From: Methanolinea sp. | Lineage (GTDB): Archaea > Halobacteriota > Methanomicrobia > Methanomicrobiales > Methanospirillaceae | DNA length: 64,000 nt | Direction: 5' to 3' | Assembly (NCBI GenBank): GCA_030055515.1 | Contig: JASFYI010000001.1 | Location: 682,001 to 746,000, forward strand | Shown: piece after piece, positions 1 through 64,000 of the stretch | How positions within the stretch are numbered: the stretch's first letter is position 1 | Layout of the letters: each line of letters opens with the position of its first letter | The notes under the pieces: generated by a model | Database searches by the model: none | The model's input: only the letters and a program-made list of their open reading frames with translations | What the model was told of the DNA's origin: nothing | Program-made: the position numbers and the translations under genes

Positions 1-218
1 CCATTTTGGGTCCTTGCGATCCACTACCAGAGGGGGATGCATCTCTTCACCAAATATGTATTCCCCTCCGAGTACGATCAATTTTACGATTTATTCTTGC
101 GTATTTTTCGATTTAGAGATATTTCGAAATGTACTTTTACACTAGGCGCGTGAATCTCTTGTTTATTGTGAATTAAGGTGATTATCATGCGTATTTTGGG
201 TGAGAGAAATGGAGGGGG
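1..218 (-). mobile_element. Truncated IS copy, right end with transposase N-terminus
   Basis: This stretch is nearly identical to 2526-2743, the right part of the IS at 1493-2747, with only a few mismatches. It carries the first codons of the same transposase on the minus strand (TTG start near 81, running off the window edge at 1) and the outer end with the conserved G-rich terminal sequence near 211-218. The rest of the element lies outside the window, so whether it is complete is unknown. With the copy at 1493-2747 it brackets the glycosyltransferase in the same orientation. Confidence 0.85.
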
Positions 219-357
219 CTATCTCCCATTTTGAGTTCTCAAATTTCGAGAGAGCGTTCTCCTTTTTTCGATGTCACAGGTTTTTCGAAATCGTCTTGTG
301 TATTTTGAATTGAAAAGAGTATCAAGTAGATTTTGGGTGACAGAAATGGATGGGGTT
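219..357. repeat. IS mosaic: fragment of an IS5-type end next to another IS end
   Basis: Positions 223-295 are a close inverted match to 29063-29134, which is the outer end of the IS5-type element at 29060-30217. Directly after it, 296-357 resembles the last 60 bases of the IS at 1493-2747, including the terminal GGGGTTAA, but is more diverged. I read this as remnants of nested IS insertions. No coding capacity is visible here. Confidence 0.6.
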
Positions 358-406
358 AATGTTTATTAGATATTGAAAATAAATTGGTTTTTCATTTGCG
401 GTAACG

Positions 407-1369
407 ATGGTCAAAGTCAGTGTTGTGATCCCATCTTATAATAATGCACGATTCTTACCAGAATGTATAGAGAGCGCTTTGAATCAAACTTTTTCAGATA
501 TAGAGCTTATTATTGTTGATGATGGTTCATGCGATAATTCAATGGATATAATCAGGAAATATGCCTCAAAAGACCCGAGGATTCGTGTTATTATTCACGA
601 TAAAAATTATGGAGTTTCTAAAACGACAAATGATGGTATTCTTGCCTCTCTAGGGGAGTTTATCACATTACTTGCATCTGATGATGTTATGTTACCAACG
701 CGCATAGAGGAATTATACAATGAGATTTTAAAGAATCCGGATTATGGACTAGTTCACTCTGATATTTATGTAATTGATGAAAAAGGAGTGATACAGGGGA
801 AAATAATCGGAAAGGAAAAGTATTCAAAAGGGTGGATATGTGGTGAAGTATTATGGCGCAGGGGATGTCATATTGGATATCCTTTGTTTAGAAAAAGCGT
901 ATTATTTGAAGTTGGACTTTACGATGAGTCACTACGTGGAGGAGAAGATTACGACCTTTATACGAGAATAACACAAAACTATCCCATTGGATATGTTCAG
1001 AAACCACTTATTTTGTATCGAAGACATAGTTCAAATGCCTCCCGGAATTTGAGATTAATGGTAAATGATTACAAGCATTATCTTGATAAAACTTTTAAAA
1101 ATGATTCTTGTAATATCTATTGGAAAATAAAGCCTTTTGCATATTCTCATTATTATGTCGATCTTCTTTATTGCATTTTCATGGAGGGCAAGAAGCACTA
1201 TATACTAAAGCTAATAAAGAAAATTTTCCATTTTATTATTCGAAATCCCACTACTATTATTAATAATATAATCCCATTTTTTACTATTCTTTTTTTGCGT
1301 ATTGAAAAAATTGTCAAGAAAAAAATAACAAAAATCGTTTTTAGGCAATATATACAAGTAGGATGGTAA
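407..1369 (+). CDS. Family 2 (GT-A) glycosyltransferase
   Basis: Predicted cytoplasmic or membrane-associated sugar transferase of 320 residues. The N-terminus has the typical GT2 opening (VSVVIPSYNN, residues 4-13), a VDDGS nucleotide-binding motif near residue 38 and an ASDD acidic motif near residue 95. An ED pair around residue 188 could be the catalytic base region. The C-terminal 70 residues are rich in Ile, Phe and Lys and look membrane-associated. There is no clear ribosome binding site before the ATG, so it may be leaderless, with AT-rich promoter-like DNA at 362-385. Base composition is far more AT-rich than the rest of the window and IS copies flank both sides, pointing to horizontal transfer. 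The sugar and acceptor cannot be told. Confidence 0.88.
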   Translation: MVKVSVVIPSYNNARFLPECIESALNQTFSDIELIIVDDGSCDNSMDIIRKYASKDPRIRVIIHDKNYGVSKTTNDGILASLGEFITLLASDDVMLPTRIEELYNEILKNPDYGLVHSDIYVIDEKGVIQGKIIGKEKYSKGWICGEVLWRRGCHIGYPLFRKSVLFEVGLYDESLRGGEDYDLYTRITQNYPIGYVQKPLILYRRHSSNASRNLRLMVNDYKHYLDKTFKNDSCNIYWKIKPFAYSHYYVDLLYCIFMEGKKHYILKLIKKIFHFIIRNPTTIINNIIPFFTILFLRIEKIVKKKITKIVFRQYIQVGW

Positions 1370-1492
1370 AAATAAGAAAGTTCTGATAATTTTAGTTAAA
1401 GAGGTTTTATAAAAACTCTCCATTAATTTCTAGAATCTTGAAATAACTTTAACCCGAGACATATCCCACATTTCGCAGGTAGAGAAATTCTT

Positions 1493-2747
1493 TTAGCCCC
1501 CTCCCCAAATCACCACTCAGCCAACCGTTGTAATTGAATCTTATCGCCAAATCCGAGAGAAATAACGATTCCGAGTAAAAGTACATTCAGGAAGACCGTC
1601 TTTTTCACAGATCGCGTCTTATACTTGTGAATCCTCTTCAATCCGAATGCATTTTTCGCCGTTTTGAAGACATCCTCGATGAGGGATCTCTTCTCCACAA
1701 GGTGGATCTCATCGCGGAGGTACATCACCAACCGGCGCGCAAGGGAAGTGTATCTCTGGACGTGCTCTTTCGTATCAGACCTCCCGAAAATCCAGAGGGG
1801 AAAATTGAGTTTCCTGAGCAGTTTGGACAATGAAAAGTTCTTCTTTGTAAAAATCACCGGGACGATGCCGAACTCGAAGATTCCCTCCACGTAGTTATCG
1901 TACGCGTAGTACCCTTGTCAAAGACGATTGTATCACCGATCCGGACGATTCTGCGCCTTTTCAATTCACTCACAATCTCGCGGAAAATGGTTGAGTCGTG
2001 GGGAGATCCCGGATGGAGAAGGAAACAGACCGGCCGCAGGGAATGCGCGTCGAGTGCGAGAGTGAGTTTGTAGCCGATATAGTGGCCGTGGGTAGGACAA
2101 TACCCCCACGCGTAGTCCCTGTTCTCCAGCTGTTTCTTCGTATACTTTTTCCTGAACCAGTTCAAATCGAGGGTAATCGCGGTTGCATCCACGATAAACG
2201 TGTTCTTCCTCCATCTCCTCTTCCTCGTGCAGCAGGAATTGAGGATCCCGTTCACGAGGGAGATGAACTGGGTTTCATCGAACCTGCTCAGCGTTTTATA
2301 GACTGAATCGACTGTGGGAACCGTGCGAATGTCCAGGAATTTACGGAGTCTCCTGCGATTTACCAATTCCTGGATGACAAAGGAACAATCACAAGAGAAG
2401 AACATCGCGGTGAGAACGATCGCGATTGCATCTAAAGTTGCGGGAATGGGCTCAATCTCGTTTCTCGCAAATACCTGTTGGGCGGGACGACTGGTGACGA
2501 GTTCCAGGACTCGTTCGAGGAGAAACCATTTTGGGTCCTTGCGATCCACTACCAGAGGGGGATGCATCGTTTCACCAAATATGTATTCCCCTCCGAGTAC
2601 GATCAATTTTACGATTTATTCTTGCGTATTTTTCGATTTAGAGATATTTCGAAATGTACTTTTATACTAGGCGCGTGAATCTCTTGTGTATTGTGAATTA
2701 AGGTGATTATCATGCGTATTTTGGGTGAGAGAAATGGAGGGGGTTAA
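1493..2747 (-). mobile_element. Insertion sequence with DDE transposase (about 1.26 kb)
   Basis: The ends carry an imperfect terminal inverted repeat: TTAGCCCCCTCC at the left (from 1493) and the reverse complement of TTAACCCCCTCC at the right (to 2747). One minus-strand transposase gene fills the interior and its last codons lie inside the left terminal repeat. A second, truncated copy is at 1-218, and the left-end sequence recurs inverted at 30219-30265. Target duplications were not identified. The boundaries are by eye and may be off by a few bases. Confidence 0.8.
1510..2606 (-). pseudogene. DDE transposase (IS4-like fold), broken by a frameshift
   Basis: Two minus-strand frames join into one transposase of about 365 residues. 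The first (2606 down to 1854) carries the N-terminus and the first catalytic Asp in VDATAI, and reaches VFDKG. The second (through 1510) continues as YYAYDNYVEG and carries the Glu in LIEDVFK. The switch is at 1911-1912, where one base of a GGN codon appears to be missing. This fits DDE_Tnp_1 transposases common in methanogen genomes, though I cannot name the IS family with certainty. The N-terminal frame uses a TTG start at 2606; an ATG twelve codons further in is possible. A programmed frameshift is less likely because there is no slippery run at the junction. Confidence 0.85.
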
Positions 2748-2814
2748 ATTTTTTTTTTTGACGATTTTGTTAAAGTATTGGTTGGATGTAGGAAAATTGC
2801 TTAAATTGAGTAAT

Positions 2815-2820
2815 AAAAAA
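2815..2820 (-). terminator. Oligo-T terminator after ilvC
   Basis: A run of six T on the minus strand lies about 10 bases beyond the ilvC stop codon. This matches the simple oligo-T termination typical of archaea. Confidence 0.45.
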
Positions 2821-2829
2821 GATATTATT

Positions 2830-3831
2830 TCAGGTTTTTTCGGCGTCCCGGAACTGCGGCATCATCGCCCTCACTTCCTTTCCGACCTTCTCTATCAGGT
2901 GCTCCTCGTCGGCCTTCGTGAGGGCGTTGAAGACCGGCCGGTTCACCATGTTCTCGAGGATCCACTCCTTCGCGAACTCTCCCGTCTGGATCTCCCTGAG
3001 GATCTCCTGCATGGCGAGGTAGGTCTCGGGCCCAATCACCCTCGGCCCCCTCGTGAGGTCGCCGTACTGTGCCGTGTTGCTGATTGAATTGCGCATCTTC
3101 GTGAACCCGCCCTCGTAGATGAGGTCGACGATGAGTTTCGTCTCGTGGAGGACCTCGAGGTACGCCATCTCGGGCGCGTATCCCGCGTCGACGAGGGTCT
3201 CGAACCCCGCCTTGATGAGGGACGTGATCCCGCCGCAGAGGACCGCCTGCTCCCCGAAGAGGTCGGTCTCGGTCTCCTCGCGGAACGTGGTCTCGAGCAC
3301 GACCGCCCGCGTCGCACCGATCCCCTTCGCGTACGCGAGCGCGATCTGCTTCGCCCGGCCCGTGTAGTTCTGGTGGACCGCAATCAGCGCGGGGACTCCC
3401 TTCCCCTCCTCGTACATCTTCCTGACCATCCGCCCCGGCCCCTTCGGCGCGACCATGATCACGTCGATGTCGGGCGGCGGGACTATCTGGCCGTAGTGGA
3501 TGTTGAACCCGTGCGAGAACATCAGGCACTTGCCCTCGGAGAGGTGGGGACGGATCTCCTCCCGGTAGAGCGCCGCCTGGTGCTCGTCGGGGACGAGGAC
3601 TTGGACGATCTCGGCCATCTTCACCGCGTCGGCGACGGGGTACACGGAGAATCCATCGGCAGTCGCGGCCTGCCACGAGCGGCCCGGCCGAAGGCCCACC
3701 ACGACGTCGAGCCCGCTGTCCCTCAGGTTGAGCGCCTGTCCCCTCCCCTGCGACCCATAGCCGATGACGGCGATCTTCTTCCCCGCGAGGACGCCGAGGT
3801 CGGCGTCAGAATCGTAATATTTTTCCATCAT
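2830..3831 (-). CDS. ilvC: Ketol-acid reductoisomerase
   Basis: Cytoplasmic NADPH-dependent enzyme of valine, leucine and isoleucine synthesis: it isomerises and reduces acetolactate or acetohydroxybutyrate. At 333 residues it has the class I length. The Rossmann motif [12 protein letters not shown] is at about residues 24-35, and the C-terminal knotted domain follows with conserved metal ligands ([12 protein letters not shown] and the [10 protein letters not shown] segment). Two ATGs are adjacent (3831 and 3828); the second fits family N-termini equally well. It stands alone here without ilvB/ilvN and is divergent from mptA across an AT-rich region. It is the first core gene beside the AT-rich island. 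Confidence 0.97.
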
Positions 3832-3865
3832 GGTTCCATCCCAGAACTATCGGTACCAGAGCACT

Positions 3866-3882
3866 TAAACTTAAATATTATA
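3866..3882. promoter_or_regulatory. AT-rich divergent promoter region for ilvC and mptA
   Basis: TTAAACTTAAATATTATAT lies between the two divergent genes. Read to the right it places a TATA box about 55 bases before the ATG at 3930. Read to the left it lies about 40 bases before the ilvC start. It therefore probably serves both genes. Confidence 0.55.
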
Positions 3883-3929
3883 TGGAAAAATTACATTCCA
3901 CACCAGACCTGGAGAGATGTCCTATTTCC

Positions 3930-4901
3930 ATGGGCACAATGAAGAGATCCGGTCGTGAACTCCCCGATATCCAGTCGACGCCACCCGACGTGCGGATCAA
4001 CCTCACGAGGGTGGGCGTGAAGAACGTGAAAAAGCTCGTCGAGGTCTCGCGGCCGGAGAAGAGGCCGGTCATCTTCATCTCCAACTTCGATGTCTTCGTC
4101 GACCTTCCCGGGAGCCTCAAGGGCGCGAACCTCTCGCGGAACTTCGAGGTGATAGACGAGGTACTCCAGCAGGCAATCGACGGCGAGGTAAATGAGATCG
4201 AGAACCTCTGCAGCGTCGTTGCCCGCAAGCTCCTCGACCGCCACGAGTACGCGGACAGGACGGAAGTCCTGATGAACAGCCAGTTCATGGTCAAGAGGGA
4301 GACCCCTATCTCGCGGACACACTGCCACGAGGTCGTCACGGTCCACGCACGTGCCATCGCCCGCCGGACGTTCCGCGAGCCCATCGTCCGCAAGAGCATC
4401 GGGGCCGAGGTGACCGGGATGACCGCATGCCCCTGCGCCCAGGATATCATGAAGGAGAGGGCGATATCTGTCCTCCAGGGACTCGGGATCCCGGACGACA
4501 AGATAGACCTCTTCCTCAAGGAGGTCCCGATGGCGACCCACAACCAGAGGGGCAGGGGATTCCTCTGCATCGAGATCGACGACGACCAGCACGTGAAGCT
4601 CGAGAAGATCATCGCGATCCTCAAGGAGTCCATGAGTGCCTCGATCTACGAGCTCCTCAAGCGGAGCGACGAGAGCTACGTCGTCCTCAATGCGCATAAG
4701 AACCCGCGGTTCGTGGAGGACTGCGTGAGGGAGATCGCAAAGAGGGTCATCCACGAGTTCCACTACCTCCCCGGCGACTCGCTCGTCACCATCAAGCAGA
4801 CGAACGAGGAGAGCATCCACCAGCACGACGCGTACGCGGAGCGCAAGGCGACGATGGCAGAACTCTTCGTCGAGCTGAACGGGGACTCCCAGGGAATCTA
4901 G
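3930..4901 (+). CDS. mptA: GTP cyclohydrolase MptA (archaeal type)
   Basis: Fe(II)-dependent GTP cyclohydrolase of the FolE2/MptA family. It makes 7,8-dihydroneopterin 2',3'-cyclic phosphate, the first step toward tetrahydromethanopterin. The body shows the family pattern, with SRTHCHEVVTVHARA mid-protein, ACPCAQD containing the expected metal-site Cys region, and a C-terminal HEFHYLPGDSLV. An in-frame ATG at 3882 would give 339 residues, but it lies inside the TATA-like sequence and so upstream of the expected transcript start. The ATG at 3930, with GGAG at 3911, is preferred (323 residues). It may also be linked to the deazapurine genes at 14.5 kb through GTP-derived pterins, but that is inference. 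Confidence 0.93.
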   Translation: MGTMKRSGRELPDIQSTPPDVRINLTRVGVKNVKKLVEVSRPEKRPVIFISNFDVFVDLPGSLKGANLSRNFEVIDEVLQQAIDGEVNEIENLCSVVARKLLDRHEYADRTEVLMNSQFMVKRETPISRTHCHEVVTVHARAIARRTFREPIVRKSIGAEVTGMTACPCAQDIMKERAISVLQGLGIPDDKIDLFLKEVPMATHNQRGRGFLCIEIDDDQHVKLEKIIAILKESMSASIYELLKRSDESYVVLNAHKNPRFVEDCVREIAKRVIHEFHYLPGDSLVTIKQTNEESIHQHDAYAERKATMAELFVELNGDSQGI

Positions 4902-5316
4902 GACGAGGGGGACGTAGAAAATCTCATCCCAAACGTCCTCTTTTCATCGCCACGGGGATTCCGCGCGGCAGGTGTCGTCCCCCCATCTTCCGGGAGAGAG
5001 CGCATACGGGCGATCCGAATAAACCTTTTTCCGGGGGAGATCCGGGTACCAGGGGGGGCCCGTGCCCGGCCCGCCGGCACCCCTCCCCCGCCCTGCCGCC
5101 CTCACGGAGTGCCCTTTAAGTGGGCCGACTGCCCCGATCGCCTTTTATAGCGATTTATTGTGGGCTTCGAGTCATTGCAGAGGAGATAAATAATAGAAGG
5201 TTACCAAAATCTTCTGAACGTACATCGTACGGTCAACCATCTCCCCGCGCGGGAGGTGAGTGTGGAACAACACCCGTATCGCTCTGTGAACACGCAAATA
5301 CCATGAGGCGATTACA
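4902..5316 (+). promoter_or_regulatory. 415-bp leader of the frh operon with TATA box
   Basis: No gene is evident. A good TATA box, TTTTATAG, lies at 5143-5150 and would start a transcript near 5175, giving a 5' leader of roughly 140 bases before frhA. The leader is AT-richer than its surroundings and holds imperfect dyads around GTACATCGTAC (5220-5231). The length suggests room for regulation, but no known riboswitch was recognised. Confidence 0.5.
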
Positions 5317-6684
5317 TTGTCGAAGATAGTAGAGATCTCTCCAACCACGAGGCACGAGGGACACTCGAAGCTCGTCCTGAAGGTCGATGATGCCGGTATC
5401 ATCGAGCGTGGTGACTGGCTCTCGATCACACCCGTCCGGGGTGTGGAGAAACTGGCCATCGGCAAGACCATGGACCAGGTCCCGAAGATCGCATCGCGCG
5501 TGTGCGGCATCTGCCCGATCGCCCACACACTGGCCGGCATCGAGGCGATGGAAGGCTCGATCCGCTGCGAGATCCCTAAGGACGCAAAGCTCCTCCGCAT
5601 CATCCTGCAGGCCGCAAACAGGCTGCACAGTATCGCTCTCCACAACATCCTGATCCTGCCCGATTTCTACCTGCCGGGCACCGACACGAAGATCAACCCG
5701 TTCTCCCCGCAGGAACCGGTCCGGAGTGTTGCAAAGAGGATCGTGAGGCTCCGCGAGATCGGCCAGACGATCGGCGAGATCGCGGGCGGAGAGGCGGTCC
5801 ACCCGAGCAACCCGCGCGTCGGGGGGATGTACAAGGCCTGCACGAAGCAGGCGGTCACGAAGATGTACGACCTCGCCAAGGAAGGGCTCGTGCTCGCACG
5901 CGAGCAGATGGAGTTCATGCTCGCCGTCATCAACAACATGAAGAAGAGGGACTGGGTGGAGGTCGGCGGGAAGCAGATACCCCTGCCAAAGACCCTCGGG
6001 TACCACGACCAGGGGTACATGGCCGTCCACCCCATGTACGGCACGAGCAACCTCGACGAGAACCCTACGTGGGACCCCAACAGGTGGACCGACGTGAGGC
6101 CGTGGGACTGGTACATGGGCGAGGGTGAAGTCAGCCTCGCGGACCCAAGCTACCCCATCGGCGGGACCTCCCCGGTAGGGACCAAGGTCAACCCCCAGAT
6201 GGAGGCCTGCACGGGAGTGCCCCTGTACGACGGTGCACCCGTCGAGGTCGGCCCGCGGGCACGCCTTGTGCGGTTCAAGAACTTCGACGAGAAGGGGACG
6301 TGGGGGCAGCACATCGCCCGGCAGCTCGAGTACACGGACTGCTGCTACACCATCCTCAACGCCCTCGACGAGTACAACCCGAGCGGCAAGGTCGTCGCGG
6401 ACAAGATCCCGCAGGGTGACGGCTCCCTCGGGTGGGCCGCAAACGAGGCGCCCCGCGGCACCGACGTCCACCTCGCGAAGGTCAAGGACGGCCGGGTCCT
6501 CTACTACGAGATGCTCGTCCCCACCACCTGGAACTTCCCGACGTGCAGCCGTGCACTCACGGGAGCCCCGTGGCAGGTCGCAGAACTGGTCGTGCGCGGG
6601 TACGACCCGTGCGTGTCGTGTGCGACGCACATGATCGTCATCGACCAGGACAGGAAAGTCATCGCCCAGAAGCTCATCCAGTGA
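5317..6684 (+). CDS. frhA: Coenzyme F420-reducing [NiFe] hydrogenase, alpha subunit
   Basis: Large subunit of the cytoplasmic F420-reducing hydrogenase, which couples H2 oxidation to F420 reduction for methanogenesis. It is 455 residues long. The nickel ligands are the paired motifs RVCGIC (Cys63, Cys66) and DPCVSC (Cys432, Cys435). All four are Cys, so this is not the selenocysteine form. The C-terminal tail after CATH (from about residue 439) should be removed by the protease FrhD encoded next. The start is a TTG at 5317, seven bases after GAGGCG. No ATG fits, because the N-terminal SKIVEISPTTRHEGHSK block is conserved in the family. First gene of frhADGB. Confidence 0.97.
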   Translation: MSKIVEISPTTRHEGHSKLVLKVDDAGIIERGDWLSITPVRGVEKLAIGKTMDQVPKIASRVCGICPIAHTLAGIEAMEGSIRCEIPKDAKLLRIILQAANRLHSIALHNILILPDFYLPGTDTKINPFSPQEPVRSVAKRIVRLREIGQTIGEIAGGEAVHPSNPRVGGMYKACTKQAVTKMYDLAKEGLVLAREQMEFMLAVINNMKKRDWVEVGGKQIPLPKTLGYHDQGYMAVHPMYGTSNLDENPTWDPNRWTDVRPWDWYMGEGEVSLADPSYPIGGTSPVGTKVNPQMEACTGVPLYDGAPVEVGPRARLVRFKNFDEKGTWGQHIARQLEYTDCCYTILNALDEYNPSGKVVADKIPQGDGSLGWAANEAPRGTDVHLAKVKDGRVLYYEMLVPTTWNFPTCSRALTGAPWQVAELVVRGYDPCVSCATHMIVIDQDRKVIAQKLIQ

Positions 6685-6694
6685 GAGTCCCGGC

Positions 6695-7243
6695 ATGCTT
6701 TACCCCGAGATCGTGATCACAGGGTGCGGAAACCCGCTCTTCGCGGACGACGGTTTCGGACCCGCGGTGATCGAGGAGCTCCGGCGCATCGACCTCCCCG
6801 ACAATGTGAAAGCCATCGACGCGGGCCTCGGGGGCCCGCACTTCGTTTTCACGCTGCTCGACCCCGCAGTGACGAGGAGGCTCATCATCGTCGACACCGT
6901 GGACTTCGGTGGAAAACCCGGGCAGCTCGCGCGGTTCTCTGCCGATGACCTCCCGCCCGGAAGCTACCGCGATGCCCACTCGTGGGACCTCACGGAACCC
7001 CTCCAGCGGCTGAAGGACAAGATGGAGATCACGGTTATCGGGTGCCAGCCCGGACGCGTGGCGGAATTTGAAATCGGTCTCTCGGATGAGGTGAGATCGG
7101 CGGTTCCCCTGGCAGTGCGCGAAGTACTCGCCCTCATAGGGGTGGATTATGGGACTACTCTCGAGAATCTTCGGAAAGAAGAGCACCAGCGAGCAGCCGG
7201 AGGCGAAGCCCGCGGCGGTCACTGGTGTGGAGAAGAAGGCTGA
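6695..7243 (+). CDS. frhD: Hydrogenase maturation endopeptidase
   Basis: Cytoplasmic protease of the HyaD/HycI fold that trims the C-terminus of the FrhA precursor after nickel insertion. It has 182 residues and shows the family opening GCGNPLFADDGFG (residues about 7-19), the VDTVDFGG segment and a downstream His in DAHSWDL; these carry the Asp/Glu and His metal ligands. It starts 10 bases after frhA. Its 3' end overlaps the annotated frhG start by 95 bases, so the last 30 residues (rich in Gly, Glu and Arg) share DNA with the FrhG N-terminal extension. Confidence 0.94.
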   Translation: MLYPEIVITGCGNPLFADDGFGPAVIEELRRIDLPDNVKAIDAGLGGPHFVFTLLDPAVTRRLIIVDTVDFGGKPGQLARFSADDLPPGSYRDAHSWDLTEPLQRLKDKMEITVIGCQPGRVAEFEIGLSDEVRSAVPLAVREVLALIGVDYGTTLENLRKEEHQRAAGGEARGGHWCGEEG

Positions 7244-8030
7244 AACGACAAAAAAGGAGGAAAAGCCTGTGGCAGACAAGATTACAGTTGGCCACGTGCA
7301 CATGAGCGGGTGCACGGGCTGTCTGGTATCCCTCGCAGACAACTATGGTGGATTGTTAACGATTCTTGACAAATACGCCGACCTTGTCTATGGCCTCACC
7401 CTCGCCGACGTGAGGCACATCCCAAAGATGGATGTCGCTCTCGTCGAGGGGTCGGTGTGCATCCAGGACAAGCTTGCAGTGCATGAGATCAAGGAGACCC
7501 GCGAGAAGGCAGCGATCGTCGTTGCAGTGGGCGGTTGCGCGTGTTACGGGAACATCACGCGCTTTGCGCGTGGCGGCCAGCCCAACCAGCCGCAGCACGA
7601 GTCGTACCTGCCCATCGGGGATCTCATCAAGGTGGATGTCTACATCCCCGGGTGCGCTCCGTGCCCCCAGCTCATCAGGAACGTGTGCGTGATGGCGTAC
7701 CTCCTCCTGAAGGGCAACAAGGAGCAGCAGGAGCTCGCGAAGAAGTACCTCGCCCCGCTGATGCAGCTTGCCGAGCGCGGGACCGAGGCCTGTGGCTGCG
7801 ACCTCATGTACGACGTCGTCAACCAGGGCCTCTGCATGGGGTGCGGGTCCTGCGCGGCCGCGTGCCCGGTCAGGGCGATCACCCACGAGTACGGGAAGCC
7901 CAACGTGAACAGGGAGATGTGCATCAAGTGCGGTGCGTGCTACGCCCAGTGCCCGAGGAGCTTCTTCAACTTCGACGTGGTGCCCGAATTCGAGGCCATC
8001 ATGGACGCCATCGGGGCGGCGCTCAAGTGA
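7149..8030 (+). CDS. frhG: Coenzyme F420-reducing hydrogenase, gamma (small) subunit
   Basis: Small electron-transfer subunit. After an N-terminal extension it has HMSGCTGCLVSL, the cysteines of the proximal cluster. Near the C-terminus are two ferredoxin motifs, CMGCGSCAAACP and CIKCGACYAQCP, giving three [4Fe-4S] clusters that carry electrons from the NiFe site to FrhB. Two starts are possible. The ATG at 7149 gives 293 residues with a Lys/Glu/Ala-rich 40-residue extension. A GTG at 7269, eight bases after a strong GGAGG (7256-7260), gives 253 residues and begins ADKITVGHVHMSG, like classical FrhG. The ribosome binding site favours 7269; I keep the longer frame because MGLLSRIFGKK looks like a genuine N-terminus. 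Confidence 0.93.
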   Translation: MGLLSRIFGKKSTSEQPEAKPAAVTGVEKKAETTKKEEKPVADKITVGHVHMSGCTGCLVSLADNYGGLLTILDKYADLVYGLTLADVRHIPKMDVALVEGSVCIQDKLAVHEIKETREKAAIVVAVGGCACYGNITRFARGGQPNQPQHESYLPIGDLIKVDVYIPGCAPCPQLIRNVCVMAYLLLKGNKEQQELAKKYLAPLMQLAERGTEACGCDLMYDVVNQGLCMGCGSCAAACPVRAITHEYGKPNVNREMCIKCGACYAQCPRSFFNFDVVPEFEAIMDAIGAALK

Positions 8031-8041
8031 GGTGAGAGAAA

Positions 8042-8920
8042 ATGGCAGGAGAACTCGGAAAGTACAAACTCTGTGTCTCGGCGCGCAGCACTGACAAGGA
8101 GATCCTGAAGAGGGCACAGGACGGGGGCATCGTCACCCAGCTCTTCAAGTTCGCGCTCGAGGAGGGGATCATCGACGGCGCGATCGTGGCCGGCCCAAGC
8201 GACGAGCCGTGGAGGCCCCGCCCGTTCATCGCGACCACCGTCGAGGAGCTGATGACCTCGGGTGGCACCAAGTACAACATCAGCCCCAACGTCTCCTGGA
8301 TCAAGGAGGCGACGAGGAGCTTTGGCCTCGAGAAGATCGGCATCGTGGGCACGCCGTGCCAGATGCAGGCGGTGAGGAAGGGCCAGCTCTACCCGTTCGG
8401 GTGGAGGGACGTGGACGACAAGATCAAGCTCGCGATCGGCATCTTCTGCATGGAGAACTTCCCGTACCAGAGCATCAAGCAGCTCGTCGAGGACCACGCG
8501 GGGATGAAGCTCGAGGCCGTCAAGAAGATGGAGATCGGGAAGGGCAAGTTCTGGGTCTACGGGTACCGCGGCCAGGTCGTCCAGCTGCCGCTCAAGGTGA
8601 CCCACAAGTACGAGCAGCCCGCGTGCCACGTCTGCCTCGACTACGTCGCGAACCTCGCCGACATCTCGACGGGTTCGGTCGGGAGCCCGGACGGCTGGAG
8701 CACGGTCTTCGTGAGGACCCGCAACGGCGATGACATCTGGAACAAGGCTGTCGCCGCCGGCTGCTTCGAGACGAAGCCGATAGAGCAGGTGAAGCCGGGC
8801 CTCGAGCTCGTCACGAAGCTCGCGAACGAGAAGATCACGAAGAACCAGAAGACGATCGAGGAGAGGGCGAAGTTCGGCGTGAACAAGGCCCTGCGGAACC
8901 CCTACCTCGGACCGAAATAA
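8042..8920 (+). CDS. frhB: Coenzyme F420-reducing hydrogenase, beta subunit
   Basis: FAD- and [4Fe-4S]-binding subunit that passes electrons to coenzyme F420. It has 292 residues and the FrhB/FdhB family pattern: an N-terminal glycine-rich [16 protein letters not shown], then GTPCQMQAV, a cluster-binding [10 protein letters not shown] region, and [15 protein letters not shown] with further Cys ligands. It starts 11 bases after the frhG stop behind GAGGTGAG. It closes the frhADGB operon and is followed by oligo-T tracts. Confidence 0.97.
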
Positions 8921-8933
8921 ACCTTTTTTTACA

Positions 8934-8957
8934 AGTAGGCGGATTCCCCCCTTTTTT
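8934..8957 (+). terminator. Oligo-T terminator after frhB
   Basis: Seven T at 8934-8940, fourteen bases after the frhB stop, are followed by six more T at 8952-8957. This is typical of archaeal intrinsic termination. Confidence 0.6.
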
Positions 8958-9052
8958 CGTTGCGCAATGACTGCAGGTTTTCCCGCAGCGATAGGAAGAC
9001 GTATATCCTCCGGGGTTCTTCTTATGTTCTACCACGAAGGTGAATCAGAGAT

Positions 9053-9697
9053 ATGACACGCTCCATCCTCGTCGCGGTCCCCGCCGTCCTCCTCGCTGTC
9101 TGCATGGTTCTCTCGACCGGCTGCCTGCAGGAAGAGGAGGGTCAGGAGGGGCTCCCGACCCCGCCTCCCACCCCCTCTCCCGCACAGGAGACCACCATGC
9201 CCGTCTTTGGGCCCGGCGACAATGGGAAGAACGTCACTCTCCCCGCGGGGACAGAATTCGCGGTGCAGCTCCCCGAGAACCCGACGACGGGGTACACGTG
9301 GAACATGAGCGTCCCGCCGGGCCTCGCGGTCGCGAGGGACGAGTTCCTCGCTCCCGACACGAGGCTCGTGGGGGTGGGTGGCACCCACAGGTGGATCGTC
9401 TCCGCGGGCGAGAAGGGCGCGTTCCCCCTCCACGCCGAGTACCGCAGGCCCTGGGTCCCCGCCGGGACCATCGTGCACGTCCCGCTCGAAGGCGGATTCT
9501 TTGGAATCGCGGGTGACGACGGGAGGAATTACCTGCCCCTCGCCCTCGGCGAAGAGTTCCACGCCGACGGGCTCCGGGTGGCATTCGAGGCCGAGGAGGT
9601 CCCGGACGTCGCGACGATCCAGATGTGGGGCACCCCCGTCAACCTGACGTTCATCGAGAAGACAGAGACCTTCGACCTCCTCGTCGTCGTCGAGTGA
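9053..9697 (+). CDS. Chagasin-like (I42) protease inhibitor lipoprotein
   Basis: Predicted exported lipoprotein of 214 residues. It has a hydrophobic signal segment ending in the lipobox-like LSTGC (Cys about 23), then a Pro/Thr-rich linker, then a beta-rich domain. Three signatures of the chagasin/ICP family of papain-like cysteine protease inhibitors are visible: NPTTGYTW, GVGGTHRW and RRPW. In known inhibitors these loops enter the protease active-site cleft. A second segment (roughly residues 125-180) is inserted before the last strand and is not typical. Monocistronic between frhB and the DUF2124 gene. The target protease is unknown. Confidence 0.8.
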   Translation: MTRSILVAVPAVLLAVCMVLSTGCLQEEEGQEGLPTPPPTPSPAQETTMPVFGPGDNGKNVTLPAGTEFAVQLPENPTTGYTWNMSVPPGLAVARDEFLAPDTRLVGVGGTHRWIVSAGEKGAFPLHAEYRRPWVPAGTIVHVPLEGGFFGIAGDDGRNYLPLALGEEFHADGLRVAFEAEEVPDVATIQMWGTPVNLTFIEKTETFDLLVVVE

Positions 9698-9863
9698 GGG
9701 GTGGAAGGACCGGTCTCCCCGGGATGGGGCTAGGCCACGGGTAGGGCCGTCCTCTTCCCCCGGATTCCTCCCTTTCATCGCTTTTTCTCTCCGGCCCCCG
9801 CGATTTTCCCATACCTTCATATGAACCGGTGGCTCAATTCTTACTCAAAGGAGCATAATCGAG

Positions 9864-10346
9864 ATGGCAGAGAGAGAGGTCTTCCAGGGAGTGCCGGGAA
9901 TGCTCCGGCCATTTCGGGACTTCATCGAGAAGAAGGGCTTGAAGAAGGGTGACCAGGTGGTGTACTACGGGTGCCCAGGGACGTGCACGCCGTTCGTCGA
10001 GCTCCTCGGATTCGCGGTCCGGAGCCTCGAGCTCGACCAGGTCTTCGTCCCCTACGTCGACGAGTCGAAGGCCCGGAAGATCGCCCTCGTCCCGGACGTC
10101 GGGATGCAGGTCTCCGGCGCTGCAGCCATCGCGGACCCCGCTGCCGTGGTCGTGATGGGCGGGCTCTCGATGCCCAACGTCCCGGTGACGCTCGGGCAGG
10201 TGGCCGGCGCCATCGGGAAGTACCCGTCGGCGCTGAAGATCGGGGTCTGCTTCATGAACATGTTCGAGAAGGCGGGCTGGACGAAGGAGATGAAGTTCGA
10301 CCTCCTGATCGACGCGACGATCGACCCGGTCACCGTCTGGAAGTGA
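9864..10346 (+). CDS. DUF2124 family protein
   Basis: A 160-residue soluble protein matching, from memory, the DUF2124 family found almost only in methanogens. Visible features are YYGCPGTCTPFVELL near residue 35, with two Cys, and a glycine-rich VVVMGGLSMPNVPV segment suggesting an alpha/beta nucleotide- or cofactor-binding fold. Function is not known. It has its own upstream region and does not overlap its neighbours. Confidence 0.82.
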   Translation: MAEREVFQGVPGMLRPFRDFIEKKGLKKGDQVVYYGCPGTCTPFVELLGFAVRSLELDQVFVPYVDESKARKIALVPDVGMQVSGAAAIADPAAVVVMGGLSMPNVPVTLGQVAGAIGKYPSALKIGVCFMNMFEKAGWTKEMKFDLLIDATIDPVTVWK

Positions 10347-10373
10347 GGGGGACGCTTCCCCCTCCTCCCCCCG

Positions 10374-10874
10374 TCACTTCGCCTCCCCCGTTTTCCCCGC
10401 GAACGATTCCACGAACCTCCCGAGCGCTTCGCTGACCGCCTCCCTGTCCTGCGCGCACACGCAGAAGACCATCGCGTCCCTGAACGTTCCCGAAAGTTCC
10501 CGCGGGCACGCGTGCGGGAGGTCGCACTTGTTCAGCAGCACCGCGAGGGGGACCTTCCGCTCAAGGAGGGCGGAATAGAGGTGGAGGGTGAACTCGTCGG
10601 GGGGGACGGAGGAATCGACGACGAGGAGGGCGGCATCCATCCCCCGGGCGATGATCTGGCGGACGAATGCGAACCGGTCCTGCCCGGGTGTGCCGAAGAG
10701 GTAGACCTGGTGCGTGCCGACCGAAACGCGCCCATAGTCGAGCGCAACCGTGGTGTCGCCGTCCTCCGTGTGCGCCTCGACGTGGCGGGAAGAAGGATCG
10801 AGCGTCTGGATCAGCGTGGATTTCCCCGCGTTGTACGCGCCGAAGACGACGACCTTGATCTTCCTGCCTTCCAC
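10374..10874 (-). CDS. Small Ras-like GTPase
   Basis: A predicted regulatory GTPase. The P-loop GAYNAGKST, the switch II region LFGTPGQDRF and the guanine-specificity motif NKCD are all present, in the order of the Arf/Rab/MglA-like superfamily. An in-frame start at 10982 gives 202 residues, but the first 36 are not family-like. A GTG at 10874, directly before EGRKIKVVVFG, is preferred (166 residues). No GAP or roadblock partner is beside it. It is convergent with the DUF2124 gene. The partner and process are unknown. Confidence 0.85.
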   Translation of the reverse strand: MEGRKIKVVVFGAYNAGKSTLIQTLDPSSRHVEAHTEDGDTTVALDYGRVSVGTHQVYLFGTPGQDRFAFVRQIIARGMDAALLVVDSSVPPDEFTLHLYSALLERKVPLAVLLNKCDLPHACPRELSGTFRDAMVFCVCAQDREAVSEALGRFVESFAGKTGEAK

Positions 10875-11032
10875 GGATAACCGGTTGACCCCCGATTCGT
10901 TTACCGCTTTCGGTATCTCACGGCGGGAGCGTGGTTTATCTGGTGCTCTCGCGGGCGCGGGGAGGTGCCCGCGGTCCCCCAACGAGGGAATGAAAGGGGG
11001 AAAAGTCCGTCTGCCGCTGCACCGCGGGATCC

Positions 11033-11045
11033 AAAAAAGGAAAAA
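11033..11045 (-). terminator. Oligo-T terminator after the rps12-rps7-aef2 operon
   Basis: Runs of five and six T on the minus strand follow the aEF-2 stop codon by about 10 bases. Confidence 0.55.
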
Positions 11046-11055
11046 CAGGTAATTT

Positions 11056-13248
11056 TCACGCGAGGTAGTCCGCGGGCGTCGGGATCTGTTCCTTCAGCCC
11101 CTTCCTCTTCCGGATTTTCGCAACGGTCTCCTTGAGCATGTTCGATGGAACGAGCTCGAACCCCGCGAACTCCGTGCTCCACATCGCCCGTCCCTCCGTC
11201 GCGGACCGGATGTCGCCGGCGAACCCGAAGAGCTCGGAGACCGGCGCCTTCCCGATGACTGTCACCGTGTCTCCCTCGCTCTGGATGTCGAGCACCTGCC
11301 CGCGCCGGCCCTGGATCTGGGCCGTGGCGTTCCCCATCTGCTCGGTCGGGACGGTTATCTGGATCTTCTGGACGGGTTCGAGGAGGGTGTCGCCTGCCAT
11401 CAGCATCGCTGCCTTGACCGCCGACCGGACGGCCGGGATGACCTGCGCGGGGCCGCGGTGGATCGCGTCCTCGTGGAGCTTCACGTCGACGAGACGGATC
11501 TTCAGGTTCTGGACCTTCTCGTCGGCGAGCGGGCCGCCGTCGAGCGCCTCGTGGATCCCCTCGATGATCAGCTCCATCGTCTCGTTCAGGTACTGGATAC
11601 CCTTCGTCATGTCGAGGAACATGTTGTACCCGTAGATGTCCCGGACATTCTTCGCCTCTTCCTTGTCCATCCCCGCCGCCATCAGGATGTCCCTGCGCTC
11701 GAGCGCCGTCTGGTTCATCGAGACCTTGCCCTCCCTTATGAGGTTGACAATCTCCTCGGGGAGGGGCTCGACCTCGATGTAGAACCTGTTGTGCCTGTTG
11801 GGGGACTTCCCTTCCACGGGACCTGCCTTCTGGGTCACGGTCTCCCTGTACACGACGATCGGCTCGGAGGTGACGATCTCGACCCCCTTGTCCCTCTTGA
11901 TGCGCCCCGTCACGATCTCGAGGTGGAGCTCCCCCATCCCCGAGATGAGGTGCTCGCCCGTCTCCTCGTTGATGGTGACCTGGAGGGTGGGGTCTTCCTT
12001 CGCGACCTGGCGGAGCACCTCGATCAGCTTGGGGAGGTCCTTCATGTTCTTGGCCTCCACGGCCACCGTCATGACGGGCTCGCTGTAGTGCTTGAGGGAC
12101 TCGAAGGGAACCATCTCCTGGAGCGTGGTCACGGTGGACCCGACGATCGCGTCCTTGAGGCCGGTCACGGCCGCGATGTTCCCTGCCACGATCTCCTCCA
12201 CCTCGACCCTCGTCGGCCCCATGAAGACGCCGACCTGCTGGAGGCGGTTGACCTTCTTTGCGGTCCCCATCACGTACATCTCGGTCCCCCGGCGGATCCT
12301 CCCGGAAAACAGCCTGCCCGTCGCGACCTCGCCGGCGTGGGGGTCGAACGAGATGTCCGTGATCATGAGGGTCGCCGGGCCGTTCGGGTCGCAGTTGAGC
12401 ATCGCCCTGCCCTCCGGCGACTCCGGGTCACCGTGCCATATCACCTTGATCCTGCGCTTCTGGGCCTCGAGGGGGTTGGGCAGGTGCTTGACGACCATGT
12501 CCAGCACGACGTCGCAGAGGGGGCTCCTCTTTGCGAGTTCCTTCATGTTCCCGCTGCGGCACTTCTCGAAGACGTCCTTGAACGACACGCCGCTCTTCTT
12601 CATGAAGGGGACCGAGACTGCCCAGTTGTAGAGTGCCGACCCGAACGCGACCGTTCCCTGCGCGGCGTCGAGCCGCCAGCCGGACTTGTAGGCCTCCTCG
12701 TTCATGCTCTTGATGAGCTTGTTGACCTTGTCGATCACCCGCCCGAGCCGGATCTGCATCTCCATCTCGTCGACCTTCAGCTCGTTGATGAGCCTGTCGA
12801 CCTTGTTGATGAAGAGGACGGGGCGGACACCCTCCTTGAGCGCCTGCCGGAGGACGGTCTCTGTCTGCGGCATGGGCCCCTCGACCGCGTCGACGAGGAC
12901 GACCGCGCCGTCCACCGCCCTCATGGCCCTCGTCACATCACCCCCGAAATCCACGTGGCCGGGGGTGTCGATCATGTTGATCAGGTATTCCTGCCCCTCG
13001 TACTCGTGGACCATCGAGACGTTGGACGCGTCGATCGTGATCCCGCGGGCCTGCTCCTCCTCGTCGGAATCCATGAAGAGCTGCTTGCCCGCGAGCTCCT
13101 CGGAGATGATCCCGGCACCCGCGAGGAGATTATCGGAGAGCGTGGTCTTGCCGTGGTCGATGTGGGCGACGATCCCGATGTTCCTGATGTGGGTCGGGTC
13201 GCTCATCAATTCTGCCATTTTCTCGATTGATTTTCTGCCTCGGGCCAT
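11056..13248 (-). CDS. fusA: Translation elongation factor aEF-2
   Basis: GTPase that drives ribosome translocation. It has 730 residues from the ATG at 13248 ([11 protein letters not shown]); an in-frame extension to 13299 is not family-like and overlaps the spacer after rps7. The G-domain motifs [17 protein letters not shown] and NKVDRL are clear. Near the C-terminus, DAIHRGPAQ contains the His that archaea modify to diphthamide. Third gene of the rps12-rps7-aef2 operon, the usual archaeal order, with a 31-base gap after rps7. Confidence 0.98.
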
Positions 13249-13279
13249 AAAACACCACAAAAAAGGGATTGAATCCTTT

Positions 13280-13861
13280 CTATCGGGCGGACTTTGCAAT
13301 CCGCTCGCGTTCTTCCTTCTTGCTCACGGAGTACGCCTTCGCGTCCCCCTTCGAGGCCGCGATCAGCTCGTCGGCGAGACACTGGGCGACCGGCTTTCGG
13401 CTCTTGTGCGCGGCCTTGTAGACGGCCTCGGCGATGAAGAAGAGGGCCGTATTGACGCGCCGGAGAGGGGCAGTATCCACTGACTTCGGGACGTTTATCC
13501 CCCCGTACTTCAGGCGGACCGTCTCCTCCCTCGGCCCGGCGTTGATGATGGCATCCACGAGGACCTGGACCGGGTTCCTCTTCGTCTTCTTGTGGATGAT
13601 CTCGAACGCCTCGCGGACGATGCGCGTGGCAAGCTGCTTGTTCCCCGTGTTCATCTCGGACTGCATCAGCCGGTTGATGAGGCGTTCCACGATGAGCATG
13701 TGTGCCTTGGCAAACTCCTGCCGCGTGAGCTTGCCGGTCGTGTGGGGGACGATCACGGGGGTGAGGCCGATGTACTTGACGAGGCTCGGGTCCGGTACCT
13801 GGACCTCCCCGAGGTCCCATTTGTTGAAGAGGAGGCGTGCGGGGGTCTCTGTCTCCGCCAT
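13280..13861 (-). CDS. rps7: Ribosomal protein uS7
   Basis: Small-subunit head protein that nucleates assembly of the 16S rRNA 3' domain. It has 193 residues, and the core [27 protein letters not shown] and the C-terminal [18 protein letters not shown] are characteristic. It begins 6 bases after the uS12 stop and precedes aEF-2 in the same operon. Confidence 0.97.
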
Positions 13862-13867
13862 CCCGCA

Positions 13868-14296
13868 TCACCTGCGCGGCTTCTCCTTCCGCCCGATGAC
13901 GAGCTCGCGGAGGGAGACGTTGTTGACCTTCGTCACGACGTATCTTACGCCCGGGATGTCCCCCATCGACCTCCCGAGCCTGCCACCGATGCCCTCGATC
14001 TCGACCTCGTCGTGCTCGTCGATGAAGTTGATCGCGCCGTCGCCGACCGCGAACGCCGTCACCTGGCGCCCGTTCTTGATCAGTTGCACCCTCACGCACT
14101 TCCGGATCGCGGAGTTCGGCTGCTTGGCCTCGACCCCGATCTTCTCGAGCACTATCCCGCGGGCCTGCGGTGCACCCTCGAGGGGATCCGCCTTGATGTT
14201 GACCCCGCCGTGGCTGCGCACGTACTTGGGGTCGCTCCACCGGAATTTCTTCGCGTCCTTGATGAGCTTCCTCGCTGCAAACTTGCCCTTACCCAT
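13868..14296 (-). CDS. rps12: Ribosomal protein uS12
   Basis: Decoding-centre protein of the small subunit, 142 residues, the archaeal/eukaryotic (S23) type. [19 protein letters not shown] and the [10 protein letters not shown] region are the conserved decoding-site loops. First gene of the operon, with a strong TATA box upstream at 14352-14363. Confidence 0.98.
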
Positions 14297-14351
14297 GAAA
14301 TACCCTCGTCAGTGTTCTCCTTGGAGAGAGTGGACGGTCATGTCCCCGTGT

Positions 14352-14363
14352 GGTATATATAAA
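14352..14363 (-). promoter_or_regulatory. TATA box of the rps12-rps7-aef2 operon
   Basis: TTTATATATACC on the minus strand is close to the methanogen TATA consensus. It predicts a transcript start near 14330 and a leader of about 35 bases before rps12. Confidence 0.75.
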
Positions 14364-14466
14364 CGCGCGGAGGCGATTTATACATTTGCACACGTCCACG
14401 ATTGCCTTATCCTGTTGGACCCCATTGCTAATAATATTATATCCCGTTCTGCCCAACATTCTCTGA

Positions 14467-14880
14467 ATGATCTTCCGCCTTTTCAAGGAAGTGCAGTTCG
14501 ACGCGAGCCACAGGCTCCTCCACGACAGGGGGAAGTGCAACCGCCTCCACGGGCACCGGTGGAAGGTCGAGGTCTGGATGGAGGGGATCCCGGGGGAGAG
14601 GAGCGGGATGGTCGCCGACTTCAACATGGTAAAGGAAGTCGTCTGCAGGTTCGACCACCAGATAATCCTCAACCGCGACGACCCCATGGTGGCCGCGGTC
14701 CGGGAGTTCCACCCCGTGATCACCACACAGGGCGAGCCGACGAGCGAGAACCTCGCTGCCCTCATCGCCGGGCTCCTGCGCGAGGAGTGCACGCGCCAGG
14801 GACTCGACGCCCGCATCACCCGCGTCAGGGTGTGGGAATCCCCCGCGTGCTACGCGGAAGTGACCTATGAGAGTGCATGA
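14467..14880 (+). CDS. queD: 6-carboxytetrahydropterin synthase (QueD/PTPS family)
   Basis: Cytoplasmic enzyme converting 7,8-dihydroneopterin triphosphate to 6-carboxytetrahydropterin for the deazaguanine preQ0. It has 137 residues. Zinc ligands His15, His28 and His30 and the catalytic Cys24 are in DASHRLL and GKCNRLHGH; a Glu in the C-terminal RVRVWESP completes the family pattern. It overlaps queE by 14 bases, and queC follows. In archaea the product goes to archaeosine in tRNA. A PTPS-like enzyme with another role is possible but the neighbours make QueD likely. Confidence 0.93.
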   Translation: MIFRLFKEVQFDASHRLLHDRGKCNRLHGHRWKVEVWMEGIPGERSGMVADFNMVKEVVCRFDHQIILNRDDPMVAAVREFHPVITTQGEPTSENLAALIAGLLREECTRQGLDARITRVRVWESPACYAEVTYESA

Positions 14881-15475
14881 AATCTTCAGGAGCCTCCAGG
14901 GTGAGGGGATACGCCAGGGGATGCCCTGCACGTTCGTCAGGTTCGCGGGCTGCAACCTCGATTGCGCCTGGTGCGACACGCGGCCTGCGCGCACGGGGGG
15001 CGAAGAGATGGATGGGGACGAGGTGTTGTCCCACGTGAGGAGACTCGGGGGACGGTACGTCTGCATCACGGGCGGCGAACCCCTCCTCCAGGGTCCTCCC
15101 CTCCTCTCCCTCATCAGGGACCTCTCCGATGCCGGGTACACAATCGACATCGAGACGAACGGTACCCTCGACTTCTCGCCGTTCCAGCCCTATGCCTCGA
15201 TCTGCATGGACGTGAAGTGCCCGTCTTCCGGCGAGGAGAGCGACCTCTCGCTGGTCCCGCGGCTCACGGACGCCGATGCACTCAAGTTCGTCGTCAGGGA
15301 CAGGGAGGACTGCGAGTACGCCGCGGACGTGATGAGGAGGTACTCGCCGCGCGGCCACGTCTTCTTCTCGCCCGTGTGGGGGACAGATCCCCGCGGGATC
15401 GCGAGGTTCCTCATCGACGAGGACCTCCCCGCGCGCCTCCAGCTCCAGATCCACAAGGTCATCGGGGTGATGTAG
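14867..15475 (+). CDS. queE: 7-carboxy-7-deazaguanine synthase, radical SAM
   Basis: Radical SAM enzyme that ring-contracts 6-carboxytetrahydropterin to 7-carboxy-7-deazaguanine. It has 202 residues. The cluster motif is C29-x3-C33-x2-C36 (CNLDCAWC), preceded by [10 protein letters not shown], the hallmark of Que[11 protein letters not shown] is the SAM-binding GGE motif. Overlaps queD upstream and lies 4 bases before queC. Confidence 0.96.
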
Positions 15476-15479
15476 GGCG

Positions 15480-16151
15480 ATGCGGGCGGTGTGCCTCCTC
15501 TCCGGCGGGATGGACTCGTCCACGCTCGCCTACGTCGCGCGTGACATGGGGTACCGCATCCTCGCGCTCCATGTCAATTACGGCCAGAGGACCGAGGTAC
15601 GGGAACGGGCCGCGGCGAGGACGATCGCCCGCCTCGTGGGCGCGGAGGAGTTCCTCGAGGTGGACATCTCTTACCTGAAGGTCTTTGGCGCAAGCAGCCT
15701 CACGGACCACGCGATCCCGGTCGAGCCGTACAGCCCCGAGAGGGAATGCATCCCCAACACGTACGTCCCGTTCCGGAACGCAAACCTCCTCTCCATCGCG
15801 ACGAGCTACGCGGAGTCGCGCGGCGCGGACGCGATCTTCATCGGCGTCCAGTCGCAGGACTACAGCGGGTACCCGGACTGCAGGCCGGAGTTCATCGAGG
15901 CGTTCCGGAAGGTGATCGCGACGGGGACGCGGAGCGGGGACCGGATCAGGCTGGTCACGCCGTTCATTTCCATGTCGAAGAGGGAGATCCTCTCGCTCGG
16001 CCTCTCGCTCGGCGTCCCGTACGAGCACACGTGGTCGTGCTATCAGGACAACGAAATCGCGTGCGGCGTGTGCGGCGCGTGCCACTTCCGGCGCGCTGCG
16101 TTCGCGGCGCTCGGGGTCCGGGATCCCCTCCCCTACAGGAGCGGCGAATGA
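15480..16151 (+). CDS. queC: 7-cyano-7-deazaguanine synthase
   Basis: ATP-dependent enzyme turning 7-carboxy-7-deazaguanine into preQ0, the precursor of archaeosine. It has 223 residues. The N-terminal PP-loop is [20 protein letters not shown] and the C-terminal zinc-type Cys set ([18 protein letters not shown]) are typical. Last of the queD-queE-queC run. Its stop overlaps the start of the NUDIX gene in ATGA. No archaeosine transglycosylase lies in the window. Confidence 0.96.
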
Positions 16152-16657
16152 CAGAGCTGTACAGGGGAAAGAGGCTCTCCGTCGAGAGGAAAGAGTACGT
16201 CCTCCCCGGAGGGAGGAGGGTCGAGAGGGTCTCCGTCCACCCGGGGAACGCGGTCGCGGTCCTCCCGTTCTTCGGGGACGGGTCGTGCTGCCTCATCAGG
16301 CAGTACCGGTTCGTCGTCGGGGAGTACATCCTCGAGGCCCCCGCGGGGACGCTCGAGCCGGGGGAAGACCCCCTCGACGCCGCCCGCAGGGAGCTCGTCG
16401 AGGAGACGGGGTACGATGCCGCTGAATTCGTCCCGCGGGGGTGGATCTACACGACGCCGGGGTTCACGGACGAGGTGATATACCTGTATGAGGCCCGCGG
16501 TCTCCGTCCCGCCCCGAAGCGGGAGAAGGACGAGGACGAGGTGATCGAGGTCGTGAAGGTACGGGCAGGGGACCTCCCCGCGATGGTCAGGGATGGCCGC
16601 ATCAACGACGCAAAGACGATCTGCCTCGTCTTCCGGTGCGCGGCGGGCGGGGCATGA
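16148..16657 (+). CDS. NUDIX hydrolase, ADP-ribose pyrophosphatase type
   Basis: A 169-residue hydrolase of nucleoside-diphosphate compounds. The full NUDIX box is present (G-x5-E-x7-REL-x-EE-x-G within [23 protein letters not shown]). The preceding [19 protein letters not shown] is typical of ADP-ribose pyrophosphatases. The ATG overlaps the queC stop, and the stop overlaps the start of the next gene, so it is translationally coupled. Substrate is inferred from family only. Confidence 0.9.
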
Positions 16658-17544
16658 GGGGCGCTGCTCCCTGCATCCTCCCCGCCGTCATCCTCGCGGC
16701 AGGGATCCTCGCGGCGGGGTGCGTGGGGGAGATCCCGCCCCGCGGCGGCAACTTTTCCGTCGACGAATCCGGCAGGCTCTCGCTCCGGTGCCCCCCCTGC
16801 ACGGCGAACGCGAGCGTGATCTCGGTCTCCGGGAACGTGACCCTCCTGCGGGTGGTCTTCTCGTCGGGGCAGGGAGACGTCTACGCAGTCGCCGCGGTAC
16901 CCCCTGCCCCGAGGGCAGGGTTCGTCCTCTCGCCGGGCGCGGGGGTGAGGAAGGAAGGGTACGTGGAGATCGCCCGCTCCTACGCGGAGAACGGCTACGC
17001 CTTCCTCGTCCTCGACGTGCGGGGCCACGGCGGGGAGACCCCCGGGTACCCCCTCGACCTCGCGCGCGATTTCGGGAAATTCAGGTCCGGGGAGTGGCCC
17101 CAGTACTACCTCTCCATCTGCGACGTGATTGCCGCCCGCAGGTTCCTGCAGGAGACGTACGGTATCCCCGTCCACGCGGTGGGGGAGAGCAACGGGGGGA
17201 GGTACGCCGCGATCGCCGCGGAGGTGGATCCCGCGTTCGCGGGGTACATCGGCATCTCGACGTCCGGGTTCTCCCGGGCGGGGGACAGGTACACGGGCGA
17301 CGCCCGCCGGTTCCTCCTCTCCGTCGACCCCGTCACCCTCGCGGGTTCCCTCTCCGGCCGGCCGTCGTGGATCTTCCACGCGCCCGAGGACCCCGTCATC
17401 CCCTTCGACGAGGGGCGCGCGCTCTTCGATGCCCTCCCCGAGCCGAAGGCGTTCTTCCCCTTCGAGGGGACCCACGGGTCAAACGAGCTGGTGCACCGGA
17501 CGATCCTCTCGGAATGTGCGCAAATTTATGGGACCGGGGGTTGA
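16654..17544 (+). CDS. Alpha/beta hydrolase lipoprotein
   Basis: Exported hydrolase of 296 residues. The signal segment ends in LAAGC (lipobox Cys about 23). The catalytic triad of the alpha/beta fold is readable: nucleophile Ser in GESNGG, Asp in APEDPVIPF and His in EGTHGSNEL. DVRGHGGETPG resembles S9 peptidase or dienelactone-hydrolase-like enzymes. The start at 16654 overlaps the NUDIX stop; an in-frame ATG at 16636 is less likely. The substrate, whether peptide, ester or polysaccharide, is unknown. Confidence 0.83.
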   Translation: MRGAAPCILPAVILAAGILAAGCVGEIPPRGGNFSVDESGRLSLRCPPCTANASVISVSGNVTLLRVVFSSGQGDVYAVAAVPPAPRAGFVLSPGAGVRKEGYVEIARSYAENGYAFLVLDVRGHGGETPGYPLDLARDFGKFRSGEWPQYYLSICDVIAARRFLQETYGIPVHAVGESNGGRYAAIAAEVDPAFAGYIGISTSGFSRAGDRYTGDARRFLLSVDPVTLAGSLSGRPSWIFHAPEDPVIPFDEGRALFDALPEPKAFFPFEGTHGSNELVHRTILSECAQIYGTGG

Positions 17545-17578
17545 AATGTATTGAAGTTTGGGCGACGGGGAGAGGGCG

Positions 17579-18853
17579 ATGACCGAGGTACAGGAGATGG
17601 ACGAGGGCCGGAGGAAGTACGAGTTCCGCAGGACTCTCGAGAGACTCCAGTCCAAGCAGGGGAGCGGGACAGAGCTGATATCCCTCTACATCCCGCCTGA
17701 CAAGCAGATCCACGACGTCGTCGCCCAGCTCCGCGACGAGTTCGGGCAGTGCGCGAACATCAAGAGCAAGCAGACCCGGACGAACGTCCAGAGCGCGATA
17801 TCGTCCATCCTCTCCCGCCTCAAGTACTACAAGACGCCGCCGCCGCACGGGATGGCGATCTTCTGCGGCACGGTCCAGCTGCAGGGGGACAAGACGGACC
17901 TCGAGTGCACGATCATCGAGCCACCAGAACCCCTCAACCTCTACATGTACCGGTGCAGCTCGGTCTTCGAGCTGGAACCGCTCCTCCAGATGCTCGAGGA
18001 AAAGAACGTCTACGGGCTCCTCGTCCTCGACCGCCGCGAGGCGTACTGGGGGTTCCTCCGGGGCAACCGGATCGAGCCCGTCGGGGGAGTCACGTCCACG
18101 GTCCCCGGCAAGCAGAGGAAGGGGGGCCAGTCGAGCGTCAGGTTCCAGAGACTCCGGGAGATCGCCATCCACGAGTTCTACACGAAGATAGGGGAGCGGG
18201 CGAGCGCAACCTTCCTCGCCGAGAAGGACTTCTACGAGCGGTTCAAGGGCGTCCTGATCGGCGGCCCGAGCCCGACGAAGGAGGAGTTCGAGGCGGGGCA
18301 CTACCTCCACCACGAGATCCAGAAGCGTATCATCGGCCTCTTCGACGTCGCCTACACGAACGAGAGCGGGCTCGCGGAGCTCGTGGAGGCCGCGCGCGAC
18401 GCACTCAAGGGGGTCGAGGTGATCAAGGAGAAGGAGCTCATGAACCGGTTCCTGCGGGAGCTCGTGAAGGAGGACGGGCTCGCCGCGTACGGGGAGGAGA
18501 GCGTGCGCAGGAACCTCGCGATGGGCTCTGTCGACACGCTCCTCCTCTCCGCCTCCCTCCGGAAGTCGCGCGTGAAGGTCCGCTGCCAGGCGTGCGGCCA
18601 CTCCGGGGAGCGGACCGTCCAGCTCGAGCCGGGAAAGACGATCGCCGATATCGTCTCGGCCCAGACTTGCAAGTCGTGCGGCGGGCCGCTCGTCGTCGAG
18701 GAAGAGACGGACATCATCGAGGAGCTGACGAGGCTCGCGGACCAGACGAGCACGCGGGTCGAGATCATCTCCGACGACTTCGAGGAAGGGGCGATGCTCG
18801 CCTCGGCATTCGGCGGGATCGCCGCGATTCTACGGTACAGGACGGGGTACTAG
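17579..18853 (+). CDS. prf1: Peptide chain release factor aRF1
   Basis: Reads all three stop codons and releases the finished chain. It has 424 residues from the ATG at 17579, which follows GGAGAGGG; an in-frame start at 17558 adds seven residues. NIKS (stop-codon recognition, in ANIKSKQTR) and the catalytic GGQ (in RKGGQSSVRF) are both intact. The C-terminal domain carries a CxxC-type zinc pair (CQACG, CKSCG). Followed by argS after one base. Confidence 0.97.
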   Translation: MTEVQEMDEGRRKYEFRRTLERLQSKQGSGTELISLYIPPDKQIHDVVAQLRDEFGQCANIKSKQTRTNVQSAISSILSRLKYYKTPPPHGMAIFCGTVQLQGDKTDLECTIIEPPEPLNLYMYRCSSVFELEPLLQMLEEKNVYGLLVLDRREAYWGFLRGNRIEPVGGVTSTVPGKQRKGGQSSVRFQRLREIAIHEFYTKIGERASATFLAEKDFYERFKGVLIGGPSPTKEEFEAGHYLHHEIQKRIIGLFDVAYTNESGLAELVEAARDALKGVEVIKEKELMNRFLRELVKEDGLAAYGEESVRRNLAMGSVDTLLLSASLRKSRVKVRCQACGHSGERTVQLEPGKTIADIVSAQTCKSCGGPLVVEEETDIIEELTRLADQTSTRVEIISDDFEEGAMLASAFGGIAAILRYRTGY

Positions 18854-18854
18854 G

Positions 18855-20525
18855 ATGTCGTTCCTCGATGTTTACTCGCGGATCGGATCCGCGCTGCGCG
18901 AGGTGACGGGGCAGGAGAACGTGTCCCTCGCGGACGGCGGACCGCACGCGGACCTTGCGAGCACCGTCGCGTTCTCGCTCGCGCGGGCCATGCGGAAACC
19001 TCCCGCGGCGATCGCGGGGGACCTCGCGGCCAACCTCTCCCGGCGCGGGGAGCTCCGGGGCGTGAGGGTCGAGGCCGCGGGGCCGTACCTCAACTTCCAC
19101 CTCGGGCAGGAGATCCTCGAGGAATGCCTCGCCGAGGCCACCCGGCCCGGTTACGGCTCGTTCCCCGCCCGGGAGGAGCGCGTCGTCCTCGAGCACACGA
19201 GCGCAAATCCCAACGGTCCCCTCCACGTCGGCCACATCAGGAACACCGTCATCGGGGATACGCTCGCGCGGTGCTTGCGGAAGGCAGGTTACCCGGTGGA
19301 GGTCCAGTACTACGTGAACGACATGGGACGCCAGATCGCGATCGTGGTCTGGGGGTTCCGCAACGTCCCCCGGGAGGAGATTCCGGGGGAGAAGGGCGAC
19401 CACCGCGTCGCGCGGGTCTACATCGCCGCGAACAGGGCGCTCGAGGAGCGGCCCGAGCTGGTCGCGGAGGTGGACCGGCTGATGCAGTCGGTCGAGGCTG
19501 GCGATCCCGGGACCGTCCGAGAGTTCCGGTCGGCGGTCACCGCGTGCCTTGAAGGGTTCAGGACGACCCTCTCGCGCCTCGGCGCGAGGCACGACCGGTT
19601 CATCTGGGAGAGCGACTTCGTCCGGAACGGCGACACGGAGCGGGTCCTCTCGAGGCTCTCGCACATGGAGGAGTGCCGGGAAGAGGGCGGGCGGCTCTGG
19701 CTCGACCTCTCGGCACACGGCTTTGGGAAGGAGTACGTGCTGCGCAGGAGCGACGGCACGACCGTGTACGCGGCGAGGGACATCGCGTACCACGTCTGGA
19801 AGGCGCGGAACTTCGACAGGGTCATCGACGTCCTCGGCGCGGACCACAAGCTGATCGGCGCGCAGCTCGTGACAACCCTCCGCCTCCTCGGCGAGCGGCC
19901 CCCCGAGATCGTCTTCTTCGAGTTCGTGTCCCTGCCGGAGGGGTCGATGAGCACCCGGGCCGGGAAGTTCGTCTCCGCCGACGAGCTCCTCGACGAGGTG
20001 ACGCGGCGGGCGTTCGAGGAGGTGACCCAAAGGAGGCCGGAACTCCCGGAGGAAGAGAGGCGGAGGATCGCGCAGTCGGTCGCGCTCGCCGCGGTGCGGT
20101 ACGACATCGTGAGGATATCCCCCGACAAGAGCACCGTGTTCGACTGGGAGGAGGCCCTCGACTTCGAGCGCCAGAGCGGGCCGTACATCCAGTACGCCCA
20201 TGCCCGGGCCTGCAGCATCCTCGAGAAGGCAGGGGAATTCGGGCACGCCTTCGCACTCGAGGATCCCCGCGAGCTCGCCCTCGCCCGCCACGTCATCCGG
20301 TTCCCCCTCGTCGTCGAGAACGTCGTCCGGGAGCTCAAACCCCACCTCCTCGCCGTGTACGCCCGGGACCTCGCGGACCTCTTCAACACGTTCTACCACT
20401 ACGTCCCCGTGCTAAAGAGCACGGGCACCCTCCGGGACTCCCGTCTCACGCTCGTCCTTGCGGCCAGAAACACGCTCGCGGAGGCATTGCAGTCCCTTGG
20501 CATCGAACCCCTCTCCACCATGTGA
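18855..20525 (+). CDS. argS: Arginyl-tRNA synthetase
   Basis: Class I synthetase charging tRNA-Arg, 556 residues. The HIGH-type motif is NPNGPLHVGHIRN and the KMSKS-equivalent region is MSTRAGKF. The Arg-tRNA synthetase N-terminal domain and the C-terminal DALR anticodon domain (RHVIRFPLVVENVVRELKPH) are present. Begins one base after the aRF1 stop, and its 3' end overlaps the open frame of twy1. Confidence 0.97.
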   Translation: MSFLDVYSRIGSALREVTGQENVSLADGGPHADLASTVAFSLARAMRKPPAAIAGDLAANLSRRGELRGVRVEAAGPYLNFHLGQEILEECLAEATRPGYGSFPAREERVVLEHTSANPNGPLHVGHIRNTVIGDTLARCLRKAGYPVEVQYYVNDMGRQIAIVVWGFRNVPREEIPGEKGDHRVARVYIAANRALEERPELVAEVDRLMQSVEAGDPGTVREFRSAVTACLEGFRTTLSRLGARHDRFIWESDFVRNGDTERVLSRLSHMEECREEGGRLWLDLSAHGFGKEYVLRRSDGTTVYAARDIAYHVWKARNFDRVIDVLGADHKLIGAQLVTTLRLLGERPPEIVFFEFVSLPEGSMSTRAGKFVSADELLDEVTRRAFEEVTQRRPELPEEERRRIAQSVALAAVRYDIVRISPDKSTVFDWEEALDFERQSGPYIQYAHARACSILEKAGEFGHAFALEDPRELALARHVIRFPLVVENVVRELKPHLLAVYARDLADLFNTFYHYVPVLKSTGTLRDSRLTLVLAARNTLAEALQSLGIEPLSTM

Positions 20526-21399
20526 CGCCCTCCGGAAGCAGGGCTACCAGTTCTTCTCCGAGGGGTCATCTGCTGCCCTCAAGCCCTGCCTTTGGTGCAA
20601 GAAGGCGCTCCGCGGCGGCGAGCAGTGCTACAAGCACCAGTTCTACGGGATCGAGAGCCACCGGTGCGCCCAGATGACGCCCACGCTCCGGTGCAACCAG
20701 CGGTGCCTCTTCTGCTGGAGGTCGTTCGAGCACGTCTACGCCGGGGAGAGGGACTGCGCGCCCGCCGATATCTGCGCGCGCATCCCCGCCCTCCAGAAGA
20801 GGGCGCTCTCGGGGTTCAAGCCCTCGCCCCACGTGGACCCCGCGCGGTTCGAGGAGGCACTCCGGCCGCGCCACGTCGCGATCTCCCTCTCCGGCGAGCC
20901 GACCCTCTACCCTCACCTCCCCGCGCTCGTCGACCTCCTCGCCGAGAACGGGTATTCCACGTTCCTCGTGAGCAACGGGACGAATCCCGACGTCCTCTCG
21001 CGGTGCAGGCCGTTCCAAACCTACGTCTCCCTCTGCGCACCGGACAGGGAGACGTACCTCCGCCTCTGTCGGCCGGAGGGAGACTTCTGGGAGGACATCA
21101 TGGAGAGTCTCGCGCTCCTCGGGAGGCGCCGGTCGGCCGTCAGGATCACCCTCGTGCGGGGGTACAACGACAAGGACCCCCTCTCCTACGCACGGATGCT
21201 CCAGGACTCGGGGGCGACCTTCGTGGAAGTGAAGGGATATATGTTCCTCGGATACAGTAGAAGGAGAATGGATCGGGAGAACATGCCGAGCTTTGCGCAC
21301 GTGAAGGCCTTCGCGGGAGAGATTGCCCGGGGGTGCGACTACCGCGTCAAGGACGAGAACGCGGCGAGCCGGGTCGTCTGCATGGAGCGTGCGGGATGA
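20497..21399 (+). CDS. twy1: tRNA 4-demethylwyosine synthase
   Basis: Radical SAM enzyme that condenses m1G37 of tRNA-Phe with pyruvate to form the tricyclic wyosine base. The cluster motif is [10 protein letters not shown] second Cys set ([27 protein letters not shown]) upstream is typical of TYW1. [16 protein letters not shown] is the SAM-binding region. The start is uncertain: no ATG or GTG is in frame before the conserved LRKQGYQFF, so a TTG at 20497 or 20458, inside argS, must be used. The stop overlaps the SepRS start in ATGA. Confidence 0.93.
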
Positions 21400-22976
21400 G
21401 GTTCGACCCGGCCGCCTGGAAGGCGAGGTCCCGCGAGAACTTCGAGCGGGCGTGGCACGATGGCCCGTCGGTCCTCACGCCGCCGCGCGAGAGAGAGACG
21501 TATCCAAGGCTCCGGTACCCCGACCCGCGTCCCCACCCCGTCTTCGAGATGGTCCACCGCCTCCGCGAGACGTACCTCCGCCTCGGTTTCGCAGAGACCT
21601 GCAACCCCATCATCGTCGAGGAACAGGACGTGTTCAGGCAGTTCGGGCCGGAGGCGAGGGCGGTCCTCGACAGGGTCTTCTACCTCGGGGGGCTCGACCG
21701 GCCCAACCAGGGGATTGGGAAGGAGGAACTGGAGGGTATCGCGGCCATCACGGGCAGGCCCGTCTCCCCGGGAGAGGAGGAGCGGCTCCGGCAGATCCTC
21801 CAGGACTACAAGAGGTCGGCCATCGACGGGGACGAGCTCGTCCACGCGACCTCTGAAGCCCTCGGGATCGACGACGGGCTCACGGTGGAGATCTACGAGA
21901 AGGTCTTCTCGGCGTTCCGGGACCTCTCCCCCCGTGCCTCTCGCTCCACGCTGCGCAGCCACATGACGAGCGGGTGGTTCCTCACGCTCGCCGCACTCTG
22001 GGAGCGGAGTCCCCTCCCCCTCCGGCTCTTCTCCGTGGACCGGTGCTTCCGGCGCGAGCAGGAGGAGGGGCCTACGCGCCTCGTGAGCTACCACTCCGCC
22101 TCCTGCGTGGTCGCAGGCGAGGATGTCACGAACGAGGAGGGGAAGGCCGTCTCGGAGTCGCTCCTCTCCGCGTTCGGATTCACGGAATTCCGGTTCCGCC
22201 CCGACGAGAAAAGGTCGAAGTACTACATGCCCGGGACGCAGACAGAGGTCTACGCCCGCCACCCGGTCCACGGCTGGGTCGAGGTGGCCACCTTCGGGAT
22301 GTACTCCCCGTCCGCGCTCGGGGAGTACGGGATCGGCGTTCCCGTGATGAACCTCGGGCTCGGCGTGGAGCGGCTCGCGATGATCGTGACCGGCGCGGGG
22401 GACATGCGCGCCCTCGTGTACCCCCAGTTCCACCCCCGGCCCCTCACCGACCTCGAGATTGCACGCGGCGTCACAGTCCGGAGCGAGCCTGCGACCGTCG
22501 AGGGGAGGATGCTCGCGCGCGCGATCGCCCGCACCGCGAGGGAGCATGCGGCGGAGACGGGGCCCTGCTCGTTCCTCGCCTACGAGGGGACACTCTCCGG
22601 CGAAAGGGTCCGCGTCTGGGTCGAGGAGCAGGAGGAGGGGGCAAAGCTCCTCGGCCCCGCGTGCGAAAACGAGGTCTTCGTGTGGGACGGGTCGGTCCTC
22701 GGCGTCCCGGACACGCCGCAGTGGGCAAGGGTCCGGTCAGAGGGAGTCCCCTGCGGGATCTCATACCTCAGGGCAGTAAGCCTCCTCGCCGCGGCCCGCA
22801 TCGAGGAGGCGGCCGCCTGCGGGAGACCCACGCACGTGCAGGTGAAGGTCGCAAAGCTCCCTAGCGACGTCAACCTCCGCATCGCGGACCACGTGATGCG
22901 GGACATCACCGACAGGAAGAAGAAGGTCGACGTCCGCGGGCCGGTCTTCTTCGCGGCGAGGTCAGAGATCGCCTGA
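21396..22976 (+). CDS. sepS: O-phosphoseryl-tRNA(Cys) synthetase (SepRS)
   Basis: Class II synthetase that attaches O-phosphoserine to tRNA-Cys; SepCysS (not in the window) then converts it to Cys-tRNA. It has 526 residues from the ATG at 21396. Motif 2 is [22 protein letters not shown] and motif 3 is GLGVERLAM. The [12 protein letters not shown] block is characteristic of SepRS. Presence of SepRS is largely limited to methanogens and relatives. Translationally coupled to twy1. Confidence 0.96.
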
Positions 22977-23279
22977 TACCCGCCGTTGACGGTCTCCCAT
23001 CGGCCGGTTGCGGGACGGGCCTCGGGGAGGACCCAAAACCCCCCCGGAAGTGTCCGCGTGTTCCATCAGGAGAAACTGGAGGACCCGAGAAAAACGGGGG
23101 AGTTTGCCGGGTCCTTCACGAATCAAGGTGGCTCATGGAGGGTTGCAGAGGGAGGCCGGTTTTCCCCCGGCCTCCACGATCCCTGTGTCGGGGACGTGGC
23201 CTATAAACACCCGCCGTGGGGGGTGAAAGTGGGGATCCCCCTTCCCCCACATTGATTTCCGCCCGAGGGCCACCAATGG
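22977..23279. other. Intergenic region with stem-loop and rlmH promoter
   Basis: No gene is seen in this 300-base gap. A perfect 9-bp inverted repeat (GGAGGCCGG at 23151-23159 and CCGGCCTCC at 23167-23175) has a 7-base loop. A TATA box, CTATAAAC, is at 23201-23208 and suits a transcript start near 23230 for rlmH. Confidence 0.5.
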
Positions 23280-23762
23280 GTGATGCAGATCCGGATCGTC
23301 GCGGTCGGGCGCGCGAGGGAGGGGTACATCCGGGAAGGGATGCGGGAATACTGCGCGAGGATCGCGCCGTACCATAGAATCGAGCTCATCGACGTGCAGG
23401 AGGAGAAGGTCCCACCCCGGCTGGGAGAGAGGGAGAGGGAGTCTCTCCTCGCGAGGGAAGGGGAGAGGATCCTCGCCGCCGCGGGCGGGACGGGAATCCT
23501 CGTCGCGTGCGCGGTGGACGGCGCGCAGTGGAGCAGCGAGGAATTCGCATATCGCCTGAAGAGCTGGGAGATCTCCGGCCAGCCGCGGGTCACCTTCGCC
23601 ATCGGGGGACCCCTCGGCCTTGCCCCGTCCGTCCTCTCGTGGGCAAACGAGAGGCTTTCGCTCTCGCGGATGACGTTCCCCCACGAGCTCGTGCGCCTCG
23701 TCCTCCTCGAGCAGATCTACAGGGCCTGCCGGATCAACAGCGGCGAGGCATACCACAGGTGA
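23280..23762 (+). CDS. rlmH: RlmH-type rRNA methyltransferase (SPOUT)
   Basis: Member of the RlmH (COG1576) family, which in bacteria methylates pseudouridine 1915 of 23S rRNA at N3. It has 160 residues. The SAM knot motifs are FAIGGPLGL and the C-terminal LSRMTFPHELVRLVLLEQIYRACRI with a NSGEAYHR tail, very close to the bacterial enzyme. GTG at 23280 and ATG at 23283 are both possible starts. Archaeal members are patchy, so an ancient transfer is possible. Confidence 0.94.
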   Translation: MMQIRIVAVGRAREGYIREGMREYCARIAPYHRIELIDVQEEKVPPRLGERERESLLAREGERILAAAGGTGILVACAVDGAQWSSEEFAYRLKSWEISGQPRVTFAIGGPLGLAPSVLSWANERLSLSRMTFPHELVRLVLLEQIYRACRINSGEAYHR

Positions 23763-23766
23763 GGGA

Positions 23767-24894
23767 TCACGGGATTATCTCGCAGCCGTTGTAGCGCGTG
23801 TGGGAAAAGTCCGTTATCTTTACGAGTCCCTTCCTGATGCATTCCCTCACGCGGGGCAGCACGCCCGAGAGGCTCGCGTGGAGGTTCTCGACGGTCCGGC
23901 AGACGGCCCTCCGCATCCCGTCCGGCCACGGCCGCACGACCTGCGCGTAGAGGCACCTCCCCCCGCAGAACCCGAGGATCGGGCAGGCCCGGCACTCCGA
24001 GTCGACCTCCACGCGGGGGAGGGTGCACGGGTCGGACGTGGCGACGTGCCCGACGTAGTATCCCTTCATCCCCACCATCACGGGGCAGGGGCCGATGTGC
24101 CCGTCCGTCATGATGGTGTAGTTGGCATGGCCCGCACCGCACCGGAGGGCACTCTCCCGGCCCGAGAGGAGGTCCTCCATTGTCTGGAGGAAGGGGTACC
24201 AGCGACGGACGCTCCCGCCCTCCTCCATGCACGAGACCCAGTCGTCCACGAGCCGCCGTATCCCCGGGTTATAGCTCTCTTCCGCCCACTCGCAGAACCT
24301 CCGTGCCGCCGCGTCGCCGGAGAACTCCGCGTCGAGCTGCCAGTGGATCGACCAGAAGGGGATGGAGGGGTTCTCCGCGAGTGCCCACACCGCCTCGTGG
24401 ATGTCCGTATCCTCTCCCACGGTCATCCGCGCGATGACCTCTCCCCGGAACCCCCCCCGCACGAGTTCCCCGAGGTTCTCCATGACCCGCCGGTACGTCC
24501 CCTCCCCCCTGTGGCTGTCGGTGAGCTCCTCTGTCCCGTCCAGCGAGACGAGGATTGTCTCGAACCTGTTGCGGTACGCGGGCGGGAGGTCTGCGAGGAG
24601 GAGCCCGTTTGTCTGGACCATGAACCTCCGGACCGGGGCGTTGTCCATGATCTCCATGACGAGGGGGATCCGGAGGAGGGGCTCCCCGCCGTAGAAGGTC
24701 AGGCATGCATCCCGGTCCCTCCCGAGGAAGGAGTAGAGGTCCTGCAGGTCGACCGAGAGATCCGGGGGGAGATCGGTGTCGATCTCGACGTCCCGCCCGC
24801 ATGCCATGTCCGAGACCCCGGCGTGGATCCTCCCCCGGCAGTAGCTGCAGCACAGGTTGCAGTCGTCGGTGAGGATGAGGTGAAAGAAGGTCAT
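23767..24894 (-). CDS. Radical SAM/SPASM peptide-maturase-like enzyme
   Basis: A 375-residue radical SAM protein. The cluster motif is C12-x3-C16-x2-C19 (CNLCCSYC), and TFYGGEPLL is the GGE motif. The C-terminal Cys-rich SPASM region includes CGAGHANYTIMTDGHIGPCPV and CRACPILGFCGGRC, so two auxiliary clusters are likely. From memory it resembles the archaeal AF1577-type (TIGR04084) enzymes thought to modify peptides. The start at 24894 begins directly with the conserved FFHLILTDDCN; an upstream extension to 24981 is not family-like. It follows the TPR gene by 17 bases on the same strand. No Cys-rich precursor peptide was found nearby. The substrate is unknown. Confidence 0.88.
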   Translation of the reverse strand: MTFFHLILTDDCNLCCSYCRGRIHAGVSDMACGRDVEIDTDLPPDLSVDLQDLYSFLGRDRDACLTFYGGEPLLRIPLVMEIMDNAPVRRFMVQTNGLLLADLPPAYRNRFETILVSLDGTEELTDSHRGEGTYRRVMENLGELVRGGFRGEVIARMTVGEDTDIHEAVWALAENPSIPFWSIHWQLDAEFSGDAAARRFCEWAEESYNPGIRRLVDDWVSCMEEGGSVRRWYPFLQTMEDLLSGRESALRCGAGHANYTIMTDGHIGPCPVMVGMKGYYVGHVATSDPCTLPRVEVDSECRACPILGFCGGRCLYAQVVRPWPDGMRRAVCRTVENLHASLSGVLPRVRECIRKGLVKITDFSHTRYNGCEIIP

Positions 24895-24911
24895 CTTCCC
24901 ACGGGGAGGTG

Positions 24912-25787
24912 TCAATCGGTCGGGAAATCCCGGCGTCGCGGGCGTTGCGCCCACGAACGCGAGAATACCCCCCACGCGCACGCGGCGAGGGGGAGGAGGG
25001 AGGGGAGGGGTGTCGTCTGTTTCCTCGTCGGTTTCGTCTCGGGGACGACGGGGGTCTGGAGGATCTCGGGCGAGCTCCTTCCCCGGAGGAGCGTCTCGTT
25101 CACCCGCTGGAGCCCGGCGATCGCCCGCCCCATCTTCGGGTTCACCGCGATGGCCTCCCCGTACGCGTCGATGGCCTCCTGGTAACGGCCGAGCCTCGCG
25201 AGGGCGTCCCCCATCGTGGCCCAGAGGAGCGCGTTGTACTTCGCCTCGTTCGGGTTGCGCCGCAGCTCCCTCTCCGCGAGCCGGATGACCTCCGTGTAGA
25301 TCTCCATCGCCTTCTCGGGCTTCCCCATCTTCTGGAGACAGACGCCCTTCTCGTAGAGCGTGTAGAAGTCGTTCGCGTTGATGGCGAGCGCCCTGTCGTA
25401 CGCCTCGATTGCCGCCTGGTACTTCTCCTGGACCTGGAGCGCGTCGCCCTTGTTCTTCCAGGCAATCGTGTAGTACGGGTCGATTTCGAGTGCCCTCTGG
25501 AACGATTCAACCGCGTCGGGGAACCTTCCGACCTTCATCTGGGCGATCCCGAACCTGTTCCAGATCTGGCTGCTGTAGGGGTCGAGGTCGAGTGCTTCCT
25601 CGTAGAGGTCGAGCGCCTCCAGGAACTGCCCCTGGACCACAAGGTCGTCTGCCCTCCTCGCGAGGTTCTGTGCCTTCTCCGCGGGCGTATCGGCAGCTGC
25701 CGGAGATGCCGACAGGACGAGGATGGCGAGGCACGCGAAGATGCACGCGAGCCTCCCACCTCCCAGGGAGAACACACCACCCTCCAT
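24912..25787 (-). CDS. Exported TPR-repeat protein
   Basis: A 291-residue protein with an N-terminal signal peptide (hydrophobic LACIFACLAILVLSASPAAA), at least four tetratricopeptide repeats across residues 50-230 (patterns such as WNRFGIAQMKVGRFPDAVESF and AWKNKGDALQVQEKYQAAIEAY), and a Pro/Thr-rich tail followed by a short hydrophobic C-terminal stretch with Arg residues. That layout suggests a membrane-anchored scaffold outside the cell membrane. The ATG at 25787 is preferred over one at 25820, because the latter lies within the promoter. Its 3' end is 17 bases from the radical SAM gene, so they are probably co-transcribed. Confidence 0.87.
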   Translation of the reverse strand: MEGGVFSLGGGRLACIFACLAILVLSASPAAADTPAEKAQNLARRADDLVVQGQFLEALDLYEEALDLDPYSSQIWNRFGIAQMKVGRFPDAVESFQRALEIDPYYTIAWKNKGDALQVQEKYQAAIEAYDRALAINANDFYTLYEKGVCLQKMGKPEKAMEIYTEVIRLAERELRRNPNEAKYNALLWATMGDALARLGRYQEAIDAYGEAIAVNPKMGRAIAGLQRVNETLLRGRSSPEILQTPVVPETKPTRKQTTPLPSLLPLAACAWGVFSRSWAQRPRRRDFPTD

Positions 25788-25815
25788 ACCGGTGTAGTAT
25801 TTTCTTGCGGGCCAT

Positions 25816-25826
25816 AGCATATAATG
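25816..25826 (-). promoter_or_regulatory. TATA box before the TPR/radical SAM gene pair
   Basis: The minus strand reads CATTATATGCT. It places the transcript start near 25796, only about 10 bases before the ATG at 25787, which supports that start. Confidence 0.5.
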
Positions 25827-26343
25827 TTCTGCCGGGAGGGAGGCCGGGGTGGACGGGTGCGGATGGGACGAGGTGGGCAGGACCTCACCCCAACGTCCCG
25901 TCCCGGGAAGGACCTCTTTGCCGGGGACTGTGTACGGCTACCGGGCTATCCCGCCCGATATCGCGGGACCCGGGCGATCCCCGCATCGGAGGACCCGGAT
26001 GCCGTAGGGTTCGCCCGCGTCCCGGTCACACCCCTCGCGGGTACCCTCGCGATCGATACGGACCGGCTCGGAATTTCCCTTTCGGCGGGAAATTCCTCGT
26101 TCCCCCGGTGACGCGGCCGGTCACGCCCCCTCCTCGTGGGACCGTGGTGTGGAACGGGGAGGATTGTTCCCAGTCGCCACGCGATGGTCGAAAGGTAATA
26201 GAGCGATTCTTGACGCGGGAGCATCCTCGAGGATCCGGGCATAATCTGAATGAATCCTGGACCGTCTCTGGAAAGGACCCGGATAACGGTGAGTCGGGGA
26301 ATCATGGAAATGTCTATGATTACCCGGATTCCACCGGGATCGC
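25827..26343. other. Intergenic region of about 520 bases with a perfect hairpin
   Basis: I see no convincing gene. A perfect 10-bp inverted repeat, GGAATTTCCC at 26070-26079 and GGGAAATTCC at 26087-26096, encloses a 7-base loop. It is not followed by a T-run, so it does not look like a standard terminator. Confidence 0.4.
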
Positions 26344-26619
26344 ATGAAACGGGTCGTCATCAATGCACTAGTGGATGTATGTTGCCTGGTTACTCTCGTT
26401 CCATCCGCTCTCTCGGGGCTGGTGCTCTCCTTTGTCCTGCCACCCGGTGGACGGGGGAGCGGGTGGATGCAATTCCTGGGCATACCCCGCAACCAGTGGG
26501 TCGCCGTGCACAACAGTTCTAGTCTCCTCTTCATCGCACTGCTGGTTCTCCACCTCCTCCTCCACTGGAAGTTCTTCTGGAACTTTCCCCGGTACCTGGA
26601 GACAAGTGCCGGTGAATAG
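26344..26619 (+). CDS. Small membrane protein, DUF4405-like
   Basis: A 91-residue protein with two membrane segments (about residues 8-32 and 60-80). HN in the loop and HLLLHW in the second helix give His residues placed as in DUF4405, a short relative of cytochrome b561/formate dehydrogenase gamma folds that may bind heme. It stands alone, without an electron-transfer operon. Family assignment is from memory. Confidence 0.65.
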   Translation: MKRVVINALVDVCCLVTLVPSALSGLVLSFVLPPGGRGSGWMQFLGIPRNQWVAVHNSSSLLFIALLVLHLLLHWKFFWNFPRYLETSAGE

Positions 26620-26772
26620 GGGGAGAGCCAGGACGGGTGAGACCGTGGCGCCAACCGCGAACTCACGGGGTGGATCGCAGTACTTCGAATGGAGAACTAC
26701 CCCCATTCCACGATTATTTATGGGAGGAGAAATACGGGAGCATGACACCCATTACACCGGGAGGGATCGAAT

Positions 26773-27549
26773 GTGGATGTGAAAAAGGTACTCCTTGTCT
26801 CCATCCTCCTGTCGGCGATCGTCGTGGTCGCCGTTGCGGGGAACGCGGGCGGACCCGGCGGGAAGGCGGGGCAGCAGGTCCAGAAACAGGCTCAGGAACA
26901 GGCTCAGGTACAGGATAGGCCGCAGGAACAGTCCCAACAACAGAACATTGACAAGGTCCAGAGCCAATCAAAAGCGCAGTTGAACGCCTCGGGGGACCGG
27001 ATCCGGGAGGAAGAACGTCTCCGGAACCAGACGAGGGCATTGAGGGGCGCCCAGCTCCACAAGCAGATTCAGGATCGCAAGCAGGAACAGGATCGCCTGC
27101 ACGCGACCTTGCCTCCGGAGCAGCAACGCGTCCACTCGCGTTACAGCAACGTGAGTGCCTTTGTCCACACTCTTCTCGACGAGGGACAGGCCCGGGAGAT
27201 GCTGGGCGGGATAGGTCCGCAGGTCTCGGCCTTTGCCCGCGAATTCAACAATTCCCTCCAGGCCCAGGTCAGGGCAGAAGAGCGGATCGAGACGCGGAAT
27301 ATGTTCGTCCGCTTCCTCGCCGGGGGAGACGAGGAGGCTGCGAGGTTGCTCGCGCAGGAGGCTGTCCGCAACCAGGAACGGATCCAGCAGGCACGCGAGC
27401 TCATTGCACAGTGCGAGGACTGCGATCCCGAGGTCCGTGAGATACTCCAGGAGCAGTTCCGGGAGATGGAGCAGCAGCAGGCCCGGATCCAGCAGCTTGC
27501 CCAGAGGGAGAGGCAAGACAAGGGGATTTTCGGCTGGTTGTGGAAATAA
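26773..27549 (+). CDS. Exported Gln/Glu-rich coiled-coil protein
   Basis: A 258-residue protein with an N-terminal hydrophobic segment (KKVLLVSILLSAIVVVAVA) that is a signal peptide or anchor. A Gln-rich repeat (K/E-Q-A-Q-E-Q pattern, residues 30-60) and long charged helices to the end follow. There is one Cys pair (CEDC). Start is GTG at 26773, eight bases after GGGAGG. The C-terminus ends GIFGWLWK. I do not recognise a named family; similar secreted coiled-coil proteins occur in Methanomicrobiales. It is isolated between the DUF4405-like gene and the tRNA-associated element. Confidence 0.72.
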   Translation: MDVKKVLLVSILLSAIVVVAVAGNAGGPGGKAGQQVQKQAQEQAQVQDRPQEQSQQQNIDKVQSQSKAQLNASGDRIREEERLRNQTRALRGAQLHKQIQDRKQEQDRLHATLPPEQQRVHSRYSNVSAFVHTLLDEGQAREMLGGIGPQVSAFAREFNNSLQAQVRAEERIETRNMFVRFLAGGDEEAARLLAQEAVRNQERIQQARELIAQCEDCDPEVREILQEQFREMEQQQARIQQLAQRERQDKGIFGWLWK

Positions 27550-27719
27550 TCCACAAATGCTCCTCGTTTTCCTCCAAAAATCTCGCGTGCACGATTTGGT
27601 GTTTCCCGCGACCTGTCGTCCCCATGAGCCTTTCGGGAGACCCGACCGTGCACGCGGTGGGGAGAATGTCTCGGAATACCCTAAACCGCAAGTCCCCCGC
27701 ATTTCCACTGGCGCCCCCC

Positions 27720-27903
27720 TTCGCGCTCCCCGCAACGCCGCCTCATTTCTCGCGCAAAGCAGCGTCACGAATGACCAGCGATTCCTAAATGCTCTCATCA
27801 CGAGTGTCAGTAGCACGATTCAGCCTGCACACTTCACGCTTTCTTCAGAAGAAAGTGGGCTCGAGGAGATTCGAACTCCTGACCTCCGCTGTGTGAAGGC
27901 GAG
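27720..27903. repeat. attL-like direct repeat with 3' half of tRNA-Val
   Basis: 27778-27903 is a close direct repeat of 30373-30496, with weaker similarity back to about 27720. The last 48 bases (27856-27903) equal the 3' half of tRNA-Val(CAC), from the discriminator base through the anticodon loop, and then similarity stops. A perfect palindrome, CTTTCTTC-A-GAAGAAAG (27839-27855), sits at the tRNA 3' end. This is the structure left when an element integrates at a tRNA 3' end and restores the gene on the other side. Confidence 0.82.
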
Positions 27904-27922
27904 GCGAGAAGGAAATCAGGCA

Positions 27923-28399
27923 ATGAATACCGAGGAATTCGGGAAAGAAGCCGCAGGTGAAGAAATCCCAGCAGAAGCAGAGGAAGGAGCACAGGAGATA
28001 AGCGAGACGCAGGACATGCACCAGCTCTTCCGGATACATGAAAGGCGGTTTACCGAGTGGCTAAGGAAGAGAGTATCGGAGCAGACCGTGAAGGATTACC
28101 TCGCTGCGATCAGGAAGGTACTCAGGAGCAGGAGGATAACCAGGCCTCTGGACCTCTCCGGTATCGAAGACGATAAGCAGATGCGAGAGTTGAGGAATTT
28201 CCTGAACTACCTCTCGGATGCGGATATCGACTCCCCCTTAGGTTACCCGATTGCGAAGTGGAAGAGCAACCTCAGGATCAAACCCGCAGGGGTGGTTGAG
28301 ATTTATCCGACCGACGAGGAGATCGTCGAGGCGTATCGCCGGTGTCCTGCTGAGTGCAGGTGCATCGAGAAGAGCTACGATAACCTGATTGTCGAATGA
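27923..28399 (+). pseudogene. Tyrosine integrase, N-terminal (core-binding) fragment
   Basis: A 158-residue remnant. After an acidic 30-residue start it shows a SAM-like core-binding domain (HERRFTEWLRKRVSEQTVKDYLAAIRKV and LRNFLNYLSDADI), as in archaeal tyrosine recombinases. It stops just after EEIVEAYRRCPAEC, where the catalytic domain with the R-H-R-Y residues should begin; the last 15 residues look out of family. Its reading frame is open back through the tRNA fragment, so it could also be the distal piece of an SSV-type integrase split by integration. It lies 20 bases from the left att repeat. Confidence 0.72.
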
Positions 28400-28466
28400 C
28401 CACAGATACACAAAGATTGATGGCATACCAGACCAATCACCTGCATAATCCCCGTGAGGATACACT

Positions 28467-28658
28467 ATGACCAGCATCGAAACTGACGTCAAGGAGATCA
28501 AAGAAAGCATCAGAGCGCTCGCCGAAAAGATCGAGACTCTCCTTCACGAGAGGGAGACCCTTGCAATGATGAAGCTCTCCGAGCGGTCACTCTCTGCCTT
28601 TCTGGAGGAGGAGCCTGATCTCTACACTGTCAGGGATATCAGGGTTGTGTACCGATGA
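28467..28658 (+). CDS. Small antitoxin-like protein
   Basis: A 63-residue acidic, mostly helical protein. Its first half is a short coiled coil (VKEIKESIRALAEKIETLL) and its C-terminal half could wrap a toxin. It overlaps the MazF/PemK-type gene by 4 bases (ATGA), the usual antitoxin-toxin arrangement. There is no clear DNA-binding fold. The antitoxin role is inferred from position. Confidence 0.65.
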   Translation: MTSIETDVKEIKESIRALAEKIETLLHERETLAMMKLSERSLSAFLEEEPDLYTVRDIRVVYR

Positions 28659-28984
28659 AGGGGAAGATCGTTCTGATACCGTTTCCCTTCACCGATTTCA
28701 CCGCGACCAAACTTCGACCAGCGCTCGTCCTCCACGAGGGGGATCGCGATGTTGTTGTCGCCTTTATTTCGTCAAAAACTCACGAGAGAACTGGTTTATC
28801 CGGCATTATAATAAACTCCTCTCACGCAGGTTTTTCGAGAACAGGCCTCAAGGTCGATTCTGTGATCAGATTGGATAAGATTGCAACGATTCTGAAAGAC
28901 CTGATAATCGGTGAGATCGGAGAACTGGATGATGACCTTAAAGCAGAAGTCAATGCAAAAGTCGTTGCACTTTTCAGACTCTGA
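28655..28984 (+). CDS. MazF/PemK-like toxin
   Basis: A 109-residue protein beginning KGKIVLIPFPFTDFTATKLRPALVL, the conserved first strands of PemK/MazF-type endoribonucleases, including the Pro-rich loop and the Arg-Pro-Ala motif. VVAFISSK follows as the usual next strand. In the family these cut mRNA and are held in check by the upstream partner. The DNA is less GC-rich than the core genome and lies within the tRNA-Val element. RNase activity is not proven. Confidence 0.8.
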   Translation: MKGKIVLIPFPFTDFTATKLRPALVLHEGDRDVVVAFISSKTHERTGLSGIIINSSHAGFSRTGLKVDSVIRLDKIATILKDLIIGEIGELDDDLKAEVNAKVVALFRL

Positions 28985-29059
28985 GCATGATAGAGGCGGA
29001 TCACAATATCCATTCGAGTGAAGTGCCTCCTGCTATGGCACCAACCCAGCCTCATACAA

Positions 29060-30217
29060 TCGACGATTTCGAAAAACCAGTGACATCGAAAGAAAGCAAA
29101 CGCTCTCTCGAAATTTGAGAACTCAAAATGGGAGAATTCCCTAAAGATTTCACCAAATTATCGGGATTTTCTTCCGATTTTTAAGAAGTCTTCGATAGCT
29201 CCCGCTACCAAGCTCCTTTTCGTTTGAGAGTACTCAACTGGACCAGATTGAACAAAAACGATGCAAACACGTTTTTGACATGCACCCTCTCCACAGTCGT
29301 CACGAGAACGTGATCGTAGTGGAATGTCCGTTTGATTACGGCGAAGACCCGGACAATAACTCTCCGTGTCTTGCTGATCGCACGGTTCCTGCGCTTCTCC
29401 TTGATAGTCAGCGGACAACCCCGGACAGCCCTTTTCATGGTTTTATCGATCGAGGCACGGGGTTTCACTCCGAAATATCCCCTATCGCGGTAAACTGTCT
29501 CCCCGGGCATCGAGAGGTCCACCTGGCTGTCATGGACAGATGCAGTCGTCGTTTCAATGCGACGGACCAGGTGATTCTCCTTGTCAATGAGCACGTGGAG
29601 TTTGTATCCAAAATATGGTGTATCTCCCCGTTTCGTCCACGTCCCGTCCTTGTTTCTCCGGGTTTTCCCCTCTTCGCGCGGTGATGTCTCTGAAGACTGT
29701 TTCCCCGGGTCCGCGGTGATGATCGTTGCATCCTGGATGACTCCACGAGTGATTGCAAGACCCTTGGCCGCGATCTGTGCCTGGAAATTATCCCAGATTT
29801 CCTGGTATTTGCCTGATTCCTTGAGACGTTCCCGGAAGAACCAGACCGTCGAGAAATCAGGAACTCCGTGGTGGAACCCGATGAATTTCCTGAATGAGAT
29901 GCGATCCGTCACCTGGCGTTCCAGTTCGGGGTCTGAGAAGTTGTAGAGTTTCTGGAGCACGAGGAGTTTGACCATCACGACAGGATCGATATTTGGCCTC
30001 CCGCCTTTGCCTTTCTTGTTTTTGTAGAGGTCTTCAAGTATCGGGCGAAACTGGTCCCAGTCAATTATCGATTCAAATTCTGAAAGGCGGTCCCCAACCT
30101 TTTGTACCCTCTTGTATGCTTCGTGCAGCCCGAATGTTTCGAAGGTCATTGGGGAGTTTTTGATCGGCTGAGATATAGCTTTTGTGGTTTGAAGAGGGGT
30201 TTTTCGAAAACCTCGAT
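29060..30217 (-). mobile_element. IS5-type insertion sequence
   Basis: One intact transposase lies between imperfect inverted ends: ATCGACGATTTCGAAAAACC at 29060-29079 and, inverted at 30198-30217, ATCGAGGTTTTCGAAAAACC. The left end also occurs as a fragment at 223-295. On the right it abuts a 47-bp fragment of the other IS. Target duplications were not seen. Confidence 0.7.
29205..30149 (-). CDS. IS5-family DDE transposase
   Basis: A full-length transposase of 314 residues. The N-terminal helical domain has GGRPNIDPVVMVKLLVLQKLYNFSD and VPDFSTVWFFRERL, typical of IS5-group elements. The DDE residues are the first Asp in IQDATII, the second in VYRDRGYFG and the Glu in IKEKRRNRAISKTRRVIVRVFAVIKR. 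Apart from lower GC it shows no damage, so this copy may be active. Confidence 0.93.
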   Translation of the reverse strand: MTFETFGLHEAYKRVQKVGDRLSEFESIIDWDQFRPILEDLYKNKKGKGGRPNIDPVVMVKLLVLQKLYNFSDPELERQVTDRISFRKFIGFHHGVPDFSTVWFFRERLKESGKYQEIWDNFQAQIAAKGLAITRGVIQDATIITADPGKQSSETSPREEGKTRRNKDGTWTKRGDTPYFGYKLHVLIDKENHLVRRIETTTASVHDSQVDLSMPGETVYRDRGYFGVKPRASIDKTMKRAVRGCPLTIKEKRRNRAISKTRRVIVRVFAVIKRTFHYDHVLVTTVERVHVKNVFASFLFNLVQLSTLKRKGAW

Positions 30218-30218
30218 A

Positions 30219-30265
30219 GATTCAATTACAACGGTTGACTGAGTGGTGATTTGGGGAGGGGCTAA
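30219..30265. repeat. Inverted fragment of the left end of the IS at 1493-2747
   Basis: 47 bases match the reverse complement of 1493-1540 with two differences, including the terminal CTAA and the codons for the transposase C-terminus (IQLQRL-EW). It directly follows the right end of the IS5-type element. Confidence 0.75.
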
Positions 30266-30372
30266 TTGAGTAATCACCATCCAATTTAATACCACTTCCA
30301 CCTCCTCCCTGCCACCTTCACGCTCTCCGCCGCATCGCGTGAGTTCCTGCGCAGCAGCGTCGTGACTGCCCC

Positions 30373-30496
30373 GCGTTTCCTAAATGCTCTCATCATGAAT
30401 GTCAATAGCACGATTCAGCCTGCACACTTCACGCTTTCTTCAGAAGAAGGTGGGCTCGAGGAGATTCGAACTCCTGACCTCCGCCGTGTGAAGGCG
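30373..30496. repeat. attR-like direct repeat overlapping intact tRNA-Val
   Basis: This is the partner of 27778-27903: about 75 bases of tRNA 3' flank plus the 3' half of tRNA-Val, with scattered mismatches that show the two copies have been drifting for some time. Confidence 0.8.
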
Positions 30497-30524
30497 ACGT
30501 CATAGCCAGCTAGACCACGAGCCC
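30451..30524 (-). tRNA. tRNA-Val(CAC)
   Basis: The 74-base cloverleaf is complete: acceptor GGGCTCG/CGAGCCC, anticodon stem TCGCC/GGCGG with loop TTCACAC, T arm AGGAG-TTCGAAT-CTCCT, and discriminator A. CCA is not encoded. It lies 3 bases after tRNA-Gly on the same strand. Its 3' half is duplicated at 27856-27903. Confidence 0.97.
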
Positions 30525-30527
30525 CAG

Positions 30528-30598
30528 TGCATCGACCGGGAATCGAACCCGGGCTATAGGCTTGGAAGGCCTAAGTCATGCCACTAGACCATCGATGC
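30528..30598 (-). tRNA. tRNA-Gly(TCC)
   Basis: The 71-base cloverleaf has acceptor GCATCGA/TCGATGC, anticodon stem TAGGC/GCCTA with loop CTTCCAA, and T arm CCGGG-TTCGATT-CCCGG. It is first in a two-tRNA transcript with tRNA-Val. Confidence 0.97.
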
Positions 30599-30626
30599 AA
30601 GGAGCCTTTGAAATTTGGAAACGATG

Positions 30627-30636
30627 CGTATTATGC
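30627..30636 (-). promoter_or_regulatory. TATA-like box of the tRNA-Gly/tRNA-Val transcript
   Basis: The minus strand reads GCATAATACG about 30 bases before the tRNA-Gly 5' end, the expected spacing for an archaeal stable-RNA promoter. Confidence 0.5.
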
Positions 30637-30694
30637 TTTTTGTTCGTGGGATTCGCGTGCCGGGATCCGTGGGAATCCTGGGTGGTGCTGCAGG

Positions 30695-30703
30695 AAAAAA
30701 AAA
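30695..30703 (-). terminator. Oligo-T terminator after htpX
   Basis: Nine T on the minus strand lie about 20 bases past the htpX stop codon. Confidence 0.55.
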
Positions 30704-30723
30704 GATGGACAGGTATTCCCCGG

Positions 30724-31602
30724 TCAGTAGCCCCGCATCTCGAGCTCGACCCTCTCGAGCGCCGCGATCCTCTTCTCGAGGGGCGGGTGCGTGGAGAAGA
30801 GCTCCATGAGAGTCGCGCCCGAGAGGGCCGGGATGATGAAGAACGCGTTTGCGCTCTCGACGATCCTCTTGTGCTCGGGCGGGACGTAATCCATCCTCCC
30901 GCTGATCTTCACGAGCGCCGAGACGAGGTCACGCGGCCTCCCCGTGATGAACGCGCTCCCCCGGTCCGCGGAGAACTCCCTGTAGCGCGAGAGGGCCATG
31001 ATCAGGAGCTGGGAGACGAAGTACACGACGACCGCGACGATCCCCGCGATGATCCACGGGTTGTCCTCGCGCCGGGAGAACATGCTCGCGAAGAGGAAGT
31101 TGTTCATGATCAGGGCCGCGATCATCGCGACGAAACTTGCGACCGTCATCACGAGGACGTCCCGGTTCTTGATGTGCGAGAGCTCGTGCGCGAGGACTGC
31201 CTCGAGTTCGCGGGGCGAGAGGAGCCGGAGGATGGAATCCGTCACCGCGACGACGGAGTGGCGGGGACTCCTGCCCGTGGCAAACGCGTTCGGTACCGGG
31301 GACTGCATGATCGCGACCCGGGGCATGGGCAGGTCTGCCTCCGCTGCCAGCCTCTCCACCATGGCGTAGAGCTCCGGGTTCTCCTCCCTCTCGATCACCC
31401 TCGCCCGCGTGCTCCACAGGACGAGCTTGTCGGAGAAGAAGTACTGGATTGCCGCCATCAGGAGGACGAACATGAACAGGAACGGCAAGCCTATCCCGAG
31501 CATCGAGAGCACCGCGAGGAATGCGAGGTAGACCAGGAACAGGAGGAACAGGGTCAGCCAGATCCTCAGCGTGAGTCCGAGATCGCGCTTCCACACTTTC
31601 AT
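30724..31602 (-). CDS. htpX: HtpX-like membrane zinc protease (M48)
   Basis: Membrane-bound metalloprotease for quality control of membrane proteins, 292 residues. Two hydrophobic helices near residues 12-55 precede the zinc motif HELSH in AVLAHELSHIKNRD. Two more hydrophobic segments follow, and the third zinc ligand is expected in the EFSADRGSAFITG stretch. HPPLEKRIAALE near the C-terminus is typical. Divergent from thi4 and sharing a short AT-rich spacer with it. Confidence 0.95.
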   Translation of the reverse strand: MKVWKRDLGLTLRIWLTLFLLFLVYLAFLAVLSMLGIGLPFLFMFVLLMAAIQYFFSDKLVLWSTRARVIEREENPELYAMVERLAAEADLPMPRVAIMQSPVPNAFATGRSPRHSVVAVTDSILRLLSPRELEAVLAHELSHIKNRDVLVMTVASFVAMIAALIMNNFLFASMFSRREDNPWIIAGIVAVVVYFVSQLLIMALSRYREFSADRGSAFITGRPRDLVSALVKISGRMDYVPPEHKRIVESANAFFIIPALSGATLMELFSTHPPLEKRIAALERVELEMRGY

Positions 31603-31623
31603 AAGTTACATATTTCCCCTGTA

Positions 31624-31640
31624 AAATCTATAAATATTCC
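31624..31640. promoter_or_regulatory. AT-rich divergent promoter between htpX and thi4
   Basis: AAAATCTATAAATATT lies between the two starts. Rightward it could serve thi4 from roughly 65 bases upstream. Leftward it is close to htpX, giving a nearly leaderless transcript. Confidence 0.45.
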
Positions 31641-31702
31641 CCAGGCGACATTCTGACAGGTTATCCGGTGATTGACGGAATTTGCGGGAGCAGGCGGATA
31701 CA

Positions 31703-32479
31703 ATGGAGAAACCGATGGACATCGACGAGATCACTATCAGCAGGGCCATCGTGTCCTCGCAGCTCGAGAAGTTCCTCGAGTACATGGACATGGACGTTGC
31801 CGTCGTCGGCGGGGGCCCGTCCGGCCTCACGGCAGCGACCCTGATCGCGGAGAAGGGCCACCGCGTCGGCCTCATCGAGAAGAGGCTCTCCGTGGGGGGA
31901 GGCATGTGGGGAGGGGGGATGATGTTCCCCCGCATCGTCGTCCAGGAGGAGGCACGGCGCATCCTCGACCGCTTTGGCATCCGGTACACGAAATACCGGG
32001 AAGGCTACTTCGTCTCCTCCTCGGTCGAGGCCGTCTCGAAGCTGACCGCAGCCGCGTGCGACGCGGGCGTCGAGTTCTTCACGCTCTTCTCCGTCGAGGA
32101 CGTGATGATCCGCGGGGACGGGAGGCTCTCGGGGCTGGTCCTGAACTGGACGCCCGTGGAGATCGCCGGTCTCCACATCGATCCCCTCACCGTGGGCTGC
32201 GGCGTCGCCGTGGACGCGACGGGGCACGACGCCGTCCTCGCCCGCCTCGTCGAGCGGAAAGGCGGAGGCGTCAGCGTGCGGGGCGAGGGTTTCATGTGGG
32301 CGGCCCGGGCGGAGGGGGAGATCCTGTCCCACACGAGGGAGATCTTCCCGGGGCTCGTGGCCTGCGGGATGGCTGCAAACGCGGTCGCCGGAGAGCACCG
32401 GATGGGCCCGGTATTCGGCGGCATGCTCCTTTCCGGCGAGCGGGCGGCGGAGATCGCGTGTTCCCTCCTCCGCGCGTGA
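31703..32479 (+). CDS. thi4: Sulfide-dependent thiazole synthase (Thi4 family)
   Basis: Makes the thiazole phosphate carboxylate of thiamine from NAD and glycine. It has 258 residues from the ATG at 31703; a TTG at 31682 would add seven. The dinucleotide fold VAVVGGGPSGLTAA and the SVGGGMWGGGMMFPRIV segment are diagnostic. Where yeast and plant Thi4 have the sulfur-donating Cys in CMDPN, this protein has His (LHIDPLTV). In methanogen homologues that change goes with catalytic use of free sulfide, so the same is expected here. T-run at 32492-32497 downstream. Confidence 0.95.
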   Translation: MEKPMDIDEITISRAIVSSQLEKFLEYMDMDVAVVGGGPSGLTAATLIAEKGHRVGLIEKRLSVGGGMWGGGMMFPRIVVQEEARRILDRFGIRYTKYREGYFVSSSVEAVSKLTAAACDAGVEFFTLFSVEDVMIRGDGRLSGLVLNWTPVEIAGLHIDPLTVGCGVAVDATGHDAVLARLVERKGGGVSVRGEGFMWAARAEGEILSHTREIFPGLVACGMAANAVAGEHRMGPVFGGMLLSGERAAEIACSLLRA

Positions 32480-32491
32480 GAGTCCCCATAC

Positions 32492-32497
32492 CCTTTT
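32492..32497 (+). terminator. Oligo-T terminator after thi4
   Basis: Six T about 12 bases beyond the thi4 stop codon. Confidence 0.45.
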
Positions 32498-32523
32498 TTA
32501 GTCGGTCTTTTCAACCCTAATGT

Positions 32524-33174
32524 ATGAGTGAGATCGATCCGGACTCGCTCTCTGACCTCGGCTGCGGTCTCTTCCTCCACCTGTTGAACCGCGAGCTCCA
32601 CGAGAGGGGACTTTTTCTCTTCTCCCTTGTCGAGAACCGGGTCGACTTCCGGGACGTCTTCGACGAGGTGTTCCGATCCTTCTGCACCGATTACCCCGAG
32701 TTCTGCGCGGCGATGGCGGAGAAGTACGGCGGGCCGGACGGGGTCTACGCGCTCATCCGCGGTGGGGAGGGGGTCGTCCCCGGGAAGACCACGACGATGC
32801 ACTGGATCATCCAGGATGCCCCCGGCGTCTCGCCCGGCGAAATGGAGGACGAGCACGCGGGCAAGTGGCTCATCTTCGTCCCGCCGAGCGAGGTGGACTC
32901 CGCGTGGGCGAAGGTGAGGGACGCGACGTGCCGCGGAGAACTCGGGATATCGTCGAAGGTGAGCACGGCCCGCCCCAACCCCGACTCCCGCGACGAACGG
33001 AGGGTCATCTACGTCTACACCCGGGACTGGAGGGACGAGGCCGACGTGATGCGGGTCCGCGAGAAGCTCCGCGAGCTCGGGTTCACCGAGAAGATCGGGT
33101 ACAAGAGGAACATCGAGACATACCGCGGCGAGTACAGCCAGCGGGGAAAAAAGGTGACCTATTACTCGGCCTGA
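32524..33174 (+). CDS. DUF1917 / BLES03-like protein
   Basis: A 216-residue soluble protein. Its C-terminal half (KWLIFVPPSEVDSAWAKVRDA, then LGISSKVSTARPNP, VIYVYTRDWRDEADVMRVREKLRELGF, and a final TYRGEYSQRGKK) matches, from memory, the family of human C11orf68/BLES03, sometimes labelled putative phosphothreonine lyase-like. The first 100 residues are acidic and less conserved. Function is unknown. It ends 4 bases before the convergent eL40 gene. Confidence 0.72.
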   Translation: MSEIDPDSLSDLGCGLFLHLLNRELHERGLFLFSLVENRVDFRDVFDEVFRSFCTDYPEFCAAMAEKYGGPDGVYALIRGGEGVVPGKTTTMHWIIQDAPGVSPGEMEDEHAGKWLIFVPPSEVDSAWAKVRDATCRGELGISSKVSTARPNPDSRDERRVIYVYTRDWRDEADVMRVREKLRELGFTEKIGYKRNIETYRGEYSQRGKKVTYYSA

Positions 33175-33178
33175 CCGG

Positions 33179-33325
33179 TCAGGCCTTCCGCTCCTTGTTC
33201 TTCGGCCGGAGGTTCTGATACCCGCACTTTCGGCACCGCGTCGCGCGGACCGCGTTCCTCGCGTTGCACTTCATGCATATCTTCACGTTGAGCAGCCTTG
33301 CTTCAGCTTCAGGGAACCGTGACAT
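33179..33325 (-). CDS. rpl40e: Ribosomal protein eL40
   Basis: A 48-residue zinc-ribbon protein of the large subunit. It begins [20 protein letters not shown] and has the four zinc Cys in [19 protein letters not shown], then a basic tail [11 protein letters not shown]. Length and sequence match archaeal L40e. It is convergent with the DUF1917 gene and easily missed because of its size. Confidence 0.93.
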
Positions 33326-33412
33326 GGTCCAACTCCGCGGATAGTACCTTAAAGTGAGGCATTTTTGATCACATAATGGTTTGCGTCGCGCGGGGAAAGC
33401 CTGCCGGTCCCC

Positions 33413-33955
33413 CTATCCCCCCGCGGCGAGGAACTTGCGGAGCTTTTCGAGAGCGCGGGCCCGGTGCGAGATCCTGTTCTTCTCCTGGGGCGACATCTCC
33501 GCGAGCGTCCTGCCCCTCCACTCGAATATCGGGTCGTACCCGAAACCCCCTTTCCCCCGCGGGGGAACCACGCGGCCCTGTATCCTCCCCGAGAACACGC
33601 GGATCCCCCCCTCCGACGCGTAGGCAATGGCTGTCTCGAAGTGCGCCTTCCTGTCCGGGATCCCCTCCATCAGGCGGAGGATCCCCTCGTTTCCTATCGT
33701 CCTCTGCACGTACGCGGCGTAGGGCCCGGGAAACCCTTGGAGGGCGTGGATGTAGAAACCGGTATCGTCGCAGATGAGGGGGGTGCGCAGGATACTGTAC
33801 GCGTACTCGGCTTTCTTCTCCGCGACCTTCCTCACGCTCTCGTCCCGGATCTCCGGGCACTCGAGGGCGACACTGTTAACCTCTGCAAATCCCTCGAGGA
33901 AGAGCGCGATCTCCCTCGCCTTGTGGGGATTGTTCGTGACGACGGTGATTTTCAC
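33413..33955 (-). CDS. rdgB: XTP/dITP diphosphatase (RdgB/HAM1)
   Basis: House-cleaning enzyme that hydrolyses deaminated purine triphosphates (ITP, dITP, XTP) before they enter nucleic acids. It has 180 residues. Family motifs are TNNPHKAREI at the start, DDTGFYIHAL and FGYDPIFEWRGRTLAEMSPQEKNRISHRARAL at the end. Overlaps the Kae1-Bud32 gene by 4 bases and is the last gene of that run. Confidence 0.95.
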   Translation of the reverse strand: MKITVVTNNPHKAREIALFLEGFAEVNSVALECPEIRDESVRKVAEKKAEYAYSILRTPLICDDTGFYIHALQGFPGPYAAYVQRTIGNEGILRLMEGIPDRKAHFETAIAYASEGGIRVFSGRIQGRVVPPRGKGGFGYDPIFEWRGRTLAEMSPQEKNRISHRARALEKLRKFLAAGG

Positions 33956-35523
33956 AGGTACCGGCCCCTGCGCTCGATCTCCTGCTCGCGGGAGATGACC
34001 TCGTCGGCGGACGCGAACTCCTGCCTGTACCCCTCGATGAACGCCTCCTTGAGGGCGGGGGCGTCATCGGTCGTGCTCTCGAGCGTCTGGAAGAGGACGT
34101 GGATGTCCACGCCGCGCGCCTCGACCTCCGAGGAGACGTGGGCGAGCCCGAAGTCGATGAGAACGATTGTCCCGTCCCTGCAGATCATGTTGCTTGTCGT
34201 GAGGTCCCCGTGGACGATCCCCGCGGAGTGCAGCCTCCCGACGACCCTCCCCGCGAGCGCGAGGTTTGCGGGGGAGAGGTCGTCCTTGAGGAGGGTCCCC
34301 CTCACCCTCTCCATCACGATGGTGTCCTCCGTGACGTCGCGGATAACGGGCGTCGGGACGCCGTGCCGGCGTGCCGCGGAGATGAGGCGCGCCTCTGCCC
34401 TCGTCCGCTCCGCGACGAGGCGCCTGTCGAGTGCGGGCTGGCGGTACGACTTCCTCTGGCGCCGCTTCGTCACGTCCCCCTCCCCGACGGTGACGATTGC
34501 CTCTGCACCGCGTGCGGTACCCGTACTCACTTCCACCCGCCCCGCGGGCACGGTGTCGCCGTCCCACCACGTCACCTCGACCTGGTCGGCCCTGAAGACG
34601 GGGTTCGCGCGCGTCTCCTCCGGGCGCATCGCGAGACCCCTCTCGAGCATGAGCCGGCCGGTATACGCGATCATCGCCCCGTTGTCCCCCATGTACATCC
34701 TGTCGGGGACGTGGAGTGTCGCACCCCTCTCCTCGCACATGATGGCGAGCATCTCCTGGAGACGGGCGTTCACGCCGACCCCGCCGACGAGGAGAACCTC
34801 GTCCTTTCCCGCGTGCGCGAGTGCCCTCTCCGTCACCTCGACGCACATGGCAAACGCCGTCTCCTGGAGACTGTAGCAGACGTCCTCGAGGGGGGCCGGG
34901 TGGTCCTTCGCCGCGCTCACGAGGCCCGAGAAGGCGAGGTCCATCCCCTTGACCGTGTAGGGGAGCTCGACGTAACTGCCCTTCTTCGCGAGCCTCTCGA
35001 TCTCGGGCCCCCCCGGGTGGGGGAGTCCCCTGCTCCTCGCGAACTTGTCGAGCGCGTTTCCAAGCCCGATGTCGAGCGTCTCCCCGAAGATCCTGTACCG
35101 CCGGTTGAGGTACCCGATCACCTGCGTGTTCGCGCCGCTCACGTAGAGGACGATCGGGTCACGTGCCCCCGTCGCGAACCTCCCAATCTCCACGTGGGCC
35201 ACGCAGTGGTTCACCCCCACGAGCGGGACGCCGAGCGCGACCGCAAGGGCCCTCGCGGCGGTCGCCACGGTCCGGAGGCACGGTCCGAGGCCGGGGCCCA
35301 TGGAGAACGCGACCCCGGCTATCCGCCCGTCGGGGGGCATCACGCGGGCGATGACGTCCCTCATCGCGGAGGCGTGGTGCTGGGCTGCCTCGCGGGGGTG
35401 GATGCCCCCCTGCGCGGGGAGGTACGGCTTAGAATACAGGGAGATGAGTTCCCTGTCGAAAAGAGCGGCCGAGAGGTTCCACGCCGTCCCCTCGATCCCG
35501 AGAACCGGACCGATGTCAGGCAT
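33952..35523 (-). CDS. kae1-bud32: Kae1-Bud32 fusion, tRNA t6A synthesis and kinase
   Basis: Core of the archaeal KEOPS complex, forming threonylcarbamoyladenosine at A37 of ANN-decoding tRNAs. It has 523 residues. The N-terminal Kae1 part (about 1-325) carries the iron ligands in NHCVAHVEIG and the nucleotide-binding YVSGANTQ. The C-terminal Bud32 kinase/ATPase (about 330-523) carries HGDLTTSNM and DFGLAH. Fusion of the two is common in methanogens. It lies 60 bases downstream of eS31 on the same strand and overlaps rdgB. Confidence 0.97.
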   Translation of the reverse strand: MPDIGPVLGIEGTAWNLSAALFDRELISLYSKPYLPAQGGIHPREAAQHHASAMRDVIARVMPPDGRIAGVAFSMGPGLGPCLRTVATAARALAVALGVPLVGVNHCVAHVEIGRFATGARDPIVLYVSGANTQVIGYLNRRYRIFGETLDIGLGNALDKFARSRGLPHPGGPEIERLAKKGSYVELPYTVKGMDLAFSGLVSAAKDHPAPLEDVCYSLQETAFAMCVEVTERALAHAGKDEVLLVGGVGVNARLQEMLAIMCEERGATLHVPDRMYMGDNGAMIAYTGRLMLERGLAMRPEETRANPVFRADQVEVTWWDGDTVPAGRVEVSTGTARGAEAIVTVGEGDVTKRRQRKSYRQPALDRRLVAERTRAEARLISAARRHGVPTPVIRDVTEDTIVMERVRGTLLKDDLSPANLALAGRVVGRLHSAGIVHGDLTTSNMICRDGTIVLIDFGLAHVSSEVEARGVDIHVLFQTLESTTDDAPALKEAFIEGYRQEFASADEVISREQEIERRGRYL

Positions 35524-35583
35524 CGCGGTTTACAGGTCTTGTCCTTCCCCCCGCGGGAGGATCGTCCGGCCTCCCCGGGTCTC

Positions 35584-35775
35584 TCACGACGCGGCCTTCT
35601 TGAATTCCGTGTACCCGCACTTCCCGCACGCGGCACGGTCCGGGTGGTTCGCGAGGATCACCCCGGGACCGCAACGGGGGCAGAACTTCCGCGAGAACGT
35701 GACCTTCCCCCCGGAGACCGTGTAGTACGAACCCCTGCCGGCCTTCTTTCCCTTTTCCTTCTTCTTCGCGGCCAT
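35584..35775 (-). CDS. rps27ae: Ribosomal protein eS31 (S27ae)
   Basis: A 63-residue small-subunit protein: basic Lys-rich start, then a zinc ribbon with CPRCGPG and CGKCGY. It follows eS24 by 3 bases, the usual archaeal pairing, and lacks the ubiquitin part of the eukaryotic protein. Confidence 0.96.
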
Positions 35776-35778
35776 GGA

Positions 35779-36084
35779 TCAGGCCTCCCCCTCCTTTGGC
35801 TTCGGGATGCCGCGCGAGAGCAGGAATGCCCTCTCCGTCCTGTTCCTCTGCTCTTCCGTGTCGTATATGCGTGCCTTCCCCTTGCAGGACGTCATGCCGA
35901 AACTGGTCTTGAGGGAATCCAGCGCGACCTGGTTCTCCTTTGCATTCAGCATCGCCGCGAGTTTCCCGAGGATCTGCACGCGCGACGGTGTCGGGCCGTC
36001 GAAGCGGACGGTGAACTCGATCTCCCTGCGGCCGAGGAGCTCGTTCCGGATGTCCCTTTCCACCACTATCTCCATTATGACCAA
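35779..36084 (-). CDS. rps24e: Ribosomal protein eS24
   Basis: A 101-residue small-subunit protein. ELLGRREIEFTVRFDGPTPSR and the TSFGMTSCKGKARIYD segment are diagnostic. A GGAGG lies just upstream of the ATG, and a TATA box at 36115-36124 suggests that this gene starts its own transcript inside the larger cluster. Confidence 0.96.
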   Translation of the reverse strand: MVIMEIVVERDIRNELLGRREIEFTVRFDGPTPSRVQILGKLAAMLNAKENQVALDSLKTSFGMTSCKGKARIYDTEEQRNRTERAFLLSRGIPKPKEGEA

Positions 36085-36114
36085 CCCGGTATCCTCCTAT
36101 TATACGCGCCGTAG

Positions 36115-36124
36115 TTATTTATAG
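36115..36124 (-). promoter_or_regulatory. TATA box before rps24e
   Basis: The minus strand reads CTATAAATAA. It predicts a start near 36093 with a very short leader. Confidence 0.6.
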
Positions 36125-36210
36125 CCTCTCCCGCGCCACCCGCCGCACCGACCGGGGAAATGCCGGGGCTCGACGGCCATTCTCCCAATGGCAAATTTGG
36201 CCTTTGGAGA

Positions 36211-36717
36211 CTAGAGATCCAGCCCGTTCCCCGGCTCGGCGACGAAGAACGCGAGGAGACGTCGGGCTTCCACCCGTGCCTCCCCGTCGATCTTCCGCAC
36301 CACGACACCCTCGCACGGCTGGCCGTAGAGGATGGTGCCCCCGTCCGGCGCGAGGAGCGCGAGGGGGAGGACGGCGAGGTCCTCTTCCCCCTCGACGAGG
36401 ACGAGGGCCGGGGGAGAGGAGACGGCACCCCTCAGGGCCTCCACGAGCTCTTGCGTGATCGTGCCCGCGGGATTCCTCGCCCTGAAGACCCGGGGGAATT
36501 CCGTGGGGATCTTCCCGTAGGGTCTCCTCATCGTGTGGCCGTCGATGACGGCCACCGCGGGGACGAGGCCGTGCCGGAGCGCGTTCTGGGTGACGATGTC
36601 CCCCACGGTATAAAATTCCGTGTCCCGGAGCTCCGGGACGAGGGTGCCGAGGTCCTGCTCCAGCCTCCCGAAGGGGATCCTGAAATGGTGGCGGGATTGG
36701 TCCGGCAGGCGCAGCAT
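36211..36717 (-). CDS. GTP-dependent dephospho-CoA kinase (DUF359)
   Basis: Archaeal last step of coenzyme A synthesis, phosphorylating dephospho-CoA with GTP. It has 168 residues from the ATG at 36717, which overlaps the spt4 stop. VGDIVTQNALRHGLVPAVAVIDGHTMR and NPAGTITQELVEAL, then VLVEGEEDLAVLPLALLAPDGG with YGQPCEGVVV, are family-typical. The family was shown to be GTP-dependent in Thermococcus; here it sits in its usual place beside spt4 and rps24e. Confidence 0.93.
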   Translation of the reverse strand: MLRLPDQSRHHFRIPFGRLEQDLGTLVPELRDTEFYTVGDIVTQNALRHGLVPAVAVIDGHTMRRPYGKIPTEFPRVFRARNPAGTITQELVEALRGAVSSPPALVLVEGEEDLAVLPLALLAPDGGTILYGQPCEGVVVRKIDGEARVEARRLLAFFVAEPGNGLDL

Positions 36718-36929
36718 CAGCGGACCTTCAGCGCGTACCTGCCGGGGAGCGTGATGTTCATCTTCTTTGCTATCTCCGAGTTCTTCGGGTCGATCACGAC
36801 GAGGTACCCGGCCCAGTCCGTGGAGAGGTTGGAGGTCCCGCACACGGGGCACGCCTCGCCCTCCACGACGCGGTGGCACTCCCTGCAGACGGTGACGAGC
36901 TTCTTCCTAGCGGCTGCCACGCTCCCCAC
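36717..36929 (-). CDS. spt4: Transcription elongation factor Spt4 (RpoE'')
   Basis: A 70-residue zinc protein that partners Spt5 on RNA polymerase to aid elongation. Zinc Cys are in CRECHRV and CPVCGTSNL. WAGYLVVIDPKNSEIAKKMNI is the Spt5-binding face. Overlaps rpo7 upstream and DUF359 downstream. Confidence 0.96.
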   Translation of the reverse strand: MGSVAAARKKLVTVCRECHRVVEGEACPVCGTSNLSTDWAGYLVVIDPKNSEIAKKMNITLPGRYALKVR

Positions 36930-37494
36930 TCCTCGCCTTCTCTGCCTCCTTCTGCATCTCTTCCTCGAGCCAGCGGGCCGTGCCGAGGCCGGCCTGCCTC
37001 ATGGTGAGGCCGATCTTGCTGTCGCGGGGTTCCCTCTCGTTCAGCGAGAGCGTGACCACCCTCACCCTGACGGGTTCGCCGACCGCGATGAACCTCTTTG
37101 AATCCTGGCAGATGAGCCTCGCGTTCTTCTCGTCGTAGTTGATGTACTCGTCGGAGATCTGGCTCACGTGGAGCATCGCGTCGATGGGGCCGAGGCTCAC
37201 GAACGCGCCGAAACTCGTGGTCTCCACGACGATACCCTCGATCACTTCCTGCAGGGAGAGGCGGAGCACGACCGCCTCGAAATCGACGTCGTAGTAGACG
37301 GCCCCGTCTCCCGGGACGATCTCCCCCTCCCCGATCGAGATCACCCGGGTGACGGCGATGAATATCCCTATCTCCTTGTCGATGCTCCCCTCGAACTGCT
37401 CCTGGAGGACGTCCAGTATGACCCGTGACAGCTCCTCGCCCATCCGGTGCGGCGGGACCCGCACCTTGTCGGACAGCTCCATCCTGTAGTACAT
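36907..37494 (-). CDS. rpoE1: RNA polymerase subunit Rpo7 (E')
   Basis: Stalk subunit of archaeal RNA polymerase, which with Rpo4 binds nascent RNA and helps open the promoter. It has 195 residues: an N-terminal tip domain (MYYRMELSDKVRVPPHRMGE) and a C-terminal S1 domain (GIVVETTSFGAFVSLGPIDAMLHVSQI). Overlaps spt4 by 23 bases and follows the PIN gene by 16. Confidence 0.96.
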   Translation of the reverse strand: MYYRMELSDKVRVPPHRMGEELSRVILDVLQEQFEGSIDKEIGIFIAVTRVISIGEGEIVPGDGAVYYDVDFEAVVLRLSLQEVIEGIVVETTSFGAFVSLGPIDAMLHVSQISDEYINYDEKNARLICQDSKRFIAVGEPVRVRVVTLSLNEREPRDSKIGLTMRQAGLGTARWLEEEMQKEAEKARSGERGSR

Positions 37495-37510
37495 CCGCCG
37501 CTTTCCCCCG

Positions 37511-37891
37511 TCATCTCCTCAACAGGCCAAGCCTCTTCCGCTGCAGGAGGGTGATCACGGGGACACCCTCAGAGAGGAGGAGATCCCGGAGTTCCCTGTC
37601 GTTCGTGACCACCATGCACCCGTGCTCCGTCGCGTACTTGAGAATCTTCTCGTCCACGCTCCCCTGCGCATACCCGCTCTGGACCACGCGGCACTTTCGG
37701 GCGAACGCCAGTCCAACCCGGGCGGCGCTCCCTTCTTTCCCGCGGCTGCGGGAGAGTCCGCTAAGCTCGGAGAGCGTCTCTTGCAGTATCAATGGTTCAT
37801 ATGCCCCAATAATGTTTCCGAGCTCCGCGAAGGGGTCGAGCCTGAACTGCGAGGGCATCATGAGGGCATTCGAATCGAAGAGGACCTTCAC
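37511..37891 (-). CDS. PIN-domain nuclease-like protein
   Basis: A 126-residue PIN protein. The acidic residues expected for metal binding are in FDSNALMMP, in [10 protein letters not shown], and in [26 protein letters not shown] start at 37891 overlaps the aIF2-gamma stop (GTGA). In many archaea a PIN gene lies between the aIF2-gamma and rpo7 genes, and it is related to FCF1/Utp24 rRNA-processing nucleases, so an RNA-processing role is more likely than a VapC toxin; there is no antitoxin partner. Confidence 0.85.
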
Positions 37892-39123
37892 TCGAGGAGG
37901 ACGCCCATCCCTATCAGCCTCCATCTCCCCCCCACCTGGCGGCTGATGGCAATCCGCGCACCCGTCTCCGCGCATACCGGCCTCTTGAGCGTGGCCTCCA
38001 CGACGTCCTTCTTCGCGTTCGTCACGATTCCCACCGTGACCGCCGTCCCGACCGAGAGCATCAGGGGCTCGTTGTGCTTCAAGGGTTCTATCTGGGTCTC
38101 CGCGGTCGCACCGACCACCCTCTCCATGAGGGTCACCTGGAACCTTATCCTGTCCCACACCGGCGGGAGCTGCCCGGGGTACCCGGCTACCTGGCCCGCG
38201 AGGGCATCGCTCTTCGTGAGCGCGGGATCGAGCTTCGTCCCGATCCCGAGGAGCCCGCCCGGCGTGGCCTCGGTCACCCTCCTTTGCCCCTTGTGGATTG
38301 TCGTGATCTTCGTCCCGATCGGCTCCCAGCGGATCTTGTTCTCCACCTGGACCTGGCGACCCGGCCTGATCTCGATGTCGTCTGCCTCGTGGAAGACTCC
38401 CCTTATCAGGGACCCGCCGATCACCCCTCCCTTCAGGTCACGCCAGCTCGATCCGGGCTTGTTGATGTCAAAGGACCTCGCGACCAGCATGAGGGGATCC
38501 GCGGTCGGGTCGCGGGCAGGCACGGGGATCGTCTGGTCGAGGGCTTCCACGAGCGCCCCGAGGTTGATGCCCTTCTGGGCCGAGACAGGGATGATCGGCG
38601 CGTTCTCGGCGATCGTCCCCTTCACGAACGCCTTTATCTGCTCGTAGTGCTTGAGCGCCTCCTTCTGCGAGACGACGTCCACCTTGTTCTGGACGATGAC
38701 GATGTTGCGGATGCCGACGAGCTGGAGTGCCATCAGGTGTTCCTTCGTCTGGGGCTGCGGGCACGCCTCGTTTGCCGCGATCACGAGCATCGCGCCGTCC
38801 ATCAGCGCGGACCCCGAGAGCATCGTCGCCATCAGGGTCTCGTGGCCCGGGGAGTCGACGAACGAGACGGACCGGAACGGCACTGCCTTCCCCCCGCAGA
38901 CCGGGCAGGTAGGATGCGTCGTGTAGGATTCGGAACCCTCGCACCTTTCGCACCGGTAGAAGGTGGCATCCGCGTATCCCAGGCGTATCGAGATCCCCCT
39001 CTTTATCTCCTCGCTGTGGCGGTCGGTCCACGTCCCGGTCAGGCCATAGACGAGGGTCGTCTTCCCATGGTCAACATGCCCTACCACCCCGATATTCACG
39101 CTGGGAATCAACACGTCCTGCAA
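37888..39123 (-). CDS. eif2g: Translation initiation factor aIF2, gamma subunit
   Basis: GTPase subunit of aIF2 that carries initiator Met-tRNA to the small subunit. It has 411 residues. G motifs are [18 protein letters not shown] and QNKVDVV, and the zinc knuckle [21 protein letters not shown] is present. The frame opens at a TTG (39123), 13 bases after GGGAGG; a GTG three codons later is an alternative. First gene of the cluster leading to rpo7 and spt4. Confidence 0.96.
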
Positions 39124-39145
39124 TGCCGATCGAACCTCCCTTTAC

Positions 39146-39154
39146 TATATAAAA
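39146..39154 (-). promoter_or_regulatory. TATA box of the eif2g operon
   Basis: The minus strand reads TTTTATATA, close to consensus. It lies about 25 bases before the start codon, implying a very short or absent leader. Confidence 0.65.
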
Positions 39155-39216
39155 ACACACCTACTTAATACCCATTGGACGGCGATCCGGCCCCCGGGGA
39201 CGGCGTGGATACGAGA

Positions 39217-40107
39217 TCAGTGTTTCCCCCCGCCCTCCCTCCTGATCAGGACGCGCGTGTGCCGGGGCGGGTAGAAGACGAAACCATCCTCCCTCAACGG
39301 GTCGCGGAACAGCGTCCCCCCCTCCTGTTTCTCGGCGACGACGATGTAGGAGTTGTAGAGGAACCGCCGGACCTCGGGGTCGGGGAGCGGTGCAGGAGCG
39401 TTCCCGGGGAGATCCCCCGTCCCCTTCGCGTACACCTTCTCCGTGGTGGGCCCCGAGAAGAGGCGTGCGGTGGAGACCCTGAAAGAATCGCCCGCATCCT
39501 CCACGATGAGCCACTGCAGCGGGTCGAACGTGGGGATCGCCCCCTTCCCGAAACGGTGCACGGCGACCGCCCGCAGGACGCCCCTCGCGAGGATGACGAG
39601 GGCGACGAATCCCGCGTAGGCGGGGAGCCACCGGGACGCACCCGGCACCGAGAGGGAGAGCGCGAGGTACGCGGCGCTCGTCGAGAGGAGAAGGATGCTC
39701 GGCCCGGGGAATATCCCCGCCGTCACCTTCCTCTCGGAGAGGGGATAGAGGAGCGGAATCCCGGGGAGGGCGAGGGCATCGAGGGATACGTGCGTCAGCG
39801 CGCCCGCGAGTGCGGGGACGAAAACCACCGCGGGGATCTCCGGGATCAAACCCGGCTGCCCCGTTGCCGCGGCGAATGCCGAGAAGCCCGCCGAGATCCC
39901 GGCTGCGACCACGAGGACGCCGGGGACCGTGTGGGTGAACCCGCCGTGGGTGAAGAGGAAGAGGTGCGGGTTCCGTTCCGCGACCGCGTGGAGGAACACG
40001 TCGATGTCGGAGAGGACCGCCCCCAGCACGCAGGCGACGAGGGCGTGCCCGTGGAACGAGACGTGGAAGCACGCGACTGCGACTATCGCGTGGGTGATGC
40101 TGTCCAC
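39217..40107 (-). CDS. Membrane-bound metal-dependent hydrolase (YdjM/DUF457 family)
   Basis: Predicted integral membrane protein of about 296 residues. The N-terminus begins DSITHAIVAV, followed by VLGAVLSDIDVF and THGGFTHTVPG; these His/Asp motifs are the proposed metal ligands of the YdjM family. At least five hydrophobic helices cover residues 10-190. The C-terminal 100 residues are soluble. The GTG at 40107 just before DSITH is preferred to one at 40134. Substrate unknown; the family is linked to lipid or phosphate ester hydrolysis only by analogy. Confidence 0.85.
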   Translation of the reverse strand: MDSITHAIVAVACFHVSFHGHALVACVLGAVLSDIDVFLHAVAERNPHLFLFTHGGFTHTVPGVLVVAAGISAGFSAFAAATGQPGLIPEIPAVVFVPALAGALTHVSLDALALPGIPLLYPLSERKVTAGIFPGPSILLLSTSAAYLALSLSVPGASRWLPAYAGFVALVILARGVLRAVAVHRFGKGAIPTFDPLQWLIVEDAGDSFRVSTARLFSGPTTEKVYAKGTGDLPGNAPAPLPDPEVRRFLYNSYIVVAEKQEGGTLFRDPLREDGFVFYPPRHTRVLIRREGGGKH

Positions 40108-40152
40108 CGGGCCGACTCCTCCTTGAGAACCCAAAGTGCCGCGGGGGAACCC

Positions 40153-40812
40153 TCACCGCGCGCCATGGCGCCTGACCAGCACCACGGTGAGGTTGTCGTC
40201 GCTGCCGTTGTTGAATGCCTCTGCGACTATCTTCCGGCAGGCACCCTCGAGATCCCCGCCGCGTTCGGCAATTATCGCCTGTATGCGGGCATCGCTCAGG
40301 AAGTCCGTGATGCCGTCCGAGCAGAAGACGAGGTACCCGGGGGGCAGCTCTGCCTCGTGCATCCCGGCGCCGGGATCGTGGACGACGAACCGTCCCTGTC
40401 CCCCGTCTCCCGCGTCCCCGGCCTGACCCGGGTCTCCCTCCGCGAGGAAGAAGACCTTGCGGGGACCCGGGCTGCTCACCACGCACCTGCCGTCAGCCGA
40501 GAGGACCGCGACCGCCATCGCGACGGCCGACGGCTCGACGCCCGGATTCTCGGACTCGAACGTGTAGAGCGCCCTCTCCGCGTTTCCGAGGAGGTCCTCG
40601 AGGATCCCGGCGAGGGGCTTGTCCCGCGCGACCTCGCCCTTCCCGAGGGCTTCCACCGCGACCGCCGCGGCAGTCCGGGTCCCGCGGGGCCCTCCCATCC
40701 CCTCCGCGACCGCAAAGACGTGGATGCCCCCGAGGTCCGCTGCAACGAAGGCATCCTCGTTCCTCTCCCGCAACCCCTTCTCGGAGAGCCCGAAGAACTC
40801 GACTGCCTGCAT
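40153..40812 (-). CDS. PP2C-family protein phosphatase with altered metal site
   Basis: A 219-residue serine/threonine phosphatase of the stand-alone bacterial/archaeal PP2C (Stp1-like) type. Present are RERNEDAF (first Asp), CSDGITDFLSD and NNGSDDNLTVVLV (later metal Asp residues). In the normally invariant DGMGG motif the Asp is Glu here (AVAEGMGGP), so a metal ligand is changed but still acidic. The ATG at 40812 follows GGGGGAGAA; an in-frame extension to 40884 is unlikely. Divergent from nikR. Targets unknown, and no partner kinase is nearby apart from Bud32. Confidence 0.88.
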   Translation of the reverse strand: MQAVEFFGLSEKGLRERNEDAFVAADLGGIHVFAVAEGMGGPRGTRTAAAVAVEALGKGEVARDKPLAGILEDLLGNAERALYTFESENPGVEPSAVAMAVAVLSADGRCVVSSPGPRKVFFLAEGDPGQAGDAGDGGQGRFVVHDPGAGMHEAELPPGYLVFCSDGITDFLSDARIQAIIAERGGDLEGACRKIVAEAFNNGSDDNLTVVLVRRHGAR

Positions 40813-40908
40813 CTTCTCCCCCAATTCTCTGCACCCTGACCTCTTAAAGCCTGTATGCCCCCGGGGACGCCGTGCCGGTAGCACGAATTCGCATCAATAA
40901 ATCCTGGT

Positions 40909-40931
40909 GTTACGAAGTTTTAAGTCGTGGC
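40909..40931 (+). promoter_or_regulatory. Candidate NikR operator overlapping the nikR promoter
   Basis: GTTACGA and TCGTGGC form an imperfect dyad (5 of 7 pairs) around a 9-base AT-rich spacer, AGTTTTAAG, that also looks like the TATA element of nikR. The location fits autoregulation, but the consensus has not been compared with proven sites. Confidence 0.35.
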
Positions 40932-40964
40932 ATTGGGAAGATAGTGTGAGAGAGGCATCATCGC

Positions 40965-41387
40965 ATGACAGTTGAGACGGAACTCGCCCGTATCGGCATC
41001 TCGCTCCCGAAACACCTGCTCGACAAGTTCGACGAGATCATCAATTACAGGGGATACTCTTCCCGGTCCGAGGGGATCAGGGACGCGATCCGGAATTACA
41101 TCACGTACTACAAGTGGATGTCAGACGTGAAGGGGGAACGCCAGGGCGTGATCACCATGATCTACGACCACGGCCAGCGGAATCTCCTCCAGACCCTCAC
41201 GGACATCCAGCACGAGTTCATGAGCATCATCCAGGCATCGCTCCACTCCCATCTCACGCACGACAGGTGCCTCGAGGTCGTCCTCGTGAGGGGCGACGGG
41301 TCCCAGCTGAAGGCACTCGCGGAGCGGCTGATGTCACAAAAGGGCGTGGAGTCGGTGAAGCTCACGACGATCCCCGTGTCCGACTAG
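40965..41387 (+). CDS. nikR: Nickel-responsive regulator NikR
   Basis: Ribbon-helix-helix DNA-binding protein that responds to Ni(II), 140 residues. The N-terminal RHH domain is RIGISLPKHLLDKFDEIINYRGYSSRSEGIRDAIR. The nickel ligands known from E. coli NikR (His76, His87, His89, Cys95) are matched by His83, His94, His96 and Cys102. Nickel control makes sense for an organism dependent on NiFe hydrogenase and F430. Its own operator may lie upstream. Convergent with the DUF2098 gene, with which it overlaps by 4 bases. Confidence 0.96.
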   Translation: MTVETELARIGISLPKHLLDKFDEIINYRGYSSRSEGIRDAIRNYITYYKWMSDVKGERQGVITMIYDHGQRNLLQTLTDIQHEFMSIIQASLHSHLTHDRCLEVVLVRGDGSQLKALAERLMSQKGVESVKLTTIPVSD

Positions 41388-41677
41388 CCACCACCCTCGC
41401 AGCTCTGGTCCGTGCGGGCGATTGCCTCCTGGAACCCCGACACGGAGTAGATGTCCCTCTCTTTCCGTACCTTCTCGACCACGTCCTCGATCGCGCCGCC
41501 CTTCTCCTGTTCGACGCTCCTCGCGGGGACGAGCTGGTCGACGCGGTAGCGGAGGTGGGTCGAGTCCAGTTCCGCGAACGTCTGCCCACCCTCGACCGTG
41601 AGAGCGACCACGGTGCCCGTTGTCCCGGTCCGCGGGTACCGCACCCGCATCCCGACTTCGACCCTTGGAGTCTCCAT
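41384..41677 (-). CDS. DUF2098 family protein
   Basis: A 97-residue protein with the DUF2098 pattern: GMRVRYPRTGTTGTVVAL, then a conserved acidic/aromatic segment AELDSTHLRYRVDQLVPA. The second half is helical and charged. The family is nearly confined to methanogens; its role is not established. Convergent overlap with nikR. Confidence 0.82.
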   Translation of the reverse strand: METPRVEVGMRVRYPRTGTTGTVVALTVEGGQTFAELDSTHLRYRVDQLVPARSVEQEKGGAIEDVVEKVRKERDIYSVSGFQEAIARTDQSCEGGG

Positions 41678-41733
41678 ACAGTCTCACCGGTGCGTGGAAA
41701 ATATAAAACGCTTCCCGTGTATACGGGTTTACC

Positions 41734-42912
41734 ATGAATTCCGGGCTCTCCCGCACGAAAAAGGTATTCCAGGACGGGACACACAGGGCAGCGCACCCGC
41801 GGGACACCGAGAAGGCTGCAAGGCCGCTGATGGATGCCGTCGGCGTGGAGAAGATCGTGGACCTCGGGAAGAAGGACAGGCTCGGCATCCCCTGCCTCGC
41901 TGCCCGGCGCCGCCGGGCTCCCCGCGGTGCATCGCGGCTCCTCCCCGGCACGGGCCGGACACGCCTCCTCGCGCGGGTCGCCGCGATGGTGGCCGCAATC
42001 GAGCGCTCTTTCGGGGAATACCAGGGACAGCCGCTGGAGACGGACAGCTACGAAGCCCTCTCTTCCCGCGGTGCGATCGACCCCCGGTCGCTCATCCTCC
42101 CTAGACCGCTTCCCGCCGGGGAGGTTCTCCACTGGTCGGAGGGGTGGGACCTCCTCGCGGGCGAGGGAGTTCTCGTCCCGAGCAACGCTGTTTTCCACCC
42201 GTACGTCTCGCGCGGTCTCGCGGCGCAGCTCTTCCAGAGCGACCCGGTCGGCCTCGCGTGCGGGAACACGAGGGAAGAGGCCATCCTCCACGGCCTCCTC
42301 GAGGTCCTCGAGAGGGATGCAATGAGCCGCGCGGAACGCCGCAGGGACATGGGCAGGAAGATCGTGGTCGACACAGGGGGATTCGCGCGGGAATTGCTCG
42401 AAAAGTTCACGGCCGCCGGCATCGATATCCACCTCTGGCTGCTTGACGGCAGGACGAGGGCCCCCGTCGTCGCCGCCGCGGCGGACGACACGCAGCAGAA
42501 AGACCCGGGACTCCTCGTCATGGGGGCGTCCTGCCATACAGACCCGGAGATCGCGGTCGAGAGGGCACTGCTCGACGTCGCGTTCTCCCGGGCCTCCTAC
42601 CTCTCGGGGGAGATCTCGACGCCGCAGCGGGACATGTTCCTCTCTCGCGCGGGGTACGAGAGGATGAAGCGGATAAACCGGGAGTGGTTTGCGCCCGCGC
42701 CGGAAGTCTCCCTCTCGTCGATCCCCGGCTGCAGCACGACCTTCATCGACGGGGACATCGCGGCCCTCCTCGACGACCTCCGGCATTGGACCGGACGGGT
42801 CTGCGTGGTGGACCTAAAACCCCCTCCCCTCCCCGTCGTCAGGGTGGTCGTCCCCGGCCTAGAGGTCTCGCACCACCACAAGGACCGGGTGGCGACGGGG
42901 CGGCAGGAATAG
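41734..42912 (+). CDS. ycaO: YcaO-domain protein, methanogenesis marker 1 type
   Basis: ATP-dependent backbone-activating enzyme of the YcaO family, 392 residues. In methanogens this type (with TfuA) installs thioglycine in the McrA subunit of methyl-coenzyme M reductase. Visible are GTGRTRLLARVAAMVAAIERSFGEYQ (ATP-binding region), ACGNTREEAILHGLLEVLERDAM and ERALLDVAFSRASYLSG. The C-terminus has the proline-rich PPPLPVVRVVVPGLEV. No tfuA gene is adjacent. An azoline-forming role is possible but less likely in this setting. Confidence 0.9.
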   Translation: MNSGLSRTKKVFQDGTHRAAHPRDTEKAARPLMDAVGVEKIVDLGKKDRLGIPCLAARRRRAPRGASRLLPGTGRTRLLARVAAMVAAIERSFGEYQGQPLETDSYEALSSRGAIDPRSLILPRPLPAGEVLHWSEGWDLLAGEGVLVPSNAVFHPYVSRGLAAQLFQSDPVGLACGNTREEAILHGLLEVLERDAMSRAERRRDMGRKIVVDTGGFARELLEKFTAAGIDIHLWLLDGRTRAPVVAAAADDTQQKDPGLLVMGASCHTDPEIAVERALLDVAFSRASYLSGEISTPQRDMFLSRAGYERMKRINREWFAPAPEVSLSSIPGCSTTFIDGDIAALLDDLRHWTGRVCVVDLKPPPLPVVRVVVPGLEVSHHHKDRVATGRQE

Positions 42913-42937
42913 GGGTCGCGGGTCGGACCTTGTCCCT

Positions 42938-43921
42938 TCAGAACATCACTTTCCGCAGGAGCCGGGCGATTCTCGCCGTGCTCGCCCGCGGCACGAGTCC
43001 GGGGGGGCAGGGACAGGCCTCGTCGCTCCCGAGTATCTCGAGGACGGCGCGGACCGCCTCCCCGAGCGACGGGCCGTAACCCCCCTCGAGGACGAGGGCG
43101 GGCGGGCAGGACGCGGCTTCCCGCAGGAGCGAGCAGAGGACGGCGAAGTCGCGGGGATGGAGCCTCATCCCACCCTTCGGGTCGTCGTGGAGGGGATCGA
43201 ACCCCGCCGAGACGATGAGCGCGTCCGGCTCGAAGTGCGCGAGTGCCTCGCAGAACACCGTCGAGAAGACATGGTGGTAATCGGCGATCCCCGCGCCGGC
43301 CGGGAGCGGGGCGTTCAGGGTGAACCCCCTGCCCCTCCCCTCCCCCACCTCGTCGATCCAGCCTGTCCACGGGAATATGTCTGCCTGGTGGATGGAACAG
43401 AAGAGGACCCGGTCCGTCCCGTAGAATATCTTCTGTGTGCCGTTCCCGTGGTGGAGGTCCCAGTCGACGATCGCGACGCGCTCCACCCGTTCGAGGGCCC
43501 ACGCCGCCGCGACCGCGGCGTTATTGAAGAGGCAGTACCCCATCGCCCGGCACGGCTCGGCGTGGTGCCCCGGCGGGCGGACGAGGGCAAAGCACGGTTC
43601 CCCACCGAGGGCACGCCCGACCGCCCCGATCGCCGCGCCGGCCGCGAGTGTCGCGACGCGGAAGGAATCCTCCGTCACGTACGTGTCGAGGTCGAGGTAC
43701 CTCCTGCCGCCGTAGCTGCAGAGCTCCTCGAGCATGCGGATGTGCCTCTCCTCGTGGACCCGCGCGAGGTCTTCGAACGACGCGGGTTGCGGAGGGTAAA
43801 CCCTCACGTGCGGGGGCACGGCGGCGAGTGCATCCTGCAGCCTGCGGGCGTTCTCCTCGTGCAACCCGAGGTCGTGCCGCGCGAATTCACCCCCGGTGAT
43901 GACCGAGCACCGCGCCCTCAT
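42938..43921 (-). CDS. Histone deacetylase-like (AcuC/arginase fold) deacetylase
   Basis: Zinc-dependent amide hydrolase, 327 residues. Catalytic and metal residues are in RPPGHHAEPCRAMGYCLFNNAA, IVDWDLHHGNGTQ and SAGFDPLHDDPKGGM, complete for the HDAC class. LEGGYG closes the site. It could act on acetylated lysine (for instance Alba or histones), polyamines or sugars. The start directly abuts the AglB stop, so it is probably co-transcribed with aglB. Confidence 0.92.
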   Translation of the reverse strand: MRARCSVITGGEFARHDLGLHEENARRLQDALAAVPPHVRVYPPQPASFEDLARVHEERHIRMLEELCSYGGRRYLDLDTYVTEDSFRVATLAAGAAIGAVGRALGGEPCFALVRPPGHHAEPCRAMGYCLFNNAAVAAAWALERVERVAIVDWDLHHGNGTQKIFYGTDRVLFCSIHQADIFPWTGWIDEVGEGRGRGFTLNAPLPAGAGIADYHHVFSTVFCEALAHFEPDALIVSAGFDPLHDDPKGGMRLHPRDFAVLCSLLREAASCPPALVLEGGYGPSLGEAVRAVLEILGSDEACPCPPGLVPRASTARIARLLRKVMF

Positions 43922-46510
43922 TCAGCCGACCGGAAGGCCTCCCAGTACCGCCTCCTCGGGGACGTCGATCTCCCTCCCCGTGCCCGCGATGCGGTACTTC
44001 CCCTTCGCCCTCACCTCGTAGGGCGACCCGGACGTGGCGTATGGGACGACGAAGAGGCCGTCCCGGCTCTCCTGCCGGTACGTGAACTCCCTCCCGGTAT
44101 TCGTCACGATGTCGACCTCTATGGTGCCCTCCCCCGCGATCCGCGCCCCGGGGACGAACTCGAAGACCTTGACGTACTTCAGGTCGGGTGCGCTCTCGCC
44201 CTCACGAGGGGACAAGACGTTCGTCGGTGACTCGTGGACGAGCCGGTAGTGCCGCAGCGCGGGGACGTCCTCGACAGGGGAGAGGATGTGCGGGGAGAGG
44301 ACGAGTGCGCGTCTGCCGGCAGGAGCGTTCCTGTTGAAGGCAGCGGCTGCCTCCCTCGCGGCCGCCGCGTCCATCACCTGTGCCCCCCGCACGACCGGGT
44401 ACGCGGCCCGCCCGTCCTCCACCTCGACGTAGTAGACCTTCCCGGCCGAAACGTGCGAGCCGTCGAAATTGTGGAGGCGGGAGACCATCGTCGCGAAGTA
44501 AGGTGCCTCGTACAGCTCGACCGCGGTGTACGTCCCTGCCCCCTCCTGCGCGGGTGCGAACACGTACTCCGTGTAGGGCGATATCCCCGCGCTCACGTTG
44601 TACCACGTGGCCATCGCCCAGAACTTCCCGGTATCCATCTCGATGTCGGTGACGACGTACCGGACACCGCGGTTCCGCGCGATCGCCGCGTTCCTCTCCT
44701 CGTCGGCCGTCATGAAGAAGGCGGCCGCGCCGTTCTCCCCCTCCACGCCCGACTGGAAGGGGTTTGCGTTCGGGATGCGCTTTGCGATGAACGTGATCAG
44801 GTGGCCGTAGTCCCACCACGACATCACCCCGTAGGACTCGGGGGGGTACCTGAAGGTCTCTTTCTCGTAGATGCGGAGGTAGTCGACGCCGGGGTCCGGT
44901 GTGTGCGTCCCCATCCACTCGAGCGCCTCCCGCCAGTCGGGGTTCAGGCGGATGGCACCGGAGGTTGCCACCCGCAGCTCGTACGTGACCTGAGAATACA
45001 CAAAGACCGAGAACGCGACGAGGACGAGCGCGAGGACACCGATCCTGAGGGGATCGACCGCCGCGTGCGCACCCCCGGGTTTTGGCTTCTTCTTCGCCTT
45101 CTGCTTCGAATCCACCCTCTCGCGGTCTTGTTCTCCACCCTTCGTCATGCCAAGGCGGGACGCGGCCAGTCTCTGGACGTCCCTCCACCCCCACTCCACG
45201 GCCCAGGCCGCAAGGAGCCCCGAGAGGAGGGCGAGGGGCGCGGCGAAGTAGTACTCGTACCTGATGTGCTGCCACGTCGCGAATGTGAGGGTGACTGTCC
45301 AGACGAGGACGAAGAGGAGCTCAGCCCTCTTCTCATTCCAGACGTACTTGCAGAGGACACCGAATCCCCCTGCCATCAGGAGGAGGCCGACGCCGAAGTT
45401 CTCCCACGCCTCTCCCACCGTCCACGACCGCGCCTCCTGGATGGTCAGGTAGAAGGGGTTCTGGCCGAAGAACTGGTCGATGCTCGCGACGAACGTGGAA
45501 AAAAGGCCGGGGAGTGCGACCGCGAAGACCCCGAGTGTCGCCGCGAAGAGGCACCCGAGGCCCGCGAGGTAGTACGCGTCGCCCTTCCCCCGCGAGAACC
45601 TCCCGAGGATGTAGAGGACCGCCGTGCCCGCGACGACGAGGAGGTACGCGAGGGGATGGCCGAGGGTGTAGTAATCGAACTGGAAACCTTCCCTGTGGAT
45701 TCCGAGGAAAACGAAGCTCGCCGCCGCGATCCCGAACGTCACCGCGTTGAGGAGGAGGATCCCTTCGCCCCTCTCCCTCCTGAAGAATCCCCACACGAGC
45801 AAGAAGAACGTCGTGACGGCGACGATGAACGCGAAGAGGACCATAGTCGGCATCACGAGGAGGCCAAGGACGTACGTGGTGCCGCAGAGGACGGAGAGGA
45901 GAAGTGGAGTGCGGAGCGTCTCCCGGCGCGAGAAGTCGACCGGGTTCTCCCGGAGGGCCGAGAGCGCCCACGCGTACGAGAAGACGAAGAGCGTGCTGAA
46001 CAGGACCTCGGCGACGTGGTGGTCGAGGTACCCGTAGAGCGACCGGAAGAAGAACTGGCCGCTCACCACCGATACCGCGAGTGCCGAGAAGAGTCCCGCG
46101 AGCGTCCCGTGCAGTCTCCTCCCGAGGAGGAACATGAGGGGAACCATCAGCCCGGCCATGACGGGCGGCACGGCCAGCGAGACCGCGATTATCTCGGGCC
46201 TCGTGGTCGCGCCGGCCAGGAGGCAGAGGGCAGAGCAGATCCAGATGAAGAGGGGACCCCAGTGGATGACCTGCCCGGTGGGGTACAGGGTCATCGCCTC
46301 AAACCACGAGTATGCCGGGAAATTGTGGTTCATCTGTTCGATCTGGCGGAGGTTGTACATCGGGTCGTCGCTCCCGACGAGGTTGAGGATGTCGGTCGTG
46401 CCCGCGGCCGCCGAGGGGAGCATCCGGACCCACACGGAGAAGGCAGTCATCGCCGCGAGGAGGAGGATGACGATGTACTTCCTGTATCGCGTCAAACCGG
46501 AAAATTCCAT
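43922..46510 (-). CDS. aglB: Oligosaccharyltransferase AglB (STT3 family)
   Basis: Membrane enzyme transferring a lipid-linked glycan to Asn in N-x-S/T sequons outside the cell. It has 862 residues: about 13 membrane helices in the first 450, then a soluble domain. Catalytic motifs are GSDDPMYNLRQIEQ in the first external loop (acidic metal pair), GYLDHHVAEVLF, and WWDYG near residue 563 in MSWWDYGHLITF. A Lys-rich cytoplasmic loop separates membrane and soluble parts. It lies next to glycosyltransferases and UDP-sugar genes. Transcribed from the 134-base gap upstream. Confidence 0.96.
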   Translation of the reverse strand: MEFSGLTRYRKYIVILLLAAMTAFSVWVRMLPSAAAGTTDILNLVGSDDPMYNLRQIEQMNHNFPAYSWFEAMTLYPTGQVIHWGPLFIWICSALCLLAGATTRPEIIAVSLAVPPVMAGLMVPLMFLLGRRLHGTLAGLFSALAVSVVSGQFFFRSLYGYLDHHVAEVLFSTLFVFSYAWALSALRENPVDFSRRETLRTPLLLSVLCGTTYVLGLLVMPTMVLFAFIVAVTTFFLLVWGFFRRERGEGILLLNAVTFGIAAASFVFLGIHREGFQFDYYTLGHPLAYLLVVAGTAVLYILGRFSRGKGDAYYLAGLGCLFAATLGVFAVALPGLFSTFVASIDQFFGQNPFYLTIQEARSWTVGEAWENFGVGLLLMAGGFGVLCKYVWNEKRAELLFVLVWTVTLTFATWQHIRYEYYFAAPLALLSGLLAAWAVEWGWRDVQRLAASRLGMTKGGEQDRERVDSKQKAKKKPKPGGAHAAVDPLRIGVLALVLVAFSVFVYSQVTYELRVATSGAIRLNPDWREALEWMGTHTPDPGVDYLRIYEKETFRYPPESYGVMSWWDYGHLITFIAKRIPNANPFQSGVEGENGAAAFFMTADEERNAAIARNRGVRYVVTDIEMDTGKFWAMATWYNVSAGISPYTEYVFAPAQEGAGTYTAVELYEAPYFATMVSRLHNFDGSHVSAGKVYYVEVEDGRAAYPVVRGAQVMDAAAAREAAAAFNRNAPAGRRALVLSPHILSPVEDVPALRHYRLVHESPTNVLSPREGESAPDLKYVKVFEFVPGARIAGEGTIEVDIVTNTGREFTYRQESRDGLFVVPYATSGSPYEVRAKGKYRIAGTGREIDVPEEAVLGGLPVG

Positions 46511-46597
46511 GGTATCGTGTCCCGTTTTTCCCTACGGTGATGTTTGCCTTTCCATCGTTTAATCCTTTGGGATAACACCTTGTACAACGCCTTTTCC

Positions 46598-46603
46598 AAA
46601 AAA
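46598..46603 (-). terminator. Oligo-T terminator between the glycosyltransferase and aglB
   Basis: Six T on the minus strand lie about 40 bases after the stop of the glycosyltransferase at 46645. An AT-rich TTTAAA just upstream may belong to the aglB promoter. Confidence 0.4.
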
Positions 46604-46644
46604 TAACGTTTAAATTCGTTTTTCCTGGGGGCGGTCCTGCGTGG

Positions 46645-47742
46645 TCACCGGTCCTGCGCCCCTCCACGGGACGCACCGAGGCACGTTTCCACGAGTTCGC
46701 GGGCCCTTTCCGCGAAGACGGGGTAGTCGAAGAGCACTGCCCTCCTCCGGCACACGTCGCGGAACTCATCGGACCGTGCCCCCACCTCCCTCACCGCGTC
46801 GCGTATCTCCCGCGGGTCCGGTGCGACGAGCCGCCCGCACACGCCGTCGAGGACCGTCTCCTGGTACCCCCCCTCGCGCACCGCGACGACCGGTTTTCCG
46901 CTCGCCATCGCCTCTACCGGCGTGATCCCGAAGTCCTCGTCGATCGCGGTGGTGAGGAATCCCTCGCACCGGGAGTAGAGGTCGCGGATCTCCTCCTCCC
47001 CGAGGACGTGCTTCCAGATCACGTTCGGCGGAGCGTTCTCCACGACCCGCTCGAACCCCGGGTACACCCTCCCCACGACGACGAGGGTCTTTTCCGGCAT
47101 GGACCGGAACGCCTCGACCTGGAGGTCTATCCTCTTCCACTTGTCCACCCTCCCGAGGGAGAGCCAATACCCCTCGGAGGGCCTCCACGTGAACCGGTCG
47201 GCGTGGACGGGGGGGTAGAGGACGTGCGCGTCCCTCAGGTACACCTTCTGGATGCGGTTCCGGACGGTGTGGGAGATGGCAGCGATGTTCCTCACGTACT
47301 TCCAGACGAAGCGCCGGTCGAAATACCGCGCGGCCGCGAGTGCAGGGACGTACACCGCCCTCTCGGGGATGCTCTTTCCCGCGAGGAAGTGGTAGTACAT
47401 GTCGTAGAGTGCCCTGCGCGGCGTGAGCACGTAGTAGAGGTGGGGGACCGCGTGGACGAGGTAGCGGACTGCCATGTCGTCGATGCAGACGACGAAATCG
47501 TACTCGAGCGAGGCGGAGCGGAAGAGCCGCATTCCCTCGACCTGCCGGAACGGTTCCGCGGGGAGCCGGTGGCCGAGGGAGCAGAACCGGACGCGCCTCC
47601 CCGGGTCGTAGAGAGAGACGACATCCTCCCTGTACGCCGGGACGACCACTTCGGCGTCCAGTGCACGGGCAAGGTCGACGACCAGCCTCTCTGCCCCGCC
47701 CGGAACGGCGAACTCAGAGCCGGTGAGGATCCCTATCCGCAT
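46645..47742 (-). CDS. Family 4 (GT-B) glycosyltransferase
   Basis: A 365-residue GT-B enzyme. The N-terminal domain opens MRIGILTGSEFAVPGGAERLVVDLARALDA (the GGAE loop). The C-terminal domain has SLGRVDKWKRIDLQVEAFR and the donor-binding EDFGITPVEAMASGKPVVAVREGGYQETV, an E-x7-E motif. It should transfer a nucleotide-activated sugar to a lipid-linked glycan, given aglB next door. Overlaps the preceding glycosyltransferase by 29 bases. Confidence 0.93.
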   Translation of the reverse strand: MRIGILTGSEFAVPGGAERLVVDLARALDAEVVVPAYREDVVSLYDPGRRVRFCSLGHRLPAEPFRQVEGMRLFRSASLEYDFVVCIDDMAVRYLVHAVPHLYYVLTPRRALYDMYYHFLAGKSIPERAVYVPALAAARYFDRRFVWKYVRNIAAISHTVRNRIQKVYLRDAHVLYPPVHADRFTWRPSEGYWLSLGRVDKWKRIDLQVEAFRSMPEKTLVVVGRVYPGFERVVENAPPNVIWKHVLGEEEIRDLYSRCEGFLTTAIDEDFGITPVEAMASGKPVVAVREGGYQETVLDGVCGRLVAPDPREIRDAVREVGARSDEFRDVCRRRAVLFDYPVFAERARELVETCLGASRGGAQDR

Positions 47743-48955
47743 GGCACCTCCTCGCGCGTTCGCACAGATCCATCCACTTTTCCCCTACCGATTCCCACGC
47801 GAGTTCCGTGGGCGGTGGATACGTCTTCTTCTCCGGGAGGTGCTGGAGGATTTCTCCCTTCAGCTCTTCCACCGATCCCGGGCTGACGAGGAAGGCACCC
47901 GGATAGGAGCCCATCCCCTCGGCGAGCCCGCCGACCCTCGTCGCGACCACCGGCAGCCCGTATGCCATCGCGATGTGCGCAACGCCGCTCTGGGATGCCC
48001 GGGTATACGGGAGGACGAGCATGTCCGCGGCCGAGAAGTAGAGGGGGACCTCCCTGTCGGGGACATACCTGTCCACGACGGTGATCCTCTCGCGCCGGGG
48101 AGATTCCCGCACCCTCGCGAGGGATTCCCTGTCCTCCCACGCCTCCCCCACGATGAGCAGCCTCGTGTCCCGTGCCACGTCGTCGGGGAGTTCCTCGAAC
48201 GCGCGGACGAGGTATTTCACGCCCTTGTAGGGGCGGAGGAGCCCGAAGAAGAGGATCACGTTCTCCTCTGCGATTCCGAGGCTTTCCCTTGCCTTTTCCT
48301 TGTCCACGCGGGGGTACTGGTCGTAGAGGGGATGCGGGATCACGGTGATCCTCTCCCGCCGGACACCGTAGGAGGCCGCGACGAGGTCCCTGTCCGCGTC
48401 CGAGTGGACGACGAAGTGCGTGGCACGCACCCGGACGATCCTGCCCAGGAACCGCGCGTACATCCTCGCGGGGAGGAGGGACTGCTCGAGGGGGTCGACC
48501 ACCTCGTGGTACTCGACGATGACCGGGACTCGCCGCGGGAGGAGGCACAGGATCGCGACGTACATGTGTGCAACGCTCGACGTCCACCACTGGAGGATCA
48601 CGACGTCGGCTTCCCGCGCGATGGTTGCTGCCTTTATCCACGTGAACGGGTTGTACCAGTCGAGCAGCTCTGCCGCGTCCACGCCGCCCTCGAATGCCAC
48701 GGAGCAGAGGTCCTCCCCCACGCGCCTCCAGCCCGGGAACAACCTCCTCGGCAGCATGTGCCGGAAAAGGACTGCCCTGACGCGGAAATGGCGGGAGAGG
48801 GCGTTTGCGAGGCGGACCGTGTAGTAGCTTATGCCGGAGAGGAACCTGCTCGACGGCCCGACGACGACGATGGTGGGGGGTCCGCCCGTTGCGCATGTCC
48901 TCCCACGTGTCACAGCATTCACGCGGGAAGAGGGGACCGAGCGCGTTGCACGCAC
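47714..48955 (-). CDS. Family 4 (GT-B) glycosyltransferase
   Basis: A 413-residue GT-B enzyme. The first 25 residues are probably extra, and the domain starts near PTIVVVGPSSRFLSGISYYTVRLANALS. The C-terminal half has ILFFGLLRPYKGVKYLVRAFEEL and a donor-site stretch SQSGVAHIAMAYGLPVVATRVGGLAEG, which lacks the usual first Glu of the EX7E motif. That may change donor handling. It begins 6 bases after the glmS stop and belongs to the UDP-sugar operon. Confidence 0.92.
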   Translation of the reverse strand: MRATRSVPSSRVNAVTRGRTCATGGPPTIVVVGPSSRFLSGISYYTVRLANALSRHFRVRAVLFRHMLPRRLFPGWRRVGEDLCSVAFEGGVDAAELLDWYNPFTWIKAATIAREADVVILQWWTSSVAHMYVAILCLLPRRVPVIVEYHEVVDPLEQSLLPARMYARFLGRIVRVRATHFVVHSDADRDLVAASYGVRRERITVIPHPLYDQYPRVDKEKARESLGIAEENVILFFGLLRPYKGVKYLVRAFEELPDDVARDTRLLIVGEAWEDRESLARVRESPRRERITVVDRYVPDREVPLYFSAADMLVLPYTRASQSGVAHIAMAYGLPVVATRVGGLAEGMGSYPGAFLVSPGSVEELKGEILQHLPEKKTYPPPTELAWESVGEKWMDLCERARRCHADRDPHRL

Positions 48956-48961
48956 CGTTCG

Positions 48962-50707
48962 TCACTCCACGGTCACGCTCTTCGCGAGGTTCCTCGGCTG
49001 GTCGATTTCCCGTCCCAGTGCCTCCGCGGTCCTGAAGGCGAGGAGCTGGAGGATGACCGTGCTGGCGAGGATATGGGAGACTGTATCCCCGCGGGGGAGG
49101 GGCACGAGCACGTCTGCGACCTCTGCGAGGTCCGGGGAGCTCCCGTCGCCGACGACGACGAGCGGTGCACCCCTCGCCCTCATCTCCCTCGCGTTGGAGA
49201 GCATCGGGGTGAACGTCTCCCCCGGCGGGCAGAGTGCGACGACAGGGACCTCCGCCGAGAGGAGGGCGAACGGCCCGTGCTTTATCTCGCCGGCCGCGTA
49301 GCCCTCCGCGTGGATGTACGAGATCTCCTTCATCTTGAGTGCCCCCTCGAGCGCGAGGGGGAAGAACGGTCCCCTCCCTACGAAGAATATCGAGGGTGCA
49401 TTCCTGCATACCTCCACGGCGGGAGAGAGATCCTGGAGGAGCGCGTCCTCGATTGCCGTGTGCCCGGAGAGGATCGATTGCCGCAGGATTCCCCCGCACA
49501 GGTGGTCCGCGAGGGAGAGGAGGACAGCGACCTCCGCGGTGAACGACTTCGTCGCGGCGACGCTGATCTCCGGACCCGCCCGCATGTAGAGGGTGTGGTC
49601 TGCGATCCGCGTCGCGCTGCTCCCGAGGACGTTGGTCACCGCGAGCGTCGGGTGGTTGCGCATCCTCGCCCTCTTCAGCGCGGCGAGCGTGTCCGCCGTC
49701 TCCCCCGACTGCGTCACCGCCACCACGAGGTCGTCGGGGGGTGGCGACCGGTACCGGAACTCCGAGGCGATCTCCGCACGGACGGGGATGCCGGCGTATC
49801 CCTCGACGAGGTACTGGCAGAGGAGGCAGGCATGGTACGACGTCCCGCACGCGACGAACGTGATCCCGGTGACGCCATCGAGGATCTCCCCGAGGTCCGC
49901 GGAGAGGACCGAGCGCGCGGTGGCCGCGAAGACCGACGGCTGCTCGAATATCTCCTTGAGCATGTAGTGCGAGAAACCCCCGAGCGTCACCTCCTCGGCG
50001 GACCAGTCCACGACCTGGACCGATCTTTCGACCTTCCCGGTCCCGTTCCACACGACGGGGCCGGAAGGGTGGATCGCGGCGACGTCCCCGTCCTCGAGGA
50101 AGATGACCCTGTCGGTGTGACCGAGGAGGGCCGTCACGTCCGATGCGGCGACGCACGCGCGGTCGGCAAGGCCAATGACGAGCGGGCTCCCGTTCCTCGC
50201 CGCGACGATCCCCCCGTAACCATCCGCGACCACGAGGATTGCGTAGCTCCCTTCCAGCCTCGGGAGGACTGCCCTCACCGCGGCCGGCAGGTCCCCTCCC
50301 CGGTACTCCTCCTCGACGAGGTGCACGATCACCTCGGTATCTGTCTCGGACCGGAAGACGTGCCCCCTCCCCTCGAGTTCCCGCCGGAGCGACGCGTGGT
50401 TCTCGATGATGCCGTTGTGCACGAGGGCTATCTTCCCGCGGCAGTCCGTGTGGGGGTGTGCATTCCGGTCGCTCGGTTCCCCGTGGGTCGCCCAGCGCGT
50501 GTGACCTATCGCGGTCCTGCCCTTCTGCCGCGTGACCGGGGGTCGCTCCCGGGATATCTTCCCCTTCTTCTTCCAGACCCAGATGCCGTTGTCATCGAGG
50601 ACCGCGAGTCCGAACGAGTCATACCCCCTGTACTCGAGCCGCCGCAGCCCCTCGATGACGAGGGGGGCAGCCCTCTTCTCCCCGGTGTACCCGAATATCC
50701 CGCACAC
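48962..50707 (-). CDS. glmS: Glutamine-fructose-6-phosphate aminotransferase (isomerizing)
   Basis: Makes glucosamine-6-phosphate from fructose-6-phosphate and glutamine, the entry to UDP-GlcNAc. It has 581 residues. After removal of Met, Cys2 is the glutaminase nucleophile (MCGIFGYTG). The glutaminase domain fills about 1-215 and two SIS sugar isomerase domains follow (TQSGETADTLAALKRAR). The C-terminal SVTVE is the conserved tail. It lies 2 bases after the nucleotidyltransferase gene. Confidence 0.97.
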   Translation of the reverse strand: MCGIFGYTGEKRAAPLVIEGLRRLEYRGYDSFGLAVLDDNGIWVWKKKGKISRERPPVTRQKGRTAIGHTRWATHGEPSDRNAHPHTDCRGKIALVHNGIIENHASLRRELEGRGHVFRSETDTEVIVHLVEEEYRGGDLPAAVRAVLPRLEGSYAILVVADGYGGIVAARNGSPLVIGLADRACVAASDVTALLGHTDRVIFLEDGDVAAIHPSGPVVWNGTGKVERSVQVVDWSAEEVTLGGFSHYMLKEIFEQPSVFAATARSVLSADLGEILDGVTGITFVACGTSYHACLLCQYLVEGYAGIPVRAEIASEFRYRSPPPDDLVVAVTQSGETADTLAALKRARMRNHPTLAVTNVLGSSATRIADHTLYMRAGPEISVAATKSFTAEVAVLLSLADHLCGGILRQSILSGHTAIEDALLQDLSPAVEVCRNAPSIFFVGRGPFFPLALEGALKMKEISYIHAEGYAAGEIKHGPFALLSAEVPVVALCPPGETFTPMLSNAREMRARGAPLVVVGDGSSPDLAEVADVLVPLPRGDTVSHILASTVILQLLAFRTAEALGREIDQPRNLAKSVTVE

Positions 50708-50709
50708 CC

Positions 50710-51867
50710 CTACACCACCGTGCTCCCGTCATCGAATGCGACCGTGGACGATACCTCCTTCCCGCCCCTCACCGTCGCGCCGTTGCCCACGATGGCAGCG
50801 CGCAGGATCGAGAACGGGCCGATCCTCGCTTTCTCCCCTGTGACCGCCCCGAACCTCCCCCTCGCCTGTTCGTCCCCGATCTCGAGGAGCGGTGCGTCCG
50901 GGACCGTGCTCACGTGGTCTTCGAGGCGGCAACCCTCGCCGATGACCGATTCCCTGACGAGGGAGTGGGGCCCGATGACCGCGTCGTCGAAGACGATGCT
51001 GTCCGCTACGAGCGAGAACGGGCCGACCTGCACTCGGTCCCCGATGCTCACGTGGGGCATGATGCAGGCGTGCGGGCCGATCTCGCAGTCCGATCCTATG
51101 ACGGCGGGACCCACGATCGTGCACCCCGGGTGGATCCGTGTCCCGGCACCGACGCGGACGTTCCCCTGGAGGACCGAGCCCGCCGCGATCTCCCCCGCCT
51201 TCTCCGCGCGGCCCTTCCCGACGAGGAGGCGGTTCATCGGGAGGAGGTCCCAGGGGTAGACCGCGTCCTGCCAGTCGACGGCGCGGATGGCCTTGATCTT
51301 CCCCCCGGCCGCGATGAATGCCGCGACCGCGTCGGTGAGGTCTGGGGTATCCATGTAATCGAAGATGCCGGGATCGAACGAGAATATGCCGGTCGAGATG
51401 GTGAAGCTGGGTGCCTGCCGCGGTTTCTCGACGATCCGGGTCACGAGTCCCCTCCTCACCTCCACGACGCCGAAGTTGGAGGGGTAGGGGTGGTCCTTCA
51501 CGAGGACCGCGTTTTTCGTGCCCACGATGCGCGCGATGGAGGCACCGTCGATGTAGTTGTCGCCCGGGAGGACGAGGAACGGCCCCGTGATGTGTTCCCT
51601 TGCCTGCAGGAGCGCGTGGGCCGTCCCTATCTGCCTCTCCTGTACGACGATCCTGACCGGGTACCCGGCTTTCCCGAGGTGGCTCGTCACCTTCTCCCTG
51701 CGGTACCCCACGACCACCGTGATGTCGCGGATGCCGCACGAGAGGAGCGCCTCCACCACGTAGTCGATGATGGGCACGTTTCCGACCGGGATGAGGGCCT
51801 TTGGGCGGCTCCGCGTGAGTGGCCGGAGCCTCCTCCCCTCGCCCGCCGCGAGTATGACTGCCTGCAT
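50710..51867 (-). CDS. Sugar-1-phosphate nucleotidyltransferase with beta-helix domain
   Basis: A 385-residue enzyme: pyrophosphorylase domain (VILAAGEGRRLRPLTRSRPKALIPVGN, DNYIDG, and a Lys-containing VEKPRQAPS) plus a left-handed beta-helix of hexapeptide repeats (about 245-370). It resembles GlmU of archaea but the acetyltransferase region lacks the R/K-rich loop seen in its neighbour, so it may be a UDP-GlcNAc or glucose-1-phosphate uridylyl/thymidylyltransferase rather than a full GlmU. Tandem to the next gene and likely its duplicate. Confidence 0.9.
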   Translation of the reverse strand: MQAVILAAGEGRRLRPLTRSRPKALIPVGNVPIIDYVVEALLSCGIRDITVVVGYRREKVTSHLGKAGYPVRIVVQERQIGTAHALLQAREHITGPFLVLPGDNYIDGASIARIVGTKNAVLVKDHPYPSNFGVVEVRRGLVTRIVEKPRQAPSFTISTGIFSFDPGIFDYMDTPDLTDAVAAFIAAGGKIKAIRAVDWQDAVYPWDLLPMNRLLVGKGRAEKAGEIAAGSVLQGNVRVGAGTRIHPGCTIVGPAVIGSDCEIGPHACIMPHVSIGDRVQVGPFSLVADSIVFDDAVIGPHSLVRESVIGEGCRLEDHVSTVPDAPLLEIGDEQARGRFGAVTGEKARIGPFSILRAAIVGNGATVRGGKEVSSTVAFDDGSTVV

Positions 51868-51875
51868 GCCTGCAC

Positions 51876-53075
51876 CTACCTTATCCTTGTCCCCGGCGCG
51901 ATATACCCCTCGACGAGGCAGTGCGGGCCGATGGATGCACCCGTTCCTATCACCGTCCCCACGTTGAGGGAGCAGTTGATGCCGATCATCACGTTGTCCC
52001 CGATGATCGCACCGTGTTTCTTCCTCTTCGTGGGGATGCCGCCGACCCGGACCTCCGCGCGGTCGTGCCGGAGGTTTGCGACCTTCGTCCCCGCGCCGAT
52101 GTTGCAGCCGCTCCCGACGACCGAGTCACCGAGGTAGTTGAAGTGCGGGAGGTTCGTCCCCGGAAGGATGATCGAGTTCTTCACCTCGGTCGCGTGGCCG
52201 ACGTGGCACCCGTCGCCTATGGCCGTCGCCCCGCGGATGTACGCGTGGGGGCCGATCCTGCAATCCCTCCCGACGATGCACGGTCCCTCGATGCACGTGC
52301 CCGCCCTGACGATGGTCCCTTCCCCCACGATGACCGCGCCGTGGAGGATCACGCCCTCCTCCAGTGTGCCCCTGACCGAGCGGGAGATTCCCCCCATCAT
52401 CCTCTCGTTCGCCGAAAGGAGGTCCCAGGGGTAGCCCACGTCGAGCCACGAGTCCACCCTCTCTGCCCGGAGTGCCCGCGCCGCGATGTACCCGGAGAGT
52501 GCGTCCGTGAGCTCACGCTCGCCCCGCGGCGAGACCCCGACGCCCTCGAGGACGGAGAATATATCGTCGTCGAAGTGGTAGATGCCGGCGTTCACGAGGT
52601 TCCCCGCGGGGCGGGGAGACTTCTCCTCGAGGCGCGCGACGCGGTCCCCCTCGAGCACGACGGCCCCGTAGTCCTCCGGGTGGTCCGAGGGGGCAACGCC
52701 GAGGCACGGCGGGTCGGACGCCGCGACCCGAGATATGTCCTCGTGGGAGAGGACCATGTCGCCGTTCATCAGGAGGAAATCGCCACTCACCCACTCGCGG
52801 GCGGTCTCGAGGGCGTCCGCCGTGCCCCGCTGGTGCCGCTGGACCGCGTACTCGATGCGGACGCCGAGGTCCCTCCCGTCCCCGAAGTGCTCCCGGACCG
52901 CCTCCTCCATGTACCCCACGACGAGGAGGACCTCGGATATCCCGGCGTCGCGCGCGGCGCGCACGAGGTGCTCGAGCATGGGGCGGTTCGCGAGCGGGAG
53001 CATGACCTTCGGGCGGGTGGCCGTGAGCGGCCGCATCCTCTTGCCCTCCCCCGCGGCGAGGATGACGCACTGCAT
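51876..53075 (-). CDS. glmU: GlmU-type bifunctional uridylyltransferase/acetyltransferase
   Basis: A 399-residue enzyme expected to acetylate glucosamine-1-phosphate and attach UMP, giving UDP-GlcNAc. The uridylyltransferase domain has ILAAGEGKRMRPLTATRPKVMLPLANRP and NGDM. The beta-helix domain ends with GGIPTKRKKHGAIIGDNVMIGINCSLNVG, which matches the acetyltransferase region of archaeal GlmU such as MJ1101. The ATG at 53075 was chosen because the open frame upstream belongs to glmM. Sits between glmM and its paralogue. Confidence 0.93.
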   Translation of the reverse strand: MQCVILAAGEGKRMRPLTATRPKVMLPLANRPMLEHLVRAARDAGISEVLLVVGYMEEAVREHFGDGRDLGVRIEYAVQRHQRGTADALETAREWVSGDFLLMNGDMVLSHEDISRVAASDPPCLGVAPSDHPEDYGAVVLEGDRVARLEEKSPRPAGNLVNAGIYHFDDDIFSVLEGVGVSPRGERELTDALSGYIAARALRAERVDSWLDVGYPWDLLSANERMMGGISRSVRGTLEEGVILHGAVIVGEGTIVRAGTCIEGPCIVGRDCRIGPHAYIRGATAIGDGCHVGHATEVKNSIILPGTNLPHFNYLGDSVVGSGCNIGAGTKVANLRHDRAEVRVGGIPTKRKKHGAIIGDNVMIGINCSLNVGTVIGTGASIGPHCLVEGYIAPGTRIR

Positions 53076-53089
53076 GCGGTGTACCTCTC

Positions 53090-54391
53090 TCACTCCCCGG
53101 ATATCTCCCTTTTTTTCCTCACCACGCGCTCGAGGCCCTCCTCGAGGAGGGACCTCGCGGCCTCCCGCGTCTTTCCCTCTGCCGTGACCCTCACCTTCGG
53201 CTCTGTCCCCGAGGCCCTGACGAGGTACCAACCTTCGTCCCTCTCGACCCTGATCCCGTCCGTGGGGACCGCGGCGCCGAGCGCCCGCACCACGTCCCCC
53301 GCCCGCGTGCAGGGGACGGATTCCCGGAGGATGGGGTAACGGGGGAGCGCGTCGACCTCCGCCGCGACGTCCCACTCGGATACCATCTGGCAGAAGAGGG
53401 CCGCCGCGTAAGGGCCGTCGGGGCAGAGGGAGTGCCGGGGGAAGATCCACGCCCCGGAGGGCTCCCCGCCGAACTCCCCCCCGGCGAGGAGTGCCTCGGA
53501 GACGTAGCTGTCCCCGACCGGTGTCCGCACCACCTCCGCGCACTCCTCGACGACCATGCTCGCGTCCACCGTCGTGACCACTCGGCGGGCCCCGAGGTAC
53601 CTCGCGAAGAGGACGAGCAGGGAATCGCCGGGGATGATCCTCCCCCTCCTGTCCCACGCAACCATCCTGTCGGCGTCACCGTCGTGGGCGATCGCCCCGT
53701 CGGCGCCCCACCGGCGGACGAGCGCGCCGATGTAGGGGAGTGCCTCCCCGGATGGCTCGGAGGGCCGCGGGAACCGCCCCGTGGGAGTGCAGTTGATCGC
53801 GCGGACCTCTGCCCCTATCCCTTTGAGGATCGCGGGGCTCGCGACCGACCCGGCGCCACCGCCGCAGTCGAGGACCACCCGCACGCTCCTCCCGCACTCC
53901 ACCTCGTCCACGATCTTCCCCACGTAGCCCGGGAGGATGTCTGCCCTCGCTACCCGCCCGAACCGGGAGGAGATGCTCCCGGGTCCCTGCAACGATGCTT
54001 CCGCGAGGCGTTCCCCGATCTCGTCCTGCCGCGACCGCGGGAGTGCCGCGCCTCCGGGCAAAAAGACCTTCAGCCCGTTGTACTCGGGGGGATTGTGGGA
54101 CGCCGTCACCATGCAGCCAACGGTCCCCCCTTGCACGGAATACCCGACGGCAGGCGTGGGGACGATGCCCGCGGACGCGACGCGCGCGCCCCGGGAGAGT
54201 ACCCCCGCCGCGAGCGCGTGCGCGAGGGCGGGCGAGGTCGTCCGCGTGTCGTGTCCCACGAGGACCGTCCCCGCCTCCCCGCCGAGCACGCCCCCGAGGG
54301 CGAGGGCACACGCGACGAGGTCGCGGCCGAAGACCGCGCGGATGCCCGACGAGCCAAACTCCATCGCGGAACGGTCGGAACGGGGGTACAT
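53090..54391 (-). CDS. glmM: Phosphoglucosamine mutase
   Basis: Converts glucosamine-6-phosphate to glucosamine-1-phosphate. It has 433 residues. The catalytic phosphoserine loop is TASHNPPEYNG; the metal loop is DGDADR; the sugar loop is GEPSG; and the phosphate loop is RASGTEPKVRV. The ATG at 54391 follows an AGGA; the next Met (54364) has no ribosome binding site. Phosphomannomutase activity is possible, but the glmS/glmU neighbours favour glucosamine. Confidence 0.95.
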   Translation of the reverse strand: MYPRSDRSAMEFGSSGIRAVFGRDLVACALALGGVLGGEAGTVLVGHDTRTTSPALAHALAAGVLSRGARVASAGIVPTPAVGYSVQGGTVGCMVTASHNPPEYNGLKVFLPGGAALPRSRQDEIGERLAEASLQGPGSISSRFGRVARADILPGYVGKIVDEVECGRSVRVVLDCGGGAGSVASPAILKGIGAEVRAINCTPTGRFPRPSEPSGEALPYIGALVRRWGADGAIAHDGDADRMVAWDRRGRIIPGDSLLVLFARYLGARRVVTTVDASMVVEECAEVVRTPVGDSYVSEALLAGGEFGGEPSGAWIFPRHSLCPDGPYAAALFCQMVSEWDVAAEVDALPRYPILRESVPCTRAGDVVRALGAAVPTDGIRVERDEGWYLVRASGTEPKVRVTAEGKTREAARSLLEEGLERVVRKKREISGE

Positions 54392-54396
54392 GGGTC

Positions 54397-55005
54397 CTAT
54401 CCCTTCCCGTAGGGGCACCAGTGCGGGAGGTTCTCGAGGCTCGCGACGCCGGCGGTGGACGGTCCCACGAGGAGGACCCTTCCCGCGCCACCCTCGCCAG
54501 CGAGCCGCGCGAACTCCTCCGAGATGAGTCCTTCCCCGTTGACGAGGACTATCTCCCCTTCGCCGGCAACGTCCGCGCGGCGCGGGAACGCGGCGAGTGT
54601 GGGGGGCGGGACGTGGAGGCCGCCTGCTTTTCTCCCGCCCACGTGCGCGACGAGTTCTGCCATGCACGCCGCGTGGCAACGGGGGTCGCAGGACCGCCCC
54701 ACCCGGGAGATGCAGAGGAACCTCGCCACCACGTTGAGGATGGCACAGGCGGCGGCCCTGTGGGCCGGTTTCTCGAGTGCCGCCGGGAAGAGGAAGGAGA
54801 GGCGCGTTGTCGCCCGCGTCGGCTCGAAGGTCACGAACTCCGCGACCCTCCCCCCGAACGCGGCCTCCATGCAGGCACCCTTCTCGAACTGGCAGACTCT
54901 CCTGTCCGGGTTGACGGAGAGGACGATGTTCCCGTCCTCGTACCCGCACCCGCGGACGATCTCCTCGAGTCTCCGCACCGCGTCCTTCACGATGTCTCTC
55001 GTCAT
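54397..55005 (-). CDS. Conserved Cys-rich protein of unknown function
   Basis: A 202-residue soluble protein that I do not recognise. It has nine or more Cys, several paired: CISRVGRSCDPRCHAAC in the middle and LPHWCPYG at the end, plus single Cys near residues 22, 38 and 45. This suggests a metal or Fe-S site. GEIVLVNGEGLISEEFARLAGEGGAGRVLLVGPSTAGVASLENLP near the C-terminus looks like an alpha/beta sheet edge. The ATG at 55005 overlaps the cyclase stop. Co-transcribed with the cyclase and glmM. Confidence 0.75.
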   Translation of the reverse strand: MTRDIVKDAVRRLEEIVRGCGYEDGNIVLSVNPDRRVCQFEKGACMEAAFGGRVAEFVTFEPTRATTRLSFLFPAALEKPAHRAAACAILNVVARFLCISRVGRSCDPRCHAACMAELVAHVGGRKAGGLHVPPPTLAAFPRRADVAGEGEIVLVNGEGLISEEFARLAGEGGAGRVLLVGPSTAGVASLENLPHWCPYGKG

Positions 55006-55610
55006 CCCGCCTCCCAAGCGTCCCGCAGGATCACCCTGCACGGGGAGCCGTCGAGCCCCGGGAGCCGCAGGGGGAGCGCGGCCATCCAGTACTCCCCGGG
55101 ACGGACGCTCGAGAGGTCAAGGAACTCGATGACGGCAACCCCGCGCGAGAGGAGCGCCCGGTGAACCGTCCCGTCCCCGGAGTATGGCTCGATGGAGGGG
55201 GAGTCGATCCCGATGCACCTTGCGCCTGCATCGGCGAGCGCGCGGGCGCACGCGGGCGAGAGCCCCGGGTAATCCTCGCGGAACCCTTCTTCCCCCGAGT
55301 ACCATGTCCGGAGGAGGAGCCTCTCCCCGGTCGCGCCACCGAGGTCGCGTGCCTCGATCAGGGACCCCGACCCCCCGACGCTGACCACGCGGCACTCCCC
55401 GATGAGCGCCCCCGGATCGATCCCGTCCACGCCCGGTGCCCCCCTGATGTAGTGCGAGGGGGCGTCGACGTGGGTGCCGCTGTGCGTGGAGAGGCGCATC
55501 GCCGTGAGGACGTAGGATCCCCTGTCCTGCGGGTGGAACGAGGGCTCGATGTCCCCGGGGTAGATCGCGATCCCCTCCCGCAGCGGGCGCGTGACGTCGT
55601 ACCAGGCCAT
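55002..55610 (-). CDS. Cyclase/kynurenine formamidase-family hydrolase
   Basis: A 202-residue metal-dependent amidohydrolase of the cyclase (PF04199) family. The metal motif HSGTHVDAPSH is at residues 43-53 (S-T-H-S-G-T-H-V-D-A-P). GIDSPSIEPY and an HRALLSRGVAVIEFLDLS segment complete the site. Family members hydrolyse formylkynurenine or cyclise polyketides. The substrate here is unknown; no tryptophan catabolism genes are near. It overlaps the unknown gene downstream. Confidence 0.9.
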   Translation of the reverse strand: MAWYDVTRPLREGIAIYPGDIEPSFHPQDRGSYVLTAMRLSTHSGTHVDAPSHYIRGAPGVDGIDPGALIGECRVVSVGGSGSLIEARDLGGATGERLLLRTWYSGEEGFREDYPGLSPACARALADAGARCIGIDSPSIEPYSGDGTVHRALLSRGVAVIEFLDLSSVRPGEYWMAALPLRLPGLDGSPCRVILRDAWEAG

Positions 55611-55623
55611 CCGGAAAGACCCC

Positions 55624-56301
55624 CTACTCCTCCCAGCCGTGTTCCCCCACGAGGGGGACGAAGACGACCCCGCCGTAGGAGACGCGCGTGGTCTTCCCCC
55701 CCTTCTTCTCGATCCTGACGAGCTCCTGGACGTCGCGGCCGCCGACCGGGGCGACGAGGCGCCCGCCCTCGGAGAGCTGGTCGAGGAGCGGCGGGGGAAC
55801 CGAGGGGGCGGCCGCGGTGACGATGATCCCGTCGTAGGGGGCGGCCGGCGGGTAACCGAGGGTCCCGTCGGCCACGATCACCTTCACGTTCACGATGCCT
55901 GCCCTCCGGAGGTTCTCCTCGGCGATCCTCGCCACTTCCGGGATCCTCTCGACCGTGTACACTTCCGCCCCGATCGTGGCGAGGACCGCGGCCTGGTACC
56001 CGCTCCCGGATCCCACCTCGAGGACGCGGTCGCCCGGCGAGACGGAGAGGAGCTCCGTCATGAGGGCAACGATGTACGGCTGGGAGATCGTCTGCCCGTG
56101 CCCGATGGGGAGCGGGTGGTCCGCGTACGCCGCGCTCTCGTACTCCCTCGGGACGAAGAGGTGGCGCGGGACCTTCCTCATCGCCTCGAGCACGCGGGCG
56201 TCGCGCACGCCGCGGGCCGCGATCTGGTGCGCGACCATCGCCTCCCTCTCGGCCTCGTGGCGGTCACCGGGCATTCCACCCACCGCCTCCCGCGGGGACA
56301 T
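55624..56301 (-). CDS. pcm: Protein-L-isoaspartate O-methyltransferase
   Basis: Repairs damaged Asp/Asn residues by methylating isoaspartate with SAM. It has 225 residues. PLPIGHGQTISQPYIVALMTELL is the diagnostic segment and LEVGSGSGYQAAVLA is the SAM-binding motif I. YDGIIVTAAAP follows. It starts a run of same-strand genes that extends to the glycosyltransferases. Confidence 0.96.
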   Translation of the reverse strand: MSPREAVGGMPGDRHEAEREAMVAHQIAARGVRDARVLEAMRKVPRHLFVPREYESAAYADHPLPIGHGQTISQPYIVALMTELLSVSPGDRVLEVGSGSGYQAAVLATIGAEVYTVERIPEVARIAEENLRRAGIVNVKVIVADGTLGYPPAAPYDGIIVTAAAPSVPPPLLDQLSEGGRLVAPVGGRDVQELVRIEKKGGKTTRVSYGGVVFVPLVGEHGWEE

Positions 56302-56373
56302 CCTCTCCTCTTAATTCCGCCTCGCGGCGCGCGCCTCCTCCCGCGGCTGGCTGCACCATGGGATTCTCCCCGC

Positions 56374-57468
56374 CTAGAACCCGCTCTTCTCGGCCGAGTC
56401 GATCGCCGCGTCGATCTGGGCCTGGAGCACGGGGGGGAGACCCGCGATCCTCACGTCGAGGAAACCCCTGATGATGGTCGATGTCGCGACGTCCTCGTCG
56501 AGGCCGCGGGACATGAGGTACTCGATCTCGTCGCGGGCGATCTTCCCGACCGCCGCCTCGTGGGAGAGCTCCGTGTCCACCACGTTGCCCTTGATCTCCG
56601 GGATCGCGTGGATGACGCCGTCGCGGAGGATGAGGCCCCTGCACTCGATGTGCCCCCGCGTGTGTCGTGATGCCCCCTCGATCATCCCCCGGGAGATGAT
56701 CGTGCCCCCGGTCGTGATCGCCCGCGTGACGAGCTCGGCGCTCGAGCCCTCGGCAGAGAGGCGCGCGACGGACCCAAGGTCCATGTGCGAGCCCGGCGTG
56801 CAGACGACGATGCTGCTCGATCTCCCGACCGCGTTCTTCCCCGAAAGCTCGAAGTAGGGGGCCATCTGGACCTTCTTTACCGGCTGCATGCAGACGTAGT
56901 TCGAGATGAAGACGCCGTCCTCCTCGACGCGGGCGGCGGACCGGGGAAAGACGCTGATCTCCTCTCCCCAGTTGTGGATCATCGTGGAGGTGACGCGCGC
57001 ACCCTTCCCCACGTAGAACTCGGAGACCCCGATGTGCGATCCCGTCCGCGTGTGCGACGCGCTCGCGCACCCCGAGATGAGGTGGAGCTCTGCCCCCTCC
57101 TCCGCGATCACGATGTTGTGCACGTGCTGGACGGGCGTCCGCGAGAGGAAGAGGCATGCCTGGAGGGGGTATATCGTCCTGCTCCCTTCCCGGGCGATCA
57201 CCACGAACCCGCGGGGATCCCCCTGTGCCGCGACGAACCTCGTGTACTGGTCCTTGTCCTTCTCCACGAGGTTCCACGAGTAATCGGAAAGCCAGTCGTA
57301 CTTCCGGAGGGCTTCTGCGATCGGGAGGATCTCGATCCCCTCGTGGAGCGAGGTCCACTGCCTGATCTCCTGGTCGACCTGGAAGAAGCTCCCCGACCGG
57401 TTCTTCATCTCGACCTCGAGCCCCGTGAGGGTGAGTCTCTCCCGGTCCTCGGGGGAGAGGTCTGCCAT
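56374..57468 (-). CDS. sufB: Fe-S scaffold protein of the SUF system (SufB/SufD family)
   Basis: Part of the minimal archaeal SufBC complex that builds iron-sulfur clusters. About 364 residues; an ATG at 57492 would add eight and overlap sufC. The beta-helix core and C-terminal HEAAVGKIARDEIEYLMSRGLDEDVATSTIIRGFLD are typical. Cys residues near YVCMQPVKK, IVVCTPGSH and IECRGL are candidates for cluster or persulfide handling. It begins 5 bases after the sufC stop. Confidence 0.94.
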   Translation of the reverse strand: MADLSPEDRERLTLTGLEVEMKNRSGSFFQVDQEIRQWTSLHEGIEILPIAEALRKYDWLSDYSWNLVEKDKDQYTRFVAAQGDPRGFVVIAREGSRTIYPLQACLFLSRTPVQHVHNIVIAEEGAELHLISGCASASHTRTGSHIGVSEFYVGKGARVTSTMIHNWGEEISVFPRSAARVEEDGVFISNYVCMQPVKKVQMAPYFELSGKNAVGRSSSIVVCTPGSHMDLGSVARLSAEGSSAELVTRAITTGGTIISRGMIEGASRHTRGHIECRGLILRDGVIHAIPEIKGNVVDTELSHEAAVGKIARDEIEYLMSRGLDEDVATSTIIRGFLDVRIAGLPPVLQAQIDAAIDSAEKSGF

Positions 57469-57473
57469 CTGCC

Positions 57474-58208
57474 CTACATCGTCTTCTGGCATGCGAGGCA
57501 CTCCTTGTACCCGGATGTCTTGATCACCTTGAGGATCTCGCGGGGATTGCCGTGGCACTTGAACTCCCCGTCGCACATCACGTGCCCGAAGTCCGCGTCG
57601 AGGTAATCGAGGATGTAGCCCGTGTGCGTGATGACGAGCCCGCTCTTCTTCCTGTTCACGATGTGGACGTCCTTCTCGAGGAGGCGGGCGATCGCGTTTC
57701 CTATCAGGGAGATGTTCTCGAGGTCGACGCCGCTCTCCGGCTCGTCCAGCATCACGAAGTCCGGCTGCTGGACCAAGAGCTGGAGGACCTCGCTCCTCTT
57801 TATCTCCCCCCCGGAGAACCCGAGGTTGATCGCGCGGTCGAGGAACCCGTCCATCTTGAGGAACCGCGCGTACTCGCTCACCATCCCCGCCCTGTCCCCC
57901 GACGTGACCGCGAGGAGCTTGCCGAGCTTGAGGCCGGAGATGGTGGGGGGTCGCTGGAAGAGCATCCCGATTCCCATCTTCGCGCGCTCGTGGATGGGGA
58001 GGTGGGTGATGTCCTTGCCCTTGAACCGTATCCTCCCGCTCGTCACCTCGAGCCCCGAGAACCCCATGATCGCCCGCAGGAGTGTCGTCTTGCCCGAGCC
58101 GTTCGGTCCCATGAGGACGTGTGTCTCCCCCTCCCCGATGTGGAGATTGATGTCGCGGAGGACCTCCCTGTCCCCTATCCTCACGTGCAGGTCTTCTATA
58201 TCCAGCAT
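57474..58208 (-). CDS. sufC: SUF system ATPase SufC
   Basis: ABC-type ATPase that drives SufB. It has 244 residues from the ATG at 58208; an earlier one at 58226 adds six. Walker A is GPNGSGKTT, the signature is LGFSGGEIKRSE, Walker B is FVMLDEPESG, and the switch His lies in LVITHTG. First gene of a sufC-sufB pair with no SufS or SufE, as in many methanogens that use free sulfide. Confidence 0.96.
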   Translation of the reverse strand: MLDIEDLHVRIGDREVLRDINLHIGEGETHVLMGPNGSGKTTLLRAIMGFSGLEVTSGRIRFKGKDITHLPIHERAKMGIGMLFQRPPTISGLKLGKLLAVTSGDRAGMVSEYARFLKMDGFLDRAINLGFSGGEIKRSEVLQLLVQQPDFVMLDEPESGVDLENISLIGNAIARLLEKDVHIVNRKKSGLVITHTGYILDYLDADFGHVMCDGEFKCHGNPREILKVIKTSGYKECLACQKTM

Positions 58209-58288
58209 CTCTCTCCTCCCTTGCATCCCACCAGTATATCTCGGGCAGCGGGGATTAAACGGTTGTGAACGTCCACCCCGTCCAGCGC

Positions 58289-59404
58289 CTACACGTCCCG
58301 GAGGGACTTGAGGTAGCGGTACATCCCCTCCCTGTCGTACTGGCGGGTCGCGAACGTGTTGTACAGCTCCACCAGACGGTTATAGCGCGTGATTGCGCCG
58401 GAAAGGGAAGACCGTAGGGAGTTGTACTCCTCCACCCCCGCGTTGTACCGGGGGACTCGTGAGTTGTACTCCGCGACGTGTCCCCCTCGCAGGAGGGCGT
58501 CCATCTCCCGCCTCATCGCGTCGAGCGTGGCCCGCCTCCGGGAGAGATCCTCTTCGAGCGCGGATATCCTCGCCTTGAGCGCGTCCGCGTCGCCGCGGAG
58601 CTTCTCCATCGCGCGCGCGAGTTCTCCCGTCTCGCCGCACCGGGTGTAGGCGAGGGTTCCCGTTCCCACCGGGATGACCTCCGGTTCCGAGACGAGGCGG
58701 ACGCCCCCCGCGAGTTCCCGCGGGGGTACCCCGACGTACGTGACGTTCGTCGTCTCGATGTACGCGTATCCCGTCCCCCGGTACCCCGGCCCATCGCATC
58801 CCGCGCCGACGGCCATGTGGCCCTCGAGGCCGAAGTAGAGGAGGGCCGCGCGGTACCCCTCGCGCGCGAGGAGCGACGCGAGGAGGAGGCTCTTGTCGTC
58901 GCAGTCGCCTGCCCCGTCGACGAAGACCTCGACGGGGAACCGCGGGTCGACTGCCTTGTCCGTCTCGTAAGGGATCGACTGGACGAAGACCGCGAGGAGC
59001 TCGAGGTACTCGTCGGTGTCGAGGGAACGCGCGTCCCTGACGGCGCGGAGGGCGGAGAGGAGCGAGGAAAAGAACCCTTCCTGCGCGGGATCCTCCATGA
59101 GCGCGCGGTAGATCCCTGCCCTCCACTCCGCTTCCCCGACGTTCCTGTCGTAGACCCGGGCGCTCTTGTCGGCGACCTTTGCGCCCACGTAGACGGCCGG
59201 GTCCACGGGCACCTCGATCCTCACGGAGAAATCCTGGAAGGGGAACGTGTACGTGGGAACCCGCGGGAGCGACGCGTCCTTGACCGGCTTTATGGAGGGA
59301 TAGACCACGGGGGGGTGTGCCCACGGGAGGACATCGAGGCAGCCTCCCGCGGCGAGCGCGAGCGCGAGCACGGCGAGGACGGGCACGGCCAGGCGTGCAC
59401 CCAC
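58289..59404 (-). CDS. Transglutaminase-like lipoprotein with coiled coil
   Basis: A 371-residue exported protein. The signal segment ends LAAGGC (lipobox Cys about 22). Residues 130-230 hold a transglutaminase-like core with Cys in DGAGDCDDKSLLLASLL and His in FGLEGHMAVG, plus an aromatic/acidic AYIETT; together they form a plausible Cys-His-Asp/Glu triad. Residues 260-360 are a long coiled coil (GDADALKARISALEEDLSRRRATL). It could cross-link or cut peptides at the cell surface. Neighbour of the HAD gene, with a 6-base gap. Confidence 0.8.
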   Translation of the reverse strand: MGARLAVPVLAVLALALAAGGCLDVLPWAHPPVVYPSIKPVKDASLPRVPTYTFPFQDFSVRIEVPVDPAVYVGAKVADKSARVYDRNVGEAEWRAGIYRALMEDPAQEGFFSSLLSALRAVRDARSLDTDEYLELLAVFVQSIPYETDKAVDPRFPVEVFVDGAGDCDDKSLLLASLLAREGYRAALLYFGLEGHMAVGAGCDGPGYRGTGYAYIETTNVTYVGVPPRELAGGVRLVSEPEVIPVGTGTLAYTRCGETGELARAMEKLRGDADALKARISALEEDLSRRRATLDAMRREMDALLRGGHVAEYNSRVPRYNAGVEEYNSLRSSLSGAITRYNRLVELYNTFATRQYDREGMYRYLKSLRDV

Positions 59405-59410
59405 GCGGTC

Positions 59411-60199
59411 TCACCCCTCCTCAAGTCCCGAGAGGTACCCCGGCAGCGCAGCGATGGACGGGAGGACTGCCGTCGGGGGTTTGCGGATCGATGCGAGCAC
59501 GCCGGACGAGGACTTCCCCGTGAGCACGAGGATCCCGGCCATTCCTGCCTCCATTGCGCCCTGCACGTCCGAGACGGGGTCGTCCCCCACCATCGCTGCC
59601 TCCCCTGGCGGGATCCCGATGGCGGAGAGGGCCCCGAGGAAGTACTGGGGGCTCGGTTTCCCCACGAGCTCGGCCTGCCTGCCCGTCGCGTACTCGAGCG
59701 CCGCGACGAAGGGCCCCGCGGAGAGAGAGAGGCCGTCTGAATCGCGGAAGAAGCGGTCCTTCTCGAGGGCGAGGATGGGCACGCCGTCGAGCGCGAGGCG
59801 GAATGCCCTGTTGAGGAGGGAGTAGGTGAGAGAATCCCCGCAGTCGCCCACGGCGATGAAGTCGCACGAGTCCCCGCAGGGCTCGATGCCGGCCGCGCGG
59901 AAGTCCTCCGCGACCTCGGCCGTGGTGACGGGGAAGACACGGGACCAGCCCCTCTGCCGCGCGAGGGCGGCGGCTGCGACCGCCGGCGTGACGATCATCC
60001 CCGGCCCCGCGGGGATCCCCATCGCGGCGAGCTTTTCCGCGATTCCCCGCACGGATCTCCTCGTGCTATTCGAGACGAACCTGAACGGGTACCCCTCCGC
60101 CTGCAGCCACGAGATGGTCTCTGCTGCCCCCGTAATGGGTCTGTCACCCGTGTAGATGACGCCGTCGAGATCGATCAGGAGCCCGCGGATTCCTGCCAT
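59411..60199 (-). CDS. HAD superfamily (subclass IIA) sugar phosphatase-like
   Basis: A 262-residue HAD hydrolase. Motif I is LLIDLDGVIY (nucleophile Asp and the Asp two later), motif II is FVSNSTRR, the Lys is in GKPSPQYF, and motif IV is MVGDDPVSDVQGA. The subclass contains NagD-, 4-nitrophenylphosphatase- and phosphoglycolate-type enzymes. The ATG at 60199 follows GGTGGGAGGG; an upstream extension to 60319 is rejected. Substrate unknown. Confidence 0.92.
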   Translation of the reverse strand: MAGIRGLLIDLDGVIYTGDRPITGAAETISWLQAEGYPFRFVSNSTRRSVRGIAEKLAAMGIPAGPGMIVTPAVAAAALARQRGWSRVFPVTTAEVAEDFRAAGIEPCGDSCDFIAVGDCGDSLTYSLLNRAFRLALDGVPILALEKDRFFRDSDGLSLSAGPFVAALEYATGRQAELVGKPSPQYFLGALSAIGIPPGEAAMVGDDPVSDVQGAMEAGMAGILVLTGKSSSGVLASIRKPPTAVLPSIAALPGYLSGLEEG

Positions 60200-60386
60200 C
60201 CCTCCCACCGCCCCGTTCCCTGTTCTCTCATGCCCGGTGCACCGCCGGACAACCGGGATGTTTCGTGCCGGGAGAGTGCATGTACTCCTTGCCCTCCCTC
60301 TCCCTTGAGGATTCCGCACCTCCCCACTTTCGCCCCGCGCGGTGAGCGCTCAAGTGGCCCACCCCCGATGCTATCGTGTCGGACCA

Positions 60387-61451
60387 ATGACCGTGGTCTT
60401 CGAGACGGCGGCCCAGCTCTGGCGTGACCGGACTGCAGCGTCCCGCGAGTACTCCGTCGTCCGGAACGACAGGGTCTCGCGTGCATTTCTCTCGCGCTCG
60501 CCCCTCCCCGAGTCCGAGTACCGCGCGGCACTCGCGTACCGCGCGAGCCTCATCCGGCAGTACGCGGACAGGACCCTCGAGGAGGTCTTCCCCGGCCGGC
60601 ACGTCGGGACACCCGAGGGCGAGGTGTACTGCATCACCCGCGGCCACGCCCTCCGCGTCCCCCGGTGGGACAGGGAGTCGTTCCGCAGGTCGCTGCTCTC
60701 CGACCTCTCGCTCGTCCGCGGGATAGGGAAGCGGACGGGGGAGATCCTCCGGGCGAGGGGCTACAGGACGATCCCCGACCTCCTCCACCACAGGAGGTTC
60801 TCGGCCCCCGCGAGGGAGTGCCTCCGCGTCCTCGAGGAGGGGACGACAGGAGAGGTCATCTCCCTCGTCGCGAGGTGGTACCCTTCTTCCCACGTGCGCC
60901 ACCTTTCCTCTGCCCGCCTCCTCGACCCCGCCGACTTCCTCTTCCTCGACATCGAGACGCTGGGGATCTTCCAGAGGCCCATCATCCTCGCGGGCCTTGC
61001 CCGCGTGGAGGGGTCCCGCCTCGTCACCGACCAGTACCTCGTCTGCTCGATGGAGGAGGAACTTCCCGCGCTCCTCGCCGCGAGAGGGGCCCTGCAGGGA
61101 TACCGCGCCCTCGTCACCTACAACGGGAGGTCCTTTGACGTTCCCTACCTTCGGGAGAGGTGCGCCCTGTACGGCGAGGCGTTTTCACCCTGTCCCATCC
61201 ACTACGACCTCCTCCACCCGGTCCGGAGGCTGTTTTCCGAGAGGTACCCTGACTGCCGCCTCGCCACCCTCGAGCGGGGCCTCCTCGGGATCACCCGCTG
61301 GGAGGATATCCCCTCCATGATGGTCCCGGAGTTCTACGAGGCGTACGTGACCCACTCAAACCCCGGACCCCTCGTGCCCGTCGTCGAACACAACTGCCAG
61401 GACCTCGTCTCCCTGGCAATGCTCTTCTTCTCCCTCCTCGAGGCTCCATGA
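60387..61451 (+). CDS. DEDD exonuclease of the YprB/MrfB type
   Basis: A 354-residue protein. The N-terminal part has a possible helix-hairpin-helix (SLVRGIGKRTGEILRARGYRTIPDLL). The C-terminal half is an RNase H-like 3'-5' exonuclease with FLDIETLGIF (motif I), YNGRSFDVPYLRER (motif II) and VEHNCQDLVSLAMLF (motif III). In Bacillus, YprB (MrfB) works with the helicase YprA (MrfA) in mitomycin-damage repair. The next gene overlaps by 4 bases and is a YprA-like helicase, so the pair is likely a functional unit. Confidence 0.87.
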   Translation: MTVVFETAAQLWRDRTAASREYSVVRNDRVSRAFLSRSPLPESEYRAALAYRASLIRQYADRTLEEVFPGRHVGTPEGEVYCITRGHALRVPRWDRESFRRSLLSDLSLVRGIGKRTGEILRARGYRTIPDLLHHRRFSAPARECLRVLEEGTTGEVISLVARWYPSSHVRHLSSARLLDPADFLFLDIETLGIFQRPIILAGLARVEGSRLVTDQYLVCSMEEELPALLAARGALQGYRALVTYNGRSFDVPYLRERCALYGEAFSPCPIHYDLLHPVRRLFSERYPDCRLATLERGLLGITRWEDIPSMMVPEFYEAYVTHSNPGPLVPVVEHNCQDLVSLAMLFFSLLEAP

Positions 61452-63763
61452 CCGCACACCGCGATGTCCTCCTGGCCCTCTCCGGCGACCCGCGCCTGCG
61501 GGACGGGTGGGTCCACGTGGAGGAGATTCCCCCGAGGGAACCCTCCTTCGGGGAAGTGAACCCGCCATTCCCGGCCCCCGTCAGGGACTTCCTCGATTCC
61601 CGCGGGATTCGCCTCTATACCCACCAGTGCGAGGCCGTCCGCGCCTTCCGCGGGGGCAAGAACTTCGTGATCACCACCCCCACGTCGTCCGGAAAGACCC
61701 TCGCATTCGCGCTCCCGGTCTTCGAGAAGATCCTCTCGGATCCGCGGTCCACTTTCCTCTTCGTCTACCCGGCAAAGGCACTTACCCGCGACCAGCACCG
61801 GTCGATCCGGGCGCTCGAGGAGGGCTTGCGGACCGGGGCGGTGAGCGCCGTCTACGACGGGGACACGCCCGCTTCCGCGCGCGGGAAGATCCGGCAGGAA
61901 TCCCGCATCATCCTCACCAACCCGTACGAACTCCACCACGTGCTTCCCTGGCACCACCAGTGGAGCAGGTTCTTCTCCGGCCTCACCGCTGTCGTGATCG
62001 ACGAGGCGCACAGGTACAGGGGGGTCTTCGGCTCCCACGTGGCACTCCTCATCCGCCGCCTGCGGAGGATCTGCAGGTTTTACGGCTCTCGTCCCCTCTT
62101 CGTGGTATCCACCGCGACCCTCGCGAACGCGGCGGAGTTCGCGGGGAGACTCTGCGGCGTCCCGTTCGTCGAGATCGCGGAGGACGGATCGCCCGCGGGT
62201 CGCAGGACGTTTGCCCTCTACAATCCGTTCCGCGAGTGGCCGGGGGACCGGTCCATGCACCGCGACGCGGCCCTGATCCTCGAGAGGTGCGTCGGAGAAG
62301 GGCTGCAGGCGCTCTGCTTCACAGGGTCGCGCCGCATGGCAGAACTCGTGGCCGCGTGGGCACGGGAGAACGGTGGCGGATCCCGGGGCAGCGGGGACAG
62401 CCCGAGGATCGCCTCCTACAGGGCCGGGTACCTCCCCGAGGAACGGAGGGCGATCGAGGATGGCATCAAGTCGGGCTCGATCAGGGGGGTCGTCTCGACG
62501 AATGCCCTCGAGCTCGGTATCGACATCGGGACACTGGACGCAGTCATCCTCGCGGGGTTCCCGGGCACGATGATGGCGGCATGGCAGCAGGCGGGGAGGG
62601 CGGGGAGGGGCGGGCGGGACGCACTCGCGATCCTCGTCGCGTCCGCAAATCCCCTCGACCAGTACTTCGTGTCCCATCCCGCCGCGTTCTTCGGCGCACC
62701 CCTCGAGCACGCGATCATCGACCTAGAGAATCCCTACATCCTCTCCGGGCAGGTCCTCTGCGCCGCGGCCGAGATCCCCCTCGATCCCGATGCGGACGCA
62801 GACCTCCTCTCGCCATCGCTCCCCGCGATCATCTCCACGCTCTCCGCCCAGTCCCTCCTCGGCAGGACGCGGAGGGGGTGGATATACTCGGGGAGGGCGA
62901 GGGCTGCGGACCTCGTTTCGCTCGACGGGGGTTCCCGCGAGACCTTCACGGTCGTCTGCGGGGGGCGTGTCCTCGAGACCCTCGACCGCGCGCAGGCCTT
63001 CCGCGAGGCGCACAGGGGTGCGATCCTCCTCCACCAGGGCGAGCAGTACCGCGTGGAGGAGCTCGACCTCGAATCGCGCACCGTCCGGGTCACGCCGGTG
63101 GACGTAGACTACTATACCCGCCCGCTCAGGTCGGCGGAGGTGAAGGTCCTCGGGGTGAGGGCCACGCGGGACCTCCCCGGCGCCCGCCTCTCCTTCGGGG
63201 ACGTGGAGGTGACGGAACACTACACCGCCTACAAGATGATCGAGAGGGAGTGCGTGATCGGCGTCGAGCCGCTCGACCTCCCCCCGTCCCGGTTCGCGAC
63301 GCGCGCGTTCTGGCTCGAGATCCCCACGGAGGTGTGCGCCAGGGTCTCCCTCGCCGGCGACCTCGCGGGTGCGCTCCACGGGATGGAGCACGCCCTCATC
63401 GCCGTGATGCCGTTCCATGTCCTGTGCGACCGCTGGGACATCGGGGGGCTGTCTGTTCCCTGCGGGGGGATGTCGGGGGACCCCACCGTCTTCGTGTATG
63501 ACGGGTACGAGGGGGGAATCGGCCTCTCCGAGAAGGCATTTGGGATGTGCGAGGCCCTCCTCGCGACGGCCGAGGCTCTCGTCGCGGGGTGCCGCTGCAC
63601 CGACGGCTGCCCCTCCTGCATCTTCTCGCCGAAGTGCGGGAGCGACAACCAGCCCCTCGACAAGGGGGCGACGCGCGAGATCCTCGCCCTCGTCGCGGGG
63701 AAAAACGGGGAGAAGGGGGGACCGGGAGGAGGGGATCCCGCCGGGCCTACCTCTTCTCCTTGA
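61448..63763 (+). CDS. DEAD/DEAH helicase with DUF1998, YprA/MrfA type
   Basis: A 771-residue superfamily 2 helicase. Motif I is TPTSSGKTLAFALPV, motif II is VIDEAHRYRG, motif III is VSTATLANAAEF, and motifs V-VI are TNALELGIDIGTLDAVILAGFPG and QQAGRAGRGGR. The C-terminal DUF1998 region ends with a four-Cys cluster (CRCTDGCPSCIFSPKCG), a zinc site seen in MrfA. It is translationally coupled to the exonuclease upstream. Expected to act as a 3'-5' DNA helicase in repair, by analogy with the Bacillus pair. Confidence 0.92.
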   Translation: MTAHRDVLLALSGDPRLRDGWVHVEEIPPREPSFGEVNPPFPAPVRDFLDSRGIRLYTHQCEAVRAFRGGKNFVITTPTSSGKTLAFALPVFEKILSDPRSTFLFVYPAKALTRDQHRSIRALEEGLRTGAVSAVYDGDTPASARGKIRQESRIILTNPYELHHVLPWHHQWSRFFSGLTAVVIDEAHRYRGVFGSHVALLIRRLRRICRFYGSRPLFVVSTATLANAAEFAGRLCGVPFVEIAEDGSPAGRRTFALYNPFREWPGDRSMHRDAALILERCVGEGLQALCFTGSRRMAELVAAWARENGGGSRGSGDSPRIASYRAGYLPEERRAIEDGIKSGSIRGVVSTNALELGIDIGTLDAVILAGFPGTMMAAWQQAGRAGRGGRDALAILVASANPLDQYFVSHPAAFFGAPLEHAIIDLENPYILSGQVLCAAAEIPLDPDADADLLSPSLPAIISTLSAQSLLGRTRRGWIYSGRARAADLVSLDGGSRETFTVVCGGRVLETLDRAQAFREAHRGAILLHQGEQYRVEELDLESRTVRVTPVDVDYYTRPLRSAEVKVLGVRATRDLPGARLSFGDVEVTEHYTAYKMIERECVIGVEPLDLPPSRFATRAFWLEIPTEVCARVSLAGDLAGALHGMEHALIAVMPFHVLCDRWDIGGLSVPCGGMSGDPTVFVYDGYEGGIGLSEKAFGMCEALLATAEALVAGCRCTDGCPSCIFSPKCGSDNQPLDKGATREILALVAGKNGEKGGPGGGDPAGPTSSP

Positions 63764-64000
63764 GGACGCACACGGACGCGGGTTCCCGGAGGAGGAGGGC
63801 GAGGCTCTCGGTGATGGAGAACTCGAGGCTGTCCCCCGCCGGGCCGACGAACCCGATCGACATGTCCTGTCCGATCACGATTGACGCGTACCTCTTCCCT
63901 GTCGCGAGGAGGACACCGCCGCTCTTGAGCACGGGTGCCTTGAAGACGCCGTCAGTCACGATGCTCCTGATGTGCTCGAGTTCGGTGCTCTGGCCCTGCA
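63747..64000 (-). CDS. Encapsulin-like shell protein, C-terminal part (runs off the window)
   Basis: Only the last 84 or so residues are in the window, open to the edge with no start. The end reads VLKSGGVLLATGKRYASIVIGQDMSIGFVGPAGDSLEFSITESLALLL and then REPASVCVLKEKR. The IGQD-[S/x]-G-[F/Y] stretch, the T-E-S strand and the [E/K]P-x-A-V ending match the C-terminal A-domain of family 1 encapsulins, the HK97-fold nanocompartment shells that store iron or oxidative enzymes. It is convergent with the helicase gene and overlaps its last bases. The rest of the gene is needed to confirm. Confidence 0.65.
   Translation of the reverse strand, partial: QGQSTELEHIRSIVTDGVFKAPVLKSGGVLLATGKRYASIVIGQDMSIGFVGPAGDSLEFSITESLALLLREPASVCVLKEKR

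Follow-up and report, generated by a model that had tools for sequence, protein, structure and literature searches.

The radical SAM/SPASM enzyme described here, encoded in a 64,000-nucleotide stretch of Methanolinea sp. DNA (the window), is an ordinary member of the named, uncharacterised family TIGR04084 (rSAM_AF0577), and most likely functions as a stand-alone maturase of the anSME/CteB kind that acts on a substrate encoded elsewhere in the genome. This substrate is most likely a protein or a peptide, with a small molecule retained as an alternative. The complete reading, in which the adjacent gene for an exported TPR protein belongs to an inherited block of genes and its product is probably not the substrate, is considered reasonably probable. 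The nearly invariant last four residues of the enzyme provide a better mechanistic clue than the gene pairing, and this tail together with the target of the enzyme are the parts worth following.

Gene arrangement and enzyme family

The enzyme gene (23767..24894, minus strand) encodes 375 amino acids from its ATG and lies downstream of the TPR gene (24912..25787, minus strand), from whose stop codon it is separated by a gap of 17 nt (24895..24911, minus strand). The original prediction had placed this same-strand pair, 17 bases apart, behind a TATA box; the coordinates were verified, and a TATA-like box, ATTATATG, was recognized by eye at 25818..25825 (minus strand), 31-38 nt ahead of the preferred TPR start codon (25787). 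Two in-frame ATG codons are available to the TPR gene, the longer frame beginning at 25820 and the second at 25787, and since the former lies inside the TATA-like sequence, 25787 was judged by eye to be the better start. Several relatives likewise show TATA-like stretches, judged by eye, in front of their TPR gene. Of the 15 orthologous pairs, 12 have a gap of about 16-31 nt between the genes and the other three one of about 61-76 nt, and the two genes are probably co-transcribed in one branch of the Methanoregulaceae. The TPR repeats proposed for the upstream protein were verified by profile match (Pfam), and inspection by eye indicates an N-terminal signal-like segment, a short C-terminal hydrophobic segment and a basic tail.

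The proposed radical SAM/SPASM identity of the downstream protein was corroborated by matches to PF04055 and to TIGR04085, the model of the SPASM domain (36.3 bits, cut-off 27). In the NCBIfam profile search the enzyme scored 270.3 bits against TIGR04084, above the curated cut-off of 225, over residues 7-375, and its closest named relatives are Methanolinea and other Methanoregulaceae records. The models ranking behind TIGR04084 are those of the PapB (85.4 bits), nif11 (78.3) and QhpD-type (69.3) maturases; the scores for PapB and QhpD-type stay far under their cut-offs (340 and 453, respectively), as does that for SCIFF (44.9 against 425). Among solved structures the best sequence match is CteB (5wgg, E 4.1e-12). 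No paper on a TIGR04084 enzyme was recognized by title among the matches listed in the open-access literature searched by family and gene names.

A structure model of the enzyme, built from a shallow alignment of 46 sequences that all belong to the order, reached a mean pLDDT of 83.6. Its best fold match is anSMEcpe (4k36_A; Z 27.0, rmsd 3.3, 331 aligned residues), followed by CteB (5wgg_A, Z 25.9) and ChlB (9gmc_A, Z 23.6), entries at most 1 Z apart being counted as tied; no further family altering the reading appeared among the matches listed. In the predicted model the protein begins right at the first barrel strand, without an N-terminal leader-binding domain.

Most genomes of this methanogen order have a member of the family, which also occurs outside the order. 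Among 150 genomes of the order, 145 contained a match at E <= 0.001, which a hand count divided into 137 strong matches (best E <=5.4e-37) and eight weak ones, the remaining five genomes having none; broken frames occur among the 137 strong-match genomes (e.g. G019, G108, G123 and G135). Across 392 genomes of the phylum some match to the enzyme was found in 375 and the TIGR04084 cut-off was passed in 132, and outside the order it was passed in five family codes (f9, f14, f25, f30 and f33). One of 14 control genomes scored above the same cut-off. Its presence in 137 of the 150 genomes and in five outside families makes it very likely that the enzyme is of general use.

SPASM cysteines and the C-terminal tail

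Conservation of the enzyme was evaluated on 81 hand-picked full-length matches, broken copies such as that of G019 being left out. The radical SAM motif C12-x3-C16-x2-C19 (24838..24861, minus strand) is invariant in all 81. The SPASM motif is defined as CX9-15GX4C-gap-CX2CX5CX3C-gap-C in PMC6231123, and the window enzyme contains C252-x12-G265-x4-C270, C301-x2-C304-x5-C310-x3-C314 and C332 (cysteines at 23899..24141, minus strand). Five of these cysteines, C252, C270, C304, C310 and C314, are present in every aligned member, C301 in 80 of 81 and C332 in 72 of 81, so that the complete set of seven occurs in 71 members and one position differs in the other 10. Seven SPASM cysteines have to serve two clusters, and this count argues that one site, probably on Aux I, would be open or otherwise filled.

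The most constant feature outside these motifs is the C-terminal tail N-G-C-E-I-I-P, directly followed by the stop codon (23770..23790, minus strand). The exact ending E[IV]IP-stop is found in all 81 members (79 EIIP, 2 EVIP), as well as in 47 of 48 named loci, the remaining one running off its contig, and in 29 of 30 loci of the phylum search, the remaining one (L132) ending in EIMP; both of these sets overlap the 81. The tail adjoins a variable stretch, the most frequent residue accounting on average for a share of 0.92 at positions 369-375 compared with 0.48 at positions 333-366. Residues 373-375 have a pLDDT under 50 in the model, where the end of the tail is not confidently placed. Other proteins with an EIIP ending were sought in the genome of origin; among three pattern matches, a true stop follows only in this enzyme gene. 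No description of an E-I-I-P tail was found among the matches listed in the open-access literature searched by family and gene names.

A C-terminus that is free and hardly varies points to a functional tail, a role proposed on the basis of its conservation. A tentative extension of this idea is that the enzyme is a conserved archaeal protein-modifying enzyme whose free -Glu-Ile-Ile-Pro-COOH enters its own active site and there fills the open Aux I site or positions the substrate; if true, this would be a SPASM enzyme whose own C-terminal tail acts as its gate. In the mechanism that can be envisaged, the substrate, a protein or peptide whose gene lies at another place in the genome, would be bound directly in the barrel as in anSME and modified on one of its side chains. 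SAM would be cleaved at the C12/C16/C19 cluster, a hydrogen atom would then be abstracted and an electron would be passed on through the SPASM clusters, one site of which, probably on Aux I, would be open or filled either by the substrate or by the tail residues Glu372-Ile-Ile-Pro375. The TPR gene would contribute a surface-anchored protein and would probably share a transcript with the enzyme gene, as part of a block inherited whole in one Methanoregulaceae branch.

The TPR gene within a syntenic block

The original prediction held that the pairing could mark an undescribed surface-protein modification system, and that this would be refuted by a lack of co-occurrence in related genomes. An ortholog of the TPR protein (at least 200 bits) was detected in 15 of the 150 order genomes, the next best genome reaching 113 bits, and each of the 15 has it immediately ahead of the enzyme gene on the same strand; in this respect the claim withstood the refutation named beforehand. 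Linked TPR proteins match one another at 184 bits or more. An unlinked candidate ortholog in G073 was discarded, being of lipobox type, with more repeats and with scores that do not exceed 130 bits against the linked proteins.

To place the pair in context, the loci of 60 relatives, chosen to span families and genera, were read along with the window, all 15 TPR-linked loci being among these 61. The TPR cluster never precedes the enzyme in the 46 other loci, and the adjacency is unbroken across five genera of one family. In a tree of 81 enzymes 14 TPR-linked members fall into one group (SH-aLRT 89, not starred) and the fifteenth, from locus L075, is placed elsewhere on weak branches, which gives two changes of linkage.

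The surrounding genes serve as a control for this pairing. In the window the enzyme gene converges with rlmH (23S rRNA methyltransferase; 23280..23762, plus strand), past which sepS (O-phosphoserine-tRNA ligase; 21426..22976, plus strand) and TYW1 follow, and the same block includes a tRNA-Val(cac)/tRNA-Gly(tcc) pair (30449..30598, minus strand). Both rlmH and sepS occur in 14 of the 15 TPR-linked loci and, within the stretch read, in none of the 46 others; they are missing only from L075, where the contig ends. The tRNA pair is present in all 15 linked loci compared with 3 of the 46 others, and a gene which we take to be Thi4-like in 13 of the 15; one cluster (c2) was left out of the comparison as an apparent antisense shadow of gene c10. 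In G059, a genome from a different genus within the family, the genes c9, c7 and c14 of the left part of the block are retained together with the tRNA pair upstream of the enzyme, the TPR gene being missing. Eight TPR-less genomes of this family were searched for rlmH, which was located elsewhere in six and not found in two.

Since rlmH, sepS and the tRNA pair are about as conserved as the TPR gene, the adjacency fits an inherited gene order, and because genes unrelated to the enzyme are conserved to about the same degree in the same 15 loci, the co-occurrence test does not discriminate between inheritance and coupling. On the other side, the TPR-enzyme junction is the steadiest of the block: it is never interrupted, whereas in L073 and L074 an inserted stretch parts rlmH from the enzyme gene. 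This counts against a purely inherited order and may indicate that the two genes are coupled within this branch. The pairing is therefore real and above chance, but it is lineage-bound and weak as functional evidence, as a conserved pairing within a clade is when the whole neighbourhood is syntenic. Support for the proposed modification system is partial: the genes are paired in all 15 genomes with the TPR ortholog, against which stand the synteny of the block and the 122 order genomes (137 minus 15) that have a strong enzyme match and no TPR ortholog.

Several other features of the window were recorded in this region. The 3' end of tRNA-Val recurs as a 35-base direct repeat (27855-27889 and 30450-30484, about 2.6 kb apart), within a longer near-identical stretch, and the repeats flank a transposase and a PemK/MazF-like toxin gene, an arrangement resembling that of an element inserted at a tRNA gene. 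At 28467-28984 a 63-aa ORF precedes the PemK/MazF-like ORF (PF02452), a probable toxin-antitoxin pair whose possible antitoxin, the 63-aa ORF, has no Pfam match. An exported-looking, Gln-rich protein of 258 aa, also with no Pfam match, is encoded at 26773-27549.

Neighbours other than the TPR gene were considered as general partners of the enzyme and set aside as lineage neighbours. These were a zinc-ribbon small ORF (c45, 6 of 61 loci), an ORF of 52-54 aa (c57, 5 of 61), a presumably SepCysS-like (Sep-tRNA:Cys-tRNA synthase-like) gene directly upstream of the enzyme in 4 of 61 and a presumably CofE-like gene in 2 of 20 loci outside the order. Among these 20 outside loci three gene clusters were common to five loci each and none to more. 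The four SepCysS-like genes (L115-L118) all come from a single genus of the order; the TIGR04084 gene starts immediately behind them or overlaps their end, and in the window sepS is nearby. The two CofE-like cases (L202 and L205), in which that gene lies directly upstream of the TIGR04084 gene, come from one genus outside the order.

Candidate substrates and comparison with known maturases

Three locations had been suggested for the substrate: the TPR protein itself, a gene elsewhere, or a tiny gene that escaped detection. As the general substrate of the family the TPR protein was rejected, on account of its distribution and the absence of an invariant cysteine: the enzyme occurs without it in the 122 order genomes and, beside part of the block, in G059, it passes the family cut-off in five family codes outside the order, and the 15 orthologs, which carry between 0 and 6 cysteines each, share 42 invariant positions none of which is Cys. 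A substrate encoded elsewhere stays the best reading. The TPR protein could still have a lineage-specific role in this branch of the enzyme. One such role would be that of a protein modified by the enzyme prior to its export, in the way that anSME acts on exported sulfatases, and confined to this Methanoregulaceae branch. The constant upstream position, the gap of at most about 31 nt in most pairs and the fold relationship to anSME are compatible with this proposal, which is nevertheless quite unlikely given the many enzymes without a TPR ortholog, the missing invariant Cys, the synteny of the entire block and the retention of part of it, with the enzyme alone, in G059. Even less probable is that the pair forms a surface-protein unit in which the TPR protein acts as adaptor or chaperone for the real exported substrate; the adjacency did remain unbroken in five genera even though other members of the block changed place or became separated, but the TPR protein is predicted (by eye) to lie outside the membrane and the enzyme in the cytoplasm, and most genomes of the order have the enzyme and no TPR protein.

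The expectation that no Cys-rich precursor is encoded nearby held in the loci searched, for ORFs of which no more than a quarter lies within a gene. In the 15 linked loci, 274 such ORFs of 15-110 aa, from non-genic stretches within about 3 kb, were compared with one another; 51 had a match in another locus, 31 of which overlap tRNA genes, and the remaining 20 recur in no more than two other loci. Many of these 20 fall into the interval from rlmH to sepS, on one strand or the other, and resemble conserved non-coding DNA. Outside tRNA genes, then, no small ORF recurs in more than three of the 15 loci, and a hidden precursor gene close to the enzyme was dismissed. A small membrane-like ORF, some 2 kb ahead of the enzyme gene, was noted in two genomes of the genus only (64 aa in L064, 89 aa in L067).

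Maturation of a RiPP peptide from a distant tiny gene, with a thioether formed as by PapB, QhpD and CteB, is rather unlikely, although the PapB, nif11 and QhpD-type models rank next to TIGR04084 and CteB heads the sequence matches among solved structures. The scores of these models fall far below their cut-offs, and the precursor gene that stands beside the maturase in a RiPP operon was not found among non-genic ORFs within about 3 kb in the 15 loci. As for leader recognition, the enzyme has no N-terminal extension and PqqD-type RRE (PF05402) gave no match in the genome of origin and was detected in one of the 13 genomes searched from the genus. The preferred reading remains that of a stand-alone maturase with its substrate elsewhere.

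With respect to its own family, the enzyme belongs to TIGR04084 along almost its entire length, C-terminus included, and no tested feature deviates, the TPR neighbour being a peculiarity of one branch. As regards the tail, a partial precedent is MoaA, whose C-terminal Gly-Gly is essential. In QueE and MoaA C-terminal tails are discussed in catalysis, and the likeness is confined to the invariant free C-terminus, as those enzymes have different substrates and different C-terminal parts. QueE likewise offers a partial precedent for a C-terminal tail in radical SAM catalysis (PMC8124187). Compared with CteB (the SCIFF thioether maturase), PapB and QhpD, the TIGR04084 enzyme has no N-terminal RRE, no PqqD-type RRE (PF05402) in its genome and no precursor found nearby. 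According to PMC6231123, CteB has an open site on Aux I; four cysteines (255, 261, 276 and 330) are assigned there to Aux I of anSME, whose two clusters are fully ligated. The enzyme described here departs from anSME in this respect, with seven SPASM cysteines for both clusters, a count for which an open or non-cysteine auxiliary-cluster ligand is discussed for AlbA and other sactisynthases (PMC6231123). Nevertheless, among solved folds that of anSME is the closest, with a match along almost the whole protein, and both enzymes are devoid of a leader-binding domain.

Follow-up and report, generated by a model that had tools for sequence, protein, structure and literature searches.

A probable fossil of an integrative element with a suicidal-type integrase in a tRNA-Val gene of Methanolinea sp.

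A locus in the 64,000-nucleotide stretch of Methanolinea sp. DNA analyzed here (hereafter the window) is, with a probability of about 80%, the fossil of an integrative element, termed element B, that carried a suicidal (SSV-type, pT26-2-like) tyrosine recombinase, that was presumably preceded by an older element A, and that later received a toxin-antitoxin cassette and an IS5 insertion. The single integrase gene of circular element B would have contained the att site, which copies the 3' part of tRNA-Val, with a ribbon-helix-helix-like domain on its N-terminal side and the core-binding and catalytic domains on the other. Recombination with the chromosomal tRNA-Val would have rebuilt the tRNA at one end and, as judged by comparison with relatives, split the gene into int(N), at 30290-30448, and int(C), from 27903 onward. 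The tRNA may by then have borne the right end of the related element A, in which case the arrival of B would have rejoined int(N) of A to int(C) of B. A PemK/MazF cassette would subsequently have replaced the catalytic part of int(C), and an IS5 element would have landed near int(N); the junctions of both events are visible, and their order and cause are what we propose. Element B is no longer able to move itself. The features of the locus are as follows (window positions, strand in parentheses).

27711-27853 (+): left int(N)-like copy, ascribed to the putative older element A; DNA homology to 30304-30448, 2-nt indel near 27756
27854-27902 (-): attL, 3' part of tRNA-Val from tRNA position 28 to the 3' end; one anticodon-stem mismatch
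27903-28366 (+): int(C) of element B, core-binding domain and first catalytic-domain residues; homology to relatives, PHROG, and profile search
28351-29014 (+): toxin-antitoxin cassette; counterpart with 84% identity elsewhere in the congener G029
28467-28658 (+): small ORF of 63 amino acids, probable antitoxin; ATGA overlap with the toxin start, same toxin partner in G029
28655-28984 (+): PemK/MazF-type toxin of 109 amino acids; PF02452, E 1.3e-12
29060-30217 (-): IS5-family insertion sequence, ends approximate; imperfect terminal inverted repeats
29205-30149 (-): IS5-family transposase; NF033581, 242 bits, cutoff 140
30290-30448 (+): int(N) of element B at the right end, with a ribbon-helix-helix-like domain (match over 30308-30439); profile and frame
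30449-30497 (-): attR, within the intact tRNA-Val; repeat alignment
30449-30524 (-): intact tRNA-Val(CAC), the integration target; ARAGORN and Rfam

The locus is bounded by a direct repeat, the copies of which (27711-27902 and 30304-30497) lie 2.6 kb apart and were 87% identical over about 188 bp in a search of the own genome (E 1.5e-59). The first-pass annotation, made from the sequence without database searches, had reported the 3' half of tRNA-Val with about 75 bases of flank as directly repeated and had proposed an alignment of 27778-27903 with 30373-30496. The repeat and its homology were confirmed, but it extends farther than these limits, consisting of the 3' part of the tRNA and about 145 bp of flank. 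The intact tRNA-Val(CAC) was placed by ARAGORN and Rfam at the right side only, as had been noted, and the left copy ends at tRNA position 28; no third tRNA fragment was found left of 27711. The segment from 28.0 to 30.4 kb has a GC content of 47 to 53%, versus 64% for the window. Integration into a tRNA with its 3' part as att, by which suicidal integrases are recognized, is what the window displays.

The comparison with congeners supports the proposed tRNA-targeted, site-specific integration. The tRNA-Val and the neighboring tRNA-Gly are kept across the genus, and nine congeners (L035 to L043) have a single intact tRNA-Val at the locus with no convincing second fragment, in line with the empty site that had been expected in relatives; the exception is one weak 27-nt match in L040. 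At the two tightest empty sites, homology to the neighboring gene stops 322 and 390 bp from the tRNA, compared to 4.7 kb in the window. That the 3' part of the tRNA occurs in two copies would also be expected if tRNA-Val had been duplicated ancestrally with no element ever involved. We reject this explanation, which has a negligible probability, because of the empty sites in the congeners, where the second copy is absent, and because of the low GC content of the insert; furthermore, an integrase domain adjoins the tRNA fragment. Three other tRNA observations were made. (i) In G023 (L071 8748-8749), the tRNA-Gly/tRNA-Val pair is fused over a two-N gap and most of both genes are gone; this junction is an assembly scar and not biology. 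(ii) In G026, of the same genus (L072 7447-9268), a further tRNA 3' fragment lies 1.7 kb beyond tRNA-Val(GAC), the two enclosing a long Mur-ligase-type-like gene; this is another tRNA-Val insertion in the genus, and no integrase was found in it. (iii) tRNA-Val 3' fragments are present in the other Methanomicrobiales G113 (L070 8613-12236) and G115 (L069 10039-10090), with no adjoining integrase like that of the window, and are possibly older fossils.

At the left end, int(C) directly follows attL. Its ORF of 158 amino acids covers 27923-28399, with an in-frame ATG at 27923, and its frame stays open backwards through attL. The fragment matches PHROG 5127 "integrase" (E 9.4e-7), and ten further genomes of the class encode relatives of it, with E values down to 9.9e-34. 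The integrase homology, the lack of which the first-pass annotation had named as fatal to its proposal, is thus present, and a core-binding domain adjoins the left repeat as it had stated. A single-sequence search with this fragment (P0004) gave no match in genome contigs or viral contigs, a second scan of the genome contigs returned solely the query's own record, and searches of the viral contigs with one relative and with the alignment found no element carrying such an integrase. The full-length relatives carry the domain PF16795 (Phage_integr_3), with conserved residues that fit R..KxxR..Y. This catalytic domain is deleted in the window after its first residues: integrase homology ends at about 28366, just within PF16795, and no catalytic remnant was detected in the window when its six frames were searched by profile without filtering, in agreement with the loss suspected earlier; none was found left of 27711 either. 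With the catalytic domain missing, the presumed membership of the window integrase in PF16795 rests on homologs that share at best 44% sequence identity with the fragment. PF16795 marks the SSV, pTN3, and pT26-2 families, which are suicidal integrases with the att site within their own gene (Badel et al. 2021, PMC8371274, main text).

PF16795 was found in 18 of 232 genomes of the class, adjoining tRNA-Val, tRNA-Ala, and tRNA-Thr. Two-ended integrated elements, 12 in number with the window included, were located in tRNA-Val (CAC, TAC, and GAC), tRNA-Ala (GGC and CGC), and tRNA-Thr (GGT). In the elements read in detail, the int(C) frame extends upstream into the tRNA fragment of attL; several of them contain no ATG between att and the core-binding domain. 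At the intact tRNA, an int(N) in the frame of int(C) was identified in 8 of the 11 two-ended relatives (window not counted); the open int(N), with the int(C) frame carried to attR, measures 90 to 142 amino acids, att included, in 8 of the 11 and 69 amino acids in the window. As to the remaining relatives, L064 and L094 possess an int(N) that is out of frame or stopped, and no int(N) was found in L104; these exceptions would require decay after integration. Unsplit genes were also encountered. A single ORF of G178 (L063) encodes a ribbon-helix-helix-like N terminus, an att-like stretch, and the integrase, and in G215 int(N), an att-like stretch, and int(C) adjoin each other within a complete chromosome, the N-terminal part corresponding to that which lies 5.3 kb from int(C) in G108. 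The G215 gene (G215:C1, about 43750-44810; L093) is of the suicidal type, with a diverged, tRNA-Ala-like att stretch and a frameshifted N-terminal part, and no matching tRNA was present within about 40 to 55 kb.

Two further observations concern the relatives. (i) The element L105 (G195:C5, oriented 285-18016) spans 17.7 kb, sits in tRNA-Val(CAC), and has its PF16795 integrase split. It carries a packaging-type ATPase (phrog_2666, E 4.7e-24), and at least some of these elements therefore look like Methanomicrobiales proviruses. (ii) The distantly related integrases of L096 (G199) and L105 (G195) have a near-identical C-terminal tail, GxxNLIAGKNKKxMDxxxLDRMLRxGxxHAxIIKxLPGANKTKIAAYVKEHPELKRK, which has the look of a helix-turn-helix and whose presence in both suggests an exchange of modules between elements.

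To examine the right flank, an int(N) profile was built from the int(N) of eight relatives, the window being left out. Among all frames of the window it gave one significant match, at 30290-30502 (E 1.4e-4, 17.9 bits), in the int(C) frame. The right int(N) is open into the tRNA in this frame and has no upstream in-frame start codon; the modest profile score and the lack of its own start codon count against the split-gene reading. The same profile matched the N termini of the pGE2, pTN3, and pT26-2 integrases, and not that of SSV6. A Pfam search of int(N) named no family firmly. In the AlphaFold model of the G178 protein, whose confidence is low to moderate, the expected strand is followed by two helices; the N terminus would be consistent with a ribbon-helix-helix unit, a fold that is suggested by the model. 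Foldseek placed the catalytic domain of this protein nearest to the SSV1 integrase, and a profile search of PDB sequences agreed. The window clustered, without strong support, with integrases of the Methanomicrobiales G230, G195, G200, G178, and G117 when a tree was built from the core-binding region.

In the window, int(C) next to attL and int(N) next to attR share a reading frame that passes through the tRNA sequence. Alternatively, the integrase could have been a conventional, non-split enzyme starting from ATG 27923, in which case the int(N) matches would be incidental, as would the open frame across the tRNA fragment. The ATG is preceded by a purine-rich stretch, and frames antisense to tRNAs are often open. 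This explanation is nevertheless very improbable in view of the following evidence. (i) The frames are coherent in 8 of 11 relatives as well as in the window. (ii) Several relatives lack an ATG from att to the core-binding domain. (iii) The N-terminal part is contained in the unsplit genes of G178 and G215. (iv) The profile match at 30290-30502 does not depend on the frame argument. (v) According to the main text of the review, an in-frame start is often present in int(C) of pTN3-type suicidal integrases (PMC8371274). The possibility of an SSV-type split integrase, which had been raised from the open frame through the tRNA fragment, is thus upheld by the comparison with PF16795 relatives, their frames, and the unsplit genes. 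A tRNA "flank" next to such an element may hide an integrase half.

The supposed flank of 75 bases is in fact int(N) coding sequence, about 145 bp long and present twice: the left flank is identified as int(N) because it is homologous to the right int(N). It lies outside attL, where a simple integration leaves plain chromosomal flank, and the existence of two copies therefore makes more than one integration likely. The outer part of the left copy is broken by the 2-nt indel, and a contiguous frame (27215-28396) spans its inner part, att, and int(C) of B. This frameshifted copy would most simply derive from an earlier element at the same tRNA, in which case the left junction would be a re-fused chimera of int(N) of A, att, and int(C) of B. 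The two copies have diverged unevenly. Identity is about 95% in the inner zone, which comprises the tRNA part and the adjoining 75 bp of flank, and drops to about 67% in the outer 69 bp; the outer zone is nevertheless homologous, its score having been reached by 0 of 2,000 shuffles. Flank mismatches amount to 22 of 69 sites in the outer zone versus 5 of 75 in the inner zone (Fisher p = 1e-4). The near identity of the inner zone and the presence of a single int(C) would fit a single kind of element, present as a dimer or as two tandem copies, in which the left int(N)-att-int(C) is an ordinary inner junction and the outer copy was deleted. Uniform decay of such copies does not predict the excess of outer differences, which favors two related elements, although gene conversion could mimic this pattern; we regard the dimer as possible but rather unlikely.

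We lean slightly toward two related suicidal elements having entered tRNA-Val in turn. Each superintegration would automatically rejoin the resident int(N) with the newcomer int(C) across their common att site and so remake an unsplit, chimeric gene, of which 27711-28399 would be the fossil. Element A is deduced from one 143-bp copy, and no attL and no other gene of it were found. Elements integrated in tandem at a single site have been documented in archaea, and the mosaic evolution of int(N) and int(C) has been explained by inversion between two integrated elements (PMC8371274, main text). Superintegration would lead to the same mosaic outcome in one step and, if true, would represent a simpler route to mosaic integrases and to the revival of "dead" elements than the inversion model of the literature. 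With its double int(N), the locus offers a testable case of how a second element arriving at an occupied site could rebuild self-destroying integrases in chimeric form. The window also has two genes between a TPR gene and the fossil (P0007-P0005, 26344-27549), one for a small membrane protein and one for a secreted, glutamine-rich coiled-coil protein; the congeners examined lack both at this position. Their assignment as cargo of element A was considered and found unsupported, with a near-chromosomal GC content and homologs elsewhere in other genomes.

The MazF/PemK-type pair that had been recognized initially is present: the toxin scores above the PF02452 cutoff, the antitoxin gene, assigned by position only, overlaps it upstream, and both genes are intact. 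The suggestion that this pair explains the survival of the remnant is weak. The congener G029 carries the same cassette at an unrelated locus, with a toxin that is 80% identical and no tRNA in the stretch examined, and the left edge of the homology block in the window falls at the point of integrase truncation, with TGAGTGCAGG common to the junction. Because the same block occurs elsewhere in G029 and its edge coincides with the truncation, the cassette probably took the place of the catalytic domain and was not original cargo. The intactness of both genes and the MazF-like gene next to the pTN3 integrase would agree with the pair being original cargo of element B and the reason why the remnant was kept; given the G029 locus and the position of the left edge, this is unlikely. 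The IS5-type insertion was likewise borne out, by a transposase above the curated cutoff and by terminal inverted repeats. Further copies and fragments of the transposase are found elsewhere in the genome, and no target-site duplication was seen for this element.

A number of known systems resemble the locus. (i) The SSV1-type integrase of Sulfolobus spindle-shaped viruses is the founding case of a gene split by integration, and its catalytic domain, of solved structure, has the nearest fold to the G178 relative. The SSV type is more distant (25% identity), and SSV6 is not matched by the int(N) profile. (ii) The integrase of pTN3 (Thermococcus nautili) is suicidal, its N terminus matches the int(N) profile, and a MazF-like gene adjoins it; however, the identity is 23%, and the MazF-like gene is upstream of the integrase there and downstream in the window. 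(iii) The nearest named homolog of the G195 relative is the integrase of Archaeoglobus profundus pleomorphic provirus 1 (38% identity, 87% coverage), which is a complete pleolipovirus-like provirus, whereas the window has no structural genes. (iv) pT26-2 (Thermococcus sp. 26/2) and pGE2 (Pyrococcus abyssi) encode PF16795-type integrases with 31% and 27% identity to the G195 relative and with an N-terminal domain related to int(N) of the window. Midway along the protein is an att peptide derived from the tRNA and read in the same type of frame (GGIRTRDLRLR in pT26-2 and LEEIRTPDLR in the window). The hosts of these plasmids are Thermococcales, and the window copy differs in being split and truncated, with its int(N) end doubled. 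No pT26-2 core genes beyond the integrase were found among the ORFs of 27711-30524, and we do not assign the locus to this plasmid family. As sources of suicidal integrases, the main text of the review (PMC8371274) names Thermococcales, Archaeoglobales, Sulfolobales, and Methanosarcinales and never Methanomicrobiales, and our literature searches turned up no such integrase from that order. We claim no priority. Our data indicate that Methanomicrobiales are among the archaea in which suicidal integrases of the pT26-2/SSV kind operate.
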